NCBI RefSeq assembly: GCF_031583025.1
Contig: NZ_CP134062.1
Location: forward strand, 806,001-870,000
Length of the DNA: 64,000 nucleotides
Origin: Mycobacterium sp. Z3061
GTDB lineage: Bacteria > Actinomycetota > Actinomycetes > Mycobacteriales > Mycobacteriaceae
Direction: 5' to 3'
The notes beneath the pieces were generated by a model. That model had not been told where the DNA came from, did not search any database, and was given only the letters and a program-made list of their open reading frames with translations. Both the position numbers and the translations under genes were made by a program. Shown here piece by piece: positions 1 through 64,000 of this stretch. Positions within the stretch are counted from its first letter, which is position 1; every line of letters starts with the position of its first letter.

Positions 1-919
1 ACAGCTTCTCCAAGTTCGCCAGGACCTCGGCGAACAGTGGGTCGAGCGGCCTGATGACCTGACGCGCACCCAGATAGCGTGCCCCGAGCAGCTCACCCGT
101 GCGTCTGTGTTGGATCAGTGGTTGTGGCACGAGCGGCATGACCAGGCCCCTGGCGTCCAGGTCGAAGCTGGGGTGGCTGTCCACGGCCGTCTCCGTGCCG
201 TTGACCACGTCAAGCCGGACCAGTCGGGTGCGGTCGGTGCCCTCGTTGGAGCCGATCCAGATTCCCGTTCCGTCAGGGGTGACGACCATCGGGAAAACGC
301 CCAGCGTGTAGTCGGCGCCGTCATAGGTGGCGATCGGCCGTAGCTCGGCCGATGCGGCGTCCCATCGGTGGATTTCAACGTCGCCGGCGGCAGTCAGTGC
401 CACGGCGAACAGATCGCCGTCACGGCTGCTGAGCCATCCCGCGACCTGCCCGGGATTCTCGGCGCGCATGGTGAGTTCGCCTGTGGCAATGTCCAATTCG
501 TAGGCGTCCAGCAACGCGACGTTGCGCTTGTTGAGGTACACGATGGCCTTGCCGGACAGTCCGCCCGGGATCTCGAAGATCGCCTTGGTGCCTTCGAAGG
601 GTGTCAGGTCAACGGCGGAGGCCCCCGGATCCTCCAGGTCGACCCGGAAGATGTGCCAATTCTCGTCGCCGCCACTGTCCTGCAGGTAGAGCAGCCACCG
701 GGGGTCGTCGGTCCATTCGTAGCTCAACACCGAACGGGTGTCGTCCGCGGTGACGCAGCGCGCCGGCTCGCTTTCGTCCAGCGGTTGGACCCACACGTTC
801 AGGCGGTTGCGCCACGGGGCGAGATACGCCATCCGCGTTCCGTCGGGCGAGATGGTCGCTCCGGCTCGGACGGGTGGGCGGAAGAAGTCCTCGACAGAGA
901 TCGGTTCGGGCAGTGCCAT
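1..919 (-). CDS. S9-family prolyl oligopeptidase-like protein, N-terminal part (runs off the left edge)
   Basis: The open frame starts at ATG 917-919 with a GGAG ribosome site 8 nt upstream and continues through base 1, so about 306 residues are visible. The start MALPEPISVEDFFRPP and the following SPDGTRMAYLAPWRNRLNVW, with later 'EWTDDPRWLLYLQDSGGDEN', are typical of the beta-propeller domain of actinobacterial S9 peptidases, which cap a C-terminal alpha/beta hydrolase domain and cleave peptides after proline or other residues. The catalytic Ser-Asp-His domain would lie beyond the left edge and cannot be checked. No signal peptide is evident, so it is probably cytoplasmic. The family call is firm; the substrate is unknown. 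Confidence 0.85.
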   Translation of the reverse strand, partial: MALPEPISVEDFFRPPVRAGATISPDGTRMAYLAPWRNRLNVWVQPLDESEPARCVTADDTRSVLSYEWTDDPRWLLYLQDSGGDENWHIFRVDLEDPGASAVDLTPFEGTKAIFEIPGGLSGKAIVYLNKRNVALLDAYELDIATGELTMRAENPGQVAGWLSSRDGDLFAVALTAAGDVEIHRWDAASAELRPIATYDGADYTLGVFPMVVTPDGTGIWIGSNEGTDRTRLVRLDVVNGTETAVDSHPSFDLDARGLVMPLVPQPLIQHRRTGELLGARYLGARQVIRPLDPLFAEVLANLEKL

Positions 920-977
920 GCGGCGACTCCTTTGGTCCTCGTGCGGTGAATTCGGTTGTCGTGCAGGGAATTTTGAT

Positions 978-1595
978 CTACTGGGGGATGGGTCCGCCGA
1001 TGCGTCCGTTGGTCGCGTCGAGAATCGCCCGGTCGATCAGCGCGAGTGTCTGCTGCGGGCTGACCTTTTCGCCGTGCGCGACGACCGCGATGCTGACGTC
1101 CTCGTCGATCACCCGCAACGCACCGGTCACGGCCGCTGCGCACAGTCGCACGGTGAGATCGTCGCGGTTCATCCGCAGTCGCTTGGCGATGACGGGAATG
1201 AAGCCTCGCTCGAGTTCGTCGTGGACCATCAGGTAGGCGGTGCGTAGCGCCGGTTCCGACGCCGTCATGCTGGCAATTCGCATCGCACTGACCTCGTCGG
1301 CGATGTCCTGTTCGGTGAACGGGTGCGCGACCGCGTCGGCGGCCATGTGTTCGCCCAGCGATAATTCACGCGGCCACCGGTCCAATACTGCGATGAACCG
1401 GTGCGTCGACTTGGCGAGCACCGGTTCGACGCAGCTCTCTTTAGACCGGAAGTACCTCCAGATTGTCCGGGTGGAAAGCCCTGCGGCAGCTGCGATGTCG
1501 TCGCCGGTCGTTCCCGACACCCCGTTCCGCCAGAACAGTTCGCAGGCGTGGCGGGATACCTGCAACCTGGCTTCGCCGTGCGCTATGTCCTCCAC
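978..1595 (-). CDS. TetR/AcrR-family transcriptional regulator
   Basis: This is a 205-aa protein starting at GTG 1593-1595. An N-terminal helix-turn-helix (about residues 25-55, TTGDDIAAAAGL followed by STRTIWRYFRSKE) is followed by an all-helical ligand-binding half, the normal TetR layout and length. Two near-identical palindromes sit directly upstream (1600-1614 and 1624-1638), between this gene and the alpha/beta hydrolase gene read in the same direction, so autoregulation is likely. The regulator could also act on the S9 peptidase gene just downstream (gap about 58 bp, same strand). The ligand cannot be read from the sequence. Confidence 0.9.
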   Translation of the reverse strand: MEDIAHGEARLQVSRHACELFWRNGVSGTTGDDIAAAAGLSTRTIWRYFRSKESCVEPVLAKSTHRFIAVLDRWPRELSLGEHMAADAVAHPFTEQDIADEVSAMRIASMTASEPALRTAYLMVHDELERGFIPVIAKRLRMNRDDLTVRLCAAAVTGALRVIDEDVSIAVVAHGEKVSPQQTLALIDRAILDATNGRIGGPIPQ

Positions 1596-1599
1596 CCCC

Positions 1600-1638
1600 T
1601 GTCACTTAGTGACAACACCAATGTGTCACTAAGTGACA
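1600..1638. promoter_or_regulatory. Tandem palindromic operators of the TetR regulator
   Basis: TGTCACTTAGTGACA (1600-1614) and TGTCACTAAGTGACA (1624-1638) are both perfect palindromes except for the central base. Their centres lie 24 bp apart, a little over two helical turns, so two dimers could bind on nearly the same face. They lie just upstream of the GTG start of the TetR gene at 1595, the expected place for autorepression. The binding protein is inferred from position only. Confidence 0.75.
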
Positions 1639-1653
1639 GGAGGCGTCAAGTTA

Positions 1654-2415
1654 CTAATCCTCGTCCAGGTATGCGTCGGCCCAGGCGCCGATGATGCGGG
1701 CGGCCCGGCGCGCCTGGCCCCGAGCGGTGAGCAGATGATCCGAGCCCTCGAGCGAGACGAAGCTGCGCGGGTGGCGGGCCAACCGGAAGATCTCGGTCGC
1801 GTTTCCGATGCCGACCGTGTTGTCGGTGGGCGAGTGCAGGATCAGCAACGGCAGCCGCAGACCCTTGATCTTGTCGTGCAGATGCGCCGCGCGGACGTCC
1901 TCGACGAAGGCCCGCTTCAGGGTGAGCGTGCGCCCGCCGACCATCCACTCGGCACTGCCCTCGGATAGGCAGCGGTCAACCACTGCGTCGTAATGCTTTT
2001 CGACATGACTCGGGTCGATCGGCGCGGCGACTGTGACGACCGCCCGCACCCCCGGCGACTGCCGGGCGGCGGCAAGTGCGGCCGCGCCGCCCCAGGAGTG
2101 CCCGACCAGTATGTCGGCCGGCGTTCCGCGCTCGGTCATGAACTCGCATGCCATGACGATGTCGTCGACTTTGACGGTGAACGACCCGTCGCCCCAATCT
2201 CCTTCCGAGCCACTGAGACCCAGCGCGTCGAAGCGCAGCATGCCGATTCCGTCGGCGGCGAGTTGTTTACAGATGCGCGCAGCGGCCGGCGACTCTTTGC
2301 CGAGCGTGAAGCCGTGAGCGAATACTCCCCAGCCGCGCACCGCGCCGTCCGGCACGTCGATGATCCCCGCGAGGTTCGGCCCCGTCGAGCTGTGGAACGT
2401 GACACGTTCGCCCAT
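1654..2415 (-). CDS. Alpha/beta hydrolase (dienelactone hydrolase/esterase-like)
   Basis: This 253-aa protein has an alpha/beta hydrolase fold: the oxyanion-region motif FAHGFTLGKES (about residues 32-42), the nucleophile elbow GHSWGG (serine near residue 107), an acid in HSPTDNTVG and the histidine in SLEGSDHLL near the C-terminus. There is no signal peptide, so it is probably cytosolic. Family members hydrolyse small esters or peptides, and the substrate here is unknown. The gene ends 60 bp before the TetR gene on the same strand and the TetR operators lie in between; it may belong to the same regulon. Confidence 0.85.
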   Translation of the reverse strand: MGERVTFHSSTGPNLAGIIDVPDGAVRGWGVFAHGFTLGKESPAAARICKQLAADGIGMLRFDALGLSGSEGDWGDGSFTVKVDDIVMACEFMTERGTPADILVGHSWGGAAALAAARQSPGVRAVVTVAAPIDPSHVEKHYDAVVDRCLSEGSAEWMVGGRTLTLKRAFVEDVRAAHLHDKIKGLRLPLLILHSPTDNTVGIGNATEIFRLARHPRSFVSLEGSDHLLTARGQARRAARIIGAWADAYLDED

Positions 2416-2484
2416 GCTGGAGATCTAACACGGCGGTCGGCTCGAACGGTTCGACATTGTCGGTCAGATCCGTAGCATCGCTTC

Positions 2485-3123
2485 ATGAGGCTTGTCGCGA
2501 TGACGCCAGGCGCGCATGTTGCCCTCAGCCTGGCGACTGCCGTTCTGCTCGGTTTCGGATTGTCGGTCGGCCCGGGGCCGTTGCTTCCCAAAGCATCGGC
2601 GGCCTGTCCCGACGCGGAAGTGGTTTTCGCTCGCGGCCGAGAGGAGCCGCCCGGCGTCGGAGCCGTCGGTGATGCCCTCGTGAATTCGCTGCGGGGCAAG
2701 ACGCGGATGTCGATCGGTGTCTACGGCGTCAACTACCCCGCCAACATCACCACGGGCACCGGCGCCAATGACATGAGCGCCCATGTGCAATCGATTGCCA
2801 GAGACTGCCCGAATACGCGTATCGTCCTCGGCGGCTATTCGCTGGGCGCCGAAGTGGCCGACCTGGTGACCGGAGGTCGTCCACTGTTCGGGTTCACCAA
2901 CGTGCTGCCGCCGGGTGTCGACCAGCATGTCGCGGCCGTCGCGCTGTTCGGTAACGGCACCCGGGGGCTGTCGCCGGCCTTCGCCGGAAAGACCATCGAC
3001 CAGTGCGCGGCCGGGGACCCGATCTGCGGCAGGGGCACGAATTGGCCGTCGCATCTGCAGCCGTCCTATATCGACTCCGGTCTGGTGGATCAGGCCGCGG
3101 GTTTCGTGGCGGGCAAGCTGTAG
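2485..3123 (+). CDS. Secreted cutinase-family serine esterase (CULP)
   Basis: The 212-aa protein begins with a hydrophobic signal sequence (about residues 8-38) ending near KASA-ACPDAEVVFARG, the usual mature start of mycobacterial cutinase-like proteins. The GGYSLGAEVAD elbow carries the nucleophilic serine. DPICGRG gives the likely aspartate with its flanking cysteine, and the histidine lies in the SHLQPSYIDSGL segment. Length matches the family. These exported enzymes hydrolyse lipid esters such as phospholipids or medium-chain esters. The gene stands alone between a divergent hydrolase and a Pro-rich membrane protein. Confidence 0.9.
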   Translation: MRLVAMTPGAHVALSLATAVLLGFGLSVGPGPLLPKASAACPDAEVVFARGREEPPGVGAVGDALVNSLRGKTRMSIGVYGVNYPANITTGTGANDMSAHVQSIARDCPNTRIVLGGYSLGAEVADLVTGGRPLFGFTNVLPPGVDQHVAAVALFGNGTRGLSPAFAGKTIDQCAAGDPICGRGTNWPSHLQPSYIDSGLVDQAAGFVAGKL

Positions 3124-3259
3124 CGCCGAACAGAATTCTCAGCTAATACCTAACTGTTGAGTACGGCAACGAATCCGATGCGGTGATATTTTAAATCTGC
3201 GAGTGTCGCGGTTTCTGTGGTTGAACCGGGACTCGTTGGCTAACGCATTTGGAGAAGAA

Positions 3260-5380
3260 GTGGACATCGTACTCGGGCTGTCGATGACACCTACAACCGT
3301 TCGTATGGTGCTGGTCGAGGGGCAAAACGCGGATGGCGTCGCCGTCGAGGAGCGGGAGTTCGCGGTCGACGTCAGGGTCGGCTCAGCAACCGATCACCTG
3401 ATGGCGGCGATACTGGATGCCCGCGAGGCTGCGGCAGCGGCCGGCAACCAGGTGATATCCATCGGCGTCACATGGACCGACGAATTCGATGTGTGCGGCC
3501 TGGACGAGGCGCTGGCGGCACACGAGGTCTGCAACGTCACCCTCGCGCCACCGTTCATCGCCGCGACGACTCTGGCTCAGGCGGTCGGGCGGGCCATCGG
3601 ATATGAGCGCATGGCGATGCTCTTCGTCGAACCCGGGAGCGCCACCATGGCCGTCATCGAGGTCGCCGAGGGAGCGGTCGCCGACCTCAGGGACGAACCG
3701 CTGGACGGCGTCGATGTCCGGACGGCGCTGAGCGTGCTGGCCGGGTGGGCCGAGGCGCTCGGCGCGCGGCCGGACGGTGCTTTCGTCATCGGCTCCGGCG
3801 TGGACGTCGCGCCGCTCAAGCGTCATCTGGAGACGGTGACCTCCCTGGCGGTGAGCGTGCCAGAAGAGCCGGAGACGGCGCTGGCGCGCGGAGCGGCGCT
3901 GGCGTCCGTCCACGGGTCGCTGTCCGGTCTGGCTACCGAGGGCTTCGCCTATGCACGGGTTGCCGATGTGGTGGAGGTATGTCCCGATGCGGTGACGCTG
4001 AGTCGCATGGACGTTGCGACCGAGGAGAACTTCGCCTACAGCGTCTCGCCGGATGGCGACACGGACGCCCCTACGACGGTGCTCGCGTCGAGCGAAGATG
4101 CCGGTGTGAGCGAAACGCTCCAACAGCGTAGACCGGTGTTGCTGTTGGGCAGCGTCGGAGCGGTGACTCTGATTACTGCCGTTGTGGCACTTGAAATTTC
4201 ACTGGCACTCGGTATCCGTCCGGCGGCCGTTGGCCTGCACCACGTCCCTGGTCAGAATCGCATCATGCCGGCCCCGTTGCTGCCCTTGGCGCCGCTGGCT
4301 GTCGCGTCGGCACCTCGACCCGTCGCGATGCGCCCGTCGGGTCCGGTGGTCCAACTGCCACCCTCTGATGCTTCGATTCCCCAGCCCCCCGCCGGGATAG
4401 CCGGTGATTCACCGGGCGCACCGCCCGCGCTTCTTGCGTTGCCCGTCCTGATGCCTGACGCGCTGCCGCCAAGGATCCCGGATGCCGATTACCCCAATTA
4501 CCCTCTGCTGCTGCCGCTTCCGGTGGTGCAGCCACCGAGTGCTGTGCCGAGCATGCCGCCGCGCCAGCTTCCGTCTGCGCCCGTGACGCAGACCCCGACG
4601 ACGGTACCGGTGACGCAACCGCCGACGACGCAGCCGGTAACCACCGCGCCGCCGGCGACGACGGTTCCGGTGACGCAGCCGCCGACGACGGTTCCGGTGA
4701 CGCAGTCGCCGACGACGGTTCCGGTGTCGCAACCGGTGACGACGGTTCCGGTCACGCAACCGCCGACCACGGTTCCGGTGACGCAGCCGCCGACGTATGT
4801 GCCCGTCTCGCAGCCGCCCAGGCCCGCTCCGGTGGCTCCGCCGCCGGTCCATGCCCCCGAAATCCAACCGCCCGTGAACCTTCCAGCGCCCGAGGTGCCG
4901 GTGGCTCCCGGTTTGGAGACTCCCACGATTCGCGGTCCAATCCTCGAGGTTCCCACTATTCCCACCGCACCGGGCGTCGTTGTACCGGCTCCGGACGTGC
5001 CGCCGGCAGCACCTCAGTTGCCGGGTTCGCTGACTGCGCCGGCGCCGGAGCCGGCGTCCTCTACTGGCGGAGGCGGTACACCATTCGGCGGGAGCGGGGG
5101 ACCGCTCGGCGGAAGCAGTGGCGGAATCGCCGGAACCGGACCCTCGGGGATAGGCGGCGGTTCATCGGGTGGTGAAAGTGGCTCACTCGGGGGCGGCTCT
5201 CTGGGCGGTAGCTCACTTGGTGGCGGCTCGCTGGGTGGCAGCTCTACCGGGGGCGGCAGTAGTTCCATCGGCGGCAGCAGTTCCACTGGAGGCGGTTCCA
5301 GCTCCATCGGCGGCAGCAGCTCCATAGGCGGAAGCAGCTCCAGCGGTAGCAGTGGTAGTTCCGGGGGCGGCAGAAGGTAG
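3260..5380 (+). CDS. Mycobacterial DUF7159-type membrane protein with Pro/Thr and Gly/Ser tails
   Basis: GTG 3260-3262 is chosen because GGAGAAGAA precedes it and the protein then opens VDIVLGLSMTPTTVRMVLVE, the expected family start; an upstream in-frame GTG at 3203 adds 19 unlikely residues. The 706-aa product has a roughly 270-residue N-terminal domain resembling an actin/Hsp70-like fold in outline ('AMLFVEPGSATMAVIEV'), one membrane helix near residues 295-320 (VLLLGSVGAVTLITAVVALE), a Pro-rich stretch with repeated PVTQPPTTVPVTQPP (about 4560-4850), and a C-terminal Gly/Ser repeat region (5060-5370). Function is unknown. The tail is presumably outside the membrane and may interact with the cell wall. 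Confidence 0.7.
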   Translation: MDIVLGLSMTPTTVRMVLVEGQNADGVAVEEREFAVDVRVGSATDHLMAAILDAREAAAAAGNQVISIGVTWTDEFDVCGLDEALAAHEVCNVTLAPPFIAATTLAQAVGRAIGYERMAMLFVEPGSATMAVIEVAEGAVADLRDEPLDGVDVRTALSVLAGWAEALGARPDGAFVIGSGVDVAPLKRHLETVTSLAVSVPEEPETALARGAALASVHGSLSGLATEGFAYARVADVVEVCPDAVTLSRMDVATEENFAYSVSPDGDTDAPTTVLASSEDAGVSETLQQRRPVLLLGSVGAVTLITAVVALEISLALGIRPAAVGLHHVPGQNRIMPAPLLPLAPLAVASAPRPVAMRPSGPVVQLPPSDASIPQPPAGIAGDSPGAPPALLALPVLMPDALPPRIPDADYPNYPLLLPLPVVQPPSAVPSMPPRQLPSAPVTQTPTTVPVTQPPTTQPVTTAPPATTVPVTQPPTTVPVTQSPTTVPVSQPVTTVPVTQPPTTVPVTQPPTYVPVSQPPRPAPVAPPPVHAPEIQPPVNLPAPEVPVAPGLETPTIRGPILEVPTIPTAPGVVVPAPDVPPAAPQLPGSLTAPAPEPASSTGGGGTPFGGSGGPLGGSSGGIAGTGPSGIGGGSSGGESGSLGGGSLGGSSLGGGSLGGSSTGGGSSSIGGSSSTGGGSSSIGGSSSIGGSSSSGSSGSSGGGRR

Positions 5381-5482
5381 CTGTCGCGCCAATCCCTGGG
5401 CGGCGGGCCACCGCGCCTCTGTACATGAATTCATGTATCCGCTTGTGGCGCAGCGTGAATCGGGCGACCTTATCGCCATCAG

Positions 5483-6733
5483 GTGATGAATCGGCTGTTA
5501 GCATGCCCGCCTGTGTCCTCAAGGGGAAGATGGCCGAACTTCGTCGAAGGTATCTCGGCAGCAGGAGTCGATGAGCTGCGTGCTATCGCAGGCAATTTCG
5601 CGGACTGGCAGCTGGCCGCGCCGATAGACACGTCACTTTCTACCTCGGAGGAGCTGGCCGCCGACTATCTGGCGAAGCTGCAGTATCCGCAACATATCTT
5701 CGACGAGCTGTCAGCCGATGCGCAGGATCGTGTTGCTGTTGCTGTTGGCTGCCTGCCGCAAACCCAGTGGCAACCGCCGCCCGTCGCTCCCGGAACGCCG
5801 TCGTACGCGCAACCGAGCTGGGAAGCGGAAGTCTATGACGTGGTGTTCAACCAGCTCCCGCCGGAGCCGCCGGGACCGCGACCACTTTCTCAGCGCCCAT
5901 CGGCCGCCGATCAGTGGCCTGAGTTCACCGCCGATGGACTCAACGACGGTGCGCTGTGCCGGCGCCTCAGTGTGGAGTTGGCGGCAGCATTGGGTTCTGA
6001 CTGGTCGCCGGTTCCCGCTGCGGGCGACAATGTGGTGCGCGTCCGCTTCGAGCGCGCCGATCTGAACTTCGTCGTCGTACCGGCCGGTCGAATGACAATG
6101 GGGATCACCGAACACGAAGTGGCCGATCTCGCCGAACTCGGCGACGAAGTTGCTGAGAGTGTGGAATCTTTCGCCCAGTCGTGGGCCCCAGCTCATGAAG
6201 TGAGGGTCGCGGCATTCCTCTGCGCCGAAACACCCCTGCTGGATCGCCATGCCGCCATCTGGTCGATCGGGGGCGACGCCGCGAACGCGCACGGGGTACT
6301 TCGGCAAAACAGTTGGCAGGCAGCGCAGACAGTGTCAGCAACCGGAATGCGATTGCTGTCGGAGGCGGAGTGGGAATGGATCGCGCGCGCCGGGGGGCGG
6401 CAGTCATGGATCTGCGGGGATGAACCGCCCGATGAGTGGACGGAGCGGGCAGTCGATGGTCAGCCCGAGGAGGCTCACACGCGGTTCGGCACTTCGGCTC
6501 CGGGCTGGGGCGAGTGGGTGGACGACGGATGGCACGACGACTACGTCGGTGCGCCATCGGACTCAGACGCGTGGGAGCCGAAGGACCGGCCTGACACGGT
6601 GCGCGGCGGCGCCTTCGCCTGCTGGCCGTGGCAGGGCGGCGAGGTGGTGTTGCTTCATGCCGCTTGCCGTGAACGCGGCACCAACGAGTCCATCCATGCA
6701 GTACGGCTGGCCGCCGACCTGCCCCCGCGCTGA
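5483..6733 (+). CDS. SUMF1/formylglycine-generating-enzyme-fold protein
   Basis: The 416-aa product has a roughly 170-residue N-terminal part of unknown type and a C-terminal half with SUMF1-fold signatures: NFVVVPAGRMTMGI, GMRLLSEAEWEWIARAGG, GEWVDDGW and VRGGAFAC. One cysteine follows the RGG motif and a second (HAACRERG) comes 15 residues later, whereas the true formylglycine-generating enzyme has them about 5 apart, so sulfatase activation is doubtful. No sulfatase gene is nearby. The start is uncertain: GTG 5483 gives the longest frame, and a later GTG at the VSSRGRW segment is an alternative. Confidence 0.65.
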   Translation: MMNRLLACPPVSSRGRWPNFVEGISAAGVDELRAIAGNFADWQLAAPIDTSLSTSEELAADYLAKLQYPQHIFDELSADAQDRVAVAVGCLPQTQWQPPPVAPGTPSYAQPSWEAEVYDVVFNQLPPEPPGPRPLSQRPSAADQWPEFTADGLNDGALCRRLSVELAAALGSDWSPVPAAGDNVVRVRFERADLNFVVVPAGRMTMGITEHEVADLAELGDEVAESVESFAQSWAPAHEVRVAAFLCAETPLLDRHAAIWSIGGDAANAHGVLRQNSWQAAQTVSATGMRLLSEAEWEWIARAGGRQSWICGDEPPDEWTERAVDGQPEEAHTRFGTSAPGWGEWVDDGWHDDYVGAPSDSDAWEPKDRPDTVRGGAFACWPWQGGEVVLLHAACRERGTNESIHAVRLAADLPPR

Positions 6734-6856
6734 CAGCAACCGTCGCCGAATGAGCAGAGTCACCGGTCACGCTTGACGACGTGCCGCACGAGGTGCAGTG
6801 TGGTGTGATACTCGTCATATGACCACTGGTCACACCGGGCAGAGAGGTGGCAGTTC

Positions 6857-7957
6857 ATGACCACGCGGGACAAGTACACGGATGTGCCCACGCCTTACTC
6901 GTGGGATGTCCCCAGCGCCGGTAACGCGCACTTCACCTGGGAGTACGACGAGGGGCGCGCCCGACTCCTTTCCCTGTATCAAAAGGGCAAGGACAAGCAG
7001 TGGGATGCACAGTTGCGGATCGACTGGGCGCAGGACGTCGACCCGTACAACCCGGTGGGGCTGCCCGACGAGTTCCATCCGCTGTTCGGCAGCCCGATGT
7101 GGGACGCCGCGGACGAAGCGCGTCGCGCCGAGATGCGCCGACACTCCCAGGCGTGGCAGTTCTCCCAGTTCCTGCACGGCGAGCAGGGCGCCATGGTGTG
7201 CGCGGCCAAGATCGTCGAAGTCGTCCCGGACCTGGACGCCAAGTTCTACGCGTCCACCCAGACCATGGACGAGGCCCGGCACGTCGAGGCGTTTTCGCGG
7301 TTCCTGCAGGAGAAGGTCGGTATGGTCTACCCGATCAACAAGAACCTGACCGCGCTGCTTGACGACACCTTGCGCGACTCGCGTTGGGACATGCCGTATC
7401 TCGGCATGCAGGTACTCATCGAAGGACTCGCCCTCGCCGCCTTCGGGGTGCTGCGTGACATGGCGGCGCCGGATTCGCTGGCCAAGCAGGTGCTGGCCTA
7501 CGTCATGCAGGACGAAGCCCGCCACGTCGCCTTCGGCCGGATCTCCTTGAAGGACTACTACTCCGAGCTGACCGAGGCCGAGCGCGATGAGCGGGAAGAG
7601 TTCGTCGTCGACGCCTGTTATCTGATGCGCGACCGGTTCCGCGGCGAGGAGGTGTTCGAGACCCTCGGCATGAACGTCCAGGAGTGCGCCGAGTGGGTCG
7701 ACCACTCCCCGTTGATGGTCCAGTTCCGTTCACACCTGTTCAGCCGCATCGTGCCGATCGTCAAGGACATCGGGCTGTGGGGCGACAAGGTGCAGAAAGC
7801 GTTCCGGGACATGGGTGTTCACGACATGGCCGGCTTCGACATCGAGGCGCTGATGAAGGCCGACGAAGATCAGGCCGAGGCGCTGGACAAGGCTCACGCC
7901 GAGATGGCCGAACGGGCCCTCGAGGTGGACCAGGTGATCGCGGCGGGCGCGAGCTAG
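6857..7957 (+). CDS. Ferritin-like diiron protein
   Basis: This is a 366-aa, mostly helical protein preceded by a good ribosome site (GAGAGGTGG). It contains the four carboxylate/histidine elements of a ferritin-like diiron centre: FLHGEQGAM (about residue 112), MDEARHVEAF (about 142), the IEGLALAAF helix (about 196) and QDEARHVAFG (about 225). Such proteins include ribonucleotide-reductase-R2-like oxidases and N-oxygenases; in mycobacteria they are annotated only as ferritin-like. There is no signal peptide and no gene partner pointing to a substrate. Confidence 0.8.
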   Translation: MTTRDKYTDVPTPYSWDVPSAGNAHFTWEYDEGRARLLSLYQKGKDKQWDAQLRIDWAQDVDPYNPVGLPDEFHPLFGSPMWDAADEARRAEMRRHSQAWQFSQFLHGEQGAMVCAAKIVEVVPDLDAKFYASTQTMDEARHVEAFSRFLQEKVGMVYPINKNLTALLDDTLRDSRWDMPYLGMQVLIEGLALAAFGVLRDMAAPDSLAKQVLAYVMQDEARHVAFGRISLKDYYSELTEAERDEREEFVVDACYLMRDRFRGEEVFETLGMNVQECAEWVDHSPLMVQFRSHLFSRIVPIVKDIGLWGDKVQKAFRDMGVHDMAGFDIEALMKADEDQAEALDKAHAEMAERALEVDQVIAAGAS

Positions 7958-8001
7958 TTGCTCTGACCATTGCCGTTGGCGTCGGCGTGACCGGTTGCTC
8001 G

Positions 8002-9600
8002 CTATGAGAGCCCGGGCGATCCGTCCAGGCCGATCAGCTGCCCGCCGGTGCCGCCAGATCCGGCTTTCCCGGCTTTACCCGGGTTCACGCTGAACCCGCC
8101 GTTGCCGCCGTTACCACCGTTGCCGATCAGCACGGCGTCGCCACCTCGACCACCGTTGCCGCCGACCCCGCCCGGGTTGACGGTGGTGTTGGTCCCGCCG
8201 TCGCCGCCTTGCCCGCCGTTGCCGATAATCCCGGCCGTGCCGCCGGCCCCGCCATTCCCGCCGATGATGGCGCTGATACCGCCGGCGCCACCGGCCCCGC
8301 CATCGCCGAACAGCATGCCGGCATTGCCGCCAACTCCGCCGTCCCCGCCTATCGCGGCGCCAGAGGCGGCACCACCGCCGCCGCCGCTGCCGCCCGTACC
8401 GAAGAGCAGTCCGGCTCGGCCGCCGGCCCCGCCCTTCCCGCCGATGGCGCCAGCCGTGCCGCCGGCCCCGCCGGCCCCACCGGCGCCGGCGAATATGCCG
8501 GCGTTGCCCCCGGCCCCGCCATCCCCGGCGATCGAGCCACCGCCACCGGCGGAGCCCCCGGCCCCGCCATCGCCGAAGAACATGCCGGCCGCGCCGCCGG
8601 CCCCGCCATTGCCGTTGATTGCGCCGCCGCCGCCACCGGTGCCGCCGGCCCCGCCACTACCGCCGAGCATGCCCCCTTGGCCGCCGGCCCCGCCATGCCC
8701 GCTGATAGCGCCGGCGCTGCCGCCGGCGCCGCCGAAGCCGCCGGTGCCGCCGGTGCCGCCGGTGCCGATCAACCCACCGGAGCCGCCGGCCCCACCGGGA
8801 CCAGCTACGGCGGCAGCGGTGAACCCGCCGATGCCGCCCGTGCCTCCCACGCCGAACAGGCCCGCAGTGCCACCCGCACCACCGGCGCCACCATTACCCC
8901 CAGCGCCGTTGCCGCTGCCGCCGGCGCCGCCGGTGCCGCCGCGGCTGAACAGCCCGCCGGCCCCGCCGGCCCCGCCGTTCCCCCCGAGGCCGGCGGCGTT
9001 GAATCCGCCGGCACCACCCGTCCCGCCCGCTCCGAACAGCAGCCCGCCTGCCCCACCGGCCCCGCCGGCGGTGGTGCCGGGTCCGCCAGCCCCACCGGCG
9101 CCGCCAACGCCGAACAACCCTGCGGCTCCACCCGCGCCACCGTTCTGGCCGACCCCGCCAGACCCGCCATTGCCGCCGCTACCGATCAAGATGCCTCCGG
9201 CTCCGCCGTTGGCCCCGGTGCCTGGGGTCCCGTTGGCGCCGTTGCCGATCAGCGGGCGCCCGGTCAGCGCCAGGAATGGCGCATTGATTGCGGTGAGTAG
9301 GGGTTGCAGCGGCGTGGCGGCGGTGGCCTCCGCAACGGCGTATGACGCCGCACCCGTGGTCAATGTCTGTACAAATTGCTCGTGCAGGGCCGCCGCCTCC
9401 GAGCTGAGGGCCTGATAGCCCAGGCCATGACCGGAAAACGCCGCCGCGATGGCCGCCGATACTTCGTCGGCAGCCGCCGCCAGCACCACTGTCGTGTGGG
9501 CGCCGGCGGCTGCGCTGGCCGCGCTGAGCGCCGATTCGATATCGGTTAGATTTGCCGCTGCCGCCGCAAGTGCTTCCGGCGATACAAACACAAACGACAT
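8002..9600 (-). CDS. PE_PGRS family protein
   Basis: ATG 9598-9600 is preceded by GGGAGGTGT, and the encoded start [18 protein letters not shown] is the classic PE motif; seven upstream in-frame residues are rejected. The 532-aa protein has a PE domain (residues 1-95), the linker '[17 protein letters not shown]', and about 400 residues of GGAGG/GGxGG repeats ending in [14 protein letters not shown] domains direct export through ESX-5, and PGRS proteins reach the cell surface. The complementary strand carries a long Pro-rich open frame that is only a shadow. PE_PGRS genes are concentrated in slow growers, a clue to the host. Confidence 0.93.
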
Positions 9601-9757
9601 CTGACACCTCCCAGTGCGCATGACGTTTCCGCCACACCCCCCCGGGGATCGCCGGTTACCACTACCTGGCGAATGAATACATCATCCCTCTCCAGGGCGT
9701 GGCGTTGTTTGGTTTCGTCGAGATTCCCCAGCTTTCGGCGCCGGCTCGGCGCGGGCC

Positions 9758-12358
9758 CTAACCTGCCGTCTGAACCGGCGTGCTCCTGGCGGCATCCGCT
9801 GCGAAGAACCCACGCAGCGCGTCGGCGATCTGGTCCCGGATCGGCGCCCCGGAGACCACCACGTCCACCATGGTCAGCGACAGGTGCGTGTGTCCCCGGG
9901 CCGACGCGTGCTGGCTCGGAACACCTGCCGCGGCAAGCGCTTTCGCGTACGCGTCGCCTTCGTCGCGCAACGGGTCGAACTCCGCTGTGACGACGATCGC
10001 CGGCGGCAGGCCGGCCAGGTCGGGCGCGCGCAGCGGTGCGATTCGCGGGTCGTCGCGCACGTCCGGGTCGGCGTAGTAATCGAAGAACCACCGCATCAAC
10101 GCGGCGGTGAGACCGTAGCCGTCGGCGTTCTCGGTGTAGGAGCCGCGACTCAGGTCCGAATCGACGACCGGCGTGATCAACGCCTGGCCGACAATGGTCG
10201 GCCAACCGGTGTCCCTGGCCAATTGGCACACCACCGTGGCGATCCCGGCGCCGGCGCTCCAACCGCACACCGCGAGGCGACCGGGAATGCCGCCAAGTTC
10301 CTGCGAGTGCTCGGCAACCCATCGCGCCGCCGCCCAGCCGTCCTCGAGCGCGGCCGGGAAGCGGTGCTCAGGAGCGTGCCGGTAGTCCACCGACACGATG
10401 AGCGCGTCGCTGCGCGCGCACAGATCCCGGCACAACGGATCGTCTGACGTGTGGTCGCCGAGAACCCAACCGCCGCCGTGGAAGTACACGACGACGGGAT
10501 GGGGACCCGGGCTCGACGGCCGGTACAGACGGTAAGCCAGGAGTCCCGCGGCACCCGGCAGGATTCCGTCGACGACTTCGCCGACGTCCGGGCCCGGTGG
10601 GCGGGTCAGGTTCATCTCGTTCATGAAGGCGCGCGCCTGCTCGGCAGGCATGGACTCCAGTGGCGGCAACTCCAGCAGCGCCATCTGTTCCAGCACCATC
10701 TGGACGTCGGGTTGCAGGCGGCGCACCACGCCGTCGTAGCACTGCGTGTGGCCGGGCCCGGACAGTGTGAAGCCCAGGTAGTCGCGGGCCACTACCTCAT
10801 CGCAGGCCACCCGGTAGAAGTCGACCCCGGCGGCATACGCCATGAAGGTACGTGGCTTGCCCGGAATGTTCGCGCCGACGTACCACGAATTCGCCTGCGG
10901 GAAAAGGGTTATGGATGCGGCGTCGTCGACGTGCTGCATCCAGCCCGCCTCGGCGAGCTTGGTGGGCTCGATCCGGTCGAAGCCGTGGTCGCGCAGATAC
11001 GTCAATGCGTCGGCAACGAAATCGACGTGCTGCTCGATGGACACCGCCATGTTCGACAGTACCGAGGGACTCTGGGGGCCGGCGATGAGGAACAGGTTGG
11101 GGAATCCCTCGGTCATCAGGCCGAGGTAGGTGTTCGGACCCTCGGACCATTTGTCCCTCAGCGCGAGTCCGTCCCGGCCGACGATGTCGATCGCCGCGAC
11201 GGCGCCGGTGATCGCGTCGAAGCCGGTGGCAAAGACAATCGCGTCGAAATCGAAAGATTCACCGACCGTGTCGATTCCGGTCGCAGTCACGCCGACCATC
11301 GGCTGATCCTGCAGATTCACCAGGCGGACATGGGGCAGGTTGAACGTGGCGTAGTAGTTGGTGTCCAGGCAGAGCCGCTTCGCGCCGACCGGATAGGTTT
11401 TGGGGCACAGCGTCTCGGCCGTCCGGGGATCGCGCACGATGCCGCGGATCTTGCCGTGAATGAAGTCGGCAAAGTCCTTGTTGGCCAACGGGTTACTCAT
11501 CACATCGGCGTAGAGGTTGAGTATTTCCAGCAGTTCGCCACGTTGCCAGGCACGTTCGTAGCGCTGCCGGCGTTCGTCGGCGGACACCGAGAAGGCCGGG
11601 GTGATCGTGCGCTCCACGGGGACGCCTCCGAAGGAGTATTTCGCCGCCTGGCGGTACGCCGGCTCGTCGGTCATCTCCGCGAGCTTGTCCGGCGAGATGG
11701 GACCGTTCTGCGCGGGAATCGAGAAGCATGGCGTGCGTTGGAAGACCACCACTTCCGACGCCTGTGCGGCGATCAGCGGAATCGACTGAATGCCAGACGA
11801 ACCCGTCCCGACGACGCCGACGCGCTTGCCGGTGAAGTCGACGGGCTCATGGGGCCATCGACTGGTGAAATATGTCTCGCCGGTGAAGTTTTCGACGCCG
11901 TCGATGTCGAGATCCTTCGGTACCGAGAGGCAACCCGTCGCCATCACCAGGTAACGGCAGCCGATCTCCTCGCCGCGATCGGTGCGCACGCGGTAGCCGG
12001 ACGAGCTGTCGTCCCAGTGAGCGTGGGTGACCCTGGTGCCGAACTGAATGTCGCGACGCAGATCGTGCTTGTCGGCGACGTGGTTCAGGTAACGCAGGAT
12101 CTCCGGCTGCGTTGCGTACTTCTCAGACCACTGCCAGTCCCGCGCCCAGTCGGCATCGAAGCTGAACATGTAGTCGACGCTCGGGATGTCGACCCGCGCG
12201 CCGGGGTAGCGGTTCCAGTACCAGGTGCCGCCGACGTCGTCGCCGGCCTCGAATATCCGCATTGACAGACCCGCGAGCCGAAGGCGGTACGCGGCGTACA
12301 GGCCGGCGAAGCCGGCGCCCACAACCACGACATCGGGGTTGGAGTGTTGATCAGCCAT
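9758..12358 (-). CDS. Fusion of a Baeyer-Villiger-type flavin monooxygenase with an alpha/beta hydrolase
   Basis: This single frame of about 866 residues joins two enzymes. Residues 1-540 form a class B flavin monooxygenase: FAD site [21 protein letters not shown] site [12 protein letters not shown], and [10 protein letters not shown]. The BVMO fingerprint appears as [12 protein letters not shown], with Phe where the family has His. Residues about 560-866 are a hormone-sensitive-lipase-type hydrolase with HGGGW, nucleophile motif [16 protein letters not shown] for the acid and a histidine near THLSL. A ketone could be turned into an ester or lactone and cleaved by the same polypeptide. ATG 12356-12358 is the likely start; ATGs four and five codons upstream are possible. 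It lies 33 bp after mtnA. Confidence 0.85.
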
Positions 12359-12391
12359 GTGAATCATCATGACCACTCGCAGGCGTTTTGT

Positions 12392-13357
12392 TTAGGGGTG
12401 AAATCGCCCGTTCTCGGTGACGACCGCGGTGATCAACTCGGCCGGCGTCACGTCGAAAGCCGGGTTGAAGGCGTCCGCGTCCGGCGGAGTGACGGTGACG
12501 CCGGCGTACGTTCTGATTTCGTCGGGCGCGCGTTCCTCGATGGCGATCTCGGCGCCGCTGGCAAGCGAGCTGTCGACGGTCGACGACGGCGCGACCACGA
12601 CGAGGGGCACGCCGTGATGGCGCGCCGCGATAGCCAGGCCGTAGGTGCCGATCTTGTTGGCGACGTCGCCGTTCGCGGCGATCCGGTCGGCGCCGACCAG
12701 GACGCAGTCGACGAGGCCGCGTGCCATCGCCGCGGCCGCGGCACTGTCCGGCTGCACCCGGTAGGGCACGCCTGCCTGCGCCAATTCCCACGCTGTCAGT
12801 CGTGAGCCCTGCATCAGCGGCCGTGTCTCATCCACCAGCACCGATTCGACCAATCCGCGTTGGTGCAGATGCCAGACCACCCCGAGGGCACTGCCCCATG
12901 CCACCGTGGCGAGGTGGCCGGCGTTGCAGTGGCTGAGCAGGCGCAATGGTCTGCGTTCGCAGAGCCCCAGCACGATCTCCGCGGCGTGGCCCGATGCGGC
13001 GCGGTTCAGGCGTTCGTCCTCGTCGAGAATCGAAAGTGCCTCGGCCAGTACGGCTTCGGCGCCTCCGTCGAGTTTCCCCAGGGCGCGCGCCACTCCCCAA
13101 CTGAGGTTCACGGCGGTCGGTCGCGCCCTGGCGACCCGGTCGGCCGAGGCGCGGACGTCCCCTCCCTCGCGCGCCGCGAGTACCACGCCGAGCGCCCCAG
13201 CTGCGCCGAGCGCAGGGGCACCCCGGACCGCCAAACGGCGGATCGCGTCGATCAGTTCGTCCACCCGGTGCAGGCGCAGGACGCGGTAGTCAGCCGGCAA
13301 GGCGGTCTGATCGATGATCGTGACCGCGTCGCCGTCCCAGTCGATGGTCCTGCGCAC
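12392..13357 (-). CDS. mtnA: S-methyl-5-thioribose-1-phosphate isomerase
   Basis: The 321-aa protein isomerises methylthioribose-1-phosphate to methylthioribulose-1-phosphate in methionine salvage. Visible family motifs are RRLAVRGAPALGAAGALG (substrate phosphate loop), LLSHCNAGHLATVAWG with the catalytic cysteine, and VLVGADRIAANGDVANKIGT with the catalytic aspartate. Length is normal. It belongs to the eIF2B-like isomerase superfamily, but CNAG and GADR-ANGD specifically mark MtnA. No other methionine-salvage gene is visible nearby; the BVMO-hydrolase fusion follows 33 bp downstream on the same strand, so they may be co-transcribed. Confidence 0.92.
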   Translation of the reverse strand: MRRTIDWDGDAVTIIDQTALPADYRVLRLHRVDELIDAIRRLAVRGAPALGAAGALGVVLAAREGGDVRASADRVARARPTAVNLSWGVARALGKLDGGAEAVLAEALSILDEDERLNRAASGHAAEIVLGLCERRPLRLLSHCNAGHLATVAWGSALGVVWHLHQRGLVESVLVDETRPLMQGSRLTAWELAQAGVPYRVQPDSAAAAAMARGLVDCVLVGADRIAANGDVANKIGTYGLAIAARHHGVPLVVVAPSSTVDSSLASGAEIAIEERAPDEIRTYAGVTVTPPDADAFNPAFDVTPAELITAVVTENGRFHP

Positions 13358-13457
13358 GTGTCGACCCTAGCTCCCGGACCGGGGGCTGACGCCGACTGCG
13401 ATCGCTGGATGAATGGTCGAAGAGCAGGATGCAATGCCGCCACCTGCCCGGCCAGTT

Positions 13458-14183
13458 TCATACCAACGCGCCCCCAGTCGCGATGTAGAGGAGATACAAC
13501 AGGTACAGCGGTATTTGCGGAATCGCCAGGGAAATCGCTAACAACGGATAGCCGATGGACCAGAAAAGGTTGGGTCCCAGTAAGGGAAAGAATGTGTCAG
13601 CAAGGCTCATCAGGTAGTTCGCCAACGTTGGGAACACGTGTATCAACACAAATGGCCCGATGGGCGCGAGAACTAAGAGAGGCGGTATCAGCAGAAATGC
13701 GGGTAAAACAAAAATAGTCCCGGTGGGATTCGCGATGATTTCCTGAAGCAGGCTGTTGAACAAGGCCGGCGAATTGCTGATGATCGTACTCAAGCGGCGC
13801 GACATCTCGCCCAGATAAAACGAGAGAGCGTCCAGGGTGCTGGTGGCGGGGCCGACAACTGGGCCCTCGGCCGACAGTAAAGGCTGCAGCAACAGGGCGA
13901 GGTTCGCAGCCTCTGCGCCGGCGTATGAGACGGCGGCGGCGGTCAGGTGCTGCACGAACTGTTGGTGCAGTGCGGCCGCCTGCCCGGCCAGCTTCTGATA
14001 GTCCCGGGCGTACCCAGAGAAGAGGTCGGCAATACCTGCCGACACCTCGTCGGCGGCAGCAGGCAGGACAGAGATAGTCGGGGCCGCCGCCAGCATGTGC
14101 GCCGCATCGAGCGTTGACCCGATAGCCGACAAATCTGTCGCAGCCGCCTCCATCAATTGCGGCGCCGCGATCACTGCAGACAT
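13458..14183 (-). CDS. PE family protein with hydrophobic C-terminal domain
   Basis: ATG 14181-14183 follows GGGGAG at good spacing; a GTG two codons upstream is less likely. The 241-aa protein has an N-terminal PE domain (residues 1-98; MSAVIAAPQLMEAAATDLSA, with the Y-A-G-A-E stretch at the end) and a C-terminal part dominated by long hydrophobic segments (about 150-235). There is no PGRS repeat. PE proteins usually leave through type VII secretion paired with a PPE partner, but no PPE gene is adjacent. The hydrophobic tail suggests residence in a membrane. Function is unknown. Confidence 0.85.
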   Translation of the reverse strand: MSAVIAAPQLMEAAATDLSAIGSTLDAAHMLAAAPTISVLPAAADEVSAGIADLFSGYARDYQKLAGQAAALHQQFVQHLTAAAVSYAGAEAANLALLLQPLLSAEGPVVGPATSTLDALSFYLGEMSRRLSTIISNSPALFNSLLQEIIANPTGTIFVLPAFLLIPPLLVLAPIGPFVLIHVFPTLANYLMSLADTFFPLLGPNLFWSIGYPLLAISLAIPQIPLYLLYLLYIATGGALV

Positions 14184-14359
14184 CTTCACTCCCCGACCGA
14201 CGTCATCGATATCAGAAGCGTCGCGCGGTCGCGTGAGCGTCGACTAGGGACTTTCGGCTCTAAGTATCTCAAGCGCTATCGGCACGGACTTAAGCCTCTA
14301 TCCGCAGCGGCGGAGGTGGCTGAGGATGGCAGCGGCAGTCGACGAGGAAGGTTTCGCAC

Positions 14360-16996
14360 ATGCCAACGAAATTGGAGGCAGCTTCGCAGGCCGCGGCCGC
14401 GGAAGTCACCGGCGACGGCGCCGAGTCGCAGAACGCCGATCATCGCCGCAAGGAGATCGATGCGCTCGTGGACACCGCCGCGGCCGCGGCCGCTGAGTTC
14501 CGCAAGCTCGATCAGGTCCAGGTCGACCGCATCGTCGAGGCGATGGTGCGCGCGGGGCTCCGGGCCGCTGCCGAACTCGCGGGCTTGGCGATCCAAGAAA
14601 CCGGGTTCGGAGTCTTCGAGGACAAGGTCGTCAAGAATTATGTGGCGACCGAATTCCTGCATGACTACCTGCGTGACAAGAAGTCTGTGGGTGTCGTCGA
14701 AGAGGACATTGAGAACAACATCGTCCGCGTCGCCGAACCGATCGGCCTGGTGCTGGCGATCACCCCGGTGACCAACCCGACGTCGACGGTGCTGTTCAAA
14801 GCGATCGTCGCCGCCAAAACCCGCAACGCCATCGTGTTCCGGCCGTCGCCGTATGCGGTCCGGTCCTGCGAGCGCAGCGTTGAGATCATGCGTGAGGCGG
14901 CCGAAGCTGCCGGGATGCCAGTGGGTGCGCTGCAGGTCATTCCGGACGCCGCCCACGAGGTGACGCATTATCTCTTCAAACATCCCAAGGTCGACTTCAT
15001 CTGGGTGACGGGCGGACCGAAGATCGTGGCGCTGGCTAGTGCGACCGGCAAGCCGGGGCTGTGCGTCGGCCCGGGAAATGCCCCCATCTATGTCCACAAG
15101 ACCGCCGACGTGAAGGGTGCCGTCGTCGACATCCTCATCTCGAAAACCTTTGACTCGTCAGTGATCTGCCCCGCGGAGCAGACCTGCGTCATCGACGACG
15201 AGGTGTACGACGCGATGATCGCCGAGTTCGAGCGGATGGGTGCGCGGCTGCTCACCGACGACGAGGCTGAGGCGATAACCCAGTTCGCGTTCGGCTGCGG
15301 CGACAAGATCTCGCTGGACGCGCTGGGTCAGAAGGCGCCGGAACTCGCTGCGCGAGCTGGGTTTTCGGTCCCGCCGACGGTCAAAGTGTTGCTGGCCCCG
15401 CTGCCGGCGGACCTTGACGAACTCGCCGCGCACCCGCTGCTGCAGGAGAAGCTGATGCCGGTCCTCGGCGTCGTCCGGGCACGCGACGTCCAGCACGCCA
15501 TCGACGTGGCGGTACTTGTCACCGAACACGGCGGCCTGGGCCACACCTCGGCGGTCTACTCCACCGATCAGGCGGTAATCGACGCGTACAGCGCGGCGGT
15601 GCGTACCGGACGGATCCTGGTGAACGCACCGACCGCGGTAGGGGCGCTGGGTGGGGTCTACAACAACCTGACGCCGACCTTCTCGCTGGGATGCGGAACG
15701 TGGGGAGGGTCCAGTACGACCGAGAACGTCAACTACCGGCAGTTGCTCAACATCAAGACCGTGGCGAAACGTCGCACCCCGCCGCAGTGGTTCCGGGTCC
15801 CGTCCAACACGTTCTTCAACGCCGGTGCGCTGGAAAATTTGCGCGACCTCGATTGCGACACCGTCGTGGTGGTCACCGATGCCGTGAGCGATGGGCGAGG
15901 TGTGGTCGACCTGGTGCGCGGCAAGATGCGCGCCCGCCACGTACAGGTGTTCAGCGAAGTGACTCCGGAGCCGGACGAGACGACCATCCACCGCGGCGTC
16001 GAGCTGCTGCAACGGGTGCAACCTGATGTCCTGATCGCGGTGGGCGGCGGTTCGGTGCTCGATGCCGGCAAGGCGATGCGGCTGTTCTACGAGCATCCGG
16101 AGAAGTCCCTCGACGAGTTGACCATGCCCTTCCTGGACCCCCGCAAACGGGTGGCCGACTATCCCACGGACCGGCACCGTCTCCAATTGGTGGCTATACC
16201 AACGACTTCGGGCACCGGTTCGGAGGTGTCGCCGGCAGCTGTGCTCACCGTGAACGGCAAGAAGGAGACGCTGGTCGACTACAGCCTGGTGCCTGAGCTG
16301 GCCATCATCGACCCCGAGTTGGCGTCGTCGATGCCGCCGGTGTTGACCGCGGACACCGGTATCGACGCGCTGACGCACGCGCTGGAGGCGGCGGTCTCCA
16401 TCTTCGCGTCGCCGTACACCGACGCGCTGTGCGCACAGGCGGCACGCCTGATCTTCGACTCGCTGCCCAGGGCGTATCGCGACCCTGACGATCTGCCCGC
16501 GCGCACCGACATGTCCAACGCGGCCACCCTGGCCGGACTCGCGTTCTCAAATGCGTTCGTCGGGACGAACCATGCGCTCGCCCATGCCGTCGGCGCCAAG
16601 TTCGCCATCGCGCACGGCAGGGCAAACGCAATCTTCCTGCCGCATGTACTCCGCTACAACTCGGGCTTGCCAAGCAAATTCATGCCGGCTCCGGGCTACT
16701 CGGCCTACATCGCCCCCGACAAGTACGCCCAGATCGGTCAGCTCATCTTCGGCGGCCACGAACCCGACGACAGCCGCGCCCGGCTGTTCCGGGGAGTCGA
16801 GGATCTGCTGCGTCGTGTCGAGATGCCGCGCTCGCTGCGGGACATGGGCGTCGCCGAAGAGGAGTTCCTCGCGGCGCTGCCGGGTCTGGCGATGACGGCG
16901 TTTGAGGACCTCAGCAACCGGACGAATCCCCGGATGCCTCTGGTCACTGAGATCACGGAGTTGCTGCGGCTGGGGTATTACGGAGCTCCCGACTGA
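14360..16996 (+). CDS. adhE: Bifunctional acetaldehyde-CoA/alcohol dehydrogenase
   Basis: The 878-aa protein is preceded by AGGAAGG. Residues about 25-460 are a CoA-acylating aldehyde dehydrogenase, with the nucleophilic cysteine in SSVICPAEQT (about residue 269) and 'VTNPTSTVLFKAI'. Residues about 470-878 are an iron-dependent alcohol dehydrogenase with GTGSEVSPAAVL, DTGIDALTHALEA, GTNHALAHAVGAKF and AIAHGRANAIFLPHVLRYN supplying Asp/His iron ligands. It interconverts acetyl-CoA, acetaldehyde and ethanol with NADH. Bacterial AdhE assembles into spirosome filaments. Such an enzyme suggests redox balancing at low oxygen or use of C2 compounds. Confidence 0.95.
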   Translation: MPTKLEAASQAAAAEVTGDGAESQNADHRRKEIDALVDTAAAAAAEFRKLDQVQVDRIVEAMVRAGLRAAAELAGLAIQETGFGVFEDKVVKNYVATEFLHDYLRDKKSVGVVEEDIENNIVRVAEPIGLVLAITPVTNPTSTVLFKAIVAAKTRNAIVFRPSPYAVRSCERSVEIMREAAEAAGMPVGALQVIPDAAHEVTHYLFKHPKVDFIWVTGGPKIVALASATGKPGLCVGPGNAPIYVHKTADVKGAVVDILISKTFDSSVICPAEQTCVIDDEVYDAMIAEFERMGARLLTDDEAEAITQFAFGCGDKISLDALGQKAPELAARAGFSVPPTVKVLLAPLPADLDELAAHPLLQEKLMPVLGVVRARDVQHAIDVAVLVTEHGGLGHTSAVYSTDQAVIDAYSAAVRTGRILVNAPTAVGALGGVYNNLTPTFSLGCGTWGGSSTTENVNYRQLLNIKTVAKRRTPPQWFRVPSNTFFNAGALENLRDLDCDTVVVVTDAVSDGRGVVDLVRGKMRARHVQVFSEVTPEPDETTIHRGVELLQRVQPDVLIAVGGGSVLDAGKAMRLFYEHPEKSLDELTMPFLDPRKRVADYPTDRHRLQLVAIPTTSGTGSEVSPAAVLTVNGKKETLVDYSLVPELAIIDPELASSMPPVLTADTGIDALTHALEAAVSIFASPYTDALCAQAARLIFDSLPRAYRDPDDLPARTDMSNAATLAGLAFSNAFVGTNHALAHAVGAKFAIAHGRANAIFLPHVLRYNSGLPSKFMPAPGYSAYIAPDKYAQIGQLIFGGHEPDDSRARLFRGVEDLLRRVEMPRSLRDMGVAEEEFLAALPGLAMTAFEDLSNRTNPRMPLVTEITELLRLGYYGAPD

Positions 16997-17018
16997 TGCC
17001 GAGTGCCAATGGGTCATC

Positions 17019-17780
17019 GTGCGACGGCTCGCTATCGCCCTGATCACCGCGGCTTGCAGCTCAGGCTGCGGTTCGCCAGGAGGTGGTCCCGCGACGCCGG
17101 GTTCGACAACCGTCACCCCGGCCTCTGGTGCGACCGCGACCGGCTCCACTCCTGCATCCACGACCAACGCCGTGCCCCCGGTTTCCCCAGAGGCGGGCGC
17201 AGTGGGATTCGTCGACGTTCGGACGGCCGTTCCCAATGCGATCATCGATCTCCGCTATTCGACGTCAAACAATTTCTTGCATGCGCCCTTGTATCCCGCC
17301 GATGCCCGGTGCCTGGTGCATGAATCCATGGCGCCGGGCCTGGCCGCGGCCGCCGGGGCTCTGCATCAGGGAGAAGCGTTGGTCTTCTGGGACTGCTACC
17401 GGCCGCACGACGTGCAGGTGCGGATGTTCCAGGCGGTGGCCGATCCCAATTGGGTGGCCCGTCCGGGCCAGTATTCGCGCAGCCACGAGGCGGGGCGCTC
17501 GGTTGACGTGACAATTGCGAACGCCCAAGAACAGTGCCCGCCAGGTAATCGCCTCGGCAGTCAGTGCCTGACCGACATGGGCACGGATTTCGACGAATTT
17601 TCCTCTCGCGCAAATGCATTCGCAACCCAGGACGTCAGCGAAACCGAGCAGGCCAACCGCGCCCGGCTCCGCGAAGTCATGGGCACCGGTGGGCTGACCC
17701 CTTACTCAGGAGAGTGGTGGCACTTCGACGGTCCTGCCGCGAACGTCGAGCGCCCGATCATCAACGTCCCCGTCAACTGA
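17019..17780 (+). CDS. D-Ala-D-Ala dipeptidase-like (VanX-type) exported lipoprotein
   Basis: Start GTG 17019 is chosen because it begins a signal sequence, VRRLAIALITAACSSGCG, with a plausible lipobox (LITAAC); the frame upstream overlaps the adhE end. The mature part has a Ser/Thr/Pro linker and then a zinc dipeptidase domain: SRSHEAGRSVDV (His and Asp zinc ligands) and GEWWHFDG (catalytic Glu and His ligand), as in VanX/DdpX of peptidase family M15. It likely cleaves D-Ala-D-Ala or related peptides outside the membrane during peptidoglycan turnover. It starts 22 bp after adhE but is probably functionally unrelated. Confidence 0.85.
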   Translation: MRRLAIALITAACSSGCGSPGGGPATPGSTTVTPASGATATGSTPASTTNAVPPVSPEAGAVGFVDVRTAVPNAIIDLRYSTSNNFLHAPLYPADARCLVHESMAPGLAAAAGALHQGEALVFWDCYRPHDVQVRMFQAVADPNWVARPGQYSRSHEAGRSVDVTIANAQEQCPPGNRLGSQCLTDMGTDFDEFSSRANAFATQDVSETEQANRARLREVMGTGGLTPYSGEWWHFDGPAANVERPIINVPVN

Positions 17781-17785
17781 GCCGG

Positions 17786-19384
17786 TTATCCGATCGCCGA
17801 ACGGCGCATGGTCGCGTAGATCGTGAAGTTCCGGTGTTGTGACGCCGCGTAGTAAGTGGACATGTAGGAAAGCGTGCCGTCGTTGCGCGGGGTGAGAGTG
17901 ACCTCCGCCGGCACGCATTTGCCGCGCGTGATCCGTTCGGAGATCAACCGCGCCCCGTTGTCGCCGACGCCATGCTGGGTCCATGTTCCGGCGCAGCCGA
18001 GTTGGGGATAGCTGACGGTGCCGGTGAGCTGAGCGCCGTCAACGATGTCGGCGGTGACGTCGAAGCCGGATTGGTCGCCGGAGACGGGTCCAGACCAACT
18101 GCCGCTCAGCGACATCGTCGTCTCGGTCGGTTCGGTGGAGGATGACGTGGGAGGCGTAGTCACGGGAGGGTTGGAGACGGATGACGTTGAACCGGAGCCC
18201 GGCGTTGATGCCTCCACGCCGGAGTGCTTGCCGGCGCCGTTACGCCCCGCAATGACGGCGGTGGTCACAATCACGGCGGCTAGCACTGCGGCAGCCCCGA
18301 GGCCGATCGCAGCCTTGCCGCGCGTCGAAAACCCGCGGCGGCGAGCACCTGCTGGCGGTGGCGGACCTTCCGGAGGCTGCACTGGCAGGCCCGGGTGGCT
18401 CGGCGCGCTCGGGCTGCCCAATTGGGTGGGCGCGGCGTCACCGATCACCCCAGCAGGCGGGCGCTGCAACTCGGTGTTCAGTACGACATGCGGCGCGGCC
18501 ATGGTCGGCGCTGCGGGGGAAGGGTTGGGCCGCAGCGCCGGGGTGGTGATGGCGTCCTTGGCGGCGCTCGCCAACTCCAGGGTGGTGGCGTAGCGCTGGC
18601 CGGGGTCTTTGGCCATGCCGGTGGCGATCACCTGGTCGAGCTGTGGCGGCAGGCCCGCGTGCATCATCGATGGCTTCGGCGGCGACATGGTCAGATGAGC
18701 GGTGATCTGTTGCTCAATGCTTTTACCGGGAAAGGGCGGCCGCCCGGTCAGGCACTCATACAGCACGCAGGCCAAGGCGTAGATATCGCCGCGGGGATCG
18801 TTCTGGCCGGTGCTGATGCGCTCGGGGGCCATGTAGGCCCAAGTGCCGATAACCGTGCCGGCTCTGGTCAGCGACGTCTCGCCGACGGCGCGGGCGATGC
18901 CGAAGTCGATCAGGTAAGCGAAGTCGTGCTCGGCGACAAGAATGTTCGACGGCTTGACGTCGCGGTGCACCAACCCAATCCGGTGCGCCGCGTGCAGCGC
19001 CGAGGCGATCTGGTCGATGATCGCCAGTGCCCGTGCCGGCGGCAGGGGGCCGTCCGCCAGCATGCTGTGCAGGTCGCGGCCCCTGATCAACCGCATGGTC
19101 ACAAATAGGCGTCCCTCGATTTGCCCGAAGTCATAGATCGGCACTACATGGGGCTCGTCGAGTCCGGCGGCGGCGTGAGCCTCCCGGCGAAACCGCTCCT
19201 GATAGACATCGTCGTTGGCGAATTCTTCCGGTAGCACCTTGAGCGCCACTGTCCGATCCATCACGGTGTCATAAGCTCGCCACACCGCGCCCATGCCGCC
19301 GCGGCCCAGCAATTCGATCAACCGGTAGCGTCCGAATGGCGTGCCCTCAGCCAGCGACCCCGGCGGTGTCTGCGCAGTTTCCAT
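17786..19384 (-). CDS. Membrane Ser/Thr protein kinase of the PknF/PknI type
   Basis: ATG 19382-19384 is preceded by AGGGGCGAG and puts the kinase domain at the N-terminus; the 71 upstream in-frame residues are rejected. The 532-aa protein has a kinase domain at about residues 20-280: GRGGMGAVW loop, ALKVL lysine, HRDVKPSNILV catalytic loop, DFGIARAV, and APE. A Pro-rich juxtamembrane stretch follows, then a membrane helix (AAIGLGAAAVLAAVIVTTAV), a Ser/Thr linker and an exterior domain of about 110 residues with two cysteines. Mycobacterial kinases of this type regulate envelope and transport proteins. It is divergent from the PRC/NRAMP pair, a possible target. Confidence 0.93.
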   Translation of the reverse strand: METAQTPPGSLAEGTPFGRYRLIELLGRGGMGAVWRAYDTVMDRTVALKVLPEEFANDDVYQERFRREAHAAAGLDEPHVVPIYDFGQIEGRLFVTMRLIRGRDLHSMLADGPLPPARALAIIDQIASALHAAHRIGLVHRDVKPSNILVAEHDFAYLIDFGIARAVGETSLTRAGTVIGTWAYMAPERISTGQNDPRGDIYALACVLYECLTGRPPFPGKSIEQQITAHLTMSPPKPSMMHAGLPPQLDQVIATGMAKDPGQRYATTLELASAAKDAITTPALRPNPSPAAPTMAAPHVVLNTELQRPPAGVIGDAAPTQLGSPSAPSHPGLPVQPPEGPPPPAGARRRGFSTRGKAAIGLGAAAVLAAVIVTTAVIAGRNGAGKHSGVEASTPGSGSTSSVSNPPVTTPPTSSSTEPTETTMSLSGSWSGPVSGDQSGFDVTADIVDGAQLTGTVSYPQLGCAGTWTQHGVGDNGARLISERITRGKCVPAEVTLTPRNDGTLSYMSTYYAASQHRNFTIYATMRRSAIG

Positions 19385-19614
19385 CCGCTCGCCCCTTATC
19401 GACCGAGTTCTTGCCCGGGCCTGTAATTCTGTCGCTGCGTCGCGGATGGGTGTAGGGCCGATTGTCCCTGGGTGCGGTGGCCATCTGGCGCGAGCCGGTC
19501 CACGTAGCGCACGCAGTCTGCAGAGTGTTGCCAATGGAAATCGTGCGCGCGAACTTCTGGCTCGAGGTCGCCCCAACGTGCGCCGAACACCCGTCACTCG
19601 GGCATGCTGCTGGG

Positions 19615-20493
19615 GTGCTGTTGCTCAGCCGGATGACCGGACAAAGAGTGCTGAGTCCCGACGGGGGTGTGGTCGGCCGCCTCGCCGACCTGACTGTCGA
19701 ACTGGGCGAGCAGCCCGGGCCGTGCCTGGTTAAGCGACTCCTCGTGCAGCGCCACGGGGCGCCGGACCTGCTGTCGCCGTGGGCCGCGGTCGAGAGTTTC
19801 CGGCACACGGGGCTGGTGCTAGCGCACGGCACCGATGATCCGGCCACATTCGCGATCACCTCGATCACCGAAACGCTGGGAGACGACGAGATCCTGCTGG
19901 GGCGCGACGTGCTCGACACCCAGGTCATCGACGTAGTGGGCCAGCGACTGGCCCGGGTCGCCGAAGTGGTGCTCGCCCGCAGCAGCCAGAACCGGCTCGA
20001 GATCGTCGGCGTCGAGGTCGGATTTGGCGGGGTGCTGCGGCGGCTCGGCCTGCGCCGACTGGCGGCGCGCGCCGGGGAGGACGCCCTCGCGTGGACCGAC
20101 CTGCACCTGACCTCGGAGCGGGGTCATGCCGTGCAGCTCGCAACCCCACGATCGGCGGTAAACCACCTCGACGCGCGAGGACTCGCCGCACTGGTGAGCC
20201 GACTCGACACCGATTCGGCCACCGAGATTCTCACCGCCAGGGGCCCCCGCGTCGCCGCCGAGGTCATCCGCGCCAGCCACCCGGACGTGGGGGAGCGGGT
20301 GCTGCGGGCGATGGCCCGCACTAATGCCGCCGAAACCGTAGCCGCCATGCCCGCCGATCACGCGACCCGCTGGCGGGACCGCCTCGCAGGGTCGCCCACG
20401 CTCCTGGACAGACCCTTCTTGCGCTCGCAAGTTTGGCCTCGCCGGCGTCACGCACCAGCCGAAGGTAGGGGTGCCGAGAGGCCGAAGCCTTGA
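19615..20493 (+). CDS. PRC-barrel/MgtE N-domain protein, partner of the NRAMP-like transporter
   Basis: The PRC-barrel-like part begins 'MTGQRVLSPDGGVVGRLADL', followed by a second PRC-like repeat (LLGRDVLDTQVIDVVGQRLA) and a helical MgtE_N-like region (about residues 190-270) with repeated 'LDARGLAALVSRLDTDSATE' units. GTG 19615 begins at the domain edge and is preferred; the frame is open to 19462. In Mg transporters MgtE_N senses cytosolic Mg2+. Here it is a soluble 292-aa protein whose stop overlaps the start of the transporter gene, so it probably gates or regulates it. Confidence 0.75.
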   Translation: MLLLSRMTGQRVLSPDGGVVGRLADLTVELGEQPGPCLVKRLLVQRHGAPDLLSPWAAVESFRHTGLVLAHGTDDPATFAITSITETLGDDEILLGRDVLDTQVIDVVGQRLARVAEVVLARSSQNRLEIVGVEVGFGGVLRRLGLRRLAARAGEDALAWTDLHLTSERGHAVQLATPRSAVNHLDARGLAALVSRLDTDSATEILTARGPRVAAEVIRASHPDVGERVLRAMARTNAAETVAAMPADHATRWRDRLAGSPTLLDRPFLRSQVWPRRRHAPAEGRGAERPKP

Positions 20494-21728
20494 GGCGGCC
20501 GCACCGCAAACGGCTCGCCCTCGGCGGACTGCTGGCGGTCGTCGGTCCGGGGTTGCTCGCGGGCCTCTCCGACGACGACCCGGCCGGTATCACGACCTAC
20601 TCGGTCCTCGGCACGAAACACGGCTACCAGCTGTTGTGGGTGCTCGTGCTCTCCACCGTCGCCCTGGTGATGTTCCACGGCCTGGCAGCACGCATGGGTG
20701 TGGTCACCGGACAGGGTCTCATCGGCCTGGTGCGCCAGCGGTACGGCGTGCGGTTGGGCGGTGCCGTGCTGGCCGCCCTCGTGATCGCCAACGTCGGCAC
20801 GACCTGTGCCGAATTCGCCGGGATCGCCGCCGGCTCCGAACTGTTCGGCATTAGCCGCTACGCGAGCGTCCCCGCGGCGGCGGTGATCGTCTCCCTGCTG
20901 GTGCTACGTGGCAGCTTCCACCGCGTCGAGCACGTCCTGCTACTGCTGTCGACGATCTTCCTGGCCTACGTCGGGTCCGGAGTGCTGGCCCATCCGGACT
21001 GGGGTGCCGCACTCCACGGCATGCTGGTTCCGAGCATGCCCGCCAACGGCGAAGCCATCGCCATCGTCACCGCCACCCTCGGCACCACGCTCGCCCCATG
21101 GGGACTTTCTTTCATGCAGTCCTACGCGGTCGATAAGAAGCTTCGGACCGAGGACCTCCCTCTGGTACGGCTCGACGTGGTGACGGGGGCCGTGCTTACC
21201 GGGGTCATCGGGTTCTTCGTCGTGGTGGCGTGTGCGGCGACGCTCTACCGCGACGGCCGCTCCATCCAGGACGCTGCTGACACCGCAGTGGCTCTCGAAC
21301 CCCTCGCCGGCCCCGCCGCCTCGACACTGTTCGCGGTGGGATTGATCGGGGCGGCGCTCCTGGCTGCCTCCATACTGCCGCTGTCGACGGCTTATTCGGT
21401 GTGCGAGTACGCCGGCATCGAAGCAGCCGTCGACGACTCTTATCGCGAGGCCAAGACCTTCTACTTGACGTTCGGAATCGTCACACTCCTCAGCGCCCTC
21501 GCCGTGCTCATCCCGAACGCCCCGCTCGTGACGATCCTGGTCGCCACCCAGGTGCTCAATGCCGTGCTACTGGTGCCGTTGCTGTTCGCGATGATCGGCA
21601 TTGGGCGTGACCGCGACCTCATGGGACCGTTCACCATCGGACGGGCCGGCACGATCGCCTACGGTCTTACGACCGCCATGGTGGTGCTCTGCGTCGCTGC
21701 GTTGGCGGTCACCTCGCTCACCGGATGA
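20490..21728 (+). CDS. NRAMP-related divalent metal transporter
   Basis: This is a 412-aa, about 11-helix membrane protein. Start TTG 20490 overlaps the stop of the preceding gene, with GAGAGG upstream. The first helix carries LSDDDPAGITTYS in the position of the canonical NRAMP 'DPGN' site, and helix 6 has TLGTTLAPWGLSFMQS instead of the MPH-type motif. Both changes match NRAMP-related transporters for which Mg2+/Mn2+ rather than Fe2+ is suggested. Coupling to an MgtE_N-domain protein supports magnesium as substrate, but this is inference. Confidence 0.85.
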   Translation: MRRPHRKRLALGGLLAVVGPGLLAGLSDDDPAGITTYSVLGTKHGYQLLWVLVLSTVALVMFHGLAARMGVVTGQGLIGLVRQRYGVRLGGAVLAALVIANVGTTCAEFAGIAAGSELFGISRYASVPAAAVIVSLLVLRGSFHRVEHVLLLLSTIFLAYVGSGVLAHPDWGAALHGMLVPSMPANGEAIAIVTATLGTTLAPWGLSFMQSYAVDKKLRTEDLPLVRLDVVTGAVLTGVIGFFVVVACAATLYRDGRSIQDAADTAVALEPLAGPAASTLFAVGLIGAALLAASILPLSTAYSVCEYAGIEAAVDDSYREAKTFYLTFGIVTLLSALAVLIPNAPLVTILVATQVLNAVLLVPLLFAMIGIGRDRDLMGPFTIGRAGTIAYGLTTAMVVLCVAALAVTSLTG

Positions 21729-21752
21729 GCGGTCATACGATTGGCGGCCCGA

Positions 21753-22547
21753 TTAGTGCTGGGCGGCAGGGCACGCGAGTTGGGCGACGACACCGAAATG
21801 ATCGCTGGGCCAGACACCGTGGCGCGGCGCGTCGCAGACGACGTCCGCGTCGAGCACCTTGCCCGCGCCGTCAGCGGTGCACGGGCCAACGAAGATGTAG
21901 TCGATGCGCTGATCCGGTGTCGGGTCCTGCGCCGTGTACGGGTTGGTGTTGTTCCAGGTGAAGCCAGGTTCACCGGGATGGGCCACCTCGAAGGCGTCGA
22001 ACAGCAGGCGGCCGACGAGTCGCACCTCGGTCGATTCCGGGCGGGCGTTGAGGTCGCCACAGACAATCGGGGGGAAATCGCCGGAGGCTGACCCGACGAA
22101 ATCGGTGAGCTGACGGACCTGTGCCTCGCGCACCCTGCCCTCGTCGAACCGGTAAGACAAGTGGGTTGAGGTGACCGACACCAGACGGTTGCGAACCCGG
22201 GCATCGACGGTCAGCGCGCCGCGCGGCTCGATATTTGCCCCCGCCAGGGTCAACTGGAGCGACCGCGAGTCGACAATCGGCCAGCGGCTCAGGACCGCGT
22301 TGCCGAAATCGCTTGGGCCGGAGCGGACGTACGCTGCGGCGTACACCGCGTCCATTCCGGTCTGTTCGGCCAGCCACGTCGCCTCACACAATTCCGGTGA
22401 CCGAGTCACTTCCTGCAACGCGACCACATCGGGGCGAATCTCGGTGAACCAGTCGACGAGCGCGTGCTTGCGCTCCTCCCAGAGGTGATCGCCCCAAATG
22501 TTCAGCGTCAGCACAGTCAGCACATCGTCCCGATCGGGTGACGTCAC
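21753..22547 (-). CDS. Endonuclease/exonuclease/phosphatase (EEP) family metal hydrolase
   Basis: The 264-aa cytosolic-looking protein has the EEP-fold motifs in order: LTVLTLNIWGDH (metal-site Asn), ALQEVTRS (Glu metal ligand), VTSTHLSYRFDEGR, CGDLNARPES (Asp/Asn) and PSDHFGVVA (catalytic His). The family includes DNA-repair nucleases, sphingomyelinases and inositol-phosphate phosphatases; nothing here picks between them, and lack of a signal peptide argues against a secreted sphingomyelinase. The GTG start lies inside GTGACGTCAC, a small palindrome. Its stop is 25 bp from that of the NRAMP gene (convergent). Confidence 0.85.
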   Translation of the reverse strand: MTSPDRDDVLTVLTLNIWGDHLWEERKHALVDWFTEIRPDVVALQEVTRSPELCEATWLAEQTGMDAVYAAAYVRSGPSDFGNAVLSRWPIVDSRSLQLTLAGANIEPRGALTVDARVRNRLVSVTSTHLSYRFDEGRVREAQVRQLTDFVGSASGDFPPIVCGDLNARPESTEVRLVGRLLFDAFEVAHPGEPGFTWNNTNPYTAQDPTPDQRIDYIFVGPCTADGAGKVLDADVVCDAPRHGVWPSDHFGVVAQLACPAAQH

Positions 22548-22604
22548 ACCTTGGATCCTATTTCTACGAGACGGGGCATGGGCCCGTACAGATACGTTGA
22601 GGAC

Positions 22605-23090
22605 ATGAGTGCCGCCGGCATCGTTCTCGTAGCACTGGCGATCGCCGTCGGAATCATCGGCATCGTGGTGCCGCTGTTGCCGGGCACGCTGCTGGTGTTC
22701 GCCGCGATCTTGGTGTGGGCCGTCCTCGAGAACAACATCACCGCGTGGGTGACACTCGGCGTGGTGGCCACGCTGCTCGGTGTGGCGACAATGATCAAAT
22801 ACACCTGGCCCGTCAAGCGGATGCGGGCCGCCGACGTGCGGACGCTGAGTCTGGTGGCAGGCGCGCTGGTGGGCATCATCGGTTTCTTCGTAATCCCGGT
22901 GATCGGCCTGGTGATCGGCTTCGTGCTAGGTGTCTATCTCGCGGAACTGGCCGCCCGTGGAGACCAGCGGCTGGCGTGGACCTCGACGAAGCACGCCGTC
23001 AAAGGTGTCGCGTTGTCGATGGGTGTCGAGTTGGCTGCCGCACTGCTCGCCACCGCCGCGTGGGCGGCCGGGGTGTACCTGACCCAGTAG
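22605..23090 (+). CDS. DUF456 membrane protein
   Basis: ATG 22605 (MSAAGIVLVALAIAVGIIGI) follows TTGAGGAC, and an earlier in-frame ATG is rejected because it adds 18 charged residues before the first helix. The 161-aa protein has about four membrane helices, glycine-rich segments (GIIGIVVPLLPGTLLV, 'GIIGFFVIPVIGLVIGFVLG') and the usual DUF456 length. The family's function is unknown. It is divergent from the EEP gene and is the last clearly chromosomal gene before the AT-richer mobile region. Confidence 0.85.
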   Translation: MSAAGIVLVALAIAVGIIGIVVPLLPGTLLVFAAILVWAVLENNITAWVTLGVVATLLGVATMIKYTWPVKRMRAADVRTLSLVAGALVGIIGFFVIPVIGLVIGFVLGVYLAELAARGDQRLAWTSTKHAVKGVALSMGVELAAALLATAAWAAGVYLTQ

Positions 23091-23121
23091 GCGCCTCGCG
23101 GCCAAGTTGTCCGGGACCGGA

Positions 23122-24321
23122 CTAAGTGCTCCTTCGCTCTATCCTGTGCCCCAAGTCGTCTAGTTCGTCGAGTACAAGGCTTGCACCCCATACCTGGTCT
23201 CGTTTTCGGTCAGTTAATGGGCGTAGAACGCCGGTGGTATGCAGTCTTTTGATCGCGGCGAACACACTGCTTCGAGGTGCATCGACAAGTGATGCGACGT
23301 CGTCGGACGAAACGATCGGCATCGACGGCAAGAGCAGGAGTAGTTTGTCGGTCGCGCTGTTACGCCTAAGCGGTCCGACCATGTGTCGCCACTCAACTGG
23401 TATCTCAGCCAAACGCTCTGCACTGGTGCGTGATTCGGCGGCAGCAGTCTTTGATGAGCTCGCGAATGTGACGATGAGCGGGCGTAGGTCACCGGCGCGA
23501 TATGCGTTGAGCGCCCCGAAGTAGCGCTCTCGGTGAGCAACAAGCGCCGATGCCAGCGGGACGACGAGGCGCGTTGTTGCGCCCCTCCGCCTGAAGATCG
23601 TGTTGATGACTGCTCGGCCGATGCGACCGTTGCCGTCGGTGAAGGGGTGGATTGATTCGAACTGTGCATGCGCGATGGCGGCCTGAATCAGAACGGGAAT
23701 GTCTGTTCGGTTCGCGAACGCCACCAGGTCGTCCATGTACGCGGGCACCGTGTCTGGCGGTGGCGGAACGTACAACGCGTTTCGCGGCGAGTAGTCGCTC
23801 CCGCCGATCCAATTCTGGACCGTCCTTATCTGACCAGCTTGCTGCCCCTCTATCGGGTCTTCTCGCATCAGCGCCTCATGTGCGCGCAAGATCGCGGACT
23901 TCTGTACGGGCGCCCCTCGATCGACGCTGGCGATCATTTCGTGCAGGGCGGTGGTCGCTGCCACCATCGAGACCGCGCTCGAATTGCTTCTTCCGCCGTG
24001 CAACGCGCGTGCGTAGTCGTCCAGGCTCGCCTCAACGCGCTCAATTTTTGAAGACGCCACCGATTCTGTTCGAAGTAGGAGAGTGCTGAGCGCTGCGAGG
24101 TGCGTTCCGTGCGTGCTGTCGAGGCGAGAAATCTCGCTCATGGCGGCTTCGAGTTCGACAGCGGTACCCGTGTCGATGTTGGCGTCGATTTTGGCGATGT
24201 AAGGGGGAAGGGACACCCTGACAGAACGAAGTGTCCTGTCCTCGCGGGTGCCACCCCTTTGAGTCTGTGTCCACGGGCGTTGCTCTGCGCCGTGGCTGGG
24301 CCACGCAGATCCAGGTTGCAC
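23122..24321 (-). CDS. Fic family protein (AMPylator/deAMPylator type)
   Basis: Up to 399 residues. A Fic_N-type N-terminal region (about 35-120) contains SVASSKIERVEAS, resembling the inhibitory helix of class II Fic proteins. The Fic core has HPFTDGNGRIGRAVIN, an exact HPFx(D/E)GNGRxxR active site, and a C-terminal winged-helix-like part (about 310-370). Fic enzymes transfer AMP from ATP to Ser/Thr/Tyr of targets. The start is unsure: TTG 24321 gives the longest frame, while GTG 24216 (MSLPPYIAKIDANID) fits the usual family N-terminus. Base composition is AT-richer than the left neighbours, suggesting acquisition. No separate antitoxin gene is visible. Confidence 0.88.
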   Translation of the reverse strand: MQPGSAWPSHGAEQRPWTQTQRGGTREDRTLRSVRVSLPPYIAKIDANIDTGTAVELEAAMSEISRLDSTHGTHLAALSTLLLRTESVASSKIERVEASLDDYARALHGGRSNSSAVSMVAATTALHEMIASVDRGAPVQKSAILRAHEALMREDPIEGQQAGQIRTVQNWIGGSDYSPRNALYVPPPPDTVPAYMDDLVAFANRTDIPVLIQAAIAHAQFESIHPFTDGNGRIGRAVINTIFRRRGATTRLVVPLASALVAHRERYFGALNAYRAGDLRPLIVTFASSSKTAAAESRTSAERLAEIPVEWRHMVGPLRRNSATDKLLLLLPSMPIVSSDDVASLVDAPRSSVFAAIKRLHTTGVLRPLTDRKRDQVWGASLVLDELDDLGHRIERRST

Positions 24322-24330
24322 AGATGTCTC

Positions 24331-24366
24331 CTAACTCGGACTAACTATACCGATAGTCCGAGTTAG
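24331..24366. promoter_or_regulatory. Perfect 13-bp inverted repeat upstream of the Fic gene
   Basis: CTAACTCGGACTA (24331-24343) and TAGTCCGAGTTAG (24354-24366) are exact reverse complements separated by 10 bp. A partial third copy, TAGTCCGGGTTG, occurs near 24395-24406, and TCGGACTT near 24377-24384. The position just upstream of the Fic start suggests an operator, possibly bound by the Fic protein's own winged-helix part. A hairpin terminator is less likely because no T-tract follows on either strand. Confidence 0.6.
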
Positions 24367-24561
24367 GCCAATAAATCGGACTTTCGTGCGCGCTAGTCCG
24401 GGTTGCGAGAGCGACTCTCTGGATGTGCGCCGTCACCTCGGGCCCCGCCCGCTCGACCCTGGCTGATCAAGGAGGAGGTCCACACATCGGAGTAATGAAT
24501 GCGCTACGAGAGCTGAAATCGCCGAGACGGCTTACCTACGCGCATGTCCTAAGCCGTCATG

Positions 24562-24609
24562 TGGAGCCGATGACGGGAATCGAACCCGCGTATTCAGCTT
24601 GGGAAGCTG
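24562..24609 (-). pseudogene. 3' half of tRNA-Gly (CCC anticodon); probable attachment-site remnant
   Basis: Read on the minus strand, this segment has an anticodon loop TTCCCAA closed by CAGC/GCTG, the variable region, a full T-arm (GCGGGTTCGATTCCCGT) and the acceptor strand CATCGGC followed by TCCA. The matching 5' acceptor strand GCCGATG and a D-arm are absent from the adjoining bases (24610-24650), so the gene is truncated at the anticodon stem. Such 3' tRNA fragments are duplicated when integrases insert elements into tRNA genes. The CCA end points left, as expected for a junction with the element on the right. Confidence 0.8.
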
Positions 24610-25002
24610 CTCCGGCACACATGAGGGTGTTATCTGCGCGCGGGAACGCGCACAAGTGCGCGCGGATATGTGCAGGTCACGACGCTGCTGAGGACTTGGT
24701 GCGCACTCGTGAGCACCTGGTGAGCGTTGCCGGATACCTCACTAGCAAGCGACGAGATAGCGACAAGGCCAGCAAACACACCTACCGCCTGGCTGATCCG
24801 CCGCTTAGTCACGAGCTGATCGCCCCCCCACCCGCCCTGGCGTCTGTTGTGTACGGGTGGCTTGACGCACTGATGCGCAGGAACGCCCGCAAGTGGTGCG
24901 CCAACGCCCGCGTACACGCTGAGATACATTGTGCAACAACGAATTACGTCGAATATGGGCGTAGGATTGTGAGCAATTTGAGTTCCGAATCGAGGTAGGC
25001 GA
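24610..25002. other. Gene-free stretch between the tRNA remnant and the capsid gene
   Basis: No convincing gene is seen. A + strand frame covering 24423-24998 is an artefact that reads through the tRNA remnant. The stretch has small repeats such as TGCGCG-6-CGCGCA (24635-24652) and overlapping GTGAGCACCTGGTGAGC (about 24710-24727), which could be integrase arm sites or regulatory elements. The capsid gene's ribosome site (GAGGTAGG) is at the right end. Confidence 0.4.
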
Positions 25003-26235
25003 GTGAACGCGACGAAGAGTGCACGAGAAGCCGCGAAGGCCGCAGCCCTAGCCGCTTGGCCGGTGTACGGTGCGACTGCGCCGGCGGGTCAGTACGGGAT
25101 CACCACCGCCGCTGAGATTGGACCGATACTGCGCACGCTGCGCGACCGCACCGACCTCATGGCCGTGTGGGCGGAGTTCAGCGAGCTACTCGACTTCTGG
25201 AACAAGGACCGCAAGAAGCTGACTGACCTGCTGAGCTTTCGCACAACTCTTGCGGGCGAAGCGGTGCCGCAAAACATCAGCCCCGCGTTGTTCCAGAAAG
25301 CAACTGAGCTTGGCGTTCCGCAAGCCGCTGGCGCGCCTGGTGATTCGCTGATGCTCGGCTATCAGTTCACCGATTACGACCTGGCGACGCGGCTCACTCG
25401 TTTGTTTCTGCGCGCAGCGGATGTCCGCCAAGTGCGGGCGCAAATGGACAACGTTCTCACCGGCGATGTGACGTTGACGACCGGAGAAATCCTCAAAGCG
25501 ATCTTCGGCAAGACACGCCGGAAGAATCCCGAAGGGTTCACCGTCTATGACCTCTACGACGGCGTTGCACCGGGACCGCCTGACTATCTCGGTCGGCAAT
25601 TCCCCACAGAGACAACGCACTACATCACCAGTGCCACCGAACAGGTAGACGCCGGGGACGCCGAGCACCTGATTGCATTGGTCACTCGCAAGGGGTTTAG
25701 CAAGGAGTCCGGCGCAACGCTTCTGCTGCTCTGCAACCCCGATGAAGGCGAACACGTCATGAGCTGGCGGGCTAATCAACCCTCGCGCCCGCCGGAGGGA
25801 AGCGAGACCATTGACGACGTGCCGAAGGCGCGTTGGGACTTCATTCCCAGCGAATCGCAGCCGCCGTATCTCAGTGGCGATGGTGGCGAACTGATCGGCC
25901 AACCCGTCGCCGGATCGTTTTACGACATTCCCGTCGTCGGTTCCTACGGCGAAGCACTGGTGATTCAAACCGATTACGTGCCCAGCGGTTACATCGCCGT
26001 CGTAGCGACCTACGGGCCAAACTCAGACCGCAACGTGGTGGGCTTTCGCGAGTGGCCCGAGGCGAGTCAACAGGGCTTGCTGCTGATGCCCGGCAACTGG
26101 CAGGGCGTACCGCTGATCGAGTCGTTTGCGACGCGCGGCTTTGGAACCGGCGTGCGGCGACGTGGCGGCGCGGCGGTCTGCCAGATCACGACGAACCCGG
26201 CCTATACCGCGCCGAACTTCGTTACGAGCCGATGA
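25003..26235 (+). CDS. Predicted HK97-type major capsid protein
   Basis: The 410-aa protein starts at GTG 25003 after GAGGTAGGCGA. The C-terminal 120 residues carry the pattern I associate with actinobacterial phage capsid proteins: YVPSGYIAVVATYGPNS, a VVGFREW segment, LLLMPGNWQGVPLIESF and RGFGTGVRRRGGAAVCQI, like the P-domain/C-terminus of HK97-fold coats. The helical N-terminus could act as a delta or scaffold domain, as no separate scaffold or protease gene is seen. It heads a four-gene set with small basic proteins. Identification is by pattern, not by a search. A portal, large terminase or tail gene is absent. Confidence 0.6.
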   Translation: MNATKSAREAAKAAALAAWPVYGATAPAGQYGITTAAEIGPILRTLRDRTDLMAVWAEFSELLDFWNKDRKKLTDLLSFRTTLAGEAVPQNISPALFQKATELGVPQAAGAPGDSLMLGYQFTDYDLATRLTRLFLRAADVRQVRAQMDNVLTGDVTLTTGEILKAIFGKTRRKNPEGFTVYDLYDGVAPGPPDYLGRQFPTETTHYITSATEQVDAGDAEHLIALVTRKGFSKESGATLLLLCNPDEGEHVMSWRANQPSRPPEGSETIDDVPKARWDFIPSESQPPYLSGDGGELIGQPVAGSFYDIPVVGSYGEALVIQTDYVPSGYIAVVATYGPNSDRNVVGFREWPEASQQGLLLMPGNWQGVPLIESFATRGFGTGVRRRGGAAVCQITTNPAYTAPNFVTSR

Positions 26236-26498
26236 GCACGTATCGCTGTCGCGGTTTGCCGCCGTGGGTTGCCGACGCGATGGACGACGCCCAGCGCGAC
26301 CCCAGACCCGTCGCGCCGCCTGATCAGCTTGCGGCGGCGCTGCGTGGCGAGCATGCGCGTGTCGGTCCCGGCGAGTTAAGCGGTGACGCGGGCCAGCCGC
26401 GTCATTATCAGCCGATCACGACGGGGGAAGCACGCGTGAAGGTCAACCGGGCCACCGTGGGCAAGCCCGATGGTCCGTCGATCAAGCTGGCCGACTGA
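26232..26498 (+). CDS. Small unknown protein coupled to the capsid gene
   Basis: ATG 26232 overlaps the capsid stop (ATGA), suggesting translational coupling. The 88-aa product (MSTYRCRGLPPWVADAMDDA...) is hydrophilic, proline-rich in the middle and ends TVGKPDGPSIKLAD. I do not recognise a family. The location fits a minor virion or head-completion protein, but nothing in the sequence proves this. Confidence 0.6.
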   Translation: MSTYRCRGLPPWVADAMDDAQRDPRPVAPPDQLAAALRGEHARVGPGELSGDAGQPRHYQPITTGEARVKVNRATVGKPDGPSIKLAD

Positions 26499-26509
26499 AA
26501 GGCACCAGC

Positions 26510-26626
26510 ATGGCGAGCAAGAAGCAACACGCCGCGCGAGCACGATTCAAACGAGCCGCAAAGGCTGGTAGAGGCAAGGTCGGTCAGCGCGCGAAAAGCA
26601 CTGCGCGGCAAAGCAGGAAGCGGTAG
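26510..26626 (+). CDS. 38-aa highly basic miniprotein
   Basis: The short frame MASKKQHAARARFKRAAKAG... ends in TARQSRKR. It has 17 Arg/Lys and 11 Ala residues in 38 and no acidic residue. ATG 26510 is 11 bp after the previous stop with GAAAGG upstream, and the stop is 4 bp before the next ATG, so it fits the gene string exactly. The composition suggests nucleic-acid binding, for instance DNA condensation inside a capsid, but this is inference from composition and position. Confidence 0.55.
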   Translation: MASKKQHAARARFKRAAKAGRGKVGQRAKSTARQSRKR

Positions 26627-26630
26627 TGCT

Positions 26631-26888
26631 ATGGCGAAACGGCGCAATTATAAGCGAGACCGCAAAGGCAGGTTCGCATCCACCGGCAGTTCAAGCGCCA
26701 AACGCGTCGCGCGCAAGATCAAGAAGCGTCGGCCACGGTATGTCCGTGGCTCGTTGGGTAGCACAGTAAGGCTTGGACGTGTCGGACCAGGGCGTGCGTA
26801 CTACGGCGTCTCGGCGGGTGCGAAGCTACACACGCGCAAGCGCGCTGAGTACTACGTCGGTCTGAGCGCAGGTCGCAGGATCGCTTAG
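26631..26888 (+). CDS. 85-aa basic phage-type protein
   Basis: ATG 26631 follows AGGAAG. The product starts MAKRRNYKRDRKGRFASTGS; the 'RDRKGRFA' motif is common in phage head-associated and MuF-type proteins. It is rich in Arg/Lys and Tyr/Gly throughout (SLGSTVRLGRVGPGRAYYGV). It is probably a structural or DNA-binding partner of the capsid protein. It is the last gene before a GC-rich hairpin, so the capsid transcript likely ends here. Confidence 0.6.
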   Translation: MAKRRNYKRDRKGRFASTGSSSAKRVARKIKKRRPRYVRGSLGSTVRLGRVGPGRAYYGVSAGAKLHTRKRAEYYVGLSAGRRIA

Positions 26889-26969
26889 CGGTGACGGTGC
26901 ACTCTTACGAATTGTCCTGGTGGACAACATTTTTCGGCCTGCTACGGAAAGAGTAGCTGGCAGTGAAAA

Positions 26970-26996
26970 GCCCCGGCGGGGGATGCCCGCCGGGGC
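26970..26996 (+). terminator. Intrinsic terminator-like hairpin after the capsid gene set
   Basis: GCCCCGGCGGG (26970-26980) and CCCGCCGGGGC (26986-26996) form a perfect 11-bp stem with a 5-nt loop, about 80 bp after the last small gene. No T-run follows, which is usual for mycobacterial terminators. It separates the structural set from the replication set. Confidence 0.65.
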
Positions 26997-27710
26997 CGAG
27001 TGGGCGGTTACCGCCCGAAGTAAATGATGAAGGTTAGAACTAGCTGGCTACTCGAGACTGCCAGCTGCAGCAGCGCCACCAGCTGGGATTTTTGCCCCAC
27101 CTCCCTCTCCTCTCTTTAGTCGGACCCTGTTCCTGGGAACAGGCACGCGTCACCGCGACGCGTCCGTGGGTCCAACTTTTGAGTTGAGGTCGAGCTGGTC
27201 TTCGAGAGACCGCCACCACTTCGGTGGGGAACATCAACTTAGCGGACCGCAACAGTGATCCGCCATAGCGCAAAACTGTGATCCACATCACATTTACCAG
27301 CATCTTGCTATCGCCGGGCCCAGGTTTCGCGGACTCGAGCATTTCGCGTGCATGGTGTTCTAGACGGCCACCGCCGTCGCCGTAGGGCCTTGGCGTCCAC
27401 GGCATGTACGGACGCAAGAGCGCGGCCGCGTTGATTGACGGTCGTCGATCCATCGCACCGGAACAAGCGGAAATAGTATGGAATCGGAAATGCAACGCGA
27501 TCCGCGTGATCTGAATAATGGAGTCGTAACTTCTCGTGCTGCAATTCACTGGACTAAATCAATTAAGACCACAATAAAAATATCGGCCTTAGGCGGAAAT
27601 GCGATTGTTGGTGTTGCGGTCGCGCTTACGGGCGCTCATAGTGGAATTAGATGGGCAGGGGCGGCAGTCGGGCTGCTCCGCAGCGCCCCAATTCCGAAGG
27701 AAATCACTGC
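26997..27710. other. Gene-poor stretch between capsid and excisionase gene sets
   Basis: About 700 bp with no gene I can support. Open frames on the minus strand (27040-27549) and + strand (27478-27762) lack ribosome sites, recognisable domains and sensible composition. The bases around 27470-27600 are markedly AT-rich and probably hold the promoter for the excisionase-to-primase transcript. An undetected small repressor gene or an untranslated RNA cannot be excluded. GTTCCTGGGAACAGG (about 27129-27143) contains a short palindrome. Confidence 0.4.
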
Positions 27711-28028
27711 ATGTCACGCAATACCGATGCTGCGTCCATCACGGTGGCGGGTCGCCCCCTAACCGTTGACGAGCAGGACGAACGATCCAAGTATTCTGCG
27801 ATTCCCAATATCCCAGGCGTCGACGGCGCGGTGGCATTCATAGCCACAGACTTAAGAATCGAAGTGACCCCGCACTATCTGCGCCGCGCGATCACGCAGC
27901 GCAGGCTTGCGCGCCACGAGATCGGTCACAAGATTCATTTCTCCGCACGCGATCTGTATGACTTTATTGTCTTGGGCACGCGCAAAACGGAAGAACGCAT
28001 CAGCGCGGATGCAAAGGCCAGTGCATGA
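27711..28028 (+). CDS. Excisionase-like helix-turn-helix protein
   Basis: ATG 27711 follows AAGGA. In the 105-aa product, 'VTPHYLRRAITQRRLARHEI' followed by KIHFSARDLYDFIV has the layout of the MerR/AlpA-type winged helix of excisionases (HTH_17): helix-turn-helix, 'beta wing', then helix. Such proteins bend DNA at attachment sites to steer a tyrosine integrase toward excision, or switch on element genes. It begins a run of genes overlapping by 4 bp (ATGA), so it is probably made with the replication protein. Confidence 0.7.
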   Translation: MSRNTDAASITVAGRPLTVDEQDERSKYSAIPNIPGVDGAVAFIATDLRIEVTPHYLRRAITQRRLARHEIGHKIHFSARDLYDFIVLGTRKTEERISADAKASA

Positions 28029-28243
28029 CGACGATTCGCGGTGTCACCGACTCCCAGGCTCGCGCGCGTCAATCTCGCGCTCGTCATGAACTGGAGGCGA
28101 TTCAACGCCAGGACGCCGAGAGATTCGCCGCTGTCGTCAACGCGTTAGCGCAGTCCGATGCGATCCCGCGCTACATGCGAGGTATCTACGCACAAACCAT
28201 CTGCGGTCACAAACCCCCACTGAGGAAAGGCGAAATCCCATGA
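28025..28243 (+). CDS. 72-aa unknown protein
   Basis: The start overlaps the excisionase stop (ATGA). The product is strongly helical and charged (TDSQARARQSRARHELEAIQ), possibly a short coiled coil, and ends in a Gly/Lys-rich segment. I recognise no family. It overlaps the next gene by 4 bp, so it belongs to the same transcript and is likely translated. Confidence 0.55.
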   Translation: MTTIRGVTDSQARARQSRARHELEAIQRQDAERFAAVVNALAQSDAIPRYMRGIYAQTICGHKPPLRKGEIP

Positions 28244-29034
28244 CGTACAAACCCCAACTTGCACAGGTCGATCAACCCATGCACGACGAAGCCCGCCAGC
28301 GTATCCACGACGCGACACGCCATTGCATCGACAGTCCAGCGTTTGCGACGCCTTTGGCTGCAACTGAGGAACAAGTACAAACAATCTTGCGAGGGTGGCT
28401 AGAAACCCAAGCGGTCGAGGACCGCTTTTATGAAAAGCATCCTGAATTGCGGTGGTTCCAACTGCTGCAACCGGTTTCAGACGCGTTGCGCCGACCCGCC
28501 GATAAGGCCGCTGCCGCGTTCCAGGTAGCGACCGCACCGGGACTTCCGGCCATAGTCGCCACGTGCGATCCCAATCACGAACCATGGGTGCTGCACAGTG
28601 CTGAGGACTTCGACCGCGCGATGGACGCTATCGCAGGCGAAATACACTGCGATTTCAGGCTTTTTAGTCCGACAGTGATCGGCGGTCAACGCTACGCCTC
28701 GTGCGAGGAATGGTACCGCCGCCATCTTTCCTTCACGAAGGGCGCCGATGGATCAAACGGCGAACTTCAACGCAAATTCTTCGAACAGAATTTCGTCACG
28801 CTGCCGATAGCGCGCGGGGATCTAGTGATACTGTCGCGAGTCTGCTGCTGGTGTGTTGGCCTGTTTCTTAAACAGAACGCCATTGATCCGACCGGATGCG
28901 TTGTGGACGAACCGTATTCGGATGGTTTCGGTGATCTGGGGTGGAAAATGACTGCGCCGCCGGCCGCCGAGGAATCATTTGGTGAGCCGCCCGAGGATTC
29001 GATTTACGAGACCGACATCGAAGACACGACTTAA
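28240..29034 (+). CDS. 264-aa unknown protein of the replication gene set
   Basis: ATG 28240 overlaps the preceding stop. The protein is soluble, with a charged helical N-terminus (about residues 1-80), an alpha/beta-looking middle ('DFRLFSPTVIGGQRYASCEE'), a cysteine cluster VCCWCVG (about residue 204) and an acidic tail (EDSIYETDIEDTT). I do not recognise a domain. Its place just before the primase-polymerase gene suggests a role in replication or its control. Confidence 0.6.
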   Translation: MTYKPQLAQVDQPMHDEARQRIHDATRHCIDSPAFATPLAATEEQVQTILRGWLETQAVEDRFYEKHPELRWFQLLQPVSDALRRPADKAAAAFQVATAPGLPAIVATCDPNHEPWVLHSAEDFDRAMDAIAGEIHCDFRLFSPTVIGGQRYASCEEWYRRHLSFTKGADGSNGELQRKFFEQNFVTLPIARGDLVILSRVCCWCVGLFLKQNAIDPTGCVVDEPYSDGFGDLGWKMTAPPAAEESFGEPPEDSIYETDIEDTT

Positions 29035-29044
29035 CACCGACCGA

Positions 29045-31390
29045 ATGGCGAAGCCCCGGCTCGTAAACGAGGGAAAACGAGTCGGGGCGCAGCTCGCCAC
29101 AGACGGAAGCAAGCTAGGAATGACTGTACAGGCCGGTTACGAAGAATCTGGCCCGCAATTGCCCACGCCGATTGCCGACGCTGCGCTGAACTATGCGAGT
29201 GGCGGCATTCCTATCGTCGTATTCGACGCCAGTCGTGGAAACCATAAGCAGTGCGGAAACCTGATCGGCGACTCAGACGACGCAGCGAACTGGTATCAGA
29301 ACGTCACTGCCGATCCGGCTGTCATTAGAAGGTGGCTGCGAAATTTCGGCCCGTGCGCGACCGGTATAGCGACCTCACCGGGTGCCGCCGATGCTGTCGT
29401 GCTTGACGTCGACAAACCCGAGTTGGTGCCTGCGCCCTGGTGGCCGTTGTTGGACTCCGCGCCGTTTCACAGCACCGACAAGGTCGACGCCCGACGCGGC
29501 CACTATTGGTTTGATCTTCCACCCGGCGAGCGGTTCGGCAACCTTGAGTTTGAATGGGGCGAAATCCGATGCGACGGCGGCGGCTTAATCCTGTCGCCGA
29601 CACCCCACGCCAGAGAAGGCGGACGCTACCAGTGGATTCGTCAGGGCGAGACACCACGATTGCCGGAGCTGATCGCCGCCGAACTGCGCGCAAAAGCTAA
29701 TCGCCAGGGCGGGTGTGTGCCGATCACCGTCACCGACGCCGACGTGGCTTCGTTCACCGCCGCTCACACCACCGGCACCCGCCCTGGCGCGCTGAGACCC
29801 ATTGTGGCCCGTGTCGCTGAGGCACAGAGCGCGACCCGCAACGTTGCGCGTGATGCGCTGTGTCAGGCCGCGCGCGAAGCTCGGATAGGCAGGTTCGCGT
29901 GGTCGACAGCACGCGATGCCATCGAGGTAGCAGCGCGCACATCTTACGAGCGGCGCGGAAAGCCATTCGATGCTGCCGATTTCGTGCGCTGCGAGCACTA
30001 CGCGATCACACAAGCTCTGGCGTTGTCGCCCGATGAGATTGCCGCACGTGCTGACCGGTCACCGGGCACAGATACCCGCAAGCCCGAAACGATGGAATCG
30101 CTCGACAAAGTGTATGAAGCGATTAGCGGCAGTAAACCGCCCGAGCAGACACCGCGAGAAGAATCTGACGATTCGAGCAGAAACGGCTTGGAACCGGACC
30201 ACAGCAACGATGCAGATTACAACAACGCTGTCGAGGCGTTGGTGCGTCGAATCCGTATCCGCGACGAGGCGCGGAAACTCATCGCCCGCGAACAGTGGAA
30301 TGAACCTGACGAGCAAGGTGACCTGGCGTATCAGGTTGATCACCCCGAACCTGATCTCGGCTACCTTGTTGACGGGTTGATTCCGGCACGCGGCTTCGTC
30401 TTGATCAACGCTCAATACAAGGTGGGCAAGTCGACGCTGGCATCGGTCAACCTCACGCGCGCGCTGGTCACTGGAAAGCCGTTCCTGCGAAGGTTTTCCA
30501 CGAACCTCGGCAGCGGCGAGAACGTCGCAATCTGGAACCTCGAAGTCGATCAGGGCACACTCGCTGGCTGGCTTCAACAGAGCGGGATCGACCGTGAGGC
30601 GCAGAGACGTGTATTCCCACTGTGTTTGCGCGGCAACCGGTCCATTGATCTCGACAATGACATCGCCGCCGAATGGACGGTGCGCTGGCTAGCTAGCCGC
30701 AATATTGCCGTATGGGTGATTGATCCGCTGAGCAAGCTCTACCGTGACGACGAGCAAGACAATAGCGCGTTCAATCGGTGGTGGCTGGTGGTCGAAGACA
30801 TCGCCACCCGCGCGGGCGTTCGGGTGATCGTGCTTGTGCACCACACCGGCCACGACGAGAACAGCGCGGACCGAGCGCGCGGCGCGAGCGCGATGATGGG
30901 CAACCCCGACGTACTTGTTACCTACCGGCACGCCGGTCGTCACGGCGGGTTGCCACCAGATGACAAGAGGTATTTGGCCGCATTCGGTCGCAACGTTGCC
31001 GTGCGTGAATTCGAAATCGACTACGACGCCGCGACCCATGAGCTTTTTGCCACCGGCAGCGGCACAACTCGGGCAGATGCCGCGCGGCGCAAGTCAGCCG
31101 TTCGCGTCTGGGAACACCTACACCGACAGGGTGTGCCCGTCGCCAAGACGGCCTTGCTCGATGCGGTCAGGTTGGCATCAACAGGCAAAGGCATGGGCGA
31201 GTCGAATGACGTTCTGACCTACGCCGAGCAGCAAGGCTGGATCGTCATGACTCCCAACGGGCGAAGCAAGCTGTATGCAACCGGTCCATCGTCGCCGCCT
31301 ATGACTGAGCGGTCGGCCGTTTCGCTGATGGGCGGCACGAACGGTGGGCCGATTACTCTGCCGCAGAGGAACTCAAAAAATGTACCGTGA
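29045..31390 (+). CDS. Primase-polymerase/helicase replication protein
   Basis: ATG 29045 lies 10 bp after the previous stop and is preferred over a GTG at 28979 inside the upstream gene. The roughly 781-aa protein has an N-terminal Prim-Pol-like domain (about residues 35-220): a DVDKP metal-binding acid motif, 'DARRGHYWFDLPPGERFGNL' and the GGGLILSPTPH loop. A linker follows, then a RecA/DnaB-like ATPase (about 440-680) with Walker A NAQYKVGKSTLA and Walker B VWVIDPLSKLY. Small mobile elements use such fusions to start and unwind replication at their own origin. A TTCACC repeat cluster just downstream is the likely origin. Confidence 0.8.
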   Translation: MAKPRLVNEGKRVGAQLATDGSKLGMTVQAGYEESGPQLPTPIADAALNYASGGIPIVVFDASRGNHKQCGNLIGDSDDAANWYQNVTADPAVIRRWLRNFGPCATGIATSPGAADAVVLDVDKPELVPAPWWPLLDSAPFHSTDKVDARRGHYWFDLPPGERFGNLEFEWGEIRCDGGGLILSPTPHAREGGRYQWIRQGETPRLPELIAAELRAKANRQGGCVPITVTDADVASFTAAHTTGTRPGALRPIVARVAEAQSATRNVARDALCQAAREARIGRFAWSTARDAIEVAARTSYERRGKPFDAADFVRCEHYAITQALALSPDEIAARADRSPGTDTRKPETMESLDKVYEAISGSKPPEQTPREESDDSSRNGLEPDHSNDADYNNAVEALVRRIRIRDEARKLIAREQWNEPDEQGDLAYQVDHPEPDLGYLVDGLIPARGFVLINAQYKVGKSTLASVNLTRALVTGKPFLRRFSTNLGSGENVAIWNLEVDQGTLAGWLQQSGIDREAQRRVFPLCLRGNRSIDLDNDIAAEWTVRWLASRNIAVWVIDPLSKLYRDDEQDNSAFNRWWLVVEDIATRAGVRVIVLVHHTGHDENSADRARGASAMMGNPDVLVTYRHAGRHGGLPPDDKRYLAAFGRNVAVREFEIDYDAATHELFATGSGTTRADAARRKSAVRVWEHLHRQGVPVAKTALLDAVRLASTGKGMGESNDVLTYAEQQGWIVMTPNGRSKLYATGPSSPPMTERSAVSLMGGTNGGPITLPQRNSKNVP

Positions 31391-31407
31391 CCTGCAAATA
31401 TGCATTC

Positions 31408-31587
31408 TTCACCAATACGGTGAAAGAACACCCGTTCACTATGGACAAATCGGGCGGTCGTCTTCACCGACATTTTCACCGCCTGAGCAGGCATTCTTCA
31501 CCATTCTTCACTCACCTTCACCATGTGCGGTGAAACAGTTTCACCACGCCTATATAGGACGAAGTCCTATAGGCGGTGAAGCTTCAC
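31408..31587. repeat. TTCACC/GGTGAA iteron-like cluster, candidate replication origin
   Basis: Within about 180 bp, TTCACC occurs at 31408, 31463, 31475, 31497, 31517 and 31540, its complement GGTGAA at 31419, 31529 and 31575, with near copies TTCACT at 31435 and 31507 and TTCACG at 31583. The stretch is non-coding and lies between the primase-helicase gene and the next gene. Clusters of short direct repeats next to a replication protein gene typically bind that protein at the origin. The role is inferred from arrangement. Confidence 0.7.
31553..31571. promoter_or_regulatory. Inverted repeat inside the iteron cluster
   Basis: TATAGGAC (31553-31560) and GTCCTATA (31564-31571) are exact inverted copies 3 bp apart, extended by imperfect CCTATA/TAGG flanks. 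It is the most AT-rich spot of the cluster and may be the unwinding or primer site, or an operator for the gene starting at 31649. Confidence 0.5.
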
Positions 31588-31648
31588 GACAGTCGCGATT
31601 CGAGATGACCAGTGACCAAAGCGGCTGCGAATTAGGAGAATTCGGGTA

Positions 31649-32089
31649 GTGACGACGAACGTTCTTCCGCTGTCGTTGCGGCCCGCGTTGATCTGCGAAT
31701 CGTGCTGGAAAATCATTCGCGGCGATGACGGCTACTTGCGCGTATCGACGCTGGACGCCAAACGCAGACTCATCGAACCGTCACGAAATCTCTCGGTAGT
31801 GCGGTGGCGAATCATTCACCGCAAGTGTGACCGCGAAGTCATTCCGACACTCAGCCCCGATTTTTTGATCTGGGCATCACAACTCGAGACATCGAACGAT
31901 CTGGCGCAAATCACCGCCGATCTGATGGAACAGAAATGGATTTTTGCGACCAACTGGTCAGCGACGGTGCGGCGCATCCTCGCCGATACAAACCGCTACG
32001 CCGACGAGAAACGCAACTACGCCGGGCGCAAGACGCGAAAACGACGCAGTTACAACACAAATCAATCGACAGTCGAATCAGCCGAATAA
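31649..32089 (+). CDS. 146-aa protein with a possible zinc-binding motif
   Basis: GTG 31649 follows TTAGGAGAA. The product carries CESCWKII (CxxC, residues 16-19) and IIHRKCDRE (His/Cys, about residues 56-59), a spacing compatible with a zinc-binding knuckle, and a basic C-terminus (RNYAGRKTRKRRS). I recognise no named family. Its position directly after the presumed origin suggests a DNA-binding or replication-control role. Confidence 0.55.
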   Translation: MTTNVLPLSLRPALICESCWKIIRGDDGYLRVSTLDAKRRLIEPSRNLSVVRWRIIHRKCDREVIPTLSPDFLIWASQLETSNDLAQITADLMEQKWIFATNWSATVRRILADTNRYADEKRNYAGRKTRKRRSYNTNQSTVESAE

Positions 32090-32105
32090 AACGAAGGGAA
32101 CGATG

Positions 32106-32822
32106 ATGACCGATGCATCGAACAACGCACCCATGGAAGCGTTTGACAGGGGCAACCCGGCGCGCCGTTGCACGGCGCATCGCGGAAACGGCGACCGATG
32201 CCGCAAGTGGGCAATCCGAGGTGGGACGGTGTGCGCCACCCACGGCGGGCGAGCCAAGCAGGTTCGCGAGAAAGCGCAGCGACGGCTGTCCGAAGCGGCT
32301 GACCGGATGGCAAAAGCACTGCTGGGCATGGCGACTGACGCCAACGTGAGCGAAACCGTGCGACTGGCCGCGATCAGGGACGCGCTGTCGCGAGCTGGCG
32401 TCACCGAGAAACAAGCAATTGAGGTCGAAGTCGGCCCAAGCAAGCCGTATGAAGCGATTCTCGAACGCCTCGCCAGTGGCGGAAGCCGTGCCGAGTGGCG
32501 GCGCTCGCAAGGCTTCCCAGACGACACACCACCCGCCCTGGCGGCTGCCGATCCCGACGCCGTGGTCGACGCCGAGATCGTCACTGAGAGCGATCAACAG
32601 ACCTACGCCCATCCGATGACGCCAGTCACCGACGATTGGCAGCCAGACGAGCCGCTGGGCAGCAGTTTCGATCCTTTGGGCCGAAGCGATTCACCGCCCG
32701 ACGAACTCTTGACCTTGAATGAAGCCGTGATCCGCGCGGCTGCGATGAACAGCATGGCGACGGCGGGGCATGCAAGGCTGCACCGACCGCAGCGAGCTTT
32801 GCCGCCTGGCCGGTCGGGATGA
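32106..32822 (+). CDS. Phage-type 'CTAH...HGG' protein, possibly packaging-related
   Basis: ATG 32106 (or the adjacent ATG 32103) follows AAGGGA. The 238-aa product has a cysteine/histidine N-terminus, RRCTAHRGNGDRCRKWAIRG then GTVCATHGGRAKQV (a likely zinc site), a helical segment 'SEAADRMAKALLGMATDANV', and a disordered acidic C-terminus. Proteins of this pattern recur in actinobacterial phages and integrated elements, and I suspect a small-terminase-like or DNA-binding role, without proof. The N-terminal pattern is clear; the function is inference. Confidence 0.6.
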   Translation: MTDASNNAPMEAFDRGNPARRCTAHRGNGDRCRKWAIRGGTVCATHGGRAKQVREKAQRRLSEAADRMAKALLGMATDANVSETVRLAAIRDALSRAGVTEKQAIEVEVGPSKPYEAILERLASGGSRAEWRRSQGFPDDTPPALAAADPDAVVDAEIVTESDQQTYAHPMTPVTDDWQPDEPLGSSFDPLGRSDSPPDELLTLNEAVIRAAAMNSMATAGHARLHRPQRALPPGRSG

Positions 32823-32951
32823 GTCGCAAATCTTTAGTTGTGAGACGACGCCCCGGTGTCGCGACGGCTCGCTCAAAGCCCTGTTCGGCATGTCTCAGAA
32901 GATGTTTCAAAAGCGTGTGTACGTAAGCGGCGTTTTGCGACTTATGAGACA
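32822..32951. promoter_or_regulatory. res-like recombination site upstream of the serine recombinase
   Basis: The gap between two genes contains three copies of a GTCTCA core: TTGTGAGACG (32838-32847), TGTCTCAGAA (32891-32900) and TTATGAGACA (32942-32951), plus the inverted pair AGTCGCAAA (32822-32830) and TTTGCGACT (32934-32942). TGTCTCATAA, the complement of the last, resembles the TGTCYRATAA half-sites of Tn3-type res sites. Its position directly before the recombinase gene is the usual res arrangement. Confidence 0.55.
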
Positions 32952-32959
32952 ATGGAACG

Positions 32960-33559
32960 ATGACCGCACCTACCGTCACCGGCACCGCGCTTGGCTATGT
33001 CCGCGTATCGACCGGACATCAGTCGCTTGACGCCCAAGTCGACGCGCTGGCATCCGAAGGCATTGCAGCAGAACGTATTTACCGCGACAAGCTGACGGGT
33101 ATGTCAACCCGCGAGCAACGCCCTGGCCTAGCAGCTCTGCTCGACTACGCCCGTCCCGGCGACGTGATCACCGTGGTCGGTATCGACCGCTTGGGTCGCA
33201 ACGCTGCCGAAGTCATGACCACGATTCGAGACCTGAACGCACGCGGAATCGTGCTGCGATCCCTGCGTGAAGGTATTGACACATCCAACGCCACGGGACG
33301 CATGATTGCCGGGGTGCTGGCGAGCTTGGCTGAGCTGGAATTGGAGCTAGGTCGCGAGCGCCGCAGTGCAGCGCGTGAAGCACGGCGCGCGCGCGGCCAG
33401 TCAATCGGACGACCGAAGGCACTCGATGAATCGAAGGCCGCACTAGCTCGGCGCATGCATGCGGCAGGCGAACCGGTTTCCACCATTGGCAGCACGCTCG
33501 GCGTCAGTCGTGCGACGGTGTATCGAGTGCTCGCAGAACAGACCGAGGGGGAATCGTGA
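32960..33559 (+). CDS. Serine recombinase (resolvase/invertase family)
   Basis: The 199-aa protein has the catalytic N-terminal domain (GYVRVSTGHQSLDAQVDAL, with nucleophilic Ser in RVST; GIDRLGRNAAEV; 'TSNATGRMIAGVLASLAELE') and a C-terminal Hin-type helix-turn-helix (GEPVSTIGSTLGVSRATVYR). Its size is that of small resolvases/invertases, not large serine integrases. With a tyrosine integrase present, it more likely resolves element dimers or flips a segment. Three half-site-like repeats lie just upstream. The stop overlaps the next gene's start by 4 bp. Confidence 0.92.
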   Translation: MTAPTVTGTALGYVRVSTGHQSLDAQVDALASEGIAAERIYRDKLTGMSTREQRPGLAALLDYARPGDVITVVGIDRLGRNAAEVMTTIRDLNARGIVLRSLREGIDTSNATGRMIAGVLASLAELELELGRERRSAAREARRARGQSIGRPKALDESKAALARRMHAAGEPVSTIGSTLGVSRATVYRVLAEQTEGES

Positions 33560-34038
33560 CTACGGAGAAGGTGCGCACGCAGATCATCGGCGCAGCCGGT
33601 GAAGCACTGGTGACCTACAAACTTTTGAAGCGTGAAATCGACAGTGCGCGAATGACAACCGATGCCGGTGTCGATCTAGTCATGTATATCCCCGGCATCG
33701 AAGGTGCCGCGACGATTCAGGTCAAAGCGCAGTGGGAACCGGTACCAGCAGGCGGCACGGGAGCGCCGCAATGCTCGTGGGTTTTCGACCGAGATTGTCC
33801 AGCGGATTGGTTGGCGGTCGTTGATCTGTCGCGCGATGTGGCTTGGATGTTTGAGATGCAACAAGCTCGCACACTTGCGCAGCAGAAACCGGACAGCGGC
33901 AAGTGGCGAATTTACTGGTACGCCGACAACGCGAAGGTAAGCGGCAATCCCCGCCGCGAGTCGGACATGGCGGCATACGAAATAGACGTCGTTGTGAAAG
34001 GCATCAAAGTCAGTGAAAACGTTGAACCGAGAGGCTGA
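33556..34038 (+). CDS. PD-(D/E)XK-like nuclease-fold protein
   Basis: The 160-aa product starts at GTG 33556, overlapping the recombinase stop. It has IIGAAGEALVTYKLLKR (helix with Glu), TDAGVDLVMYIP (Asp) and ATIQVKAQWEP (QxK), the order and spacing of a PD-(D/E)XK core as in Holliday-junction resolvases and intron-associated endonucleases. The C-terminal half (WVFDRDCPADWLAVVDLSRD) matches that style too. It is embedded between two recombinase genes, suggesting branched-DNA processing or a small restriction-like activity. Confidence 0.65.
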   Translation: MTTEKVRTQIIGAAGEALVTYKLLKREIDSARMTTDAGVDLVMYIPGIEGAATIQVKAQWEPVPAGGTGAPQCSWVFDRDCPADWLAVVDLSRDVAWMFEMQQARTLAQQKPDSGKWRIYWYADNAKVSGNPRRESDMAAYEIDVVVKGIKVSENVEPRG

Positions 34039-34041
34039 TTG

Positions 34042-35436
34042 ATGCACATTCGCACCCGCAATTCACGTCGCCGCGTCAACGGCAAGCCGCTCAAGCGATA
34101 CGAAGCCACTTGGATCGAAGACGGCACCCGCCACACTGAGACGTTCGACACCCGCGAAGCCGCACAAAACAAGCTCGATGACGTGAAAACGCTTCTGTCG
34201 AAAGGGCAGTCACCGGCAAACCTGCGCGAGCTGGGATCGGCAACATTCGCGGACGTGGCGGCGCAATGGTTGGCGAGTCGCCACGACTTGAAGCCGCGCA
34301 CCCGCGCCGAATACACCAATCTGCTGGCCGACAAAACGAGAGCGCGTCGCACCCGTTCGGGTGAATCGACTGCTGACCTGTCGATTGCTTCGACATTCGG
34401 TCACCGCCCAGTCAATGAAATTCGCCGTGCTGATGTGGCCGATTGGGTGGGTGCACTGACGAAAGCCGGCAAGTCGGTCTCGACGGTGAGGCATCATTAT
34501 TTCGTTGTGCGACAGGTGCTTTCGCAGTGCGTGGCCGATGGACGGCTCATGGCCAACCCCACCGACCATGTGAAATTGCCGACCGAGCGAAACCTGTCAG
34601 GCGGCACGCCCGGCGTGGTAGACGATCCGTCGCAGTTCCTCACCGCTGCACAAGTCGGTGCGCTGGTCAGCGCCACGCCCTGGCCGTGTGCGGTGGTGGT
34701 GCACCTTGCCGCGTGGTCGGGTCTGCGTGCCGCCGAGCTGGCGGGGCTCTGCATCGGTGACATTGCCTGGCCGGTTAACCCGAACGGCACGGTGTGGCTC
34801 TCTGTTGAGCGCACGGTAATCGAGTCGGGCGGCGGACTGGTCTACGACACGACCAAGACCAAGGGCAGCGAGCGCCGGGTACCGCTGACGGCGGCGACTG
34901 CGGACATGCTGCGCGACTACCTAGCCGGTCACCCGCGTCGAGACGAGCCGACTGCGCCGCTGTTCTGTGCGGTGACGCTGAAACCGTCGAAGCCGACCGG
35001 CAAGCGCGCCAGCGAGCAGCCGTTGACCGCTGCGGTCAAAGCGCAGCGCCAGGCCACCGCCCTGGCGGATTTGAGCGTGGATGAGGCTGCTGCCCGCCTG
35101 GTGCTGGATTGGTCGGGGTTGCTGCGGCATCAGTCGTTCTACAAGTCGGTGTTCCGGCCAGCGGTGCTTCGGTCGAATCGGCTGGCCGGTGACACGGTGA
35201 TTCCGACAGAAATCACGTTCCATTCGCTTCGGCACACGTACGCCAGCTTGTGCGTTGCGGCTGGGATCGGGGCTGACAAGTTGAGCCGTCGTCTAGGGCA
35301 CGCCAAGATCACCACAACGTTAGACATCTACACGCATTTGTTCCCCGACGACGACGCCAGCGGCGACATGGCCGCGCTGGAAGCGATGAGCCAGCCAACC
35401 GCGCCCAACGTGGTGCCGATGCGGCGTAGGGGTTAG
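34042..35436 (+). CDS. Tyrosine-type site-specific integrase
   Basis: The 464-aa protein begins at ATG 34042 (a TTG lies one codon upstream), 4 bp after the nuclease-like gene. It has the N-terminal arm-binding domain (KRYEATWIEDGTRHTETFDT), a core-binding SAM-like domain ('ADVAAQWLASRHDLKPRTRA', RRADVADWVGAL), and the catalytic domain with AAWSGLRAAELAGL (Arg I), HSLRHTYASL (His-x-x-Arg) and LGHAKITTTLDIYTHLF (His/Trp position and nucleophilic Tyr). Integrases of this type insert elements at tRNA 3' ends. The tRNA-Gly remnant at 24562 is the probable left junction. Confidence 0.95.
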   Translation: MHIRTRNSRRRVNGKPLKRYEATWIEDGTRHTETFDTREAAQNKLDDVKTLLSKGQSPANLRELGSATFADVAAQWLASRHDLKPRTRAEYTNLLADKTRARRTRSGESTADLSIASTFGHRPVNEIRRADVADWVGALTKAGKSVSTVRHHYFVVRQVLSQCVADGRLMANPTDHVKLPTERNLSGGTPGVVDDPSQFLTAAQVGALVSATPWPCAVVVHLAAWSGLRAAELAGLCIGDIAWPVNPNGTVWLSVERTVIESGGGLVYDTTKTKGSERRVPLTAATADMLRDYLAGHPRRDEPTAPLFCAVTLKPSKPTGKRASEQPLTAAVKAQRQATALADLSVDEAAARLVLDWSGLLRHQSFYKSVFRPAVLRSNRLAGDTVIPTEITFHSLRHTYASLCVAAGIGADKLSRRLGHAKITTTLDIYTHLFPDDDASGDMAALEAMSQPTAPNVVPMRRRG

Positions 35437-35618
35437 TGCCTTCCCCGAGAGAGAGATTCGACAAAGTCGAGCTCAGCTTCACCACGGTCGTCCCCACGCG
35501 AAAGGCGCTCTCGCACGTCCGCAGGAAGCATGTTTAGCATCGCTGCGCGACGGCGAGCAGATGACAACCGCGATGCGACGTCACCGTCAATCACTTTTTT
35601 CTCCCGTGTGGACCCCAT
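35433..35618 (-). CDS. 61-aa protein coupled to the Ntn-hydrolase-like gene
   Basis: ATG 35616-35618 is 3 bp after the stop of the upstream same-strand gene, a spacing typical of translational coupling, and its stop overlaps the integrase stop by 4 bp in convergent orientation. The product is charged and helical (SRLSSARRRAAMLNMLPADV, ending ELDFVESLSRGRH). I recognise no family. It might be an adaptor or inhibitor of the neighbour, which would be inference from coupling alone. Confidence 0.6.
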   Translation of the reverse strand: MGSTREKKVIDGDVASRLSSARRRAAMLNMLPADVRERLSRGDDRGEAELDFVESLSRGRH

Positions 35619-35621
35619 AAG

Positions 35622-36932
35622 TCACACCTTAGCACCGTGGCTGAGGTGCCAAGTAGGGTTTAAACGCGAGTCGAAATAGTGCTTCCGATTGATCCACACG
35701 AATCCATCGCCAATTGATATCAACGCCACGTCGATTGCTCCTCCTACTGTCTTGGTGTCCTGGACACTTACTCGCTGCTTTAATGCAGTGATGTTGACTA
35801 GGCTTTCCGCAAGAAACCCCAATTCGTCCTTTGGCAATACGGAGACGCTGTCTACTAACGGTTTCCAAGCCTCGTTATCCTGGTAGTCGTTCATATGGTC
35901 AAAGAAGTCAATCAGTTGGTTTCGCGCTAACTTCTGCACTTCTCGCGCGGCTTTTCTCCGTTGCGGCGGAGAAAATGTAGAATCGTTTTGAAGCTCAGCT
36001 ATCAGCGCGGGGGCAAGCAGCTTTTCGGTCCAATTTTCCCAATGATGGGCAATGACGTGCCGCACTTCGGAGCTAATGCCATATATCCATCCCATGGCCG
36101 GAGCATTTTGCGCGAAAGCTTCCAGATGCCCGCTAGTCTGAGTAGAGATATTGGTTTCATCGGGTTGCGTCGCCAGAACGCTGCCATCTAGTCGAGCCAC
36201 CAAACTGGATGAGACCAAGCTGGGAAAATACTCCTTCTGTCCGAAGCCCGCCAAGACTATTCCTGACTCATTCGGTGGATTGGTGTCCTTGGTGACCGCC
36301 ATCATGGTTAATTCATATAGACGTTTGCGTTGCGACACGAGAAAGGGCAAGTTGCCGTAATAGTGATCAACGTAGGCGATGATGTCTGACCCATATTTAG
36401 CTTTCAGTTGCGGCATATCGAGACCGAGCGGGCCGCCAAGGTCGTCGCGCTGATTCAGCAGGTTTTCCCAAAAATCAAGAAGTTCTGTCGCCACAGCCTT
36501 GAAGCGATTTTTATAAATGCGCCCTGCGGCTGTGACAAACTCTGCACTGCGAGAATTGAAGAGTCCGAATATCTGTTCAAGATGCCAATCAACTACGCCA
36601 AGCAGAACTCTTTGTTCGTCCGAAACTTGCAACAGATCTTGGTTTGCGGCGATGTATTCGATCAATTTTTGATAGTACTCGGCGACGGTGGGACCGACGA
36701 AAGAAGGATTGTCGTGCCGAAATGATTTTATGACCGTTTCCCAAGGTACGCCGTTAAGACTCGCGCTTGAGTAAATCATGACCCCGACGTTAGAGCCCTT
36801 TATAAGCTCAAAAAGCTTATTTGCACTTTCGTATGTTTTGAGGCTGGTTTGGCCTCTGCTCCGGATGGTGACTGCGCTGTCGGCAGCCAAGGCAACCGCA
36901 GACTTGTTCATTACTACTGCCTCGGCAGTCAT
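35622..36932 (-). CDS. Predicted Ntn-hydrolase related to HslV/proteasome subunits
   Basis: ATG 36930-36932 follows GGGGAAGAGG; 45 upstream in-frame residues are rejected. The 436-aa product starts [20 protein letters not shown]. After Met removal Thr1, Asp17 and the Thr21 position match HslV (TTIVSV...VVIAGDGQAT) residue for residue; a lysine in [10 protein letters not shown] would stand for Lys33, and '[17 protein letters not shown]' resembles the following strand/loop. The remaining roughly 330 residues are unlike proteasome subunits and mainly helical. It could be a self-contained threonine-type amidohydrolase or protease; the role is unknown. Base composition is AT-rich and foreign. Confidence 0.65.
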
Positions 36933-37674
36933 CGCGCCTCTTCCCCTCAGACGGTCTCGACGGCACCGTAGCGCGACGCGACGACACAATGTGGGAGAAA
37001 CGCGCAGGTGGGCCGCCTGCGACGAGCAAACAGCTTTTAGACCGACGTACCCCTGGGTGAACGACAAGGTAGCGACAAGTCTCTAGTGAAAGTACAGAGT
37101 TTTTGCGGTCGTAAGCCAGCTGAACTGCGCTTCCGCTGCCAGCCGAAGCGGAACCGCCGGAACCGCCCGCGCCACCGTTGCCGAACAGTCCCGCCGCGCC
37201 GCCATTGCCGCCTTGTTGCCCGGTCGGCCCGGAGGCACCGGACCCTCCGGCGCCGCCGTCGCCGAGCAACCAGCCGCCGGGCGAACCATTGAGTCCCGAC
37301 CCCGCTGGTGCGTTGGCGCCGTTGCCGATCAGTGGCCGCCCGGTGAGCGCCTGGATGGGCGAGTTCACAAAGTCCAGCGCGGCCGCCTGCGCGTTGGCGG
37401 CTTCGGCGCTGGCGTATGCGCCGGCGTTGCCGCTCAACAGCTGCATGAATTGGGCGTGAAATGACGCCGCTTGTGCGCTCAGGACCTGGTAGGCCTGCCC
37501 GTGCAGGCCGAACATCGCCGAAATCGCCACAGATATCTCGTCGGCACCGGCCGCGAGTACCGAAGTGGTGGGAATTGCTGCGGCGGCGTTGGCCTCGGTG
37601 AGCACCGACCCGATGCCCGCTACGTCGGATGCCGCCGCGGACAGCAACTCTGGCGCGACATTGAGAAACGACAC
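36817..37674 (-). pseudogene. Truncated PE_PGRS gene at the edge of the mobile region
   Basis: The start GTG 37672-37674 has GGGAGG upstream and encodes [20 protein letters not shown], a complete PE domain, then '[20 protein letters not shown]' and about 50 residues of PGRS repeats. Similarity stops near residue 182 (about 37129), after which the frame continues in non-PGRS sequence ([18 protein letters not shown]) and runs to 36817 inside the Ntn-hydrolase gene in another frame. The natural 3' end is missing, consistent with an insertion or deletion. In M. tuberculosis a PE gene (Rv0335c, PE6) also lies beside aspC. The PE part might still be expressed. Confidence 0.75.
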
Positions 37675-37822
37675 GTCAACCTCCCGATAGGTTGTCGCAA
37701 CTGGTGGTACCTGGGGGCTGGTGCGGGGTCACCACGAACTGCGGATTCGCATCGTAATTGCATCAGGGTCACGATGCGGCGGGAATTGCGAAGGTTGTCC
37801 AAGCCCTTAAAGGCAGCGGACC

Positions 37823-39094
37823 TTACTGGCGGTAGCCGGCGAGGAAATTGCCGAGCCGCTCGATGGCTTTGGCCAGATCGCGTGCCCACGGCAACGTGAC
37901 GATGCGCAGGTGATCCGGCTCGGGCCAGTTGAATCCAGTTCCCTGGGTAACGAGGATCTTTTCCTGCAGCAGCAGGTCGAGGACAAGTTGTTCGTCGTCG
38001 GCGATGTCGTAGACCTCGGGGTCCAGCCGCGGGAAGGCATACAGCGCGCCTTCCGGCTTGGTGCACGAGACGCCCGGAATCTCGTTGAGTTTGTTCCACG
38101 CCACGTCACGCTGTTCGAGCAGACGACCGCCGGGCAGCACCAGGTCCTCGATGCTCTGGTGTCCGCCGAGCGCGACCTGAATCGCGTGCTGCGCAGGCAC
38201 ATTCGGGCACAGGCGCATGTTGGCCAGCAGGCTGATCCCCTCGATGAAGCTGCCGGCATGGTCCTTGGGGCCGGTGATCGCCAGCCAACCGGCCCGGTAT
38301 CCGGCGACTCGGTAGGCCTTCGACAGACCGTTGAACGTCAGGCACAGCATGTCGGGGGCCAGGGACGCCACGCTGATGTGCTTGGCATCGTCGTAGAGGA
38401 TCTTGTCGTAGATCTCGTCGGCGAGCAGCAGCAGTTGATGCTTGCGCGCCAAAGCGACCATCTGCGTGAGGATTTCGCGGCTGTACACCGCCCCGGTCGG
38501 GTTGTTCGGATTGATCACCACCAGCGCCTTGGTGCGCTCGGTGATCTTGGACTCGAGGTCGGCGATGTCGGGCTCCCAGCCCTGGGTTTCGTCGCACAGG
38601 TAGTGCACCGGCGTGCCGCCGGCCAGCGAGGTCGACGCCGTCCACAGCGGGTAGTCCGGTGCGGGAATCAACACCTGGTCGCCGTTGTCGAGCAGGGCCT
38701 GCAGCGTCATCGTGATCAGCTCGGAAACCCCGTTGCCCAGGTAAACGTCGTCGACGTCGAACCGGGGGAAGCCGTCGACGAGTTCGTAGCGGGTCACCAC
38801 CGCGCGGCGCGCCGGCAGGATTCCCTTGGAGTCGGAGTACCCCTGCGCATAGGGCAGCGCCTGGATCATGTCGCGCATGATCACGTCGGGTGCCTCGAAG
38901 CCGAACGGCGCCGGGTTACCGATGTTGAGCTTGAGGATGCGGTGCCCCTCGGCCTCCAGCCGTGCGGCGTGCTGGTGTACCGGCCCGCGGATCTCGTACA
39001 GAACGTCCTGCAGCTTGGACGACTGCGCGAAGACACGCTGCCGGTGATGGCCGGAGGTGTGCGCGGGCAGTTGATGAGTGGTCACGTCAACCAT
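37823..39094 (-). CDS. aspC: Alanine/aspartate-type aminotransferase (Rv0337c homologue)
   Basis: A fold-type I PLP aminotransferase of 423-429 aa. Visible are LNIGNPAPFGFEAPD (substrate site), YLGNGVSELITMTLQALL, VVINPNNPTGAVYSREIL, 'LLLADEIYDKILYDDAKHIS', the lysine region FNGLSKAYRVAGYRAGW and the C-terminal arginine in HLRIVTLPWARD. M. tuberculosis annotation names it aspC, while E. coli-type relatives (AlaA) make alanine from pyruvate and glutamate; both are possible. ATG 39092-39094 is preferred to an in-frame TTG six codons upstream. Gene order with etfD and iniR matches Rv0337c-Rv0339c. Confidence 0.93.
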   Translation of the reverse strand: MVDVTTHQLPAHTSGHHRQRVFAQSSKLQDVLYEIRGPVHQHAARLEAEGHRILKLNIGNPAPFGFEAPDVIMRDMIQALPYAQGYSDSKGILPARRAVVTRYELVDGFPRFDVDDVYLGNGVSELITMTLQALLDNGDQVLIPAPDYPLWTASTSLAGGTPVHYLCDETQGWEPDIADLESKITERTKALVVINPNNPTGAVYSREILTQMVALARKHQLLLLADEIYDKILYDDAKHISVASLAPDMLCLTFNGLSKAYRVAGYRAGWLAITGPKDHAGSFIEGISLLANMRLCPNVPAQHAIQVALGGHQSIEDLVLPGGRLLEQRDVAWNKLNEIPGVSCTKPEGALYAFPRLDPEVYDIADDEQLVLDLLLQEKILVTQGTGFNWPEPDHLRIVTLPWARDLAKAIERLGNFLAGYRQ

Positions 39095-39142
39095 GGTCCC
39101 ATCGCTGTCCAACGAAATTTGCTGATCGGTGCAAAACCGTGA

Positions 39143-39770
39143 TCAGCGCTTACCCGGCGGGCGCGCACCCTTGGCCAGGCCCAACCCCTTGACCGGCGCG
39201 GCCGGTTCGGCCGGCGCACCGGCGTCACCGTTGGTGTCGGCAGGTTCCGGCTTTGCCTCCGCCTCCGCCTGTGGTTCGGCAGGTGCGGCGGGCGTGGCAG
39301 GTGCGGCAGGTGCGCTCTTCTTCGCACCCGGCCGCTTGGCGCCGGCCGCGATACCCAGCCCCTTCACCGGAACCTCCGGCTTGGCCGGTTCGGCAGGAGT
39401 TTCAGCGGGCGCTGCCTCCGCCTTGGCCGGCTCGGCCTTGGCCGGCTCGGCTGCGGGCGCGGCCTTCTTGGCTCCGGGGCGCTTGGCGCCGGCGGCCATG
39501 CCGAGGCCCTTGACGGGCGCGGCCGGAGTAGCCGTTTCCGCCGGTGCGGCTTCTGCGGGTGCCTCGGTGGCTTTGCCGGCTTCGGCGGGCGCGGCCTTCT
39601 TGGCACCGGGGCGCTTGGCGCCTGCTGCCATGCCGAGCCCCTTGGTGGGGGCGGCCGGTGCGGCGGCTTCCTCTGTTGCCGGAGCTGCGGCGGCTGCCGG
39701 TGCCTTCTTGGCACCGGGGCGCTTGGCGCCACCCGCCACACCTAGGCCCTTCACCGGCGCAGCGGCCGCG
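39143..39770 (-). repeat. Repeats encoding the EtfD C-terminal tail
   Basis: Five spaced copies of a unit encoding KGLG(V/M/I/L)AxGAKRPGAKK, the last degenerate (KGLGLAKGARPPGKR), are separated by 25-50 residue Ala/Pro/Glu linkers. The copies are similar in DNA, indicating duplication. The tail is basic and probably flexible on the cytoplasmic side. Confidence 0.75.
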
Positions 39771-42115
39771 GCAGGCTTCTCGGCGGGCTTGGCGGGCTCC
39801 TCGGCGGGTGCTTCCGCGGGCGCCGCTGCCGGGGCGGCCGCGGCGGCCTTGGGCTTGGCCTTTTCCACCTTGGCGGCCCGCTCTTCGGCCTCCTTGGCCG
39901 CCGTGCCCTTTTCCGGCAGCTTCACGCTGTCGCGGTCGAGCGATGCCAGCAGCACCTGGGCCACGTCGAGTACCTCGACGCCGCTACGACCCGCTTCTTC
40001 CTGGCGGTCGCCGACGCCGTCGGTGACCATCACCCGGCAGAACGGGCATGCGACAGCGACGGTGGTGGCGTTGGTGGCCAGCGCCTCGTCGACACGTTCG
40101 TGGTTGATGCGCTTACCGATGTGTTCTTCCATCCACATCCGCGCACCGCCGGCGCCGCAGCAGAAGCTGCGCTCGGCGTGGCGGGGCATCTCGGTGAGGT
40201 TGGCACCCGCGGCACCGATCAGCTCCCGCGGCGCTTCGTACACCTTGTTGTGGCGACCCAGGTAGCACGGGTCGTGGTAAGTGATGTCCTGCGAGACTGC
40301 GTTGACCGGCACCAGCTTGTTATCGCGCACCAGTCGGTTCAGCAGCTGGGTGTGATGCAGCACGGAGTAGTTGCTGCCGAGCTGCCGGTATTCCTTGCCG
40401 AGGGTGTTGAAGCAGTGCGGGCAGGTGACGACGACCTTGCGGTCGACGGTCTCCACACCTTCGAATACCCCGTCCAGAGTTTCGACGGCCTGCTGAGCAA
40501 GCTGCTGGAACAGGAACTCGTTGCCCGAGCGGCGCGCGGAGTCGCCGTTGCAGGTTTCGCCGGCGCCCAGCACCAGGAACTTGACTCCGGCGATCGACAG
40601 CAGCTCGGCTACTGCTTTGGTGGTCTTCTTCGCCTTGTCGTCGTAGGCGCCGGCGCAGCCGACCCAGAACAGGTACTCGAAGCCGTCGAAGCTCTCGACG
40701 TCCTGGCCGTAGACGGGGACGTCGAAGTCGACCTCGTCGATCCAGGCGGTGCGGTCGGAGGCGTTCTGGCCCCACGGGTTGCCCTTGTTCTCCAGGTTCT
40801 TGAACAGCGCGGACAGCTCGGAGGGGAACTCGGACTCCATCATCACCTGGTACCGGCGCATATCAACGATGTGATCGACGTGCTCGATGTCCACCGGGCA
40901 CTGCTCGACGCACGCGCCGCATGTCACGCAGGACCACAACACGTCGGGGTCGATCACGCCGCCCTGTTCGGCGGTGCCGACCAGCGGGCGGGCGGCCTGC
41001 TCGGGTCCGTGCCCCGGCACCCGGCCGAAACCCGACTCCGGAACGTGATGGCCCTCTTCGTGAACGGTCTCCAGGTCCAGACCCTCCAGCGGTTCTGCCT
41101 TCTTCTCACCCAGGATGTAGGGAGCCTTCGCCATCCAGTGGTCGCGGAGGTCCATGATCACGAGCTTGGGCGACAGCGGCTTGGCGGTGTTCCAGGCGGG
41201 ACACTGCGACTGGCATCGCCCGCACTCAGTACAGGTGGCGAAGTCGAGCATGCCCTTCCAGGTGAAGTCCTCGATCTTCCCGCGGCCGAAAACGGCGTCG
41301 TCCGGCGGGTTTTCGAAGTCGATGGGCTTGCCGTCGGCTTCGAGCGGCAACAGCGGGCCCAATCCGTCGGGCAGGCGTTTGAAGGTGACGTTGATGGGAG
41401 CCAGGAAGATGTGGAGGTGCTTGGAGTGGAGCACGATCAGCAGGAAGACGAGCGCCACGGCGATGTGGGCCAACAGCGCGATGGTCTCGATCCACTCGTT
41501 GGCGGTGGTGCCCAGCGGGCTCATCAGCGTGCCCATGGCATGGGAGAAGAAGGCGCCGCCGCCGTAGGGAAGAGTTCCTGTGTTCGCCGACGCGCCGCGG
41601 AAGATCGCGAACGTCAAGATGACCAGGAAGATCATGAACAGGATCAGCCACGCGCCTCCGGTGTGTGAGCCGTAAAACCGTGACTGGCGGCCGTATTCCT
41701 TGGGCTCGGAGCGCAATCGGATGATCGCGAATGTGACGATGCCGAAGACCACGCTGAGGGCGATGAAGTCCTGCAGGAAGCCCAGAGCGTCCCAACGGCC
41801 GACGATCGGAATGTGGAAATTGGACTGGAAAAGGGTGCCGTAGGCCTCGATATAAACGGTGACGAGGATGAAGAAGCCCCACATCGTGAAAAAGTGCGCC
41901 AGACCGGGGATCGACCACTTGAGCAACTTGCGTTGTCCGAACACCTCGGCGATCTGTGTCCAGATTCGGGTGCCGATGTCGTCGGTACGTCCCGAGACCG
42001 GTTGCCCGGACATGACGAGCTTGTACAACCACCAGACACGCTTGAGCGCCAGTGCGCCCACCACCGCGGTCATGCCCAAGCCCACGATGAGCCGGATGAG
42101 GGTCTGCGTGGTCAC
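39143..42115 (-). CDS. etfD: Membrane iron-sulfur ETF dehydrogenase (Rv0338c homologue)
   Basis: The 990-aa protein has GTG 42113-42115 after GAGGTGG. Its N-terminal 250 residues carry about five membrane helices, followed by two 4Fe-4S motifs (CTECGRCQSQCP and CVTCGACVEQCP) and heterodisulfide-reductase-type CCG domains ('TCPHCFNTLGKEY', YHDPCYLGRHNKVYEAP and FCCGAGGARM). EtfD takes electrons from electron-transferring flavoprotein during fatty-acid oxidation and passes them to the respiratory chain. The C-terminal 210 residues are a low-complexity Ala/Pro/Lys tail with five copies of KGLGxAxGAKRPGAKK, longer than I recall for M. tuberculosis. Confidence 0.93.
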   Translation of the reverse strand: MTTQTLIRLIVGLGMTAVVGALALKRVWWLYKLVMSGQPVSGRTDDIGTRIWTQIAEVFGQRKLLKWSIPGLAHFFTMWGFFILVTVYIEAYGTLFQSNFHIPIVGRWDALGFLQDFIALSVVFGIVTFAIIRLRSEPKEYGRQSRFYGSHTGGAWLILFMIFLVILTFAIFRGASANTGTLPYGGGAFFSHAMGTLMSPLGTTANEWIETIALLAHIAVALVFLLIVLHSKHLHIFLAPINVTFKRLPDGLGPLLPLEADGKPIDFENPPDDAVFGRGKIEDFTWKGMLDFATCTECGRCQSQCPAWNTAKPLSPKLVIMDLRDHWMAKAPYILGEKKAEPLEGLDLETVHEEGHHVPESGFGRVPGHGPEQAARPLVGTAEQGGVIDPDVLWSCVTCGACVEQCPVDIEHVDHIVDMRRYQVMMESEFPSELSALFKNLENKGNPWGQNASDRTAWIDEVDFDVPVYGQDVESFDGFEYLFWVGCAGAYDDKAKKTTKAVAELLSIAGVKFLVLGAGETCNGDSARRSGNEFLFQQLAQQAVETLDGVFEGVETVDRKVVVTCPHCFNTLGKEYRQLGSNYSVLHHTQLLNRLVRDNKLVPVNAVSQDITYHDPCYLGRHNKVYEAPRELIGAAGANLTEMPRHAERSFCCGAGGARMWMEEHIGKRINHERVDEALATNATTVAVACPFCRVMVTDGVGDRQEEAGRSGVEVLDVAQVLLASLDRDSVKLPEKGTAAKEAEERAAKVEKAKPKAAAAAPAAAPAEAPAEEPAKPAEKPAAAAAPVKGLGVAGGAKRPGAKKAPAAAAAPATEEAAAPAAPTKGLGMAAGAKRPGAKKAAPAEAGKATEAPAEAAPAETATPAAPVKGLGMAAGAKRPGAKKAAPAAEPAKAEPAKAEAAPAETPAEPAKPEVPVKGLGIAAGAKRPGAKKSAPAAPATPAAPAEPQAEAEAKPEPADTNGDAGAPAEPAAPVKGLGLAKGARPPGKR

Positions 42116-42283
42116 CGAAGGCCACCTCGATTCGTCGTCATTCAGAAGCGATCAGGCGCGGAAGCGCCTTTGCTAGTCAACAGGTTCATACTGACATCTC
42201 CGGGACGTCGGCTGCGAGATAGGCAAACCTAAGTTTGCGCAGATCACCAGCCCAGCGCGGTGGGGTGTGATCAGGCGTACACC

Positions 42284-44680
42284 TCAGCTTTGCGGAGCAA
42301 GCATCGCCCGCAGCATCGAGAGCATCTCTGAGCGTGAGCCGGCGCCGAGACGCCGGCGGATGCGGGCGACGTGGTGCTCGACGGTTTTTGCCGAGATGAA
42401 CAGCTGCGCTCCGATATCGCGGTAGGGCAGGCCGAGCAGAAGGAGTTCGGCGACTTCGCGTTCGCGGTCGGACAACGGTGTTCCCGAGGGCGGCTGACGG
42501 GGGGCTGCCGCAGGGGCTTCCGCCTGACCCTCTGTGTTGAGCGCCTCAACGGAGCCCATCCCGATTTTGAGGTCACGGGCCAGTTGCAGCATGGCACCGG
42601 ACACCCGTGGATCCGACGTCTGTAGCGCTGCCTGGCCGGCGAGCCGGGTGGCATCGGAGGTCAGCCCGACGTGTGCCAGGGAACGTGCCGCTGCCCCGAC
42701 CTCGTCGGCGTCCACCTGCCCGGCAAGAACCCGCAACCACGTCCGCCCGGCAACTGAAAGCGCCTGAGCGAGAACGCTTTGCGCGGCCGCCGCGCTGAGG
42801 GCCTGACCGTGGGGCGCGACGGATTCCGGTGAACTGGCCAGGATTCCTGCGTGCACACCCGCCCAGTGCAGCGGAACCGACCACAGCGGCGGGTTTCCCA
42901 GGGAGTTGAGCAGCGCGAACGCCTGATCCAGGGCGTGTTGCAACTGGTCCACCTGGCGCATGCGGGCTGCCGCAACCCACAGCTCGCCGAGCGGTAGCAG
43001 TGCGAACAGGTCCAGGGAGTACTCGGAGAGCACCTCGACGGCCGCGTACCAATGCTTTTGGAGCGCACCGGTATCGCCGCTGCGCCGTGCGATTGCGGTC
43101 TGCAGGGCGGCGGCCCACAACGCGTCGCGGCGGTGCAGGGCCGCGCCGGATACCGCGGCGACGTCCGCGCCGGCCGACGGTAGTTGGCCGTCCTGCATTT
43201 TGATCCAGCCGCAGAGCAGCACATGGCGGTGCCTGAACAACGCATGAGCGTCGGCGCGCACGGCGCGCCCGATCACGCTGTGGGCGCGGACGGGGTCCCC
43301 GCCGTGTATCGCGGCCAAGGTGGCGAGTGCGGCGGGGCTGTCGGGGAAGGCTTCGCTGATCGGTTGTTCCACCGCGATGGATCCGCTCAGTTTGGCCATG
43401 GCAGCGGAATACGGCTGGTCCATGGTCAGCAGCAGGCCTTCGGCCAGGTTGCGGGATGCGCGCGCGGCGATTGTCGGCGGCCCGGAGTCCTTGAGTCGCA
43501 CCGCGGCATGGGCGGTCGCGAGGTCGCCCGTCGCCGCGAGGACGATCGCACCCGCCGAGCCCACGACGGAATCCGGGTACGGACCCAGCCAGCCGAACAA
43601 TTCGGCGGCGTGGCCGGAGTTGCCGTCGTGCGTAGCCACGCTGGCTGCGATCCGCACGGCGGCGGCACGCTCGGCGAAGTCCGGGGACCCGAGCAGGTCG
43701 TCGGCGAGCGACGCAGCGGCCGCACACTCCCCGCTGAGGGCGAGCGAGTCTGCCAGTAGAGGTGCCAGGCTGGAAGCGCCGATGTTTACCGCTGCCTGGT
43801 AAAGGCGCGTGGCATATGCTGCATCGCAACGGATTTCGGCTGCGCGACGGGATAGGATCGCTGACAACCGTTCGTCGCACAGGCCGTGTTCGGCCAGTCG
43901 CAGCGCGAAGTCGGGCGTCACGGTCGAGATGTCGAGTTGTGAACGCAGTAGCGAAGTTTCGACTTCACGGTGGTGGGCGTTGCCGATGATCTGGGCGACG
44001 CAATCATGAACAAGCTGCAGGAACGCGGGCGGATGTGACGGCTCGATCAGTCCGGTGGCGTGCGCCCGGTCGACCAATGCTCTGGCGTCAAGTGCCGAAA
44101 TGCCAAGCGCAGCAGCGATATCGGCGGAACCAAGGGTGTGGGCCAGCGACATGATCAGCAGAGCGTCAAGGTCGGGTTCGTCAATTCGGCGCAATCGTTC
44201 GATCAGCGCGAGTTTGGCGGCATGTGCCTGGCCTCCGGTGGATGACGCGTGGACGAGAAACGGCAGACCTCCGGTGTAGTCGAGTTGATGTTCGGTAACC
44301 GGCAGCGGGCCAAGCACTATGCGCGGTCTGTCCCGCGCGATAGCCGTCGCCAGGGAGCGCAGAGCCGCGCGCTGCTCGTGGGCCTCGGCGGCGGCAACGA
44401 CCGTCGCGCCGGCGTCGCCGACGCGTTCGGCGAGCTTGAGCAGGTCGGCGTCATCGAGCAGGTGCGCGTCGTCGACGACGAATGCCGTTCCGGGCGGATC
44501 GTCGTTTCGCGGGGGTCGAGTCCGAACCGGGACACCGGCGTCGCGCAGGCCGTCGCGGGCCGCAGCCAGAAAGGTGGTCTTTCCGGTGCCGATGCCACCG
44601 ACGATGATCGCCTTGATCGGCGTAACCGCGGCATCAGCAAGATCGCCGAGGACATCCCGGGCAGCACGCGGGAACTCCAT
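42284..44680 (-). CDS. iniR: IniR, signal-transduction ATPase regulating iniBAC
   Basis: ATG 44678-44680 (MEFPRAARDVLGDLADAAV) follows AGGGGG; upstream in-frame starts are rejected. The 798-aa protein has an AAA/STAND-type ATPase (Walker A GGIGTGKTTF, about residues 28-37; Walker B AFVVDDAHLL), a long helical-repeat middle part, and a C-terminal LuxR helix-turn-helix (LSDREREVAELLLLGLPYRD, TVEHHVARIRRRLG). Its order beside the Rv0340 homologue and iniB matches Rv0339c. Known work on IniR links it to induction of iniBAC by cell-envelope stress, with trehalose as signal. It probably binds the CCCCTAA-type repeats in the two upstream regions. Confidence 0.92.
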   Translation of the reverse strand: MEFPRAARDVLGDLADAAVTPIKAIIVGGIGTGKTTFLAAARDGLRDAGVPVRTRPPRNDDPPGTAFVVDDAHLLDDADLLKLAERVGDAGATVVAAAEAHEQRAALRSLATAIARDRPRIVLGPLPVTEHQLDYTGGLPFLVHASSTGGQAHAAKLALIERLRRIDEPDLDALLIMSLAHTLGSADIAAALGISALDARALVDRAHATGLIEPSHPPAFLQLVHDCVAQIIGNAHHREVETSLLRSQLDISTVTPDFALRLAEHGLCDERLSAILSRRAAEIRCDAAYATRLYQAAVNIGASSLAPLLADSLALSGECAAAASLADDLLGSPDFAERAAAVRIAASVATHDGNSGHAAELFGWLGPYPDSVVGSAGAIVLAATGDLATAHAAVRLKDSGPPTIAARASRNLAEGLLLTMDQPYSAAMAKLSGSIAVEQPISEAFPDSPAALATLAAIHGGDPVRAHSVIGRAVRADAHALFRHRHVLLCGWIKMQDGQLPSAGADVAAVSGAALHRRDALWAAALQTAIARRSGDTGALQKHWYAAVEVLSEYSLDLFALLPLGELWVAAARMRQVDQLQHALDQAFALLNSLGNPPLWSVPLHWAGVHAGILASSPESVAPHGQALSAAAAQSVLAQALSVAGRTWLRVLAGQVDADEVGAAARSLAHVGLTSDATRLAGQAALQTSDPRVSGAMLQLARDLKIGMGSVEALNTEGQAEAPAAAPRQPPSGTPLSDREREVAELLLLGLPYRDIGAQLFISAKTVEHHVARIRRRLGAGSRSEMLSMLRAMLAPQS

Positions 44681-44759
44681 GCGCATACCCCCTGAGTTCC
44701 ATCGGTGGCCACCAGCGGCTTTTTCACCATAGCCGTCCCTGCCCCGTAACCCCGTCATT

Positions 44760-44781
44760 CCCCTAACGCGCCACCCCCTAA
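44760..44781. promoter_or_regulatory. CCCCTAAC repeat pair between iniR and the Rv0340 homologue
   Basis: CCCCTAAC occurs at 44760-44767 and 44775-44782, 15 bp apart, within the 208-bp divergent region between iniR and the next gene. GCCCCGTAACCCCGT just upstream (44741-44755) is a related variant. The same CCCCTAA core recurs before iniB at 45574 and 45582. Shared placement suggests a common activator site, with IniR the obvious candidate. Confidence 0.55.
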
Positions 44782-44888
44782 CGGGCGCCGGGGGTGGGCG
44801 GGGTTCGCACCGAACACCGGTGTCTGCGCAGCGGATAGCATCTTGCTAGTGCTGAATTCGGCGGGCGTTTGCCATAGGGAGATGGGTG

Positions 44889-45458
44889 ATGGCTAATTCG
44901 TTGCTCGATTTCGTGATCTCACTTGTGCGTGATCCGGAAGTCGCTGCGCGCTACGCCGCCAACCCCGCCCAGGCCATTGCCGACGCGCACCTTACCGACG
45001 TGACCAGCGTCGATGTCAACAACTTGATCCCGATGGTGTCGGATTCGCTGTCGATGGGTGGACCTACAGGGGCTGCCACCGGAATGCCCGTCGCTGATCA
45101 CGGCAATGTGTGGGCGAGTGGTGCGGCAACGGCGGCATTCGATGCCTTCGCGCCACATCCGCCGGCTGCGGTGGCGCCTCAGCACGCGGCCATCGGTGGA
45201 TTCGATGGCGTCATCAACCAACCAGCGGCGCACCTGCCGGCCGATGCGGTTGCGGGTCCACCCGCAGCGGCGGTTGGGCATCCTGAACCATCACCGCTGC
45301 TCATAGGTGGTGGAGCGCCAGAAATTGCGTTCGACCACGGCGGCTTTCCGGCCAGCGACCCGGGCATATGGGACCACTCCGTGATCCACCCGGACGCCCA
45401 TCCGCACGAGGGACAGCCTGATCACCACGGCTTCGGCATCGACGGATTGCACGGCTGA
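44889..45458 (+). CDS. IniB N-domain protein, Rv0340 homologue
   Basis: ATG 44889 follows GGGAGATGG. The 189-aa product begins ANSLLDFVISLVRDPEVAAR and continues NPAQAIADAHLTDVTSVDVN, the same roughly 60-residue helical N-terminal domain as IniB (MTSLVDYILSLFRSEEAAQS). The rest is Ala/Pro/His-rich with a His-rich end (HPDAHPHEGQPDHHGF). No signal peptide is present. The similarity and adjacency indicate an ancient duplication with iniB. M. tuberculosis Rv0340 occupies the same place. Function is unknown, probably in the same envelope-stress response. Confidence 0.88.
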   Translation: MANSLLDFVISLVRDPEVAARYAANPAQAIADAHLTDVTSVDVNNLIPMVSDSLSMGGPTGAATGMPVADHGNVWASGAATAAFDAFAPHPPAAVAPQHAAIGGFDGVINQPAAHLPADAVAGPPAAAVGHPEPSPLLIGGGAPEIAFDHGGFPASDPGIWDHSVIHPDAHPHEGQPDHHGFGIDGLHG

Positions 45459-45736
45459 TCTTCGTTCCATCACCGATCCGTCTGGCGGCCCCGACCGTCG
45501 ACGAGTAGTGTTTGACGTGCATAAATGCTGTAAACGGGGGTGGTTTCAGCGCGGGATTGGGGGTCCTGCTTTTCCCCTAATCCCCTAATGGGGTGGCCCT
45601 AGCTATCCCGATAGGTGTTCCCCTGGCTGGGGGTACCGACCCCGATTTGGGGGAGCCGCGAAATCCATACGGTTTATGACAGAGCGCCGGTCACTTCGGC
45701 GAACAACTTCACGGTCTTGATTGAAGGGAAAAGAAG
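45459..45736 (+). promoter_or_regulatory. Upstream regulatory region of iniBAC
   Basis: This 278-bp non-coding region is rich in C/G runs. It holds CCCCTAA at 45574-45580 and 45582-45588 followed by TGGGGT, then GTTCCCCTGGCTGGGGGTACC, GACCCCGATTTGGGGG (about 45620-45655), and a ribosome site GGGAAAAGAAG before ATG 45737. The repeated C4/G4 blocks can form dyads suited to a dimeric activator. In M. tuberculosis this promoter responds to isoniazid and ethambutol; the exact -10/-35 cannot be fixed here by eye. Confidence 0.65.
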
Positions 45737-48700
45737 ATGACCTCGCTAGTGGACTACATCCTGAGCCTGTTCCGCAGTGAAGAGGCTGCGCAATCTTTCG
45801 TCGCTGCTCCTGGACAGGCTATGACCAACGCTGGGCTGATCAACGTCTCTCCCGCCGAGGTCTCCTCGGCGGTCGCGAGCGCAGTCCCGGGCGCGGTCGT
45901 TTCCTCCGGCGACCCGATCGGCGCCCTGCAGCAGGCGGTGGCTGATCAGCATGGATTCGCGATCCCGTCGGGGGATCCGGGCGTCGTGTCCAGTTTCATC
46001 GCGCAAGACGCCGGTCCCATCATTGGCAACGCCGGACTGGTGGCCAACGACGCCGGTCTCGTTGCCACGGACGCGGGCCTGATCGCAGCGGACGCCGGTG
46101 CGGGATTGGCCGGCGCGGTTGCCTCCGACGTCGGAGTGGGGCTGGCCAGTGGTTTCAACGCCGGGTTGGCCGGTCAGACCGGATTGGGTGTGCAGACCGG
46201 TGTTGTCGGCGCGGCTCCCGGTCTGGCGTTCGTCGAGCCGACCGGTGGTGTGGGCGCCGGTGTCGGCGTCGGAGCCCAGGCTGGCCTCGGGGTCGGCTTC
46301 GGAGTGCAGGCCGGCATCGGTGCGCAGGTTGGTGCCGGACTTGGCGCCGGGCTCGGAACCGGAGTGGGCGTAGGCGCGCAGGCCGGCGTTGAATTCGGTG
46401 TTCAAGCCGAGATTGGTGCCCAGGCCGGCGTAGTCGGCGGTATCGGCGGGGGCGCGGGCGTCGGACTCGGCGGCGGGATTGGTGGTCAGGCCGGTATCGG
46501 TCTCGGTGGCCAGGTCGGTGTCGGCGGTGGCATCGGCGCCGGCGCCGGCGGTGTCATCGGCGGCGGTGTCGGCGGTGGACTCGGTGTCGGTGGCCAGGTG
46601 GGCGGTGGACTCGGTGGCGGCATCGGTGCTGGTGTTGGTGGGCAGGTCGGCGGCGGTCTCGGTGGTGCCGTAGGTGTTGGCGGCCAGGTTGGCGGTGCGA
46701 TCGGTGCCGGTGGCCAGGTTGGCGGTGCGATCGGTGCCGGTGGCCAGGTTGGCGGTGCGATCGGTGCCGGTGGTCAGGTCGGTGGGGCCATTGGTGGTCA
46801 GGCTGGTGGCGCGATCGGCGGTGGTATCGGCGGTGGTGTTGGTGGCCAGGTCGGCGGCGGTCTCGGTGGCGCCGTTGGCGCTGGTGGTCAGGTTGGCGGT
46901 GCGATCGGTGCCGGTGGTCAGGTCGGTGGGGCCATTGGTGGTCAGGCTGGTGGCGCGATCGGCGGTGGTATCGGCGGTGGTGTTGGTGGCCAGGTCGGCG
47001 GCGGTCTCGGTGGCGCCGTTGGCGCTGGCGGTCAGGTTGGCGGTGCGATCGGTGCCGGTGGTCAGGTCGGTGGGGCGATCGGTGCCGGTGGCCAGGTCGG
47101 CGGTGCGATCGGTGCCGGTGGTCAGGTTGGCGGTGCGATCGGTGCCGGTGGTCAGGTCGGTGGGGCTATTGGTGGTCAGGCTGGTGGCGCGATCGGCGGT
47201 GGTATCGGCGGTGGTGTTGGTGGCCAGGTCGGCGGCGGTCTCGGTGGCGCCGTTGGCGCTGGTGGTCAGGTTGGCGGTGCGATCGGTGCCGGTGGTCAGG
47301 TCGGTGGGGCTATTGGTGGTCAGGCTGGCGGCGCGATCGGCGGTGGTATCGGCGGTGGTGTTGGTGGCCAGGTCGGCGGCGGTCTCGGTGGCGCCGTTGG
47401 CGCTGGCGGTCAGGTCGGCGGTGCGATCGGTGCTGGTGGCCAGGTCGGCGGTGCGATCGGTGCCGGTGGCCAGGTCGGTGGGGCCATTGGTGGTCAGGCC
47501 GGCGGCGCGATCGGCGGTGGACTCGGTGGCGGTATCGGTGCCGGTGGTCAGGTCGGCGGCGGTCTCGGTGGTGCCGTTGGCGCTGGCGGTCAGGTCGGTG
47601 GTGCGATCGGTGCCGGTGGTCAGGTCGGTGGGGCCATTGGTGGTCAGGCTGGTGGCGCGATCGGCGGTGGTATCGGCGGTGGTGTTGGTGGCCAGGTCGG
47701 CGGCGGTCTCGGTGGCGCCGTAGGTGCTGGTGGTCAGGTTGGCGGTGCGATCGGTGCCGGTGGTCAGGTCGGTGGGGCCATTGGTGGTCAGGCTGGCGGC
47801 GCGATCGGTGGTGGACTCGGTGGCGGTATCGGTGCCGGTGGTCAGGTTGGTGGCGGTCTCGGTGGTGCCGTAGGCGCTGGTGGTCAGGTCGGTGGGGCCA
47901 TTGGTGGTCAGGCCGGCGGCGCGATCGGCGGTGGACTCGGTGGCGGTATCGGTGCCGGTGGCCAGGTCGGCGGTGGCCTCGGTGGTGCCGTGGGTGCTGG
48001 GGGCCAGGTCGGCGGCGCTGTCGGTGCCCAGGCCGGGATCGCGGCCGGCGGGCAGGCGGGCGCTGTTGCAGGTGCTCAAGCGGGAGTTGCCGGCCAAGCC
48101 GGACTCGCCAGTCAGGCGGCCCTGGGCGGACACGCCGCTGCGGCCGGCAGCATCGCCGGCAGCAACGCAGCACTGGGTGCAGGAAGCCAGGCGGGGCTCA
48201 TCGCCAGCGAGGGCGCGGCATTGAACGGCGCCGCTACACCGCACGTGGCGGGTCCGATCGGCGGAGTCGGCGTGGGCGGCCAGGCGGGTGCCGCCGGTGG
48301 CGCAGGGTTGGGTATCGGCGGCGGCGGAAACACCCCGCTCGCCGGTCACCCGGCTCCGCAGCCGGTCGGAGTGTCAGGTGCAGCCGGCGCCGGAGCCGGG
48401 GCGCAGGCCGGCCCCGGCGGTGTCGCGGCGGCAGGTGCGGGCGGGGGCACCGTCGCCACCGGACCCACGACCCCGGCTACTGGACCCGGAGGCGTGGCCA
48501 CCGGGCCGGGGGCGCATGCAGGTGCCGGTGTCGGCGGTCACGGCGACATCCTGGGCCAGGAAGGCACGACCCTGGGCGGCGGTGTCGGCGCCGGTGGCGC
48601 AGGCGGCGTCGGGCCGACCGGTGTGGGGACCGGCGGCGGCGCGGGTGCTGGTGCGGGCGCCGGCGTCACTCCGGGCGACCACGGGCCGACCGTCCCCGCC

Positions 48701-49093
48701 GGGCAGGGCCCCGTCATCACCGGCGGCGGCGCCGGGACGGCTGGTACGACACCTCCGGTGGGCGGTGGGCACGGTCCGGTGATCCAGACCCCCGGCACAC
48801 CTGCCGGCACGGGCGGCACCGGCGGCGGTGCCGGCGGAGCGAATCCGCCGGTGATCAATACGCCGCACACGCCGGCCCCTCAGGGGGACACGCCGGCTCC
48901 GACCCACCCGGCCCCGGCCGACCATGGCCCGGTGTTCACTCCGCAGCAGCATCAGCCGGTTGAGCAGCCGCAACCGACCCACCACGAGCCGCAGAGCCCG
49001 TCGGTGTTCGGTCACGACCCGGCGCCGCACACGCCGCCGGCGCACACCGAGCCGCCGGCGACGCACGGCCCGGCCGACCACCACGGGTTCTGA
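45737..49093 (+). CDS. iniB: IniB, Gly/Ala-rich isoniazid-inducible protein, expanded
   Basis: The 1118-aa product starts with the IniB domain (MTSLVDYILSLFRSEEAAQS, residues 1-70). A GAQAGxGVG-type region follows (150-300), then long tandem repeats (about 310-760) built from GGQVGGAIGAGGQVGGAIG and GGQAGGAIGGGIGGGVGGQV units, a Gly/Ala-rich segment, and a Pro/His-rich end (HTEPPATHGPADHHGF) resembling the C-terminus of the Rv0340 homologue. M. tuberculosis IniB is about 479 aa, so this allele is more than twice as long. It is first in iniBAC. Its role is not established; it may be a surface or scaffold protein of the envelope-stress response. Confidence 0.9.
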   Translation: MTSLVDYILSLFRSEEAAQSFVAAPGQAMTNAGLINVSPAEVSSAVASAVPGAVVSSGDPIGALQQAVADQHGFAIPSGDPGVVSSFIAQDAGPIIGNAGLVANDAGLVATDAGLIAADAGAGLAGAVASDVGVGLASGFNAGLAGQTGLGVQTGVVGAAPGLAFVEPTGGVGAGVGVGAQAGLGVGFGVQAGIGAQVGAGLGAGLGTGVGVGAQAGVEFGVQAEIGAQAGVVGGIGGGAGVGLGGGIGGQAGIGLGGQVGVGGGIGAGAGGVIGGGVGGGLGVGGQVGGGLGGGIGAGVGGQVGGGLGGAVGVGGQVGGAIGAGGQVGGAIGAGGQVGGAIGAGGQVGGAIGGQAGGAIGGGIGGGVGGQVGGGLGGAVGAGGQVGGAIGAGGQVGGAIGGQAGGAIGGGIGGGVGGQVGGGLGGAVGAGGQVGGAIGAGGQVGGAIGAGGQVGGAIGAGGQVGGAIGAGGQVGGAIGGQAGGAIGGGIGGGVGGQVGGGLGGAVGAGGQVGGAIGAGGQVGGAIGGQAGGAIGGGIGGGVGGQVGGGLGGAVGAGGQVGGAIGAGGQVGGAIGAGGQVGGAIGGQAGGAIGGGLGGGIGAGGQVGGGLGGAVGAGGQVGGAIGAGGQVGGAIGGQAGGAIGGGIGGGVGGQVGGGLGGAVGAGGQVGGAIGAGGQVGGAIGGQAGGAIGGGLGGGIGAGGQVGGGLGGAVGAGGQVGGAIGGQAGGAIGGGLGGGIGAGGQVGGGLGGAVGAGGQVGGAVGAQAGIAAGGQAGAVAGAQAGVAGQAGLASQAALGGHAAAAGSIAGSNAALGAGSQAGLIASEGAALNGAATPHVAGPIGGVGVGGQAGAAGGAGLGIGGGGNTPLAGHPAPQPVGVSGAAGAGAGAQAGPGGVAAAGAGGGTVATGPTTPATGPGGVATGPGAHAGAGVGGHGDILGQEGTTLGGGVGAGGAGGVGPTGVGTGGGAGAGAGAGVTPGDHGPTVPAGQGPVITGGGAGTAGTTPPVGGGHGPVIQTPGTPAGTGGTGGGAGGANPPVINTPHTPAPQGDTPAPTHPAPADHGPVFTPQQHQPVEQPQPTHHEPQSPSVFGHDPAPHTPPAHTEPPATHGPADHHGF
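46670..48020 (+). repeat. Tandem Gly-rich coding repeats in iniB
   Basis: About 1.35 kb of near-identical coding repeats. The short unit encodes GGQVGGAIGA (30 bp), and the long unit contains GGQAGGAIGGG, present eight times, with spacers that alternate between IGGGVGGQVGGGLGGAVGA and LGGGIGAGGQVGGGLGGAVG. Copies differ mostly at third codon positions (ggc/ggt), showing recent amplification with selection for the protein. It is probably length-variable between strains and prone to assembly errors. Confidence 0.9.
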
Positions 49094-49111
49094 TAGCCAG
49101 ACCCGGCTGCA

Positions 49112-49146
49112 AAACCGGCGGGGACCTTCGTGGTCCCCGCCGGTTT
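49112..49146 (+). terminator. Strong hairpin between iniB and iniA
   Basis: AAACCGGCGGGGACC (49112-49126) and GGTCCCCGCCGGTTT (49132-49146) are exact complements, giving a 15-bp stem with loop TTCGT, starting 18 bp after the iniB stop and ending 59 bp before iniA. Only a short T-run (TTT) is present. It could terminate part of the transcripts, lowering iniAC relative to iniB, or stabilise the processed iniB mRNA end. Confidence 0.75.
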
Positions 49147-49205
49147 GTACGCATACCTTGATCTGACAGAGATCTGACAGACCGCGATCGGAGAGGAGCA
49201 GCACG

Positions 49206-51047
49206 GTGGCACAACCCGATGACCCGCGTCGGGTCAGCGTGATCGTCGAGCTGATCGACCACACGATCGCCATCGCAGAACTGCATGAACGCGGCGATCT
49301 CGTGCACCGGCTGCGGCGGGCCCGGGAGCGGATCACCGATCCCCACATCCGGGTGGTGATCGCCGGGCAACTCAAACAGGGCAAGAGTCAACTGCTCAAC
49401 TCCCTGCTCAACCTGCCGGTAGCCCGGGTCGGCGACGACGAAGCCACCGTGGTGATCACCATCGTCAGCTACAGCGCCCAACCGTCGGCGCGCCTGGTCC
49501 TGTCGGCGGGACCCAACGGCGAAACCACGACGGTCGACATCCCGGTCGAGGAGATCAATGCCGATCTGCGCCGGGCGCCTCAGGCCAACGGACGTCACGT
49601 GCTGCGGGTCGAGATCGGCGCGCCCAGCCCACTGCTGCAAGGCGGTCTGGTGTTCATCGACACCCCCGGCGTGGGTGGCCACGGGCAGCCCCACCTTTCA
49701 GCGACGCTCGGCCTGCTGCCCGATGCCGATGCGATGTTGATGGTCAGCGACGCCAGCCAGGAGTTCACCGAACCCGAGATGTGGTTCCTGCGCAAGGCGC
49801 ACCAGATCTGCCCGGTCGGGGTGATCGTCGCGACCAAGACCGACCTGTATCCGCACTGGCGTCAGATCGTCAACGCCAACGCCAATCACCTGCAGCGAGC
49901 CCGGGTGCCCATGCCGATCATCCCGGTTTCGTCGCTGTTGCGCAGCCACGCCGTGAGTCTCAACGACAAAGAACTCAACGACGAGTCCAACTTTCCGGCC
50001 GTGGTGAAGTTTCTCAGCGAGAAGGTGCTGACCCGGGAAGTTGACCGGGTGCGCGATGAGGTGCTCAACGAAATTCGTTCTGCCGCAGGGCAATTGACTA
50101 CCAAGGCTGGGTCGGAGCTGGCTTCGGTCAACGACCCCGGGCTGCGTGACCGGCTGGAAAGCGATCTGCAGCGCCGCAAGCGCGACGCCGAGAACGCGCT
50201 GCAGGCGACCGCCCTGTGGCAGCAGGTACTCAACGACGGCTTCACCGATGTGAGCAACGACGTGGACCATGACCTGCGGGCACGCTTTCGCGCCGTCACC
50301 GACGAGATCGAAAAACGCATTGATTCTTGCGACCCCACCCTGCACTGGGCGGAGATCGGCGCCGAAGCCGAGGACGCGGTCGCCACCGCGGTCGGCGACA
50401 ACTTCGTCTGGGCTTACCAGCGTTCGGCGGCCCTGGCGGACGACGTCGCCCGCTCCTTTGCGGACGCCGGTCTGAACTCGGTGATGTCGCCGGAGCTGAC
50501 GTCGCGGCTGATGGCTACCGACTTCGATCAACTCAAAGCGCTCGCCGAGCTGGAATCCAAGCCGCAAGGAAAGGGACAGAAAGCCCTCTCGGGACTTCGC
50601 GGGTCCTACGGCGGTGTGGTGATGATCGGCATGCTGTCCTCTGTGGCCGGGCTGGGCCTGTTCAATCCGGTGTCGGTGGGTGCCGGGCTGTTGCTCGGCC
50701 GGATGGCCTACAAAGAGGAGAAACAGAGCCGGCTGCTGCGGGCGCGCGCCGAGGCCAAGGCGAACGTGCGGCGCTTCGTCGATGAGGTGTCGTTCGTCGT
50801 CGGCAAGGAATCGCGCGACCGGCTCAAGACGATCCACCGCAAGCTGCGCGACCATTACCGCGATATCGCCAACGAACTCAGCCGCTCGCTCAACGAGTCC
50901 CTGCAGGCCACCTTGACCGCTGCGCACCTCGAGGGCGTGGAGCGCGACACCCGGGTGCGTGAACTGGAGCGGCAACTGGACATCCTGCGCCAGGTCATCG
51001 AAAACTTGGACAAACTGCGGCCACAGGCGACCCTAGGACGAGCGTGA
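49206..51047 (+). CDS. iniA: IniA, bacterial dynamin-like GTPase
   Basis: The 613-aa protein starts at GTG 49206 after GAGAGGAGC. GTPase motifs: G1 GQLKQGKSQLLNSL (residues 54-67), G3 DTPGVGG (about 152-158) and G4 TKTD (about 210). A helical stalk and a hydrophobic membrane-contact segment (VVMIGMLSSVAGLGLFNPVS, about 470-490) follow, with a C-terminal coiled coil ending LERQLDILRQVIENLDKLRP. IniA of mycobacteria is a dynamin-like protein that remodels membranes and adds tolerance to isoniazid and ethambutol. The iniC start overlaps its stop (GTGA), so the pair is made together. Confidence 0.95.
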   Translation: MAQPDDPRRVSVIVELIDHTIAIAELHERGDLVHRLRRARERITDPHIRVVIAGQLKQGKSQLLNSLLNLPVARVGDDEATVVITIVSYSAQPSARLVLSAGPNGETTTVDIPVEEINADLRRAPQANGRHVLRVEIGAPSPLLQGGLVFIDTPGVGGHGQPHLSATLGLLPDADAMLMVSDASQEFTEPEMWFLRKAHQICPVGVIVATKTDLYPHWRQIVNANANHLQRARVPMPIIPVSSLLRSHAVSLNDKELNDESNFPAVVKFLSEKVLTREVDRVRDEVLNEIRSAAGQLTTKAGSELASVNDPGLRDRLESDLQRRKRDAENALQATALWQQVLNDGFTDVSNDVDHDLRARFRAVTDEIEKRIDSCDPTLHWAEIGAEAEDAVATAVGDNFVWAYQRSAALADDVARSFADAGLNSVMSPELTSRLMATDFDQLKALAELESKPQGKGQKALSGLRGSYGGVVMIGMLSSVAGLGLFNPVSVGAGLLLGRMAYKEEKQSRLLRARAEAKANVRRFVDEVSFVVGKESRDRLKTIHRKLRDHYRDIANELSRSLNESLQATLTAAHLEGVERDTRVRELERQLDILRQVIENLDKLRPQATLGRA

Positions 51048-52531
51048 GCACAAGCGATCGGGTCCGCGCCATCCTGAACGGAACCATCCAGGCTTATCGG
51101 GGAGAACCGGCATACCGTCAGCGCCCGGACGTCTTCCACGAATTGGAACGCATCGGCGCGCGGCTCAACGAGCCGATCCGCATCGCGTTGGCAGGCACCC
51201 TCAAGGCGGGTAAGTCCACACTGGTCAACGCGCTGGTGGGCGATGATATCGCACCGACGGACGCGACCGAGGCGACCAGGATCGTGACCTGGTTCAGGCA
51301 CGGGCCGACACCGAAGGTCACCGCGATCCACCAGGGCGGAAGGCGCAGCAACGTGCCGATCACCCACCGCGACGGGCTGAGTTTCGACCTGCGCAACCTC
51401 AACCCGGCGGAGGTGGCCCACCTCGATGTGGAGTGGCCCGCCCAGGAGTTGATGCAAGCCACCATCATCGACACCCCCGGTACCTCGTCGTTGACTCGCG
51501 ACGCCTCCGAGCGCACGCTGCGACTACTTGTCCCGCCGGACGGGGTGCCACGAGTGGACGCGGTGGTGTTCCTGTTGCGCACCCTCAACGCCGCCGACAT
51601 CGCTTTGCTCAAACAGATCGGCGGTCTGGTGGGCGGGTCCGCTGGAGCGCTGGGGATCATCGGTGTCGCATCGCGTGCGGACGAGATCGGCGCCGGCCGG
51701 ATCGATGCGATGCTGTCCGCCAGTGAAGTGGCCAGGCGGTTCACCAGCGAGATGAACCAGACTGGCATCTGTCAGGCGGTGGTTCCGGTGTCGGGCCTGC
51801 TCGCGATGACCGCGCGCACACTGCGTCAGAGCGAATTCGTCGCCTTGCAGAAGCTCGCCGGCTCGGACGCCGCCGAACTCAACAGGGCGCTGTTGAGCGT
51901 GGATCGCTTCGTGCGCCCGGACAGCCCGCTGCCGGTGGACGCCGCGACCCGTGCTCATCTGCTGGAGCGGTTCGGGATGTTCGGCATCCGGATCTCGATT
52001 GCGGTGCTGGCCGCCGGCGTCGCCGACGCGTCCGGGTTGGCCAACGAACTGCTGGAGCGCAGCGGGTTGGCGACCCTGCGCAACGTCATCGACCAGCAGT
52101 TCGCGCAGCGCTCCGACATGCTCAAGGCCCACACCGCGCTGGTGTCGCTGCGCCGCTTCGTCGAAGCGCACCCGGTGCTTGCTACGCCATATGTGATCGC
52201 CGACATCGACCCGCTGCTGGCCGACACCCATGCCTTCGAGGAACTCCGACTTCTGAGTCAACTATCCTCGCGCACAACGACTTTGAAAGAAGCCGATGTT
52301 GTGCTGCTGCGGCGGATCATCGGCGGTTCGGGCACCGGCCCAGCCAGCCGGCTGCGCTTGGATCCCGAGGTCTGCCGGGCCAACCCTCAGGAGGTTTCCC
52401 GGGCGGCGTTCGCTGCGGCACAACACTGGCGCCGCCGCGCCGAACATCCGTTGAACGATCCGTTCACCAGCCGGGCGTGCCGTGCCGCGGTCCGCAGTGC
52501 TGAGGCGCTGTTAGCTGAATTCGCCGTCTAG
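51044..52531 (+). CDS. iniC: IniC, dynamin-like GTPase partner of IniA
   Basis: This 495-aa protein starts at a GTG overlapping the iniA stop. Motifs: G1 GTLKAGKSTLVNALVG (residues 51-66), G2 region PTDATEATR, G3 DTPGTSSL (about 144-151) and a G4-like SRADE (about 210). The C-terminal part is helical, without a clear membrane helix, unlike IniA. It is paralogous to IniA and presumably forms a two-component dynamin with it under envelope stress. It ends 10 bp from the convergent Hsp70-like gene. Confidence 0.93.
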   Translation: MSTSDRVRAILNGTIQAYRGEPAYRQRPDVFHELERIGARLNEPIRIALAGTLKAGKSTLVNALVGDDIAPTDATEATRIVTWFRHGPTPKVTAIHQGGRRSNVPITHRDGLSFDLRNLNPAEVAHLDVEWPAQELMQATIIDTPGTSSLTRDASERTLRLLVPPDGVPRVDAVVFLLRTLNAADIALLKQIGGLVGGSAGALGIIGVASRADEIGAGRIDAMLSASEVARRFTSEMNQTGICQAVVPVSGLLAMTARTLRQSEFVALQKLAGSDAAELNRALLSVDRFVRPDSPLPVDAATRAHLLERFGMFGIRISIAVLAAGVADASGLANELLERSGLATLRNVIDQQFAQRSDMLKAHTALVSLRRFVEAHPVLATPYVIADIDPLLADTHAFEELRLLSQLSSRTTTLKEADVVLLRRIIGGSGTGPASRLRLDPEVCRANPQEVSRAAFAAAQHWRRRAEHPLNDPFTSRACRAAVRSAEALLAEFAV

Positions 52532-52540
52532 TAGCGGTGG

Positions 52541-54343
52541 TCAGCCCCCGGGCGCGGGCGCAGGGGCCGGCGCCGCGGAGGTGGGCGCCGCAGTAGGCGT
52601 GACCGGTGCCGCCGTCGTGGTCGGCGGTTTCTGCGTAGTCGTCGGCGGTGCCTGGGTGGTGGTCTGCTGAGTGGTGGTCGGTTGGGTCGTCGTCGTCGGC
52701 TGGGTCGTTGTGGTGGTGGGCTGGGTGGTCGTCGTGGTTGTCGTCGTCGACGAGGTGGTTGATGTGGTCGACGATGTGGTCGAGGTGCTGGGCGGGTTGG
52801 TGGTGGTAGAGGGCGTGGTGGTCACCGTGACGGGCGGCGGGGTGACCACCGTCTCGGTCGGGCTGTTGTCCGGTCCGGTCACGACGGTGGTGAAGGGCGG
52901 CGGCTGCGAGGTGGTCACTACCGGCTTGGCATTGGTCGGCCGCAGAGTCAGCGCCAGCACTACCGCGACGATGATGGCCGCGGCGGCGCCGGCGAGGCTG
53001 AGCAGGATGGCCGGACGCCGGTACCACAGTGGGACCTCCGGTTCGCCCGCGTAACGGTCCTGTCGGGTCTCGGGGACTGCCGGGGCGGGAGGAGGCTCGA
53101 CCGGACCGGTGTAATCGGCAGGTCCCGTGTACGGGACCGGTTCCATGCCCGTACCGCTGTCTTCGGACCACGCCAGCGCGCGGTCGGTCTCCTGACGGGC
53201 ACCGTCGGGAAAGGCCTCGGTGTCGACCGGCGCAGTCGGGGACGCCAACGTCTCAGGACCGGCCGCGCCGATCATGCTTGTCGGCAGGCCGACTGCGGGG
53301 CCGATTCCGGTGGCCGCGCCCGCCGACGCCACTTGGGCGTCGCCCAGAGTGGCGGCGCCGACCGCTGCGGCGAACAGGGGTTGCGCGGTCGTGAAGACCG
53401 GCACCTGCAGGCGTTGCGACATCCTGGTGGAGATCAGTGGGATAGCGGCGCCGCCACCGACGATCGCCACCCCCGCAAGTTGCCCAATTCCATTGCGCTG
53501 CAGCACTTCTGGAATAGAACCAAGGAACCTGTCCAACGGCGGTGCGATGAGCTCTTCGAATTCGCTGCGGGTCAGCCGCTGATCATTGGCCCCGGTAGCG
53601 ACGGTCGCCACCGTATTCGCGGACAGTTGCTCCTTGGCGGTGCGGCAGGCGCTCAGCATCCGGGTCACCGAACCCATCGAAGTGGCGGTGTTGGATACGT
53701 CGCTGCTGTCGACACCGGGGGAGGCGGCCAACAGGTGGTTGAGGATCAACTGGTCGAGGTCGTCACCGGAGAACTCGCTGTAGCGGACCGTGCTGCCGAT
53801 CTGCTGGAAGCCGGACCCGGCGTTGGCCAGCGTGACACTGGTGCCGCCGGCACCGAAGTCGCACAGCGCGACGACACCCTGCCTGGGGAACCCGGGTCGG
53901 GCATTGACCGCGGCCAGCGCCGCGGTGGCATCGGAGATCAACGTCGGCGTGCCGCCGTGAGCCGTCAGGTCGGGCTGCGCAAACAGTTCCTGGCGCAACG
54001 CGGCGACCTGGTTTTCTGACCAGTACGCGGGCACGGCGACCGTGATCGGCCGGCCGTAGCCCACGGTGCGCGCCATCGCTTCCAGAGCTTCGATGGTCAG
54101 CGCCTGTCCCAGGTACTTGGTCCCGTCGGCCGCCACCAGCGGCGCCGGATCACCGACCCGTTCCACGAACCCGCGCAGCACCAGGCCGGGCTCGGTCAGA
54201 TTCGGGTTCTCCTCGGGCAGCCCCACCTCGGATGGACGATTCTCGAACAACGTCACGACGGGTGTGCGAGAGACCGGGACGCTGCCGGAGCGGGCAGCCA
54301 CCAGGTTGGCCACGCCGATCGACAACCCGAGCGGCTCGCTCAT
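52541..54343 (-). CDS. Membrane-anchored Hsp70-like ATPase-domain protein with Thr/Pro tail
   Basis: ATG 54341-54343 follows GAAGGGTGTG; the 17 upstream residues are rejected. Residues 1-355 form an actin/Hsp70-like ATPase domain: degenerate phosphate-1 LGLSIGVANLVA, TVAVPAYWSENQVAALR, phosphate-2 ALCDFGAGGTSVTL, and adenosine motif VAIVGGGAAIPLIS. A linker with WYRRP leads to a membrane helix (AILLSLAGAAAAIIVAVVLA), then a roughly 100-residue tail of TTTT/PTTT runs ending APAPAPGG. There is no substrate-binding domain, so it is not a chaperone of DnaK type. It probably senses or organises something at the membrane. It is convergent with iniC. Confidence 0.8.
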   Translation of the reverse strand: MSEPLGLSIGVANLVAARSGSVPVSRTPVVTLFENRPSEVGLPEENPNLTEPGLVLRGFVERVGDPAPLVAADGTKYLGQALTIEALEAMARTVGYGRPITVAVPAYWSENQVAALRQELFAQPDLTAHGGTPTLISDATAALAAVNARPGFPRQGVVALCDFGAGGTSVTLANAGSGFQQIGSTVRYSEFSGDDLDQLILNHLLAASPGVDSSDVSNTATSMGSVTRMLSACRTAKEQLSANTVATVATGANDQRLTRSEFEELIAPPLDRFLGSIPEVLQRNGIGQLAGVAIVGGGAAIPLISTRMSQRLQVPVFTTAQPLFAAAVGAATLGDAQVASAGAATGIGPAVGLPTSMIGAAGPETLASPTAPVDTEAFPDGARQETDRALAWSEDSGTGMEPVPYTGPADYTGPVEPPPAPAVPETRQDRYAGEPEVPLWYRRPAILLSLAGAAAAIIVAVVLALTLRPTNAKPVVTTSQPPPFTTVVTGPDNSPTETVVTPPPVTVTTTPSTTTNPPSTSTTSSTTSTTSSTTTTTTTTQPTTTTTQPTTTTQPTTTQQTTTQAPPTTTQKPPTTTAAPVTPTAAPTSAAPAPAPAPGG

Positions 54344-54424
54344 ATCCACACCCTTCGTCGTCCCTTGTTCGCTGCGGTCGGGGCCGTTCCCCACCCTAGC
54401 CGTCGCTGGTAGGGCAGGACCGGC

Positions 54425-54982
54425 TCACACTCCTGGCGGCAGATTGATGACGGTGGGTATGGCCGGCAACGTTATCTGCGACGGCAGCCTGGGAATCGCT
54501 CCGGGTGCCGGGGAATTGGCGGGCGTGGTGGTCGGCGATGCGCTCGTGGTGGTCGTCGTCGTCGTGGTGGGTGCGCTCGTGGTGGTTTCGGTGGTCGTCG
54601 TCGGGGTGGTGGTGGTCGTCGTCGTTGTGGTGGTGGTTGTCGTCGTGGTCGTTGTCGTGGTGCTCGGCGCTGTGGTGCCGGTGGTGGTCGTCGTCGCCGG
54701 CGCCACCGTGGTCACGGTGGTGGTGACCGTGGCCGGGCTCGGCCGGCCACGCGCGAGCAGAACGATGCCATAGATGATCAGCGCGATCAGTACCGCTATC
54801 AGCACGCCCCAGCCGACCAGTGCGAGTGGTTTGCGCCAGCCGGGCGTGCGCTCGGGCTCCGGTTCGGGCGGGTAGCCACCGCCGGCCGGCTGCCCGTACC
54901 CGCCCCCGGTGGGCCCGTAGCCGTAGTTGCCGTAGGCGGTCGGGTCGTTGGCGCCGTATTCGGGCGGGTCGTACCTCGTCAC
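54425..54982 (-). CDS. Small membrane protein with poly-Thr outer tail
   Basis: The 185-aa product has a Gly/Tyr/Pro-rich cytosolic start (MTRYDPPEYGANDPTAYGNY), a WRKP motif followed by a single membrane helix (ALVGWGVLIAVLIALIIYGI), a Val/Thr stretch with long Thr runs and an end motif RLPSQITLPAIPTVINLPPG. It shares this plan, including the LP-ITLP-end, with the next gene (55069-55764), and the tail type with the Hsp70-like gene downstream. Likely surface-exposed; function unknown. Confidence 0.8.
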   Translation of the reverse strand: MTRYDPPEYGANDPTAYGNYGYGPTGGGYGQPAGGGYPPEPEPERTPGWRKPLALVGWGVLIAVLIALIIYGIVLLARGRPSPATVTTTVTTVAPATTTTTGTTAPSTTTTTTTTTTTTTTTTTTTPTTTTETTTSAPTTTTTTTTSASPTTTPANSPAPGAIPRLPSQITLPAIPTVINLPPGV

Positions 54983-55068
54983 GGGCGCCGACAGTATTCG
55001 TCACCCCCGGTCACTCGGCTCAGCGCGCGCCGCCCGTGACCGATCAGCAACCAAACCTTGACCAAGTC

Positions 55069-55764
55069 CTAACGGGGCAGGTTGGGCAGGGTGATGGTGG
55101 GACCACCCGGAACCGTGATGGTCGACGGCAGCTGAGGCAGGTGCGGACGATGGGTGGGTTGCTGCGTCGGCTGGGTACCCGGCGGTTGGTTTCGGGGCGG
55201 GTTGGCCGGCGGGGCCGCAGTGGGGGTCGTCGGCGGTTCGGTGGTCGTGGTGGTGGGCTCGGTCGTGGTGGTGGTCGTGGTCGTCGCGGTGGTGGTCGAG
55301 GTGGTCGAGGTCGACGTCGTGCCGGGCGCCGGGCCGTTGCTCTTGTCGCCGCCGAGCAGTTGGGTCACGCCGTAGGCGATCAGGGCGAGCAGGATCAGCA
55401 CCAGGATGGCCCAGCCGATCAGCGTTACCGGCCTGCGGTACCACGGCCGACCCTCCTGGTCGGGATCCTCGGCTCCGAGCTGGTCGTACTGCTCCGGTGC
55501 GGCACCTTCTACCGTCGGCTGGTACTGCAGCGGCTGGCCGGGGTGACCGTGTTCCACGGTGGGCTGGTTCTGCAGCGGCGTGCCACCGGGCGGGGGCGGG
55601 CCTTCGACGGTCGGCTGGTGCTGGGGACCCGGCGGCGGCCCCTGGGGAGGTCGGCCGTACGGCGGAGGCCCACCGGGAGGCGGACCCTGCGGCGGTTGTC
55701 CGCCGTAGCCGCCGTACTGGGTGGGCTGATTGTTGAAGTCGTCTGGTGGGCCGTAACGTGCCAC
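55069..55764 (-). CDS. Paralogous membrane protein with Thr/Pro outer tail
   Basis: GTG 55762-55764 (VARYGPPDDFNNQPTQYGGY) is preferred; about 72 upstream in-frame residues look non-coding. The 231-aa product has a Pro/Gly/Gln-rich cytosolic part with repeated 'NQPTVEGPPP'-like units, WYRRP followed by one membrane helix (TLIGWAILVLILLALIAYGV), a Thr-rich stretch, and the end motif QLPSTITVPGGPTITLPNLP. Clearly paralogous to 54425-54982. The three same-strand genes probably form one transcript and one functional set. Confidence 0.75.
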   Translation of the reverse strand: MARYGPPDDFNNQPTQYGGYGGQPPQGPPPGGPPPYGRPPQGPPPGPQHQPTVEGPPPPGGTPLQNQPTVEHGHPGQPLQYQPTVEGAAPEQYDQLGAEDPDQEGRPWYRRPVTLIGWAILVLILLALIAYGVTQLLGGDKSNGPAPGTTSTSTTSTTTATTTTTTTTEPTTTTTEPPTTPTAAPPANPPRNQPPGTQPTQQPTHRPHLPQLPSTITVPGGPTITLPNLPR

Positions 55765-55909
55765 GGTTTCGATGTTATAGGTCGGGGCGAACAACGAGGG
55801 GCGGCGGGCGACGAACCCGGCGATGAATTTCACCAACCGCCGGTGTCTGTACGTGCAACCCACTTCCCGCAAATCCCGCGGGAAAATCCAGAAAAGGAAG
55901 TAACCCGTC

Positions 55910-56668
55910 ATGGAGTCGAGCGACTCACGCCCGCCGGTTCTGTTCATACACGGCGCATTCGGCCGTCCGGCACTGCTCAAGCCGTGGATCGACTTCTTCG
56001 GTCAGGCCGGATTCGATTGCGTCGCACCAGCTTTGCCGGGGCGCGATCCATCGGATGATGCGGTGCTGCGCCGCACCGGCATCGGCCAGCTGTTCGACAC
56101 GGTCCTGCAGGCCTACGACGGCCTCGCCACGCGGCCGGTCATCATCGGCCACAGCATGGGCGGGTTACTTGCCCAGAAGCTCGCGGCAGCGCGGGATCCG
56201 CGCGCCGTTGTGCTGTTGGCCTCGGTTCCGCCGGGCATCCTCTGGCCGCAACTGAAACCGCTTCCGCACCTGGCGCCGCTGATGCCCAGCATCCTGGCGG
56301 GCAGACCGATTCTGCCGTCGCCCCGGACGATGCGCGAAGTTCCGCTGTGCACGCTGCCTTCCACCGAGCAGGACAAGTTGATACCGCTGCTGGTTCGCGA
56401 TTCTGGGAAGGTCTACCGCCAGATGCTGGTCGGTGCCCCCGTCACGCGGGTCAACGCCGCAGATGTGACGTGTCCGGTGCTGTGCGTCAGCGCGGGCGAG
56501 GACCGAAATGTCGCGGCGCGAGCTTCACGTCAGATCGCCAAGCGGTACGGCGCTCAGCACCAGGTACACCCCGGCCTACCGCACTGGATCATCGCGGAAT
56601 CGGCGCTGAACGAGGTGGCCCCACCCGTGCTCGAGTGGCTGTCGCAGACCCTCGACTCGGGCGGGTGA
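55910..56668 (+). CDS. Alpha/beta hydrolase (esterase/lipase-like)
   Basis: The 252-aa protein starts at ATG 55910 after AGGAAG. It has VLFIHGAFGRPAL (oxyanion region), IIGHSMGGLLAQKL (serine elbow, about residue 82), the aspartate in SAGEDRNVAARAS and the histidine in HPGLPHWIIAE. Soluble, no signal peptide. Substrate unknown. It corresponds in place to the region around Rv0345 of M. tuberculosis, but I do not claim orthology. Convergent with lpqJ (gap 9 bp). Confidence 0.85.
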   Translation: MESSDSRPPVLFIHGAFGRPALLKPWIDFFGQAGFDCVAPALPGRDPSDDAVLRRTGIGQLFDTVLQAYDGLATRPVIIGHSMGGLLAQKLAAARDPRAVVLLASVPPGILWPQLKPLPHLAPLMPSILAGRPILPSPRTMREVPLCTLPSTEQDKLIPLLVRDSGKVYRQMLVGAPVTRVNAADVTCPVLCVSAGEDRNVAARASRQIAKRYGAQHQVHPGLPHWIIAESALNEVAPPVLEWLSQTLDSGG

Positions 56669-56677
56669 CCTCCAGCT

Positions 56678-57244
56678 TCAGAACGTGTCGACCTTGTCGA
56701 TGCTGACGAACATGCCGTGGCCGGTGCCGTTGTTGGCGAAGCGGGTGCCCTCTTTGGTGGCCACGATGGTCCAGCCCTGCGCGTCGTAGGTCTTGTAGTC
56801 GATGGTGACGGTCGGGATGGCGCCGAGGTTGCCGAGCACCCACTGCACGTCTCCGGTCGACGTGATGTGGATTCCGTTGGCGTGCTCGCCGTCCTTGAGC
56901 GGTGAGTTGGTGAACGGCGCTTCGCAGCCCACGCTTTCCTGGTTGATCTGACAGCGCGTCATGCCCGACTTGGTTTCGATGAACACGTAGCCGTTCTGGT
57001 CAGGCTTGAGCGCAATGGTGCCGGGCGCCGGGTTGGTGGATGGCGGCTGCGTGGGGGGAAGCGCGATGGGCGTCGTCGGCGCCGCCGGCGCAGAGGCGCT
57101 GGGTCGGGGCGTCGGGAATGTCGGTTCGGCCGGACCCCGGCCGCCGGGGCTGGCCACCGGCCTGCCGTCGATGGTCGTACTGCATCCGGCAATGAGCACG
57201 GCGACGGCGAGTGGAACCCACCCAGCCTTGTGCAATAACCGCAA
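56678..57244 (-). CDS. lpqJ: Lipoprotein LpqJ
   Basis: The 188-aa protein has a signal sequence VPLAVAVLIAGCSTT with a lipobox (LIAGC), then 'TIDGRPVASPGGRGPAEP', a Pro/Ala-rich linker and a C-terminal domain with two cysteines (TRCQINQESVGCEAPF) forming a probable disulfide, ending TRFANNGTGHGMFVSIDKVD. The position next to the ini locus and ansP matches Rv0344c. The likely start is TTG 57242-57244 after GGGAG. Function is unknown; membrane-anchored on the outer face. Confidence 0.88.
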   Translation of the reverse strand: MRLLHKAGWVPLAVAVLIAGCSTTIDGRPVASPGGRGPAEPTFPTPRPSASAPAAPTTPIALPPTQPPSTNPAPGTIALKPDQNGYVFIETKSGMTRCQINQESVGCEAPFTNSPLKDGEHANGIHITSTGDVQWVLGNLGAIPTVTIDYKTYDAQGWTIVATKEGTRFANNGTGHGMFVSIDKVDTF

Positions 57245-57347
57245 CGTACTACTCCCGGGAATATCCGATATCAGCAGTCAGATTACGCACGGGAATACCC
57301 GAGTCAGCGCAGTGACGCGCTCTTGGAACGACGCCGATGGCAAAGCG

Positions 57348-58760
57348 TTACGCGTCAGCTTCCGCCGCGGCGTCACGCACCCGCCCGCGCACCACGAACC
57401 AGCCGCCGATGAGCGCCGGGATACCGAACGCCATCGCGGCCAGCATCCAGCGGCCGTACACCTTGTCGAACATCATCAACACCAGCACACCGGCCAGGAA
57501 GATCAGCGTGATCCATCCGGTGTACGGCGACAGCGGCATGCGGAATTTCGGGCGCTCCGCCTCCCCGGCTCTGGCCAGGTGATGGAACCGCAACTGGCAC
57601 GCGACGATCGTCGCCCAGGCCACGATGACGCCGGTCGCCGCGATGTGCAGAACGATCTCGAAGGCGTGTTTGGGCGTCACGGCATTGAGCCCGATGCCGA
57701 ACAGGCCGATTCCCGCGGTGAGCAGGATGCCGCCGAAGGGCACGCCGTTCTTCGACATCGGCGCGGTGAACTTCGGGCCGCTGCCGTTGATCGCCATCGA
57801 CCTCAGGATCCGGCCGGTGGAATACAAACCCGCGTTCAGGCTCGACAGCGCCGCGGTGAGCACCACCAGGTTCATCACGTCGTCGCCCCAGGAGATGCCG
57901 AGCTTGTTGAAGAAGGTCACGAACGGGCTCTCGCCGTCCTTGTAGTCCGTGTAGGGCAGTAGCAGCGCGAGCAGGACCGTAGAACCGATGTAGAAGACCG
58001 CGATCCGGAAGACCACGGAGTTGATGGCACGGGGCATGACCTTTTCGGGCTCGGCGGTTTCCCCGGCCGCGATGCCGACGAGTTCGATTGCGGCGTATGC
58101 GAACACCACCCCTGAGGTGACGAGCAACAGGGATAGCGGGCCGGTCGGCAACAGGCCACCGTGGGTGCTCCACAGCGAAATCCCGGTGTCATGCCCTTCA
58201 ATCTTGAAGCGTCCCGCCAGGAAGACGGTGCCCACGATCAGGAACGTGACCAGCGCCAGCACCTTGACCAGGGCGGCCCAGAACTCCAGCTCGCCGAACA
58301 ACTTGACCGAGATCAGGTTCATCGACACCACGACGATCAGCGCGACGAGGGCCAGCGTCCACTGGGGGACGACCTGGAACACCTTCCAGTAGCGGCAGTA
58401 CTGCGCGATGGCGGTGGTGTCCACGATTCCGGTCATGGCCCAGTTCAGGAAGTACATCCAGCCGGCGGCGAAAGCCACCTTCTCGCCGAAGAATTCGCGC
58501 GCGTAGGACACGAACGAGCCCGACGACGGGCGGTAGAGCACCAGCTCGCCGAGGGCCCGCAGGATCAGGAAGACGAAGACGCCGCAGATGCCGAAGACGA
58601 TGAACAACCCCGGCCCGGCCGAGGCGAGCCGGCCGCCGGCACCGAGGAACAGCCCGGTTCCGATGGCCCCGCCGAGGGCGATCATCTGTATCTGCCGGTT
58701 CTTGAGCGCCTTGTGGTAACCCGCGTCTTCGCGGTCCAACGCGCGCGCGGGCGCTGCCAT
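57348..58760 (-). CDS. ansP2: Amino-acid permease, L-asparagine permease type
   Basis: The 470-aa protein belongs to the AAT branch of the APC superfamily: [20 protein letters not shown] start, about 12 helices, '[20 protein letters not shown]', and the [20 protein letters not shown] loop. Gene order (lpqJ, then this gene) matches Rv0344c-Rv0346c, whose last member is annotated AnsP2. M. tuberculosis permeases of this type import asparagine or aspartate as nitrogen sources; substrate here is inferred from the match. Confidence 0.87.
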
Positions 58761-58796
58761 CGCGTCAGGCTATCCCACGGTTGCCCGGTCGGCAGT

Positions 58797-59744
58797 TCAC
58801 AGCCCCAGCAGTCGCTCCGCATTGCGGTGGCTGATCGCGGCGCGCTCGTACCTGGTCAGCGGCAGCGCGTCGAGGAACTGCCGGGCCGCCGACATGGATC
58901 CGAAGGGATGGTCGGTGGAGAAGGCCACCCGATCCACGCCGACGTTGGCCACCAGGTTGGCGTAGGTGGCTTCATTGTTGAAGTTGGCGAAGGTGTACGT
59001 CAGGTTCTCGCGCAGGTAGGCACTGACCGGACGGCGCAGACCGGTCAGTTCCGGTCGCAGCGTGGCCTCGAAGCGCGGGATCATGAACGGCAGCGCCTCA
59101 CCCATATGCCCGATGATGATCTGCAGATCGGGGTGCCTGTCGAACACGCCGCCGAGGATGAGTCGCAGTACCTGGGTGCCGGTGTTGATGTGCCAGCCCC
59201 AGCCCACCGTCGCCAGCGCGAACGTCACCTCTTCGGAGAACCCGGCGTAGCAGGACTCGATGACTGCGGCGGGCGGGATGGTCGGGTGCAGATAGATCGG
59301 AACCCGCAGCGCGGCGGCTCGTTCCAGGACGGGATCGAAATGCGGGTCGTCGAGGTAGACGCCCCGGCAGTGGCCGTTGACCACCGCGCCGACAAAGCCA
59401 TCCGCGATCGCGCGGGCGAGTTCGTCGGCCGCCGCGCCGGGCTCGCTGATCGGCAGCGCGGCGAATCCCGCCAGCCGCCCGGGATACCGCTGCACGGCGG
59501 CGGCGAGTTCGTCGTTGCACCTGCGGGCCAGGCGCACCGCCGCGGGTCCGTCGAGTTGCTCCACGCCCGGTGCGACCAGTGACAGCACAGCCACGTCGAC
59601 GCCGGCCTCGTCCATCTCCTTGATACGGGTGTCTCCGAGATCGACCAGCGCCTCGCTGATGTCCGGCCGGGATTTCAGCCAGCCACCCGGACCGTTGAGG
59701 AAATGCGTTGTGGCGTAGTGCTCTTCGAGTGCGACGGTGCGCAT
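58797..59744 (-). CDS. Amidohydrolase 2 family (ACMSD/resorcylate-decarboxylase-like)
   Basis: ATG 59742-59744 (MRTVALEEHYATTHFLNGPG) follows TGGAGG and overlaps the stop of the aldehyde dehydrogenase gene. The 315-aa TIM-barrel protein has the EEH metal motif near the start instead of HxH, as in gamma-resorcylate and related non-oxidative decarboxylases, then YLHPTIPP, 'LQIIIGHMGEALPFM' and FSTDHPFGSM with the catalytic Asp. It may decarboxylate an aromatic acid or hydrolyse a ring. Together with the ALDH and the divergent LysR gene it forms a small catabolic cluster. Confidence 0.82.
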   Translation of the reverse strand: MRTVALEEHYATTHFLNGPGGWLKSRPDISEALVDLGDTRIKEMDEAGVDVAVLSLVAPGVEQLDGPAAVRLARRCNDELAAAVQRYPGRLAGFAALPISEPGAAADELARAIADGFVGAVVNGHCRGVYLDDPHFDPVLERAAALRVPIYLHPTIPPAAVIESCYAGFSEEVTFALATVGWGWHINTGTQVLRLILGGVFDRHPDLQIIIGHMGEALPFMIPRFEATLRPELTGLRRPVSAYLRENLTYTFANFNNEATYANLVANVGVDRVAFSTDHPFGSMSAARQFLDALPLTRYERAAISHRNAERLLGL

Positions 59745-61207
59745 CAAGCCTCCAGGGCCCGGGCGGCCGCGGCCCACCCGGGAGGTGCGTCGGCGGCCAG
59801 TCGAATGGTTTTGGTGTACCCGTATTCCGCCAGCGTCTCCTGTGCGTGCTCGCGCCCGAAACCGCTGTGCCCGATGCCGCCGAAACCGGTGCCGACGGCC
59901 ACCCGCACATAGTTGTTGACGAAGACGGCACCGGCCCGGATCCGCCGGCTCACCCGGAGCGCACGGTCGGAGTCCTGAGTGAAAACCCCTGCCACCAAGC
60001 CGAATTGGGTGTCGTTGGCAATCCGGACCGCGTCGGCCTCGTCGGCGAACGGGATGAGTACGACGACGGGGCCGAAGATCTCCTCAGTGGCCACCCTCAT
60101 CTCAGGGGTGACGTCGGTGAGCACGGTCGGTGGCACATAGAAGCCGTCGGCCAGGCGGGGATCGTCGGGCAGGGGCGCCTGGGCGGCGACGCGGGCGCCC
60201 TCGGCGACGCCGATGTCCAGATAGTCCAGCACGCGCCGCTGCTGCGCCCGGGTGACCAGCGGCCCCACCTCGGTGTCCGGGTCGGCGCCGTCACCCACCT
60301 TCAGGCGCTGTACGGCTGCGCACAGCCGTGTCGAGAACTGGTCGAAGATGCTGTGGTGCAACAAGATTCGTGACGAAGCCGTGCACGCCTCGCCCTGGTT
60401 GAAGAATCCGCCGTCGATCGCGGCCAGCAGGGCCCGGTCGATGTCGGCGTCCTCGAACACCAGCAGCGGGTTCTTGCCGCCGAGCTCCATCAGCGTCGGT
60501 GTCAGGTTGTCGGCCGTGGTGCGCAGCACGGACACCGCCGTCGCCGGCGAGCCGGTGAAGGAAACCTTGCCCACCAACGGATGCGCGGCCAGCGCGGCTC
60601 CGACCTGCCCGCCGCCAGGTACCGCGTGCACCAGATCGTCTGGGAGCGCCGAATTGATCAGTTCCACCATGCGCAGCACCACCGAGGGCGTCTGCTCCGG
60701 CGGCTTGAGCACTATTGCGTTGCCCACCGCCAGGGCCGGGGCGGTTTTGCCGGCGGTGTGAATGGGCGGCCAGTTGAACGGCACGATGCCCGCGATCACG
60801 CCGTACGGCTCCAGGGTCGTCACGTCGAACACCGGGCCGTAGTCGCGGGCCTGGCTGGGCAGCACCTCGACCACGCTGGCGAAATATTCGAAGATCGTTA
60901 TGGCCGTCTCAACGTCGAACTGCCGCGCCTGGGTGACCGGTTTGCCCATCTCCAGGGATTCCAGCGCGGCGATCTCGTCGGCGTGGACGCGGATGACATC
61001 GGCGACCCTGCGCAGGTAGCGGCCCCTTTCGCGGGCCGGACGCTGCTTCCAGTGCTGCTGGGCGGCGAGGGCGGCCCGGACGGCCTGGTCTACCTGCTTG
61101 GATCCCGCCCCCCGGATCCGGGTGACCGGTTGCCCGGTCGCAGGGTTCTCCACCACGAATTGATGCTCATCGCATTGCGATGACCAGCGGGTTTCGGTGA
61201 CCTCCAT
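59744..61207 (-). CDS. NAD(P)-dependent aldehyde dehydrogenase
   Basis: The 487-aa protein has ALDH motifs: PFNWPPIHTAGKTAPALAVG, VSFTGSPATA (nucleotide loop), LMELGGKNPLLVFEDADID (catalytic Glu), FNQGEACTASSRILLH (catalytic Cys) and EIFGPVVVLIPF. Length is normal. It oxidises an aldehyde to the acid; the substrate probably relates to the amidohydrolase read from the overlapping next gene. Divergent from the LysR gene across an 83-bp region. Confidence 0.92.
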   Translation of the reverse strand: MEVTETRWSSQCDEHQFVVENPATGQPVTRIRGAGSKQVDQAVRAALAAQQHWKQRPARERGRYLRRVADVIRVHADEIAALESLEMGKPVTQARQFDVETAITIFEYFASVVEVLPSQARDYGPVFDVTTLEPYGVIAGIVPFNWPPIHTAGKTAPALAVGNAIVLKPPEQTPSVVLRMVELINSALPDDLVHAVPGGGQVGAALAAHPLVGKVSFTGSPATAVSVLRTTADNLTPTLMELGGKNPLLVFEDADIDRALLAAIDGGFFNQGEACTASSRILLHHSIFDQFSTRLCAAVQRLKVGDGADPDTEVGPLVTRAQQRRVLDYLDIGVAEGARVAAQAPLPDDPRLADGFYVPPTVLTDVTPEMRVATEEIFGPVVVLIPFADEADAVRIANDTQFGLVAGVFTQDSDRALRVSRRIRAGAVFVNNYVRVAVGTGFGGIGHSGFGREHAQETLAEYGYTKTIRLAADAPPGWAAAARALEA

Positions 61208-61290
61208 CGGCCCGAAGGTACGCCGGCCGCCGTGATCACTGCCAGCGAAAGTTCTTGATCGACGCCAGCACAGATGGTGATAATTCCAGC

Positions 61291-62178
61291 ATGGAGCTGC
61301 GTCAGCTGGAGTACTTCCTGGCTGTCGCGGACAATCTGAGCTTCACCCGGGCGGCCAAGCGGCTGCATGTCGTGCAATCCGGCGTATCGGCGACCATCCG
61401 GGCGCTGGAACGCGAACTCGGCGCCGCGCTGTTCATCCGCGGGCCGGCCGGGGTTCGCCTGACGCCGGCGGGGGAACAGCTGCGACCCCACGCCCGCGCC
61501 ACCCTCGACGCCGCCTCGGCCGCCAAGGACGCCGTCCACGCCACCCGGGGTGCGGTGCGGGGAACCATCACCGTCGGCACGTTGACCTCGATCAACGTCA
61601 TCGACCTGCCCAGCGTCCTGGCCGAACTGCACACCCGGCACCCCGAAGTGCGGGTCCAGCTGCGCGCCGCCCGCGCGGGAACGACGGGCCTGGAACGACA
61701 ACTGCGCGACGGCGACCTGGACATCGCCTTCCTTGTCTTTCCCGGTGAGGTGCCGGCCGGACTCAACGCGCAGCAGGTGGCCGCCGTCAAGTTGCACCTG
61801 GTGGTGCCCGCCGAGCACCCGCTGGCCTCCGCTGCCTCGGTGACACTGGCCGAGTTGGCCGGCATGTCCTTCGTCGACGCCCCGCCGGGCTACGGCACGA
61901 GAATCGTCATCGACAGAGCGTTCGCCGCCGCCGGTGTGGAACGGACCGTCACCCTCGAGGTCGCCGATCTGGGGACGGCCGCGGCGTACATCCGAAATGG
62001 TCTGGGGATCGGATTTCTGAGCTGGACCATCCTCGATGACATCGACGACGACGGCCTGGTGACCGTTCCGGTCACCGATCAGGAGCTGTGTTGGCGGCTC
62101 TACGTCGCGACGTCGGCGACGCGCCCGACCAGTGCTGCGGTGCGGGCGCTGCTGTCGCTGATCAAGGAGCGGACGTAG
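61291..62178 (+). CDS. LysR-type transcriptional regulator
   Basis: ATG 61291 gives the standard LysR start MELRQLEYFLAVADNLSFTR with the winged helix-turn-helix at residues 1-65 (AAKRLHVVQSGVSATIRALE), then an effector-binding domain ('IRGTITVGTLTSI'-type region, LPSVLAELHTRHPEV). 295 aa. It is divergent from the ALDH-amidohydrolase genes, the usual arrangement for a regulator of a catabolic operon. The 83-bp intergenic region should hold its binding site; no clear T-N11-A pair was assigned. Confidence 0.92.
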   Translation: MELRQLEYFLAVADNLSFTRAAKRLHVVQSGVSATIRALERELGAALFIRGPAGVRLTPAGEQLRPHARATLDAASAAKDAVHATRGAVRGTITVGTLTSINVIDLPSVLAELHTRHPEVRVQLRAARAGTTGLERQLRDGDLDIAFLVFPGEVPAGLNAQQVAAVKLHLVVPAEHPLASAASVTLAELAGMSFVDAPPGYGTRIVIDRAFAAAGVERTVTLEVADLGTAAAYIRNGLGIGFLSWTILDDIDDDGLVTVPVTDQELCWRLYVATSATRPTSAAVRALLSLIKERT

Positions 62179-62181
62179 CCG

Positions 62182-63213
62182 ATGCGCCATGGCGAGGTGC
62201 GCAACCTCGGTCCGATCGCCGGGACCGGTGCCCGCGGGGGCGTACCCGGCATCGGCGCGGTCGACCTCGGAGAGGTTGTGGAACTGCCCGACGGGTCGTA
62301 TGTGGCCGTCTTCGGCGACTCGTTCGGCGGTGACAAGGTAGGCACTCACCCGCACTACCCGTCCGTCGCCGTGCCGGTGACGTTCGACCCCGCCGGCCGC
62401 CCGCACTTCGGGATGCCGCTGACCGGGCCGAGGGGTAGCCGCAACCCGCTGTTCATCCCGCCACGGCAGGCGCGCGGCATGAACACGTTGCCGTCGGGCA
62501 GCGTCCTGGTCGGCGACCGGACCTACATGCTGGTGGTGGGCACCAAGGACCTTCGCACCGAGGGCGGGTCATGGTTGGTGGAAGTCACCGATCGTCCGGC
62601 GCGGGGGTGGAAACCGGTCAGAGGCTCGTGGCGTCCCGGCGACCATGCCAACGGCGGGCAGTCGCAGATCAGTGGCTACCAGGCCGCCGACGGCCATGTC
62701 TACATCGTCGCCGATGCCTTCGACCGCAGCCGGCGCGTGACCCTGTACCGGACCGACCCCGCCACCTTCACCGACCGCTCATCGTGGCGACCCTGTGTGC
62801 GGCGGACCGACGGCGAGATGGCCTGGGGGATGCCGGGAGAAACGGCGATCGCCCTCAGCGCCACCAATTTCGGTGAGCTCAGTTTCCGGGAGGTCGACGG
62901 TTGCGCCGTCCTCGCGGGATTCAATGTGCGCACGGGTCCCGATGGGGCGGTGGAGATATGGGTCGCGGACGGACCCACCGAGATCTTCAGCCAGCCCCCG
63001 CCTACGGTGCTCATGCAACAGAGCGATCCGGCGGGCCCGAACTTCGTGGCGCAGAACTACGGCGGCTATATCTTGCCCGGATCCACCCTGGCGCGGATGA
63101 AAATCTTTGCCAGTCAATGGAATACCCAAGCCGACCGGCATGGTGTGCCGATCGGAGCGCCCTACAACACGCAGCTGGTCATCGCCAATGTCAGCCGTCG
63201 GCGCGCGTTGTGA
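62182..63213 (+). CDS. DUF4185 protein, possible glycoside hydrolase
   Basis: The 343-aa protein begins 3 bp after the LysR stop. It shows the beta-propeller pattern of DUF4185: VAVFGDSFGGDKVG with conserved acids, SRNPLFIPPRQARG, SQISGYQAADGHVYIVADAF, and WGMPGETAIALS. Some DUF4185 proteins (GH183) are endo-D-arabinanases acting on mycobacterial arabinan, but no signal peptide is seen here, so the activity is uncertain. Its 3' end overlaps the convergent enoyl-CoA hydratase gene by 23 bp. Confidence 0.75.
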   Translation: MRHGEVRNLGPIAGTGARGGVPGIGAVDLGEVVELPDGSYVAVFGDSFGGDKVGTHPHYPSVAVPVTFDPAGRPHFGMPLTGPRGSRNPLFIPPRQARGMNTLPSGSVLVGDRTYMLVVGTKDLRTEGGSWLVEVTDRPARGWKPVRGSWRPGDHANGGQSQISGYQAADGHVYIVADAFDRSRRVTLYRTDPATFTDRSSWRPCVRRTDGEMAWGMPGETAIALSATNFGELSFREVDGCAVLAGFNVRTGPDGAVEIWVADGPTEIFSQPPPTVLMQQSDPAGPNFVAQNYGGYILPGSTLARMKIFASQWNTQADRHGVPIGAPYNTQLVIANVSRRRAL

Positions 63214-63856
63214 GCGTCTGCGCCGCGCCGCCGAACATGGTCTGCTTGATCGCCCCCAGGGTGCCTGGGTCCTTACTGCCCAGCGGGCGAAGCAGTTCCG
63301 TCGCGGCGGCAGTCACCGCGCCTTCGCCCGCGGTGGCGTCGACGATCCCGAAGTCCGCTGCGTCGGCGCCGCCGAAGCGGCGCCCGGTGGTCATGGAGGC
63401 GACCGCCGCCTGGGGCGTGAGCTTGGCCTGGATCAACGCGGCCATGCCCGGCGTGAACGGGATCCTGATGTCGGCCTCGGGAAAGCAGAAGAAGCCGCGG
63501 TCGGCGCGCATCACCCGAAAGTCGTGCGCGACGGCCAGCATTGCCCCGGCTCCGAATGCGTGGCCGACCAGCGCCGCCGCGGTGGGCATGGGCAGTGTGA
63601 GAACCCGTGCCAGCAGATCCTGCACCCTGCCGACGTACCACTGGGTTTGGTCGCCGTGCGCTCCGAGCCAGTCCAGGTCCAACCCGTTGCTGTAGAACTT
63701 GCCGGCAGCGGTGGTGACGAGCGCATGCGCACCGCTGGCTTCGATGTCGTCGAGGTGGGTGTTGATGTCGTCGAGAAAGCTTGGTGAGAAACGGTTCTCG
63801 TCGTCCCCGAGGTCGAGGACGGCGATCTTCTCGTCGTAGCTGAGCGTGATGGTCAC
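63191..63856 (-). CDS. Enoyl-CoA hydratase/isomerase family protein
   Basis: The 221-aa protein starts at GTG 63854-63856. It has a crotonase core: GKFYSNGLDLDWLG (first CoA-oxyanion segment), 'AALVGHAFGAGAMLAVAHDF' (second oxyanion segment) and FPEADIRIPFTPGMAALI, with the short length typical of delta3-delta2-enoyl-CoA isomerases. The usual hydratase glutamates are not all in place, so isomerase or another crotonase reaction is likely. The start overlaps the stop of the upstream gene (GTGA). Confidence 0.85.
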   Translation of the reverse strand: MTITLSYDEKIAVLDLGDDENRFSPSFLDDINTHLDDIEASGAHALVTTAAGKFYSNGLDLDWLGAHGDQTQWYVGRVQDLLARVLTLPMPTAAALVGHAFGAGAMLAVAHDFRVMRADRGFFCFPEADIRIPFTPGMAALIQAKLTPQAAVASMTTGRRFGGADAADFGIVDATAGEGAVTAAATELLRPLGSKDPGTLGAIKQTMFGGAAQTLTTRADG

Positions 63857-64000
63857 AAAGGTTCCCTTCCAGGTTGCCGAATCGGAGGCTCGATGTGCAG
63901 CACAGCGCGCACCGCGGCGCGCAACTGTGCGCGTGCCGTCGCGCTGTGCAGGCGATCGCGACGCAGCAGGATCGCGGTCGGCAGGTCGACGACGCAGATC
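63853..64000 (-). CDS. C-terminus of an unidentified protein (runs off the right edge)
   Basis: An open frame of 48 residues (ICVVDLPTAILLRRDRLHSA, ending HIEPPIRQPGREPL) reaches the right edge and stops at 63853-63855, overlapping the GTG of the enoyl-CoA hydratase-like gene. The overlap and smooth codon use support a real gene in the same transcript. The 'LPTAILLRRDRLHSA' pattern would suit the end of a regulator such as a LysR protein, but too little is visible to identify it. Confidence 0.6.
   Translation of the reverse strand, partial: ICVVDLPTAILLRRDRLHSATARAQLRAAVRAVLHIEPPIRQPGREPL

Follow-up and report, generated by a model that had tools for sequence, protein, structure and literature searches.

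A probable phage satellite encoding a major capsid protein and a small terminase homologue in Mycobacterium sp. Z3061, with relatives across the genus

Gene content and boundaries of the element

The window analyzed here, a 64,000-nt stretch of Mycobacterium sp. Z3061 (GCF_031583025.1, NZ_CP134062.1 positions 806,001 to 870,000, forward strand), harbors a chromosomal element of ~12.5 kb (Table 1). Alignment against a same-species genome, which presents an empty site with an intact tRNA where the element sits, breaks at 24609 and 37133. The ends proposed in a prior sequence-only reading, 24562 and 37129, match these breaks; the left one coincides with a truncated tRNA, correctly recognized at the time and constituting the left att site, while the right one results from a deletion and is not an att site. 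ARAGORN and Rfam searches at gathering thresholds detected no tRNA or RNA family within the window. Relative to the same-species genome, the right att site and ~17.4 kb of host DNA are absent; as the right att site is deleted, the copy in the window is probably unable to excise and is probably immobile.

Table 1 Features of the element, in window coordinates
Feature	Coordinates	Strand	Basis
attL core: 3′ half of tRNA-Gly(CCC), 49 bp, 5′ half absent	24561..24609	-	49 bp identical to 3′ part of the tRNA in relatives; same-species genome has intact tRNA here
Major capsid protein (MCP) of Patience/Suzy type, homologous to solved capsids and hence HK97-like	25003..26235	+	profiles, tree, dN/dS
88-aa ORF overlapping MCP stop, conserved in closest MCP clade; no PHROG family	26232..26498	+	
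38-aa microprotein, very basic (15 K/R, no D/E); relatives follow the MCP gene in 17 other loci	26510..26626	+	
85-aa basic ORF (27 K/R, 2 D/E); relatives follow the MCP gene in other satellites	26631..26888	+	
11-bp perfect inverted repeat after capsid genes, putative terminator	26970..26996	+	
Excisionase-like protein, start uncertain, perhaps 27711	27651..28028	+	phrog_1840 E 0.06
72-aa ORF	28025..28243	+	tblastn match in 6/80 loci
264-aa conserved satellite protein	28240..29034	+	family in 12 loci, window included
Prim-Pol/AAA_25 replication protein, start uncertain	28979..31390	+	Pfam 5e-14 and 4e-24
Iteron-like cluster, 9 TTCACC/GGTGAA, candidate replication origin	31391..31600	.	motif count
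146-aa ORF	31649..32089	+	tblastn match in 3/80 loci
Small terminase (TerS) homologue, C/H zinc-like motif	32103..32822	+	phrog_10899 E 1.6e-7
Putative res-like inverted repeat upstream of resolvase gene	32819..32945	.	
Serine resolvase/invertase	32960..33559	+	Pfam 2.9e-34
160-aa ORF	33556..34038	+	family of 4 loci, window included
Tyrosine integrase	34039..35436	+	Pfam 3.9e-17, PHROG 5e-56
Low-GC gene, phrog_5990, GC 0.51	35622..37067	-	between integrase and lost right end
Right breakpoint, joined to middle of PE_PGRS gene	37129..37133	.	alignment vs same-species genome

The replication and recombination genes anticipated from the sequence were borne out by family searches for the Prim-Pol/helicase, the serine recombinase, and the tyrosine integrase. 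The res-like repeat adjoining the recombinase gene has arms of 12 nt (32819–32830 and 32934–32945) that are 92% complementary. The iteron-like cluster holds nine copies of its motif; in 2000 first-order resamples this motif, which was picked after inspection, occurred 0.19 times on average and never reached nine. The excisionase call stood in part: the family is present in 35 loci including the window, but the match of the window protein itself is weak. Where the 35622–37067 gene lies, relatives have other genes.

The protein encoded at 25003–26235, already designated a capsid protein in the sequence-only reading, is a Patience/Suzy-type MCP, with matches to phrog_3990 (‘major head protein’, E 5e-84) and, among solved capsids, to the chains 8giu (E 1.9e-69) and 8saj (E 3.3e-60), which belong to Patience and Adjutor, respectively (PMC10635136). 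Structure predictions for the MCP (with four sequences, pLDDT 33) and for the 35622–37067 protein (alone, pLDDT 35) were not usable, and the MCP fold assignment therefore rests on homology to solved capsids. The three small ORFs downstream had been proposed as capsid partners; they are present, and relatives lie downstream of other satellite MCPs, which leaves them as candidate head partners. The 38-aa microprotein had no relative in five phages that possess an MCP of the same type; here, and in the TerS and tblastn comparisons below, these phages were represented by stretches of 24–32 kb.

A TerS homologue had been overlooked. Its family profile, built from the same loci that were later scanned, matched Patience gp3 with an E-value of 3e-15 and had further matches in Konstantine (gp2) and Send513 (the first gene), the phage E-values being calculated for 101 and 13 sequences. 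The query for the window protein was either 32139–32822, an in-frame piece, or the ORF 31944–32822. MCP and TerS, which make up the recognizable head set of the element, are encoded on the same strand in the window and on opposite strands in 61 of 68 relatives. The claim that the element lacks portal, large terminase (TerL), and tail genes, for which a family search had been named beforehand as the check, held: at a cutoff of E 0.05, Pfam and PHROG searches assigned none of the element’s proteins to a TerL, portal, protease, or tail family.

Relatives across Mycobacterium

An MCP match, in some cases partial, was found in 93 of 396 Mycobacterium genomes, about a quarter of the species genomes sampled. 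We retrieved 80 MCP loci, leaving out partial low-scoring places and two longer ones, the second copy in G082 and that in G305; 21 of the 80 are shorter than 20 kb owing to contig ends. Profile matches were obtained for TerS in 71 loci (68 as a whole-gene family), for the integrase in 69, for the primase/helicase in 70, for all three together in 62, and for the serine resolvase in 54. Among the 59 untruncated 20-kb loci, 57 had a TerS match, while TerS, integrase, and one Prim-Pol profile gave no match in six control stretches. Gene families were derived with a home-made ORF caller by which small genes were missed.

A tRNA together with a partial copy flanked the MCP gene in 16 loci. Excluding two with spans of ~5–6 kb (L052 and L086), 14 relatives of 8.9–15.0 kb are bounded at both ends by att repeats of several different tRNA genes, and all 14 hold an MCP and a TerS match inside these bounds. 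In one of them, L045, the TerS match is a fragment only, there is no integrase match, and a ClpP/SDH-like protease gene has weak matches to head protease families. These losses, together with in-frame stops in eight of the 80 MCP matches, indicate that some copies decay.

By tblastn, the TerL, portal, protease, and scaffold of Suzy, Patience, and Cuke, and the TerL and portal of Konstantine and Send513, matched none of the 80 loci. The TerL and portal queries do recover one another’s genes across phages; the protease and scaffold negatives are weak, as those queries mostly miss even other phages’ genes. One locus matched the Patience TerS directly. Gene calling in the 14 att-bounded elements gave 147 genes, 144 of which were scanned after three under 60 aa were dropped, with alignment-mode scans covering the first 25 of 110 PHROG families and the first 25 of 49 Pfam families; single scans of 15 long proteins (at least 370 aa, non-core or unassigned primase) and five shorter ones revealed no TerL or portal. 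Matches to one stretch of the Patience tape measure in five loci were discarded: these genes encode 221–236 aa, are not tape measures, and are probably host genes sharing one domain. The N-terminus of the Suzy GDSL-type hydrolase was matched in two loci. Viral contigs scanned with MCP and TerS yielded no relatives.

The damage to the window copy, the interrupted MCP genes, and the L045 fragment would each be expected if these loci were ordinary prophages eroded down to their genes for capsid, small terminase, replication, and integrase. Neither genes nor remains of TerL, portal, or tail were found among the element’s proteins, and TerL and portal queries were as unproductive in the relatives; moreover, the joint retention of TerS, integrase, and primase in 62 loci and the paired att repeats of 14 elements speak against wholesale decay.

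Capsid phylogeny and candidate phage partners

In a tree of 80 satellite MCPs (79 of the 80 loci plus the window, with L109 in neither the MCP family nor the tree) and 14 phage MCPs out of 152 records, one branch separated satellites from phages with an SH-aLRT of 100. A second tree of 39 satellites and 13 phages, from which four long rows and roughly half the satellites were omitted, recovered the branch at 100/100 and in 100% of 200 bootstrap trees. By these trees the satellite MCPs are one lineage apart from the phage MCPs, with which they share 27–38% identity. They are under purifying selection: dN/dS was 0.057–0.144 in 20 of 20 pairs, the ratios being rough for some pairs because several dS values exceed 1. 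One separate branch under purifying selection argues against decaying prophages.

A prophage source was also not seen. The Suzy TerL type was found in none of the 396 Mycobacterium genomes by a search that detected four of four phages in a control, which points to virulent helpers. Together with the recurring gene set, the paired att repeats, and the separate MCP branch, this leaves the prophage-remnant explanation highly improbable. In the host genome, PF03354 had no match, though this family misses the Suzy/Patience TerL, which matches PF03237 and for which the Suzy TerL search is the informative one; phrog_2, which we take to be a TerL family, gave weak matches only (best E 2.6e-5), probably to other ATPases.

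Taken together, we consider it probable that the element represents a phage satellite integrated in the chromosome, from a lineage long separate from phages, here as a locked-in copy. The first reading of the sequence, a satellite that encodes a capsid, has very few head genes, and replicates with a module of its own, is the best fit, and the relatives agree with it. Since MCP and TerS both trace to one phage group, that group is suggested as the partner; virulent siphophages sharing this head module, of the Patience, Konstantine, Send513, and Suzy type, are likely to be the helpers.

A working form, read from relatives, would be inserted by its tyrosine integrase at the 3′ half of a tRNA gene and replicated by the Prim-Pol/helicase from the putative iteron origin, with the serine resolvase splitting multimers at the res-like site. 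After infection by a helper, the satellite TerS would steer the helper TerL to satellite DNA, the satellite MCP would form a shell, perhaps a small one, on the helper’s portal, scaffold, and protease, giving mixed virions, and the helper would provide tails and lysis. Extended to the genus, the family might parasitize virulent phages by coat swapping, contributing MCP and TerS only to mixed virions whose head size is set by its own MCP; we regard this as a tentative proposal, conceivable but short of probable. Within the coat-swapping proposal, the small basic proteins perhaps stand in place of the phage hexamer-bridging gp4. At 27–38% identity, the satellite MCP may fail to assemble on a phage portal or scaffold. 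Scaling a T=7 head that contains a lambda-sized genome to T=3 gives ~13.6 kb, which is close to the median size of 15 elements, 12.5 kb; this fit is only suggestive, because scaling the Patience or Adjutor head gives 18–20 kb at T=3.

Two other explanations were weighed. The relatives bear methyltransferases and other restriction- or defence-like domains, and very little of a head is encoded, as might be the case for a resident defence island whose MCP and TerS poison both head assembly and packaging of the helper and which is inherited mainly vertically, not packaged. We find this unlikely: the MCP is full length and strongly constrained, and the att repeats at varied tRNA genes and the kept replication module both fit mobility. 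Alternatively, the element could make capsids independently of the named phages, with an unrelated temperate helper or as a compartment of its own. In its favor, no helper came to light, and TerL searches of the host genome covered just a handful of types (PF03354, phrog_2, and the Suzy type, with the outcomes given above), but MCP and TerS lead to the same phage group, and we judge such independence very unlikely.

If these elements are satellites of virulent phages, they constitute a path of gene flow that has been overlooked and are likely to contribute to phage resistance in the genus. Coat swapping, if true, would mean that virulent phages move DNA among mycobacteria in which no matching prophage was found. 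The minimal head set also offers a clean test of whether an MCP redirects capsid size on another virus’s assembly parts, and a capsid of the likely helper type is already solved.

Comparison with known satellites and phages

Pac-type SaPIs redirect helper packaging with their own TerS and have Int and Xis together with a primase/replication protein. They bring no MCP; it is the capsid of the helper that they remodel, by means of scaffold-like factors that redirect its size. Like the pac-type SaPIs, which are described in PMC10690885, the element has its own TerS homologous to phage TerS, along with an integrase, an excisionase-like protein, and a primase; unlike them, it has an MCP. Satellite-encoded capsid and TerS, with helper tails presumed, are shared with the capsid-forming PICIs, described as encoding MCP, protease, portal, connectors, large and small terminase, and HNH (PMC10690885). 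From this set the element has the MCP and small terminase, the only two recognized, and lacks a recognizable portal and large terminase; no head protease, connector, or HNH endonuclease family was found among its proteins, several small proteins matching no family and protease queries missing some phages. MulchRoom and MiniFlayer of Streptomyces are likewise actinobacterial satellites with their own capsid genes, theirs with virulent helpers; as described in PMC10690885, their gene set includes TerL, TerS, portal, scaffold, and adapter but no recognizable primase, whereas the Mycobacterium family has a primase and shows no recognizable TerL, portal, scaffold, or adapter.

Patience and Adjutor have a homologous MCP, and the Patience TerS is homologous to the satellite TerS; they are described as full phages with genomes of 64–71 kb, whose T=7 heads include minor capsid proteins and gp4 as a bridging protein (PMC10635136, PMC7150772). 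Unlike in these phages, gp4, minor capsid, and scaffold matches (Patience queries, tblastn) were absent from all 80 satellite loci, although the rapid divergence of small proteins of this kind makes the test a weak one.

The M. tuberculosis elements phiRv1 and phiRv2 are likewise small, integrated, and capsid-encoding, a likeness by description; a survey of Mycobacterium prophages groups them with PICI-like elements (PMC10654092). That survey describes elements with integrase and capsid genes as candidate PICIs whose induction by phages is yet to be shown, with Int-Y examples at tRNA genes and some with helicase and terminase genes. The element has the two features of this definition, integration machinery in a phage-like region (the tyrosine integrase) and a major capsid protein gene. 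Both-end att junctions, shown there for four examples outside the stated definition, are present in 14 relatives, with the left one only in the window copy. The survey’s class is described broadly, and no lineage with MCP and TerS only, split from phage MCPs and missing a helper-type TerL, is evident in that description. Candidate PICIs with integrase and capsid are thus already published, and the MCP-plus-TerS-only lineage is a variant unlike the capsid-forming PICIs.

Element layout and its two recognisable head genes

The element opens with the 49-bp 3′ half of a tRNA-Gly(CCC) gene, followed by the major capsid protein (MCP) gene, three small ORFs and an excisionase-like gene. Its middle part holds two genes without assigned function, a Prim-Pol/AAA protein, an iteron cluster and one more such gene; the right part comprises a small terminase (TerS) homologue, a serine resolvase, a function-unassigned gene, a tyrosine integrase and a low-GC gene. 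Per-kb GC content across 24–37 kb is 0.51–0.65. The sequence-only reading had described a capsid element with replication and recombination genes, which the present analysis confirms; its gene list had overlooked the TerS homologue. The protein of the low-GC gene matched no defence model, and the gene has a single partial relative, in one of the fetched MCP-bearing loci (L099).

Features of the window and of related loci (L-numbers, locus coordinates)
Feature	Position	Strand	Remarks
Fic-family gene	23122–24321	minus	directly left of att site; PADLOC SoFic model, E 5.6e-67
Element	24561 to ~37130		gene order read left to right
MCP	25003–26235	plus	
TerS homologue	32103–32822		phrog_10899 'terminase small subunit', E 1.6e-7
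Low-GC gene	35622–37067	minus	phrog_5990 match (function-unassigned family); adjoins lost right end
PE_PGRS gene	36817–37674	minus	cut at deletion breakpoint, joined to foreign sequence
~490-aa protein	L115:10834–12309		adjoins MCP
~490-aa protein	L083:11100–12587		adjoins MCP
DNA methyltransferase	L058:10889–12655		large
DNA methyltransferase	L101:5285–6979		large

The MCP matches phrog_3990 (E 5e-84) and has relatives in 152 phage records, every one below 60% identity (best 38% among the matches listed). It also matches two solved capsid chains (E 1.9e-69 and 3.3e-60), those of Patience and Adjutor, whose capsids both have T=7 symmetry and a variant HK97 fold according to the accessible part of PMC10635136. 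The HK97 fold predicted for this protein is borne out by homology to solved capsids rather than by a model.

A TerS profile built from 69 family members, the window's included, picked out a single gene among the proteins tested from phages Suzy, Patience and Cuke: Patience gp3 (E 3e-15), annotated as terminase small subunit. The profile also matches Konstantine gp2 (1.3e-12), which itself matches phrog_10899 at 1e-218, and the Send513 frame that corresponds to the first gene (8.6e-12); Konstantine and Send513 each carry an MCP of the element's type. The phrog_10899 match and the profile matches in MCP-sharing phages indicate that both satellite head genes trace to one phage group. Conserved C, C, C and H positions in the TerS family suggest a putative zinc site. 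TerS dN/dS was 0.15–0.35 in 11 of 12 pairs, the remaining pair being saturated; these values are rough, with several dS >1.

A probable satellite family across Mycobacterium

Of 396 Mycobacterium genomes sampled, 93 (counting that of the window) have MCP matches, some partial; so do 13 of 397 genomes in an order-wide sample, five of these outside the genus; a genome-contig search returned relatives in M. deserti, M. asiaticum and M. elephantis. Among 80 fetched loci, profiles matched TerS in 71, primase/helicase in 70, integrase in 69, resolvase in 54 and excisionase in 52, with TerS, integrase and primase found jointly in 62; TerS was matched in 57 of the 59 loci having the full 20-kb stretch. 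Fourteen loci of 8.9–15.0 kb lie between an intact tRNA (Arg, Val, Gly, Leu, Met) and a partial copy (median 12.5 kb, n=15, the att-bounded loci plus that of genome G004), and within these bounds MCP and a TerS match are present in 14/14 and an integrase match in 13/14. Locus L045 holds a TerS fragment only and no integrase match. MCP and TerS are transcribed in opposite directions in 61 of 68 relatives, the window being among the exceptions.

In their N-terminal part, the ~490-aa proteins resemble a hydrolase whose gene lies close to the portal gene in Suzy, and are perhaps virion-associated enzymes. Other restriction- or defence-like domains also occur in the satellite set, besides the methyltransferases.

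Such loci might instead be remnants of decaying prophages, a reading that draws on the in-frame stop in 8 of 80 MCP matches; individual copies do decay. Against it, the TerL (large terminase), portal, protease and scaffold of Suzy, Patience and Cuke matched none of the 80 loci. The TerL and portal negatives are strong, because among the three phages each such query recovers its counterparts, at 38–52% identity; the protease and scaffold queries give poor matches in the other phages, or none, so their negatives are weak. The Konstantine and Send513 TerL and portal likewise matched phages only, none of the loci, and at E 1e-10 Suzy TerL had no match in any of the 396 Mycobacterium genomes (positive control, 4/4 phages with element-type MCP). 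One branch (SH-aLRT 100) splits 80 satellite MCPs (79 of the 80 loci and the window) from 14 phage MCPs; a second tree of 39 versus 13, long branches omitted, gave 100/100, with the split in 100% of 200 bootstrap trees. MCP dN/dS was 0.057–0.144 in 20/20 near pairs, rough values with several dS >1. Taken together, the satellite interpretation proposed from the sequence is supported.

Integration site, deletion and left flank

Along most of the window's left flank, identity to G006, a genome of the same species, is ~97%; the match stops at window 24609, where the 49-bp core ends, and picks up again at 37133, and between the corresponding points G006 holds ~17.4 kb starting with the tRNA 5′ half. 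This alignment and the tRNA halves indicate tRNA-Gly(CCC) as the element's site of insertion, and the alignment points to a later deletion that removed the right att site, the tRNA 5′ half and host genes to the middle of the PE_PGRS gene. With one att site left, the window copy should not be excised by integrase and excisionase. In three other genomes (G009, G002, G004), the aminotransferase gene found next to the window's element has an intact tRNA-Gly(CCC) ~7–9 kb to its left. Within the window's own genome, the 3′ half (≤2 mismatches) recurred only at two other glycine tRNAs and no second tRNA-Gly(CCC) copy was found; a different glycine tRNA therefore probably decodes GGG. The gene adjoining the tRNA in relatives, which we take to be dcd, has no match in that genome either. 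At the place of the Fic-family gene, G006 has ~170 bp instead of window 23100–24348; this region is thus another place where the two strains differ, probably through an insertion.

Proposed life cycle and known systems

Read from gene content, the satellite would integrate at tRNA 3′ halves and carry out its own replication, and its TerS would recruit a helper's TerL onto satellite DNA. Redirection of helper TerL by a satellite TerS is established SaPI logic, and is summarised in PMC10690885; the element differs in additionally bringing an MCP, the only other head gene recognisable in it. Most simply, a shell of satellite MCP would be built on helper portal, scaffold and protease, and completed with connectors and tails of the helper. 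The MCP may determine head size, or the small basic proteins adjoining it may do so; for the 38-aa one of these, 17 other loci contain relatives and the examined stretches of five phages contain none. Patience is lytic (PMC7150772, accessible part) and a matching TerL was not found in the genus sample, which makes virulent helpers likelier than resident prophages.

The element is a member of a published kind, the candidate PICIs across Mycobacterium, which the accessible part of PMC10654092 defines by integrase and MCP, with tRNA-integrated examples, and for which it notes that phage induction has still to be demonstrated. The literature searched, with supplements and most subscription journals outside its scope, contained no account of an MCP-plus-TerS-only satellite lineage; the apparently new part is a satellite supplying MCP besides TerS, without further recognisable head genes. 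At the level of sequence, the evidence supports the window copy as a locked-in member of a widespread satellite lineage in which two head genes are recognisable. As described in the accessible part of PMC10690885, cf-PICIs and Streptomyces satellites bring portal, TerL and further genes, whereas the element has recognisable MCP and TerS only.
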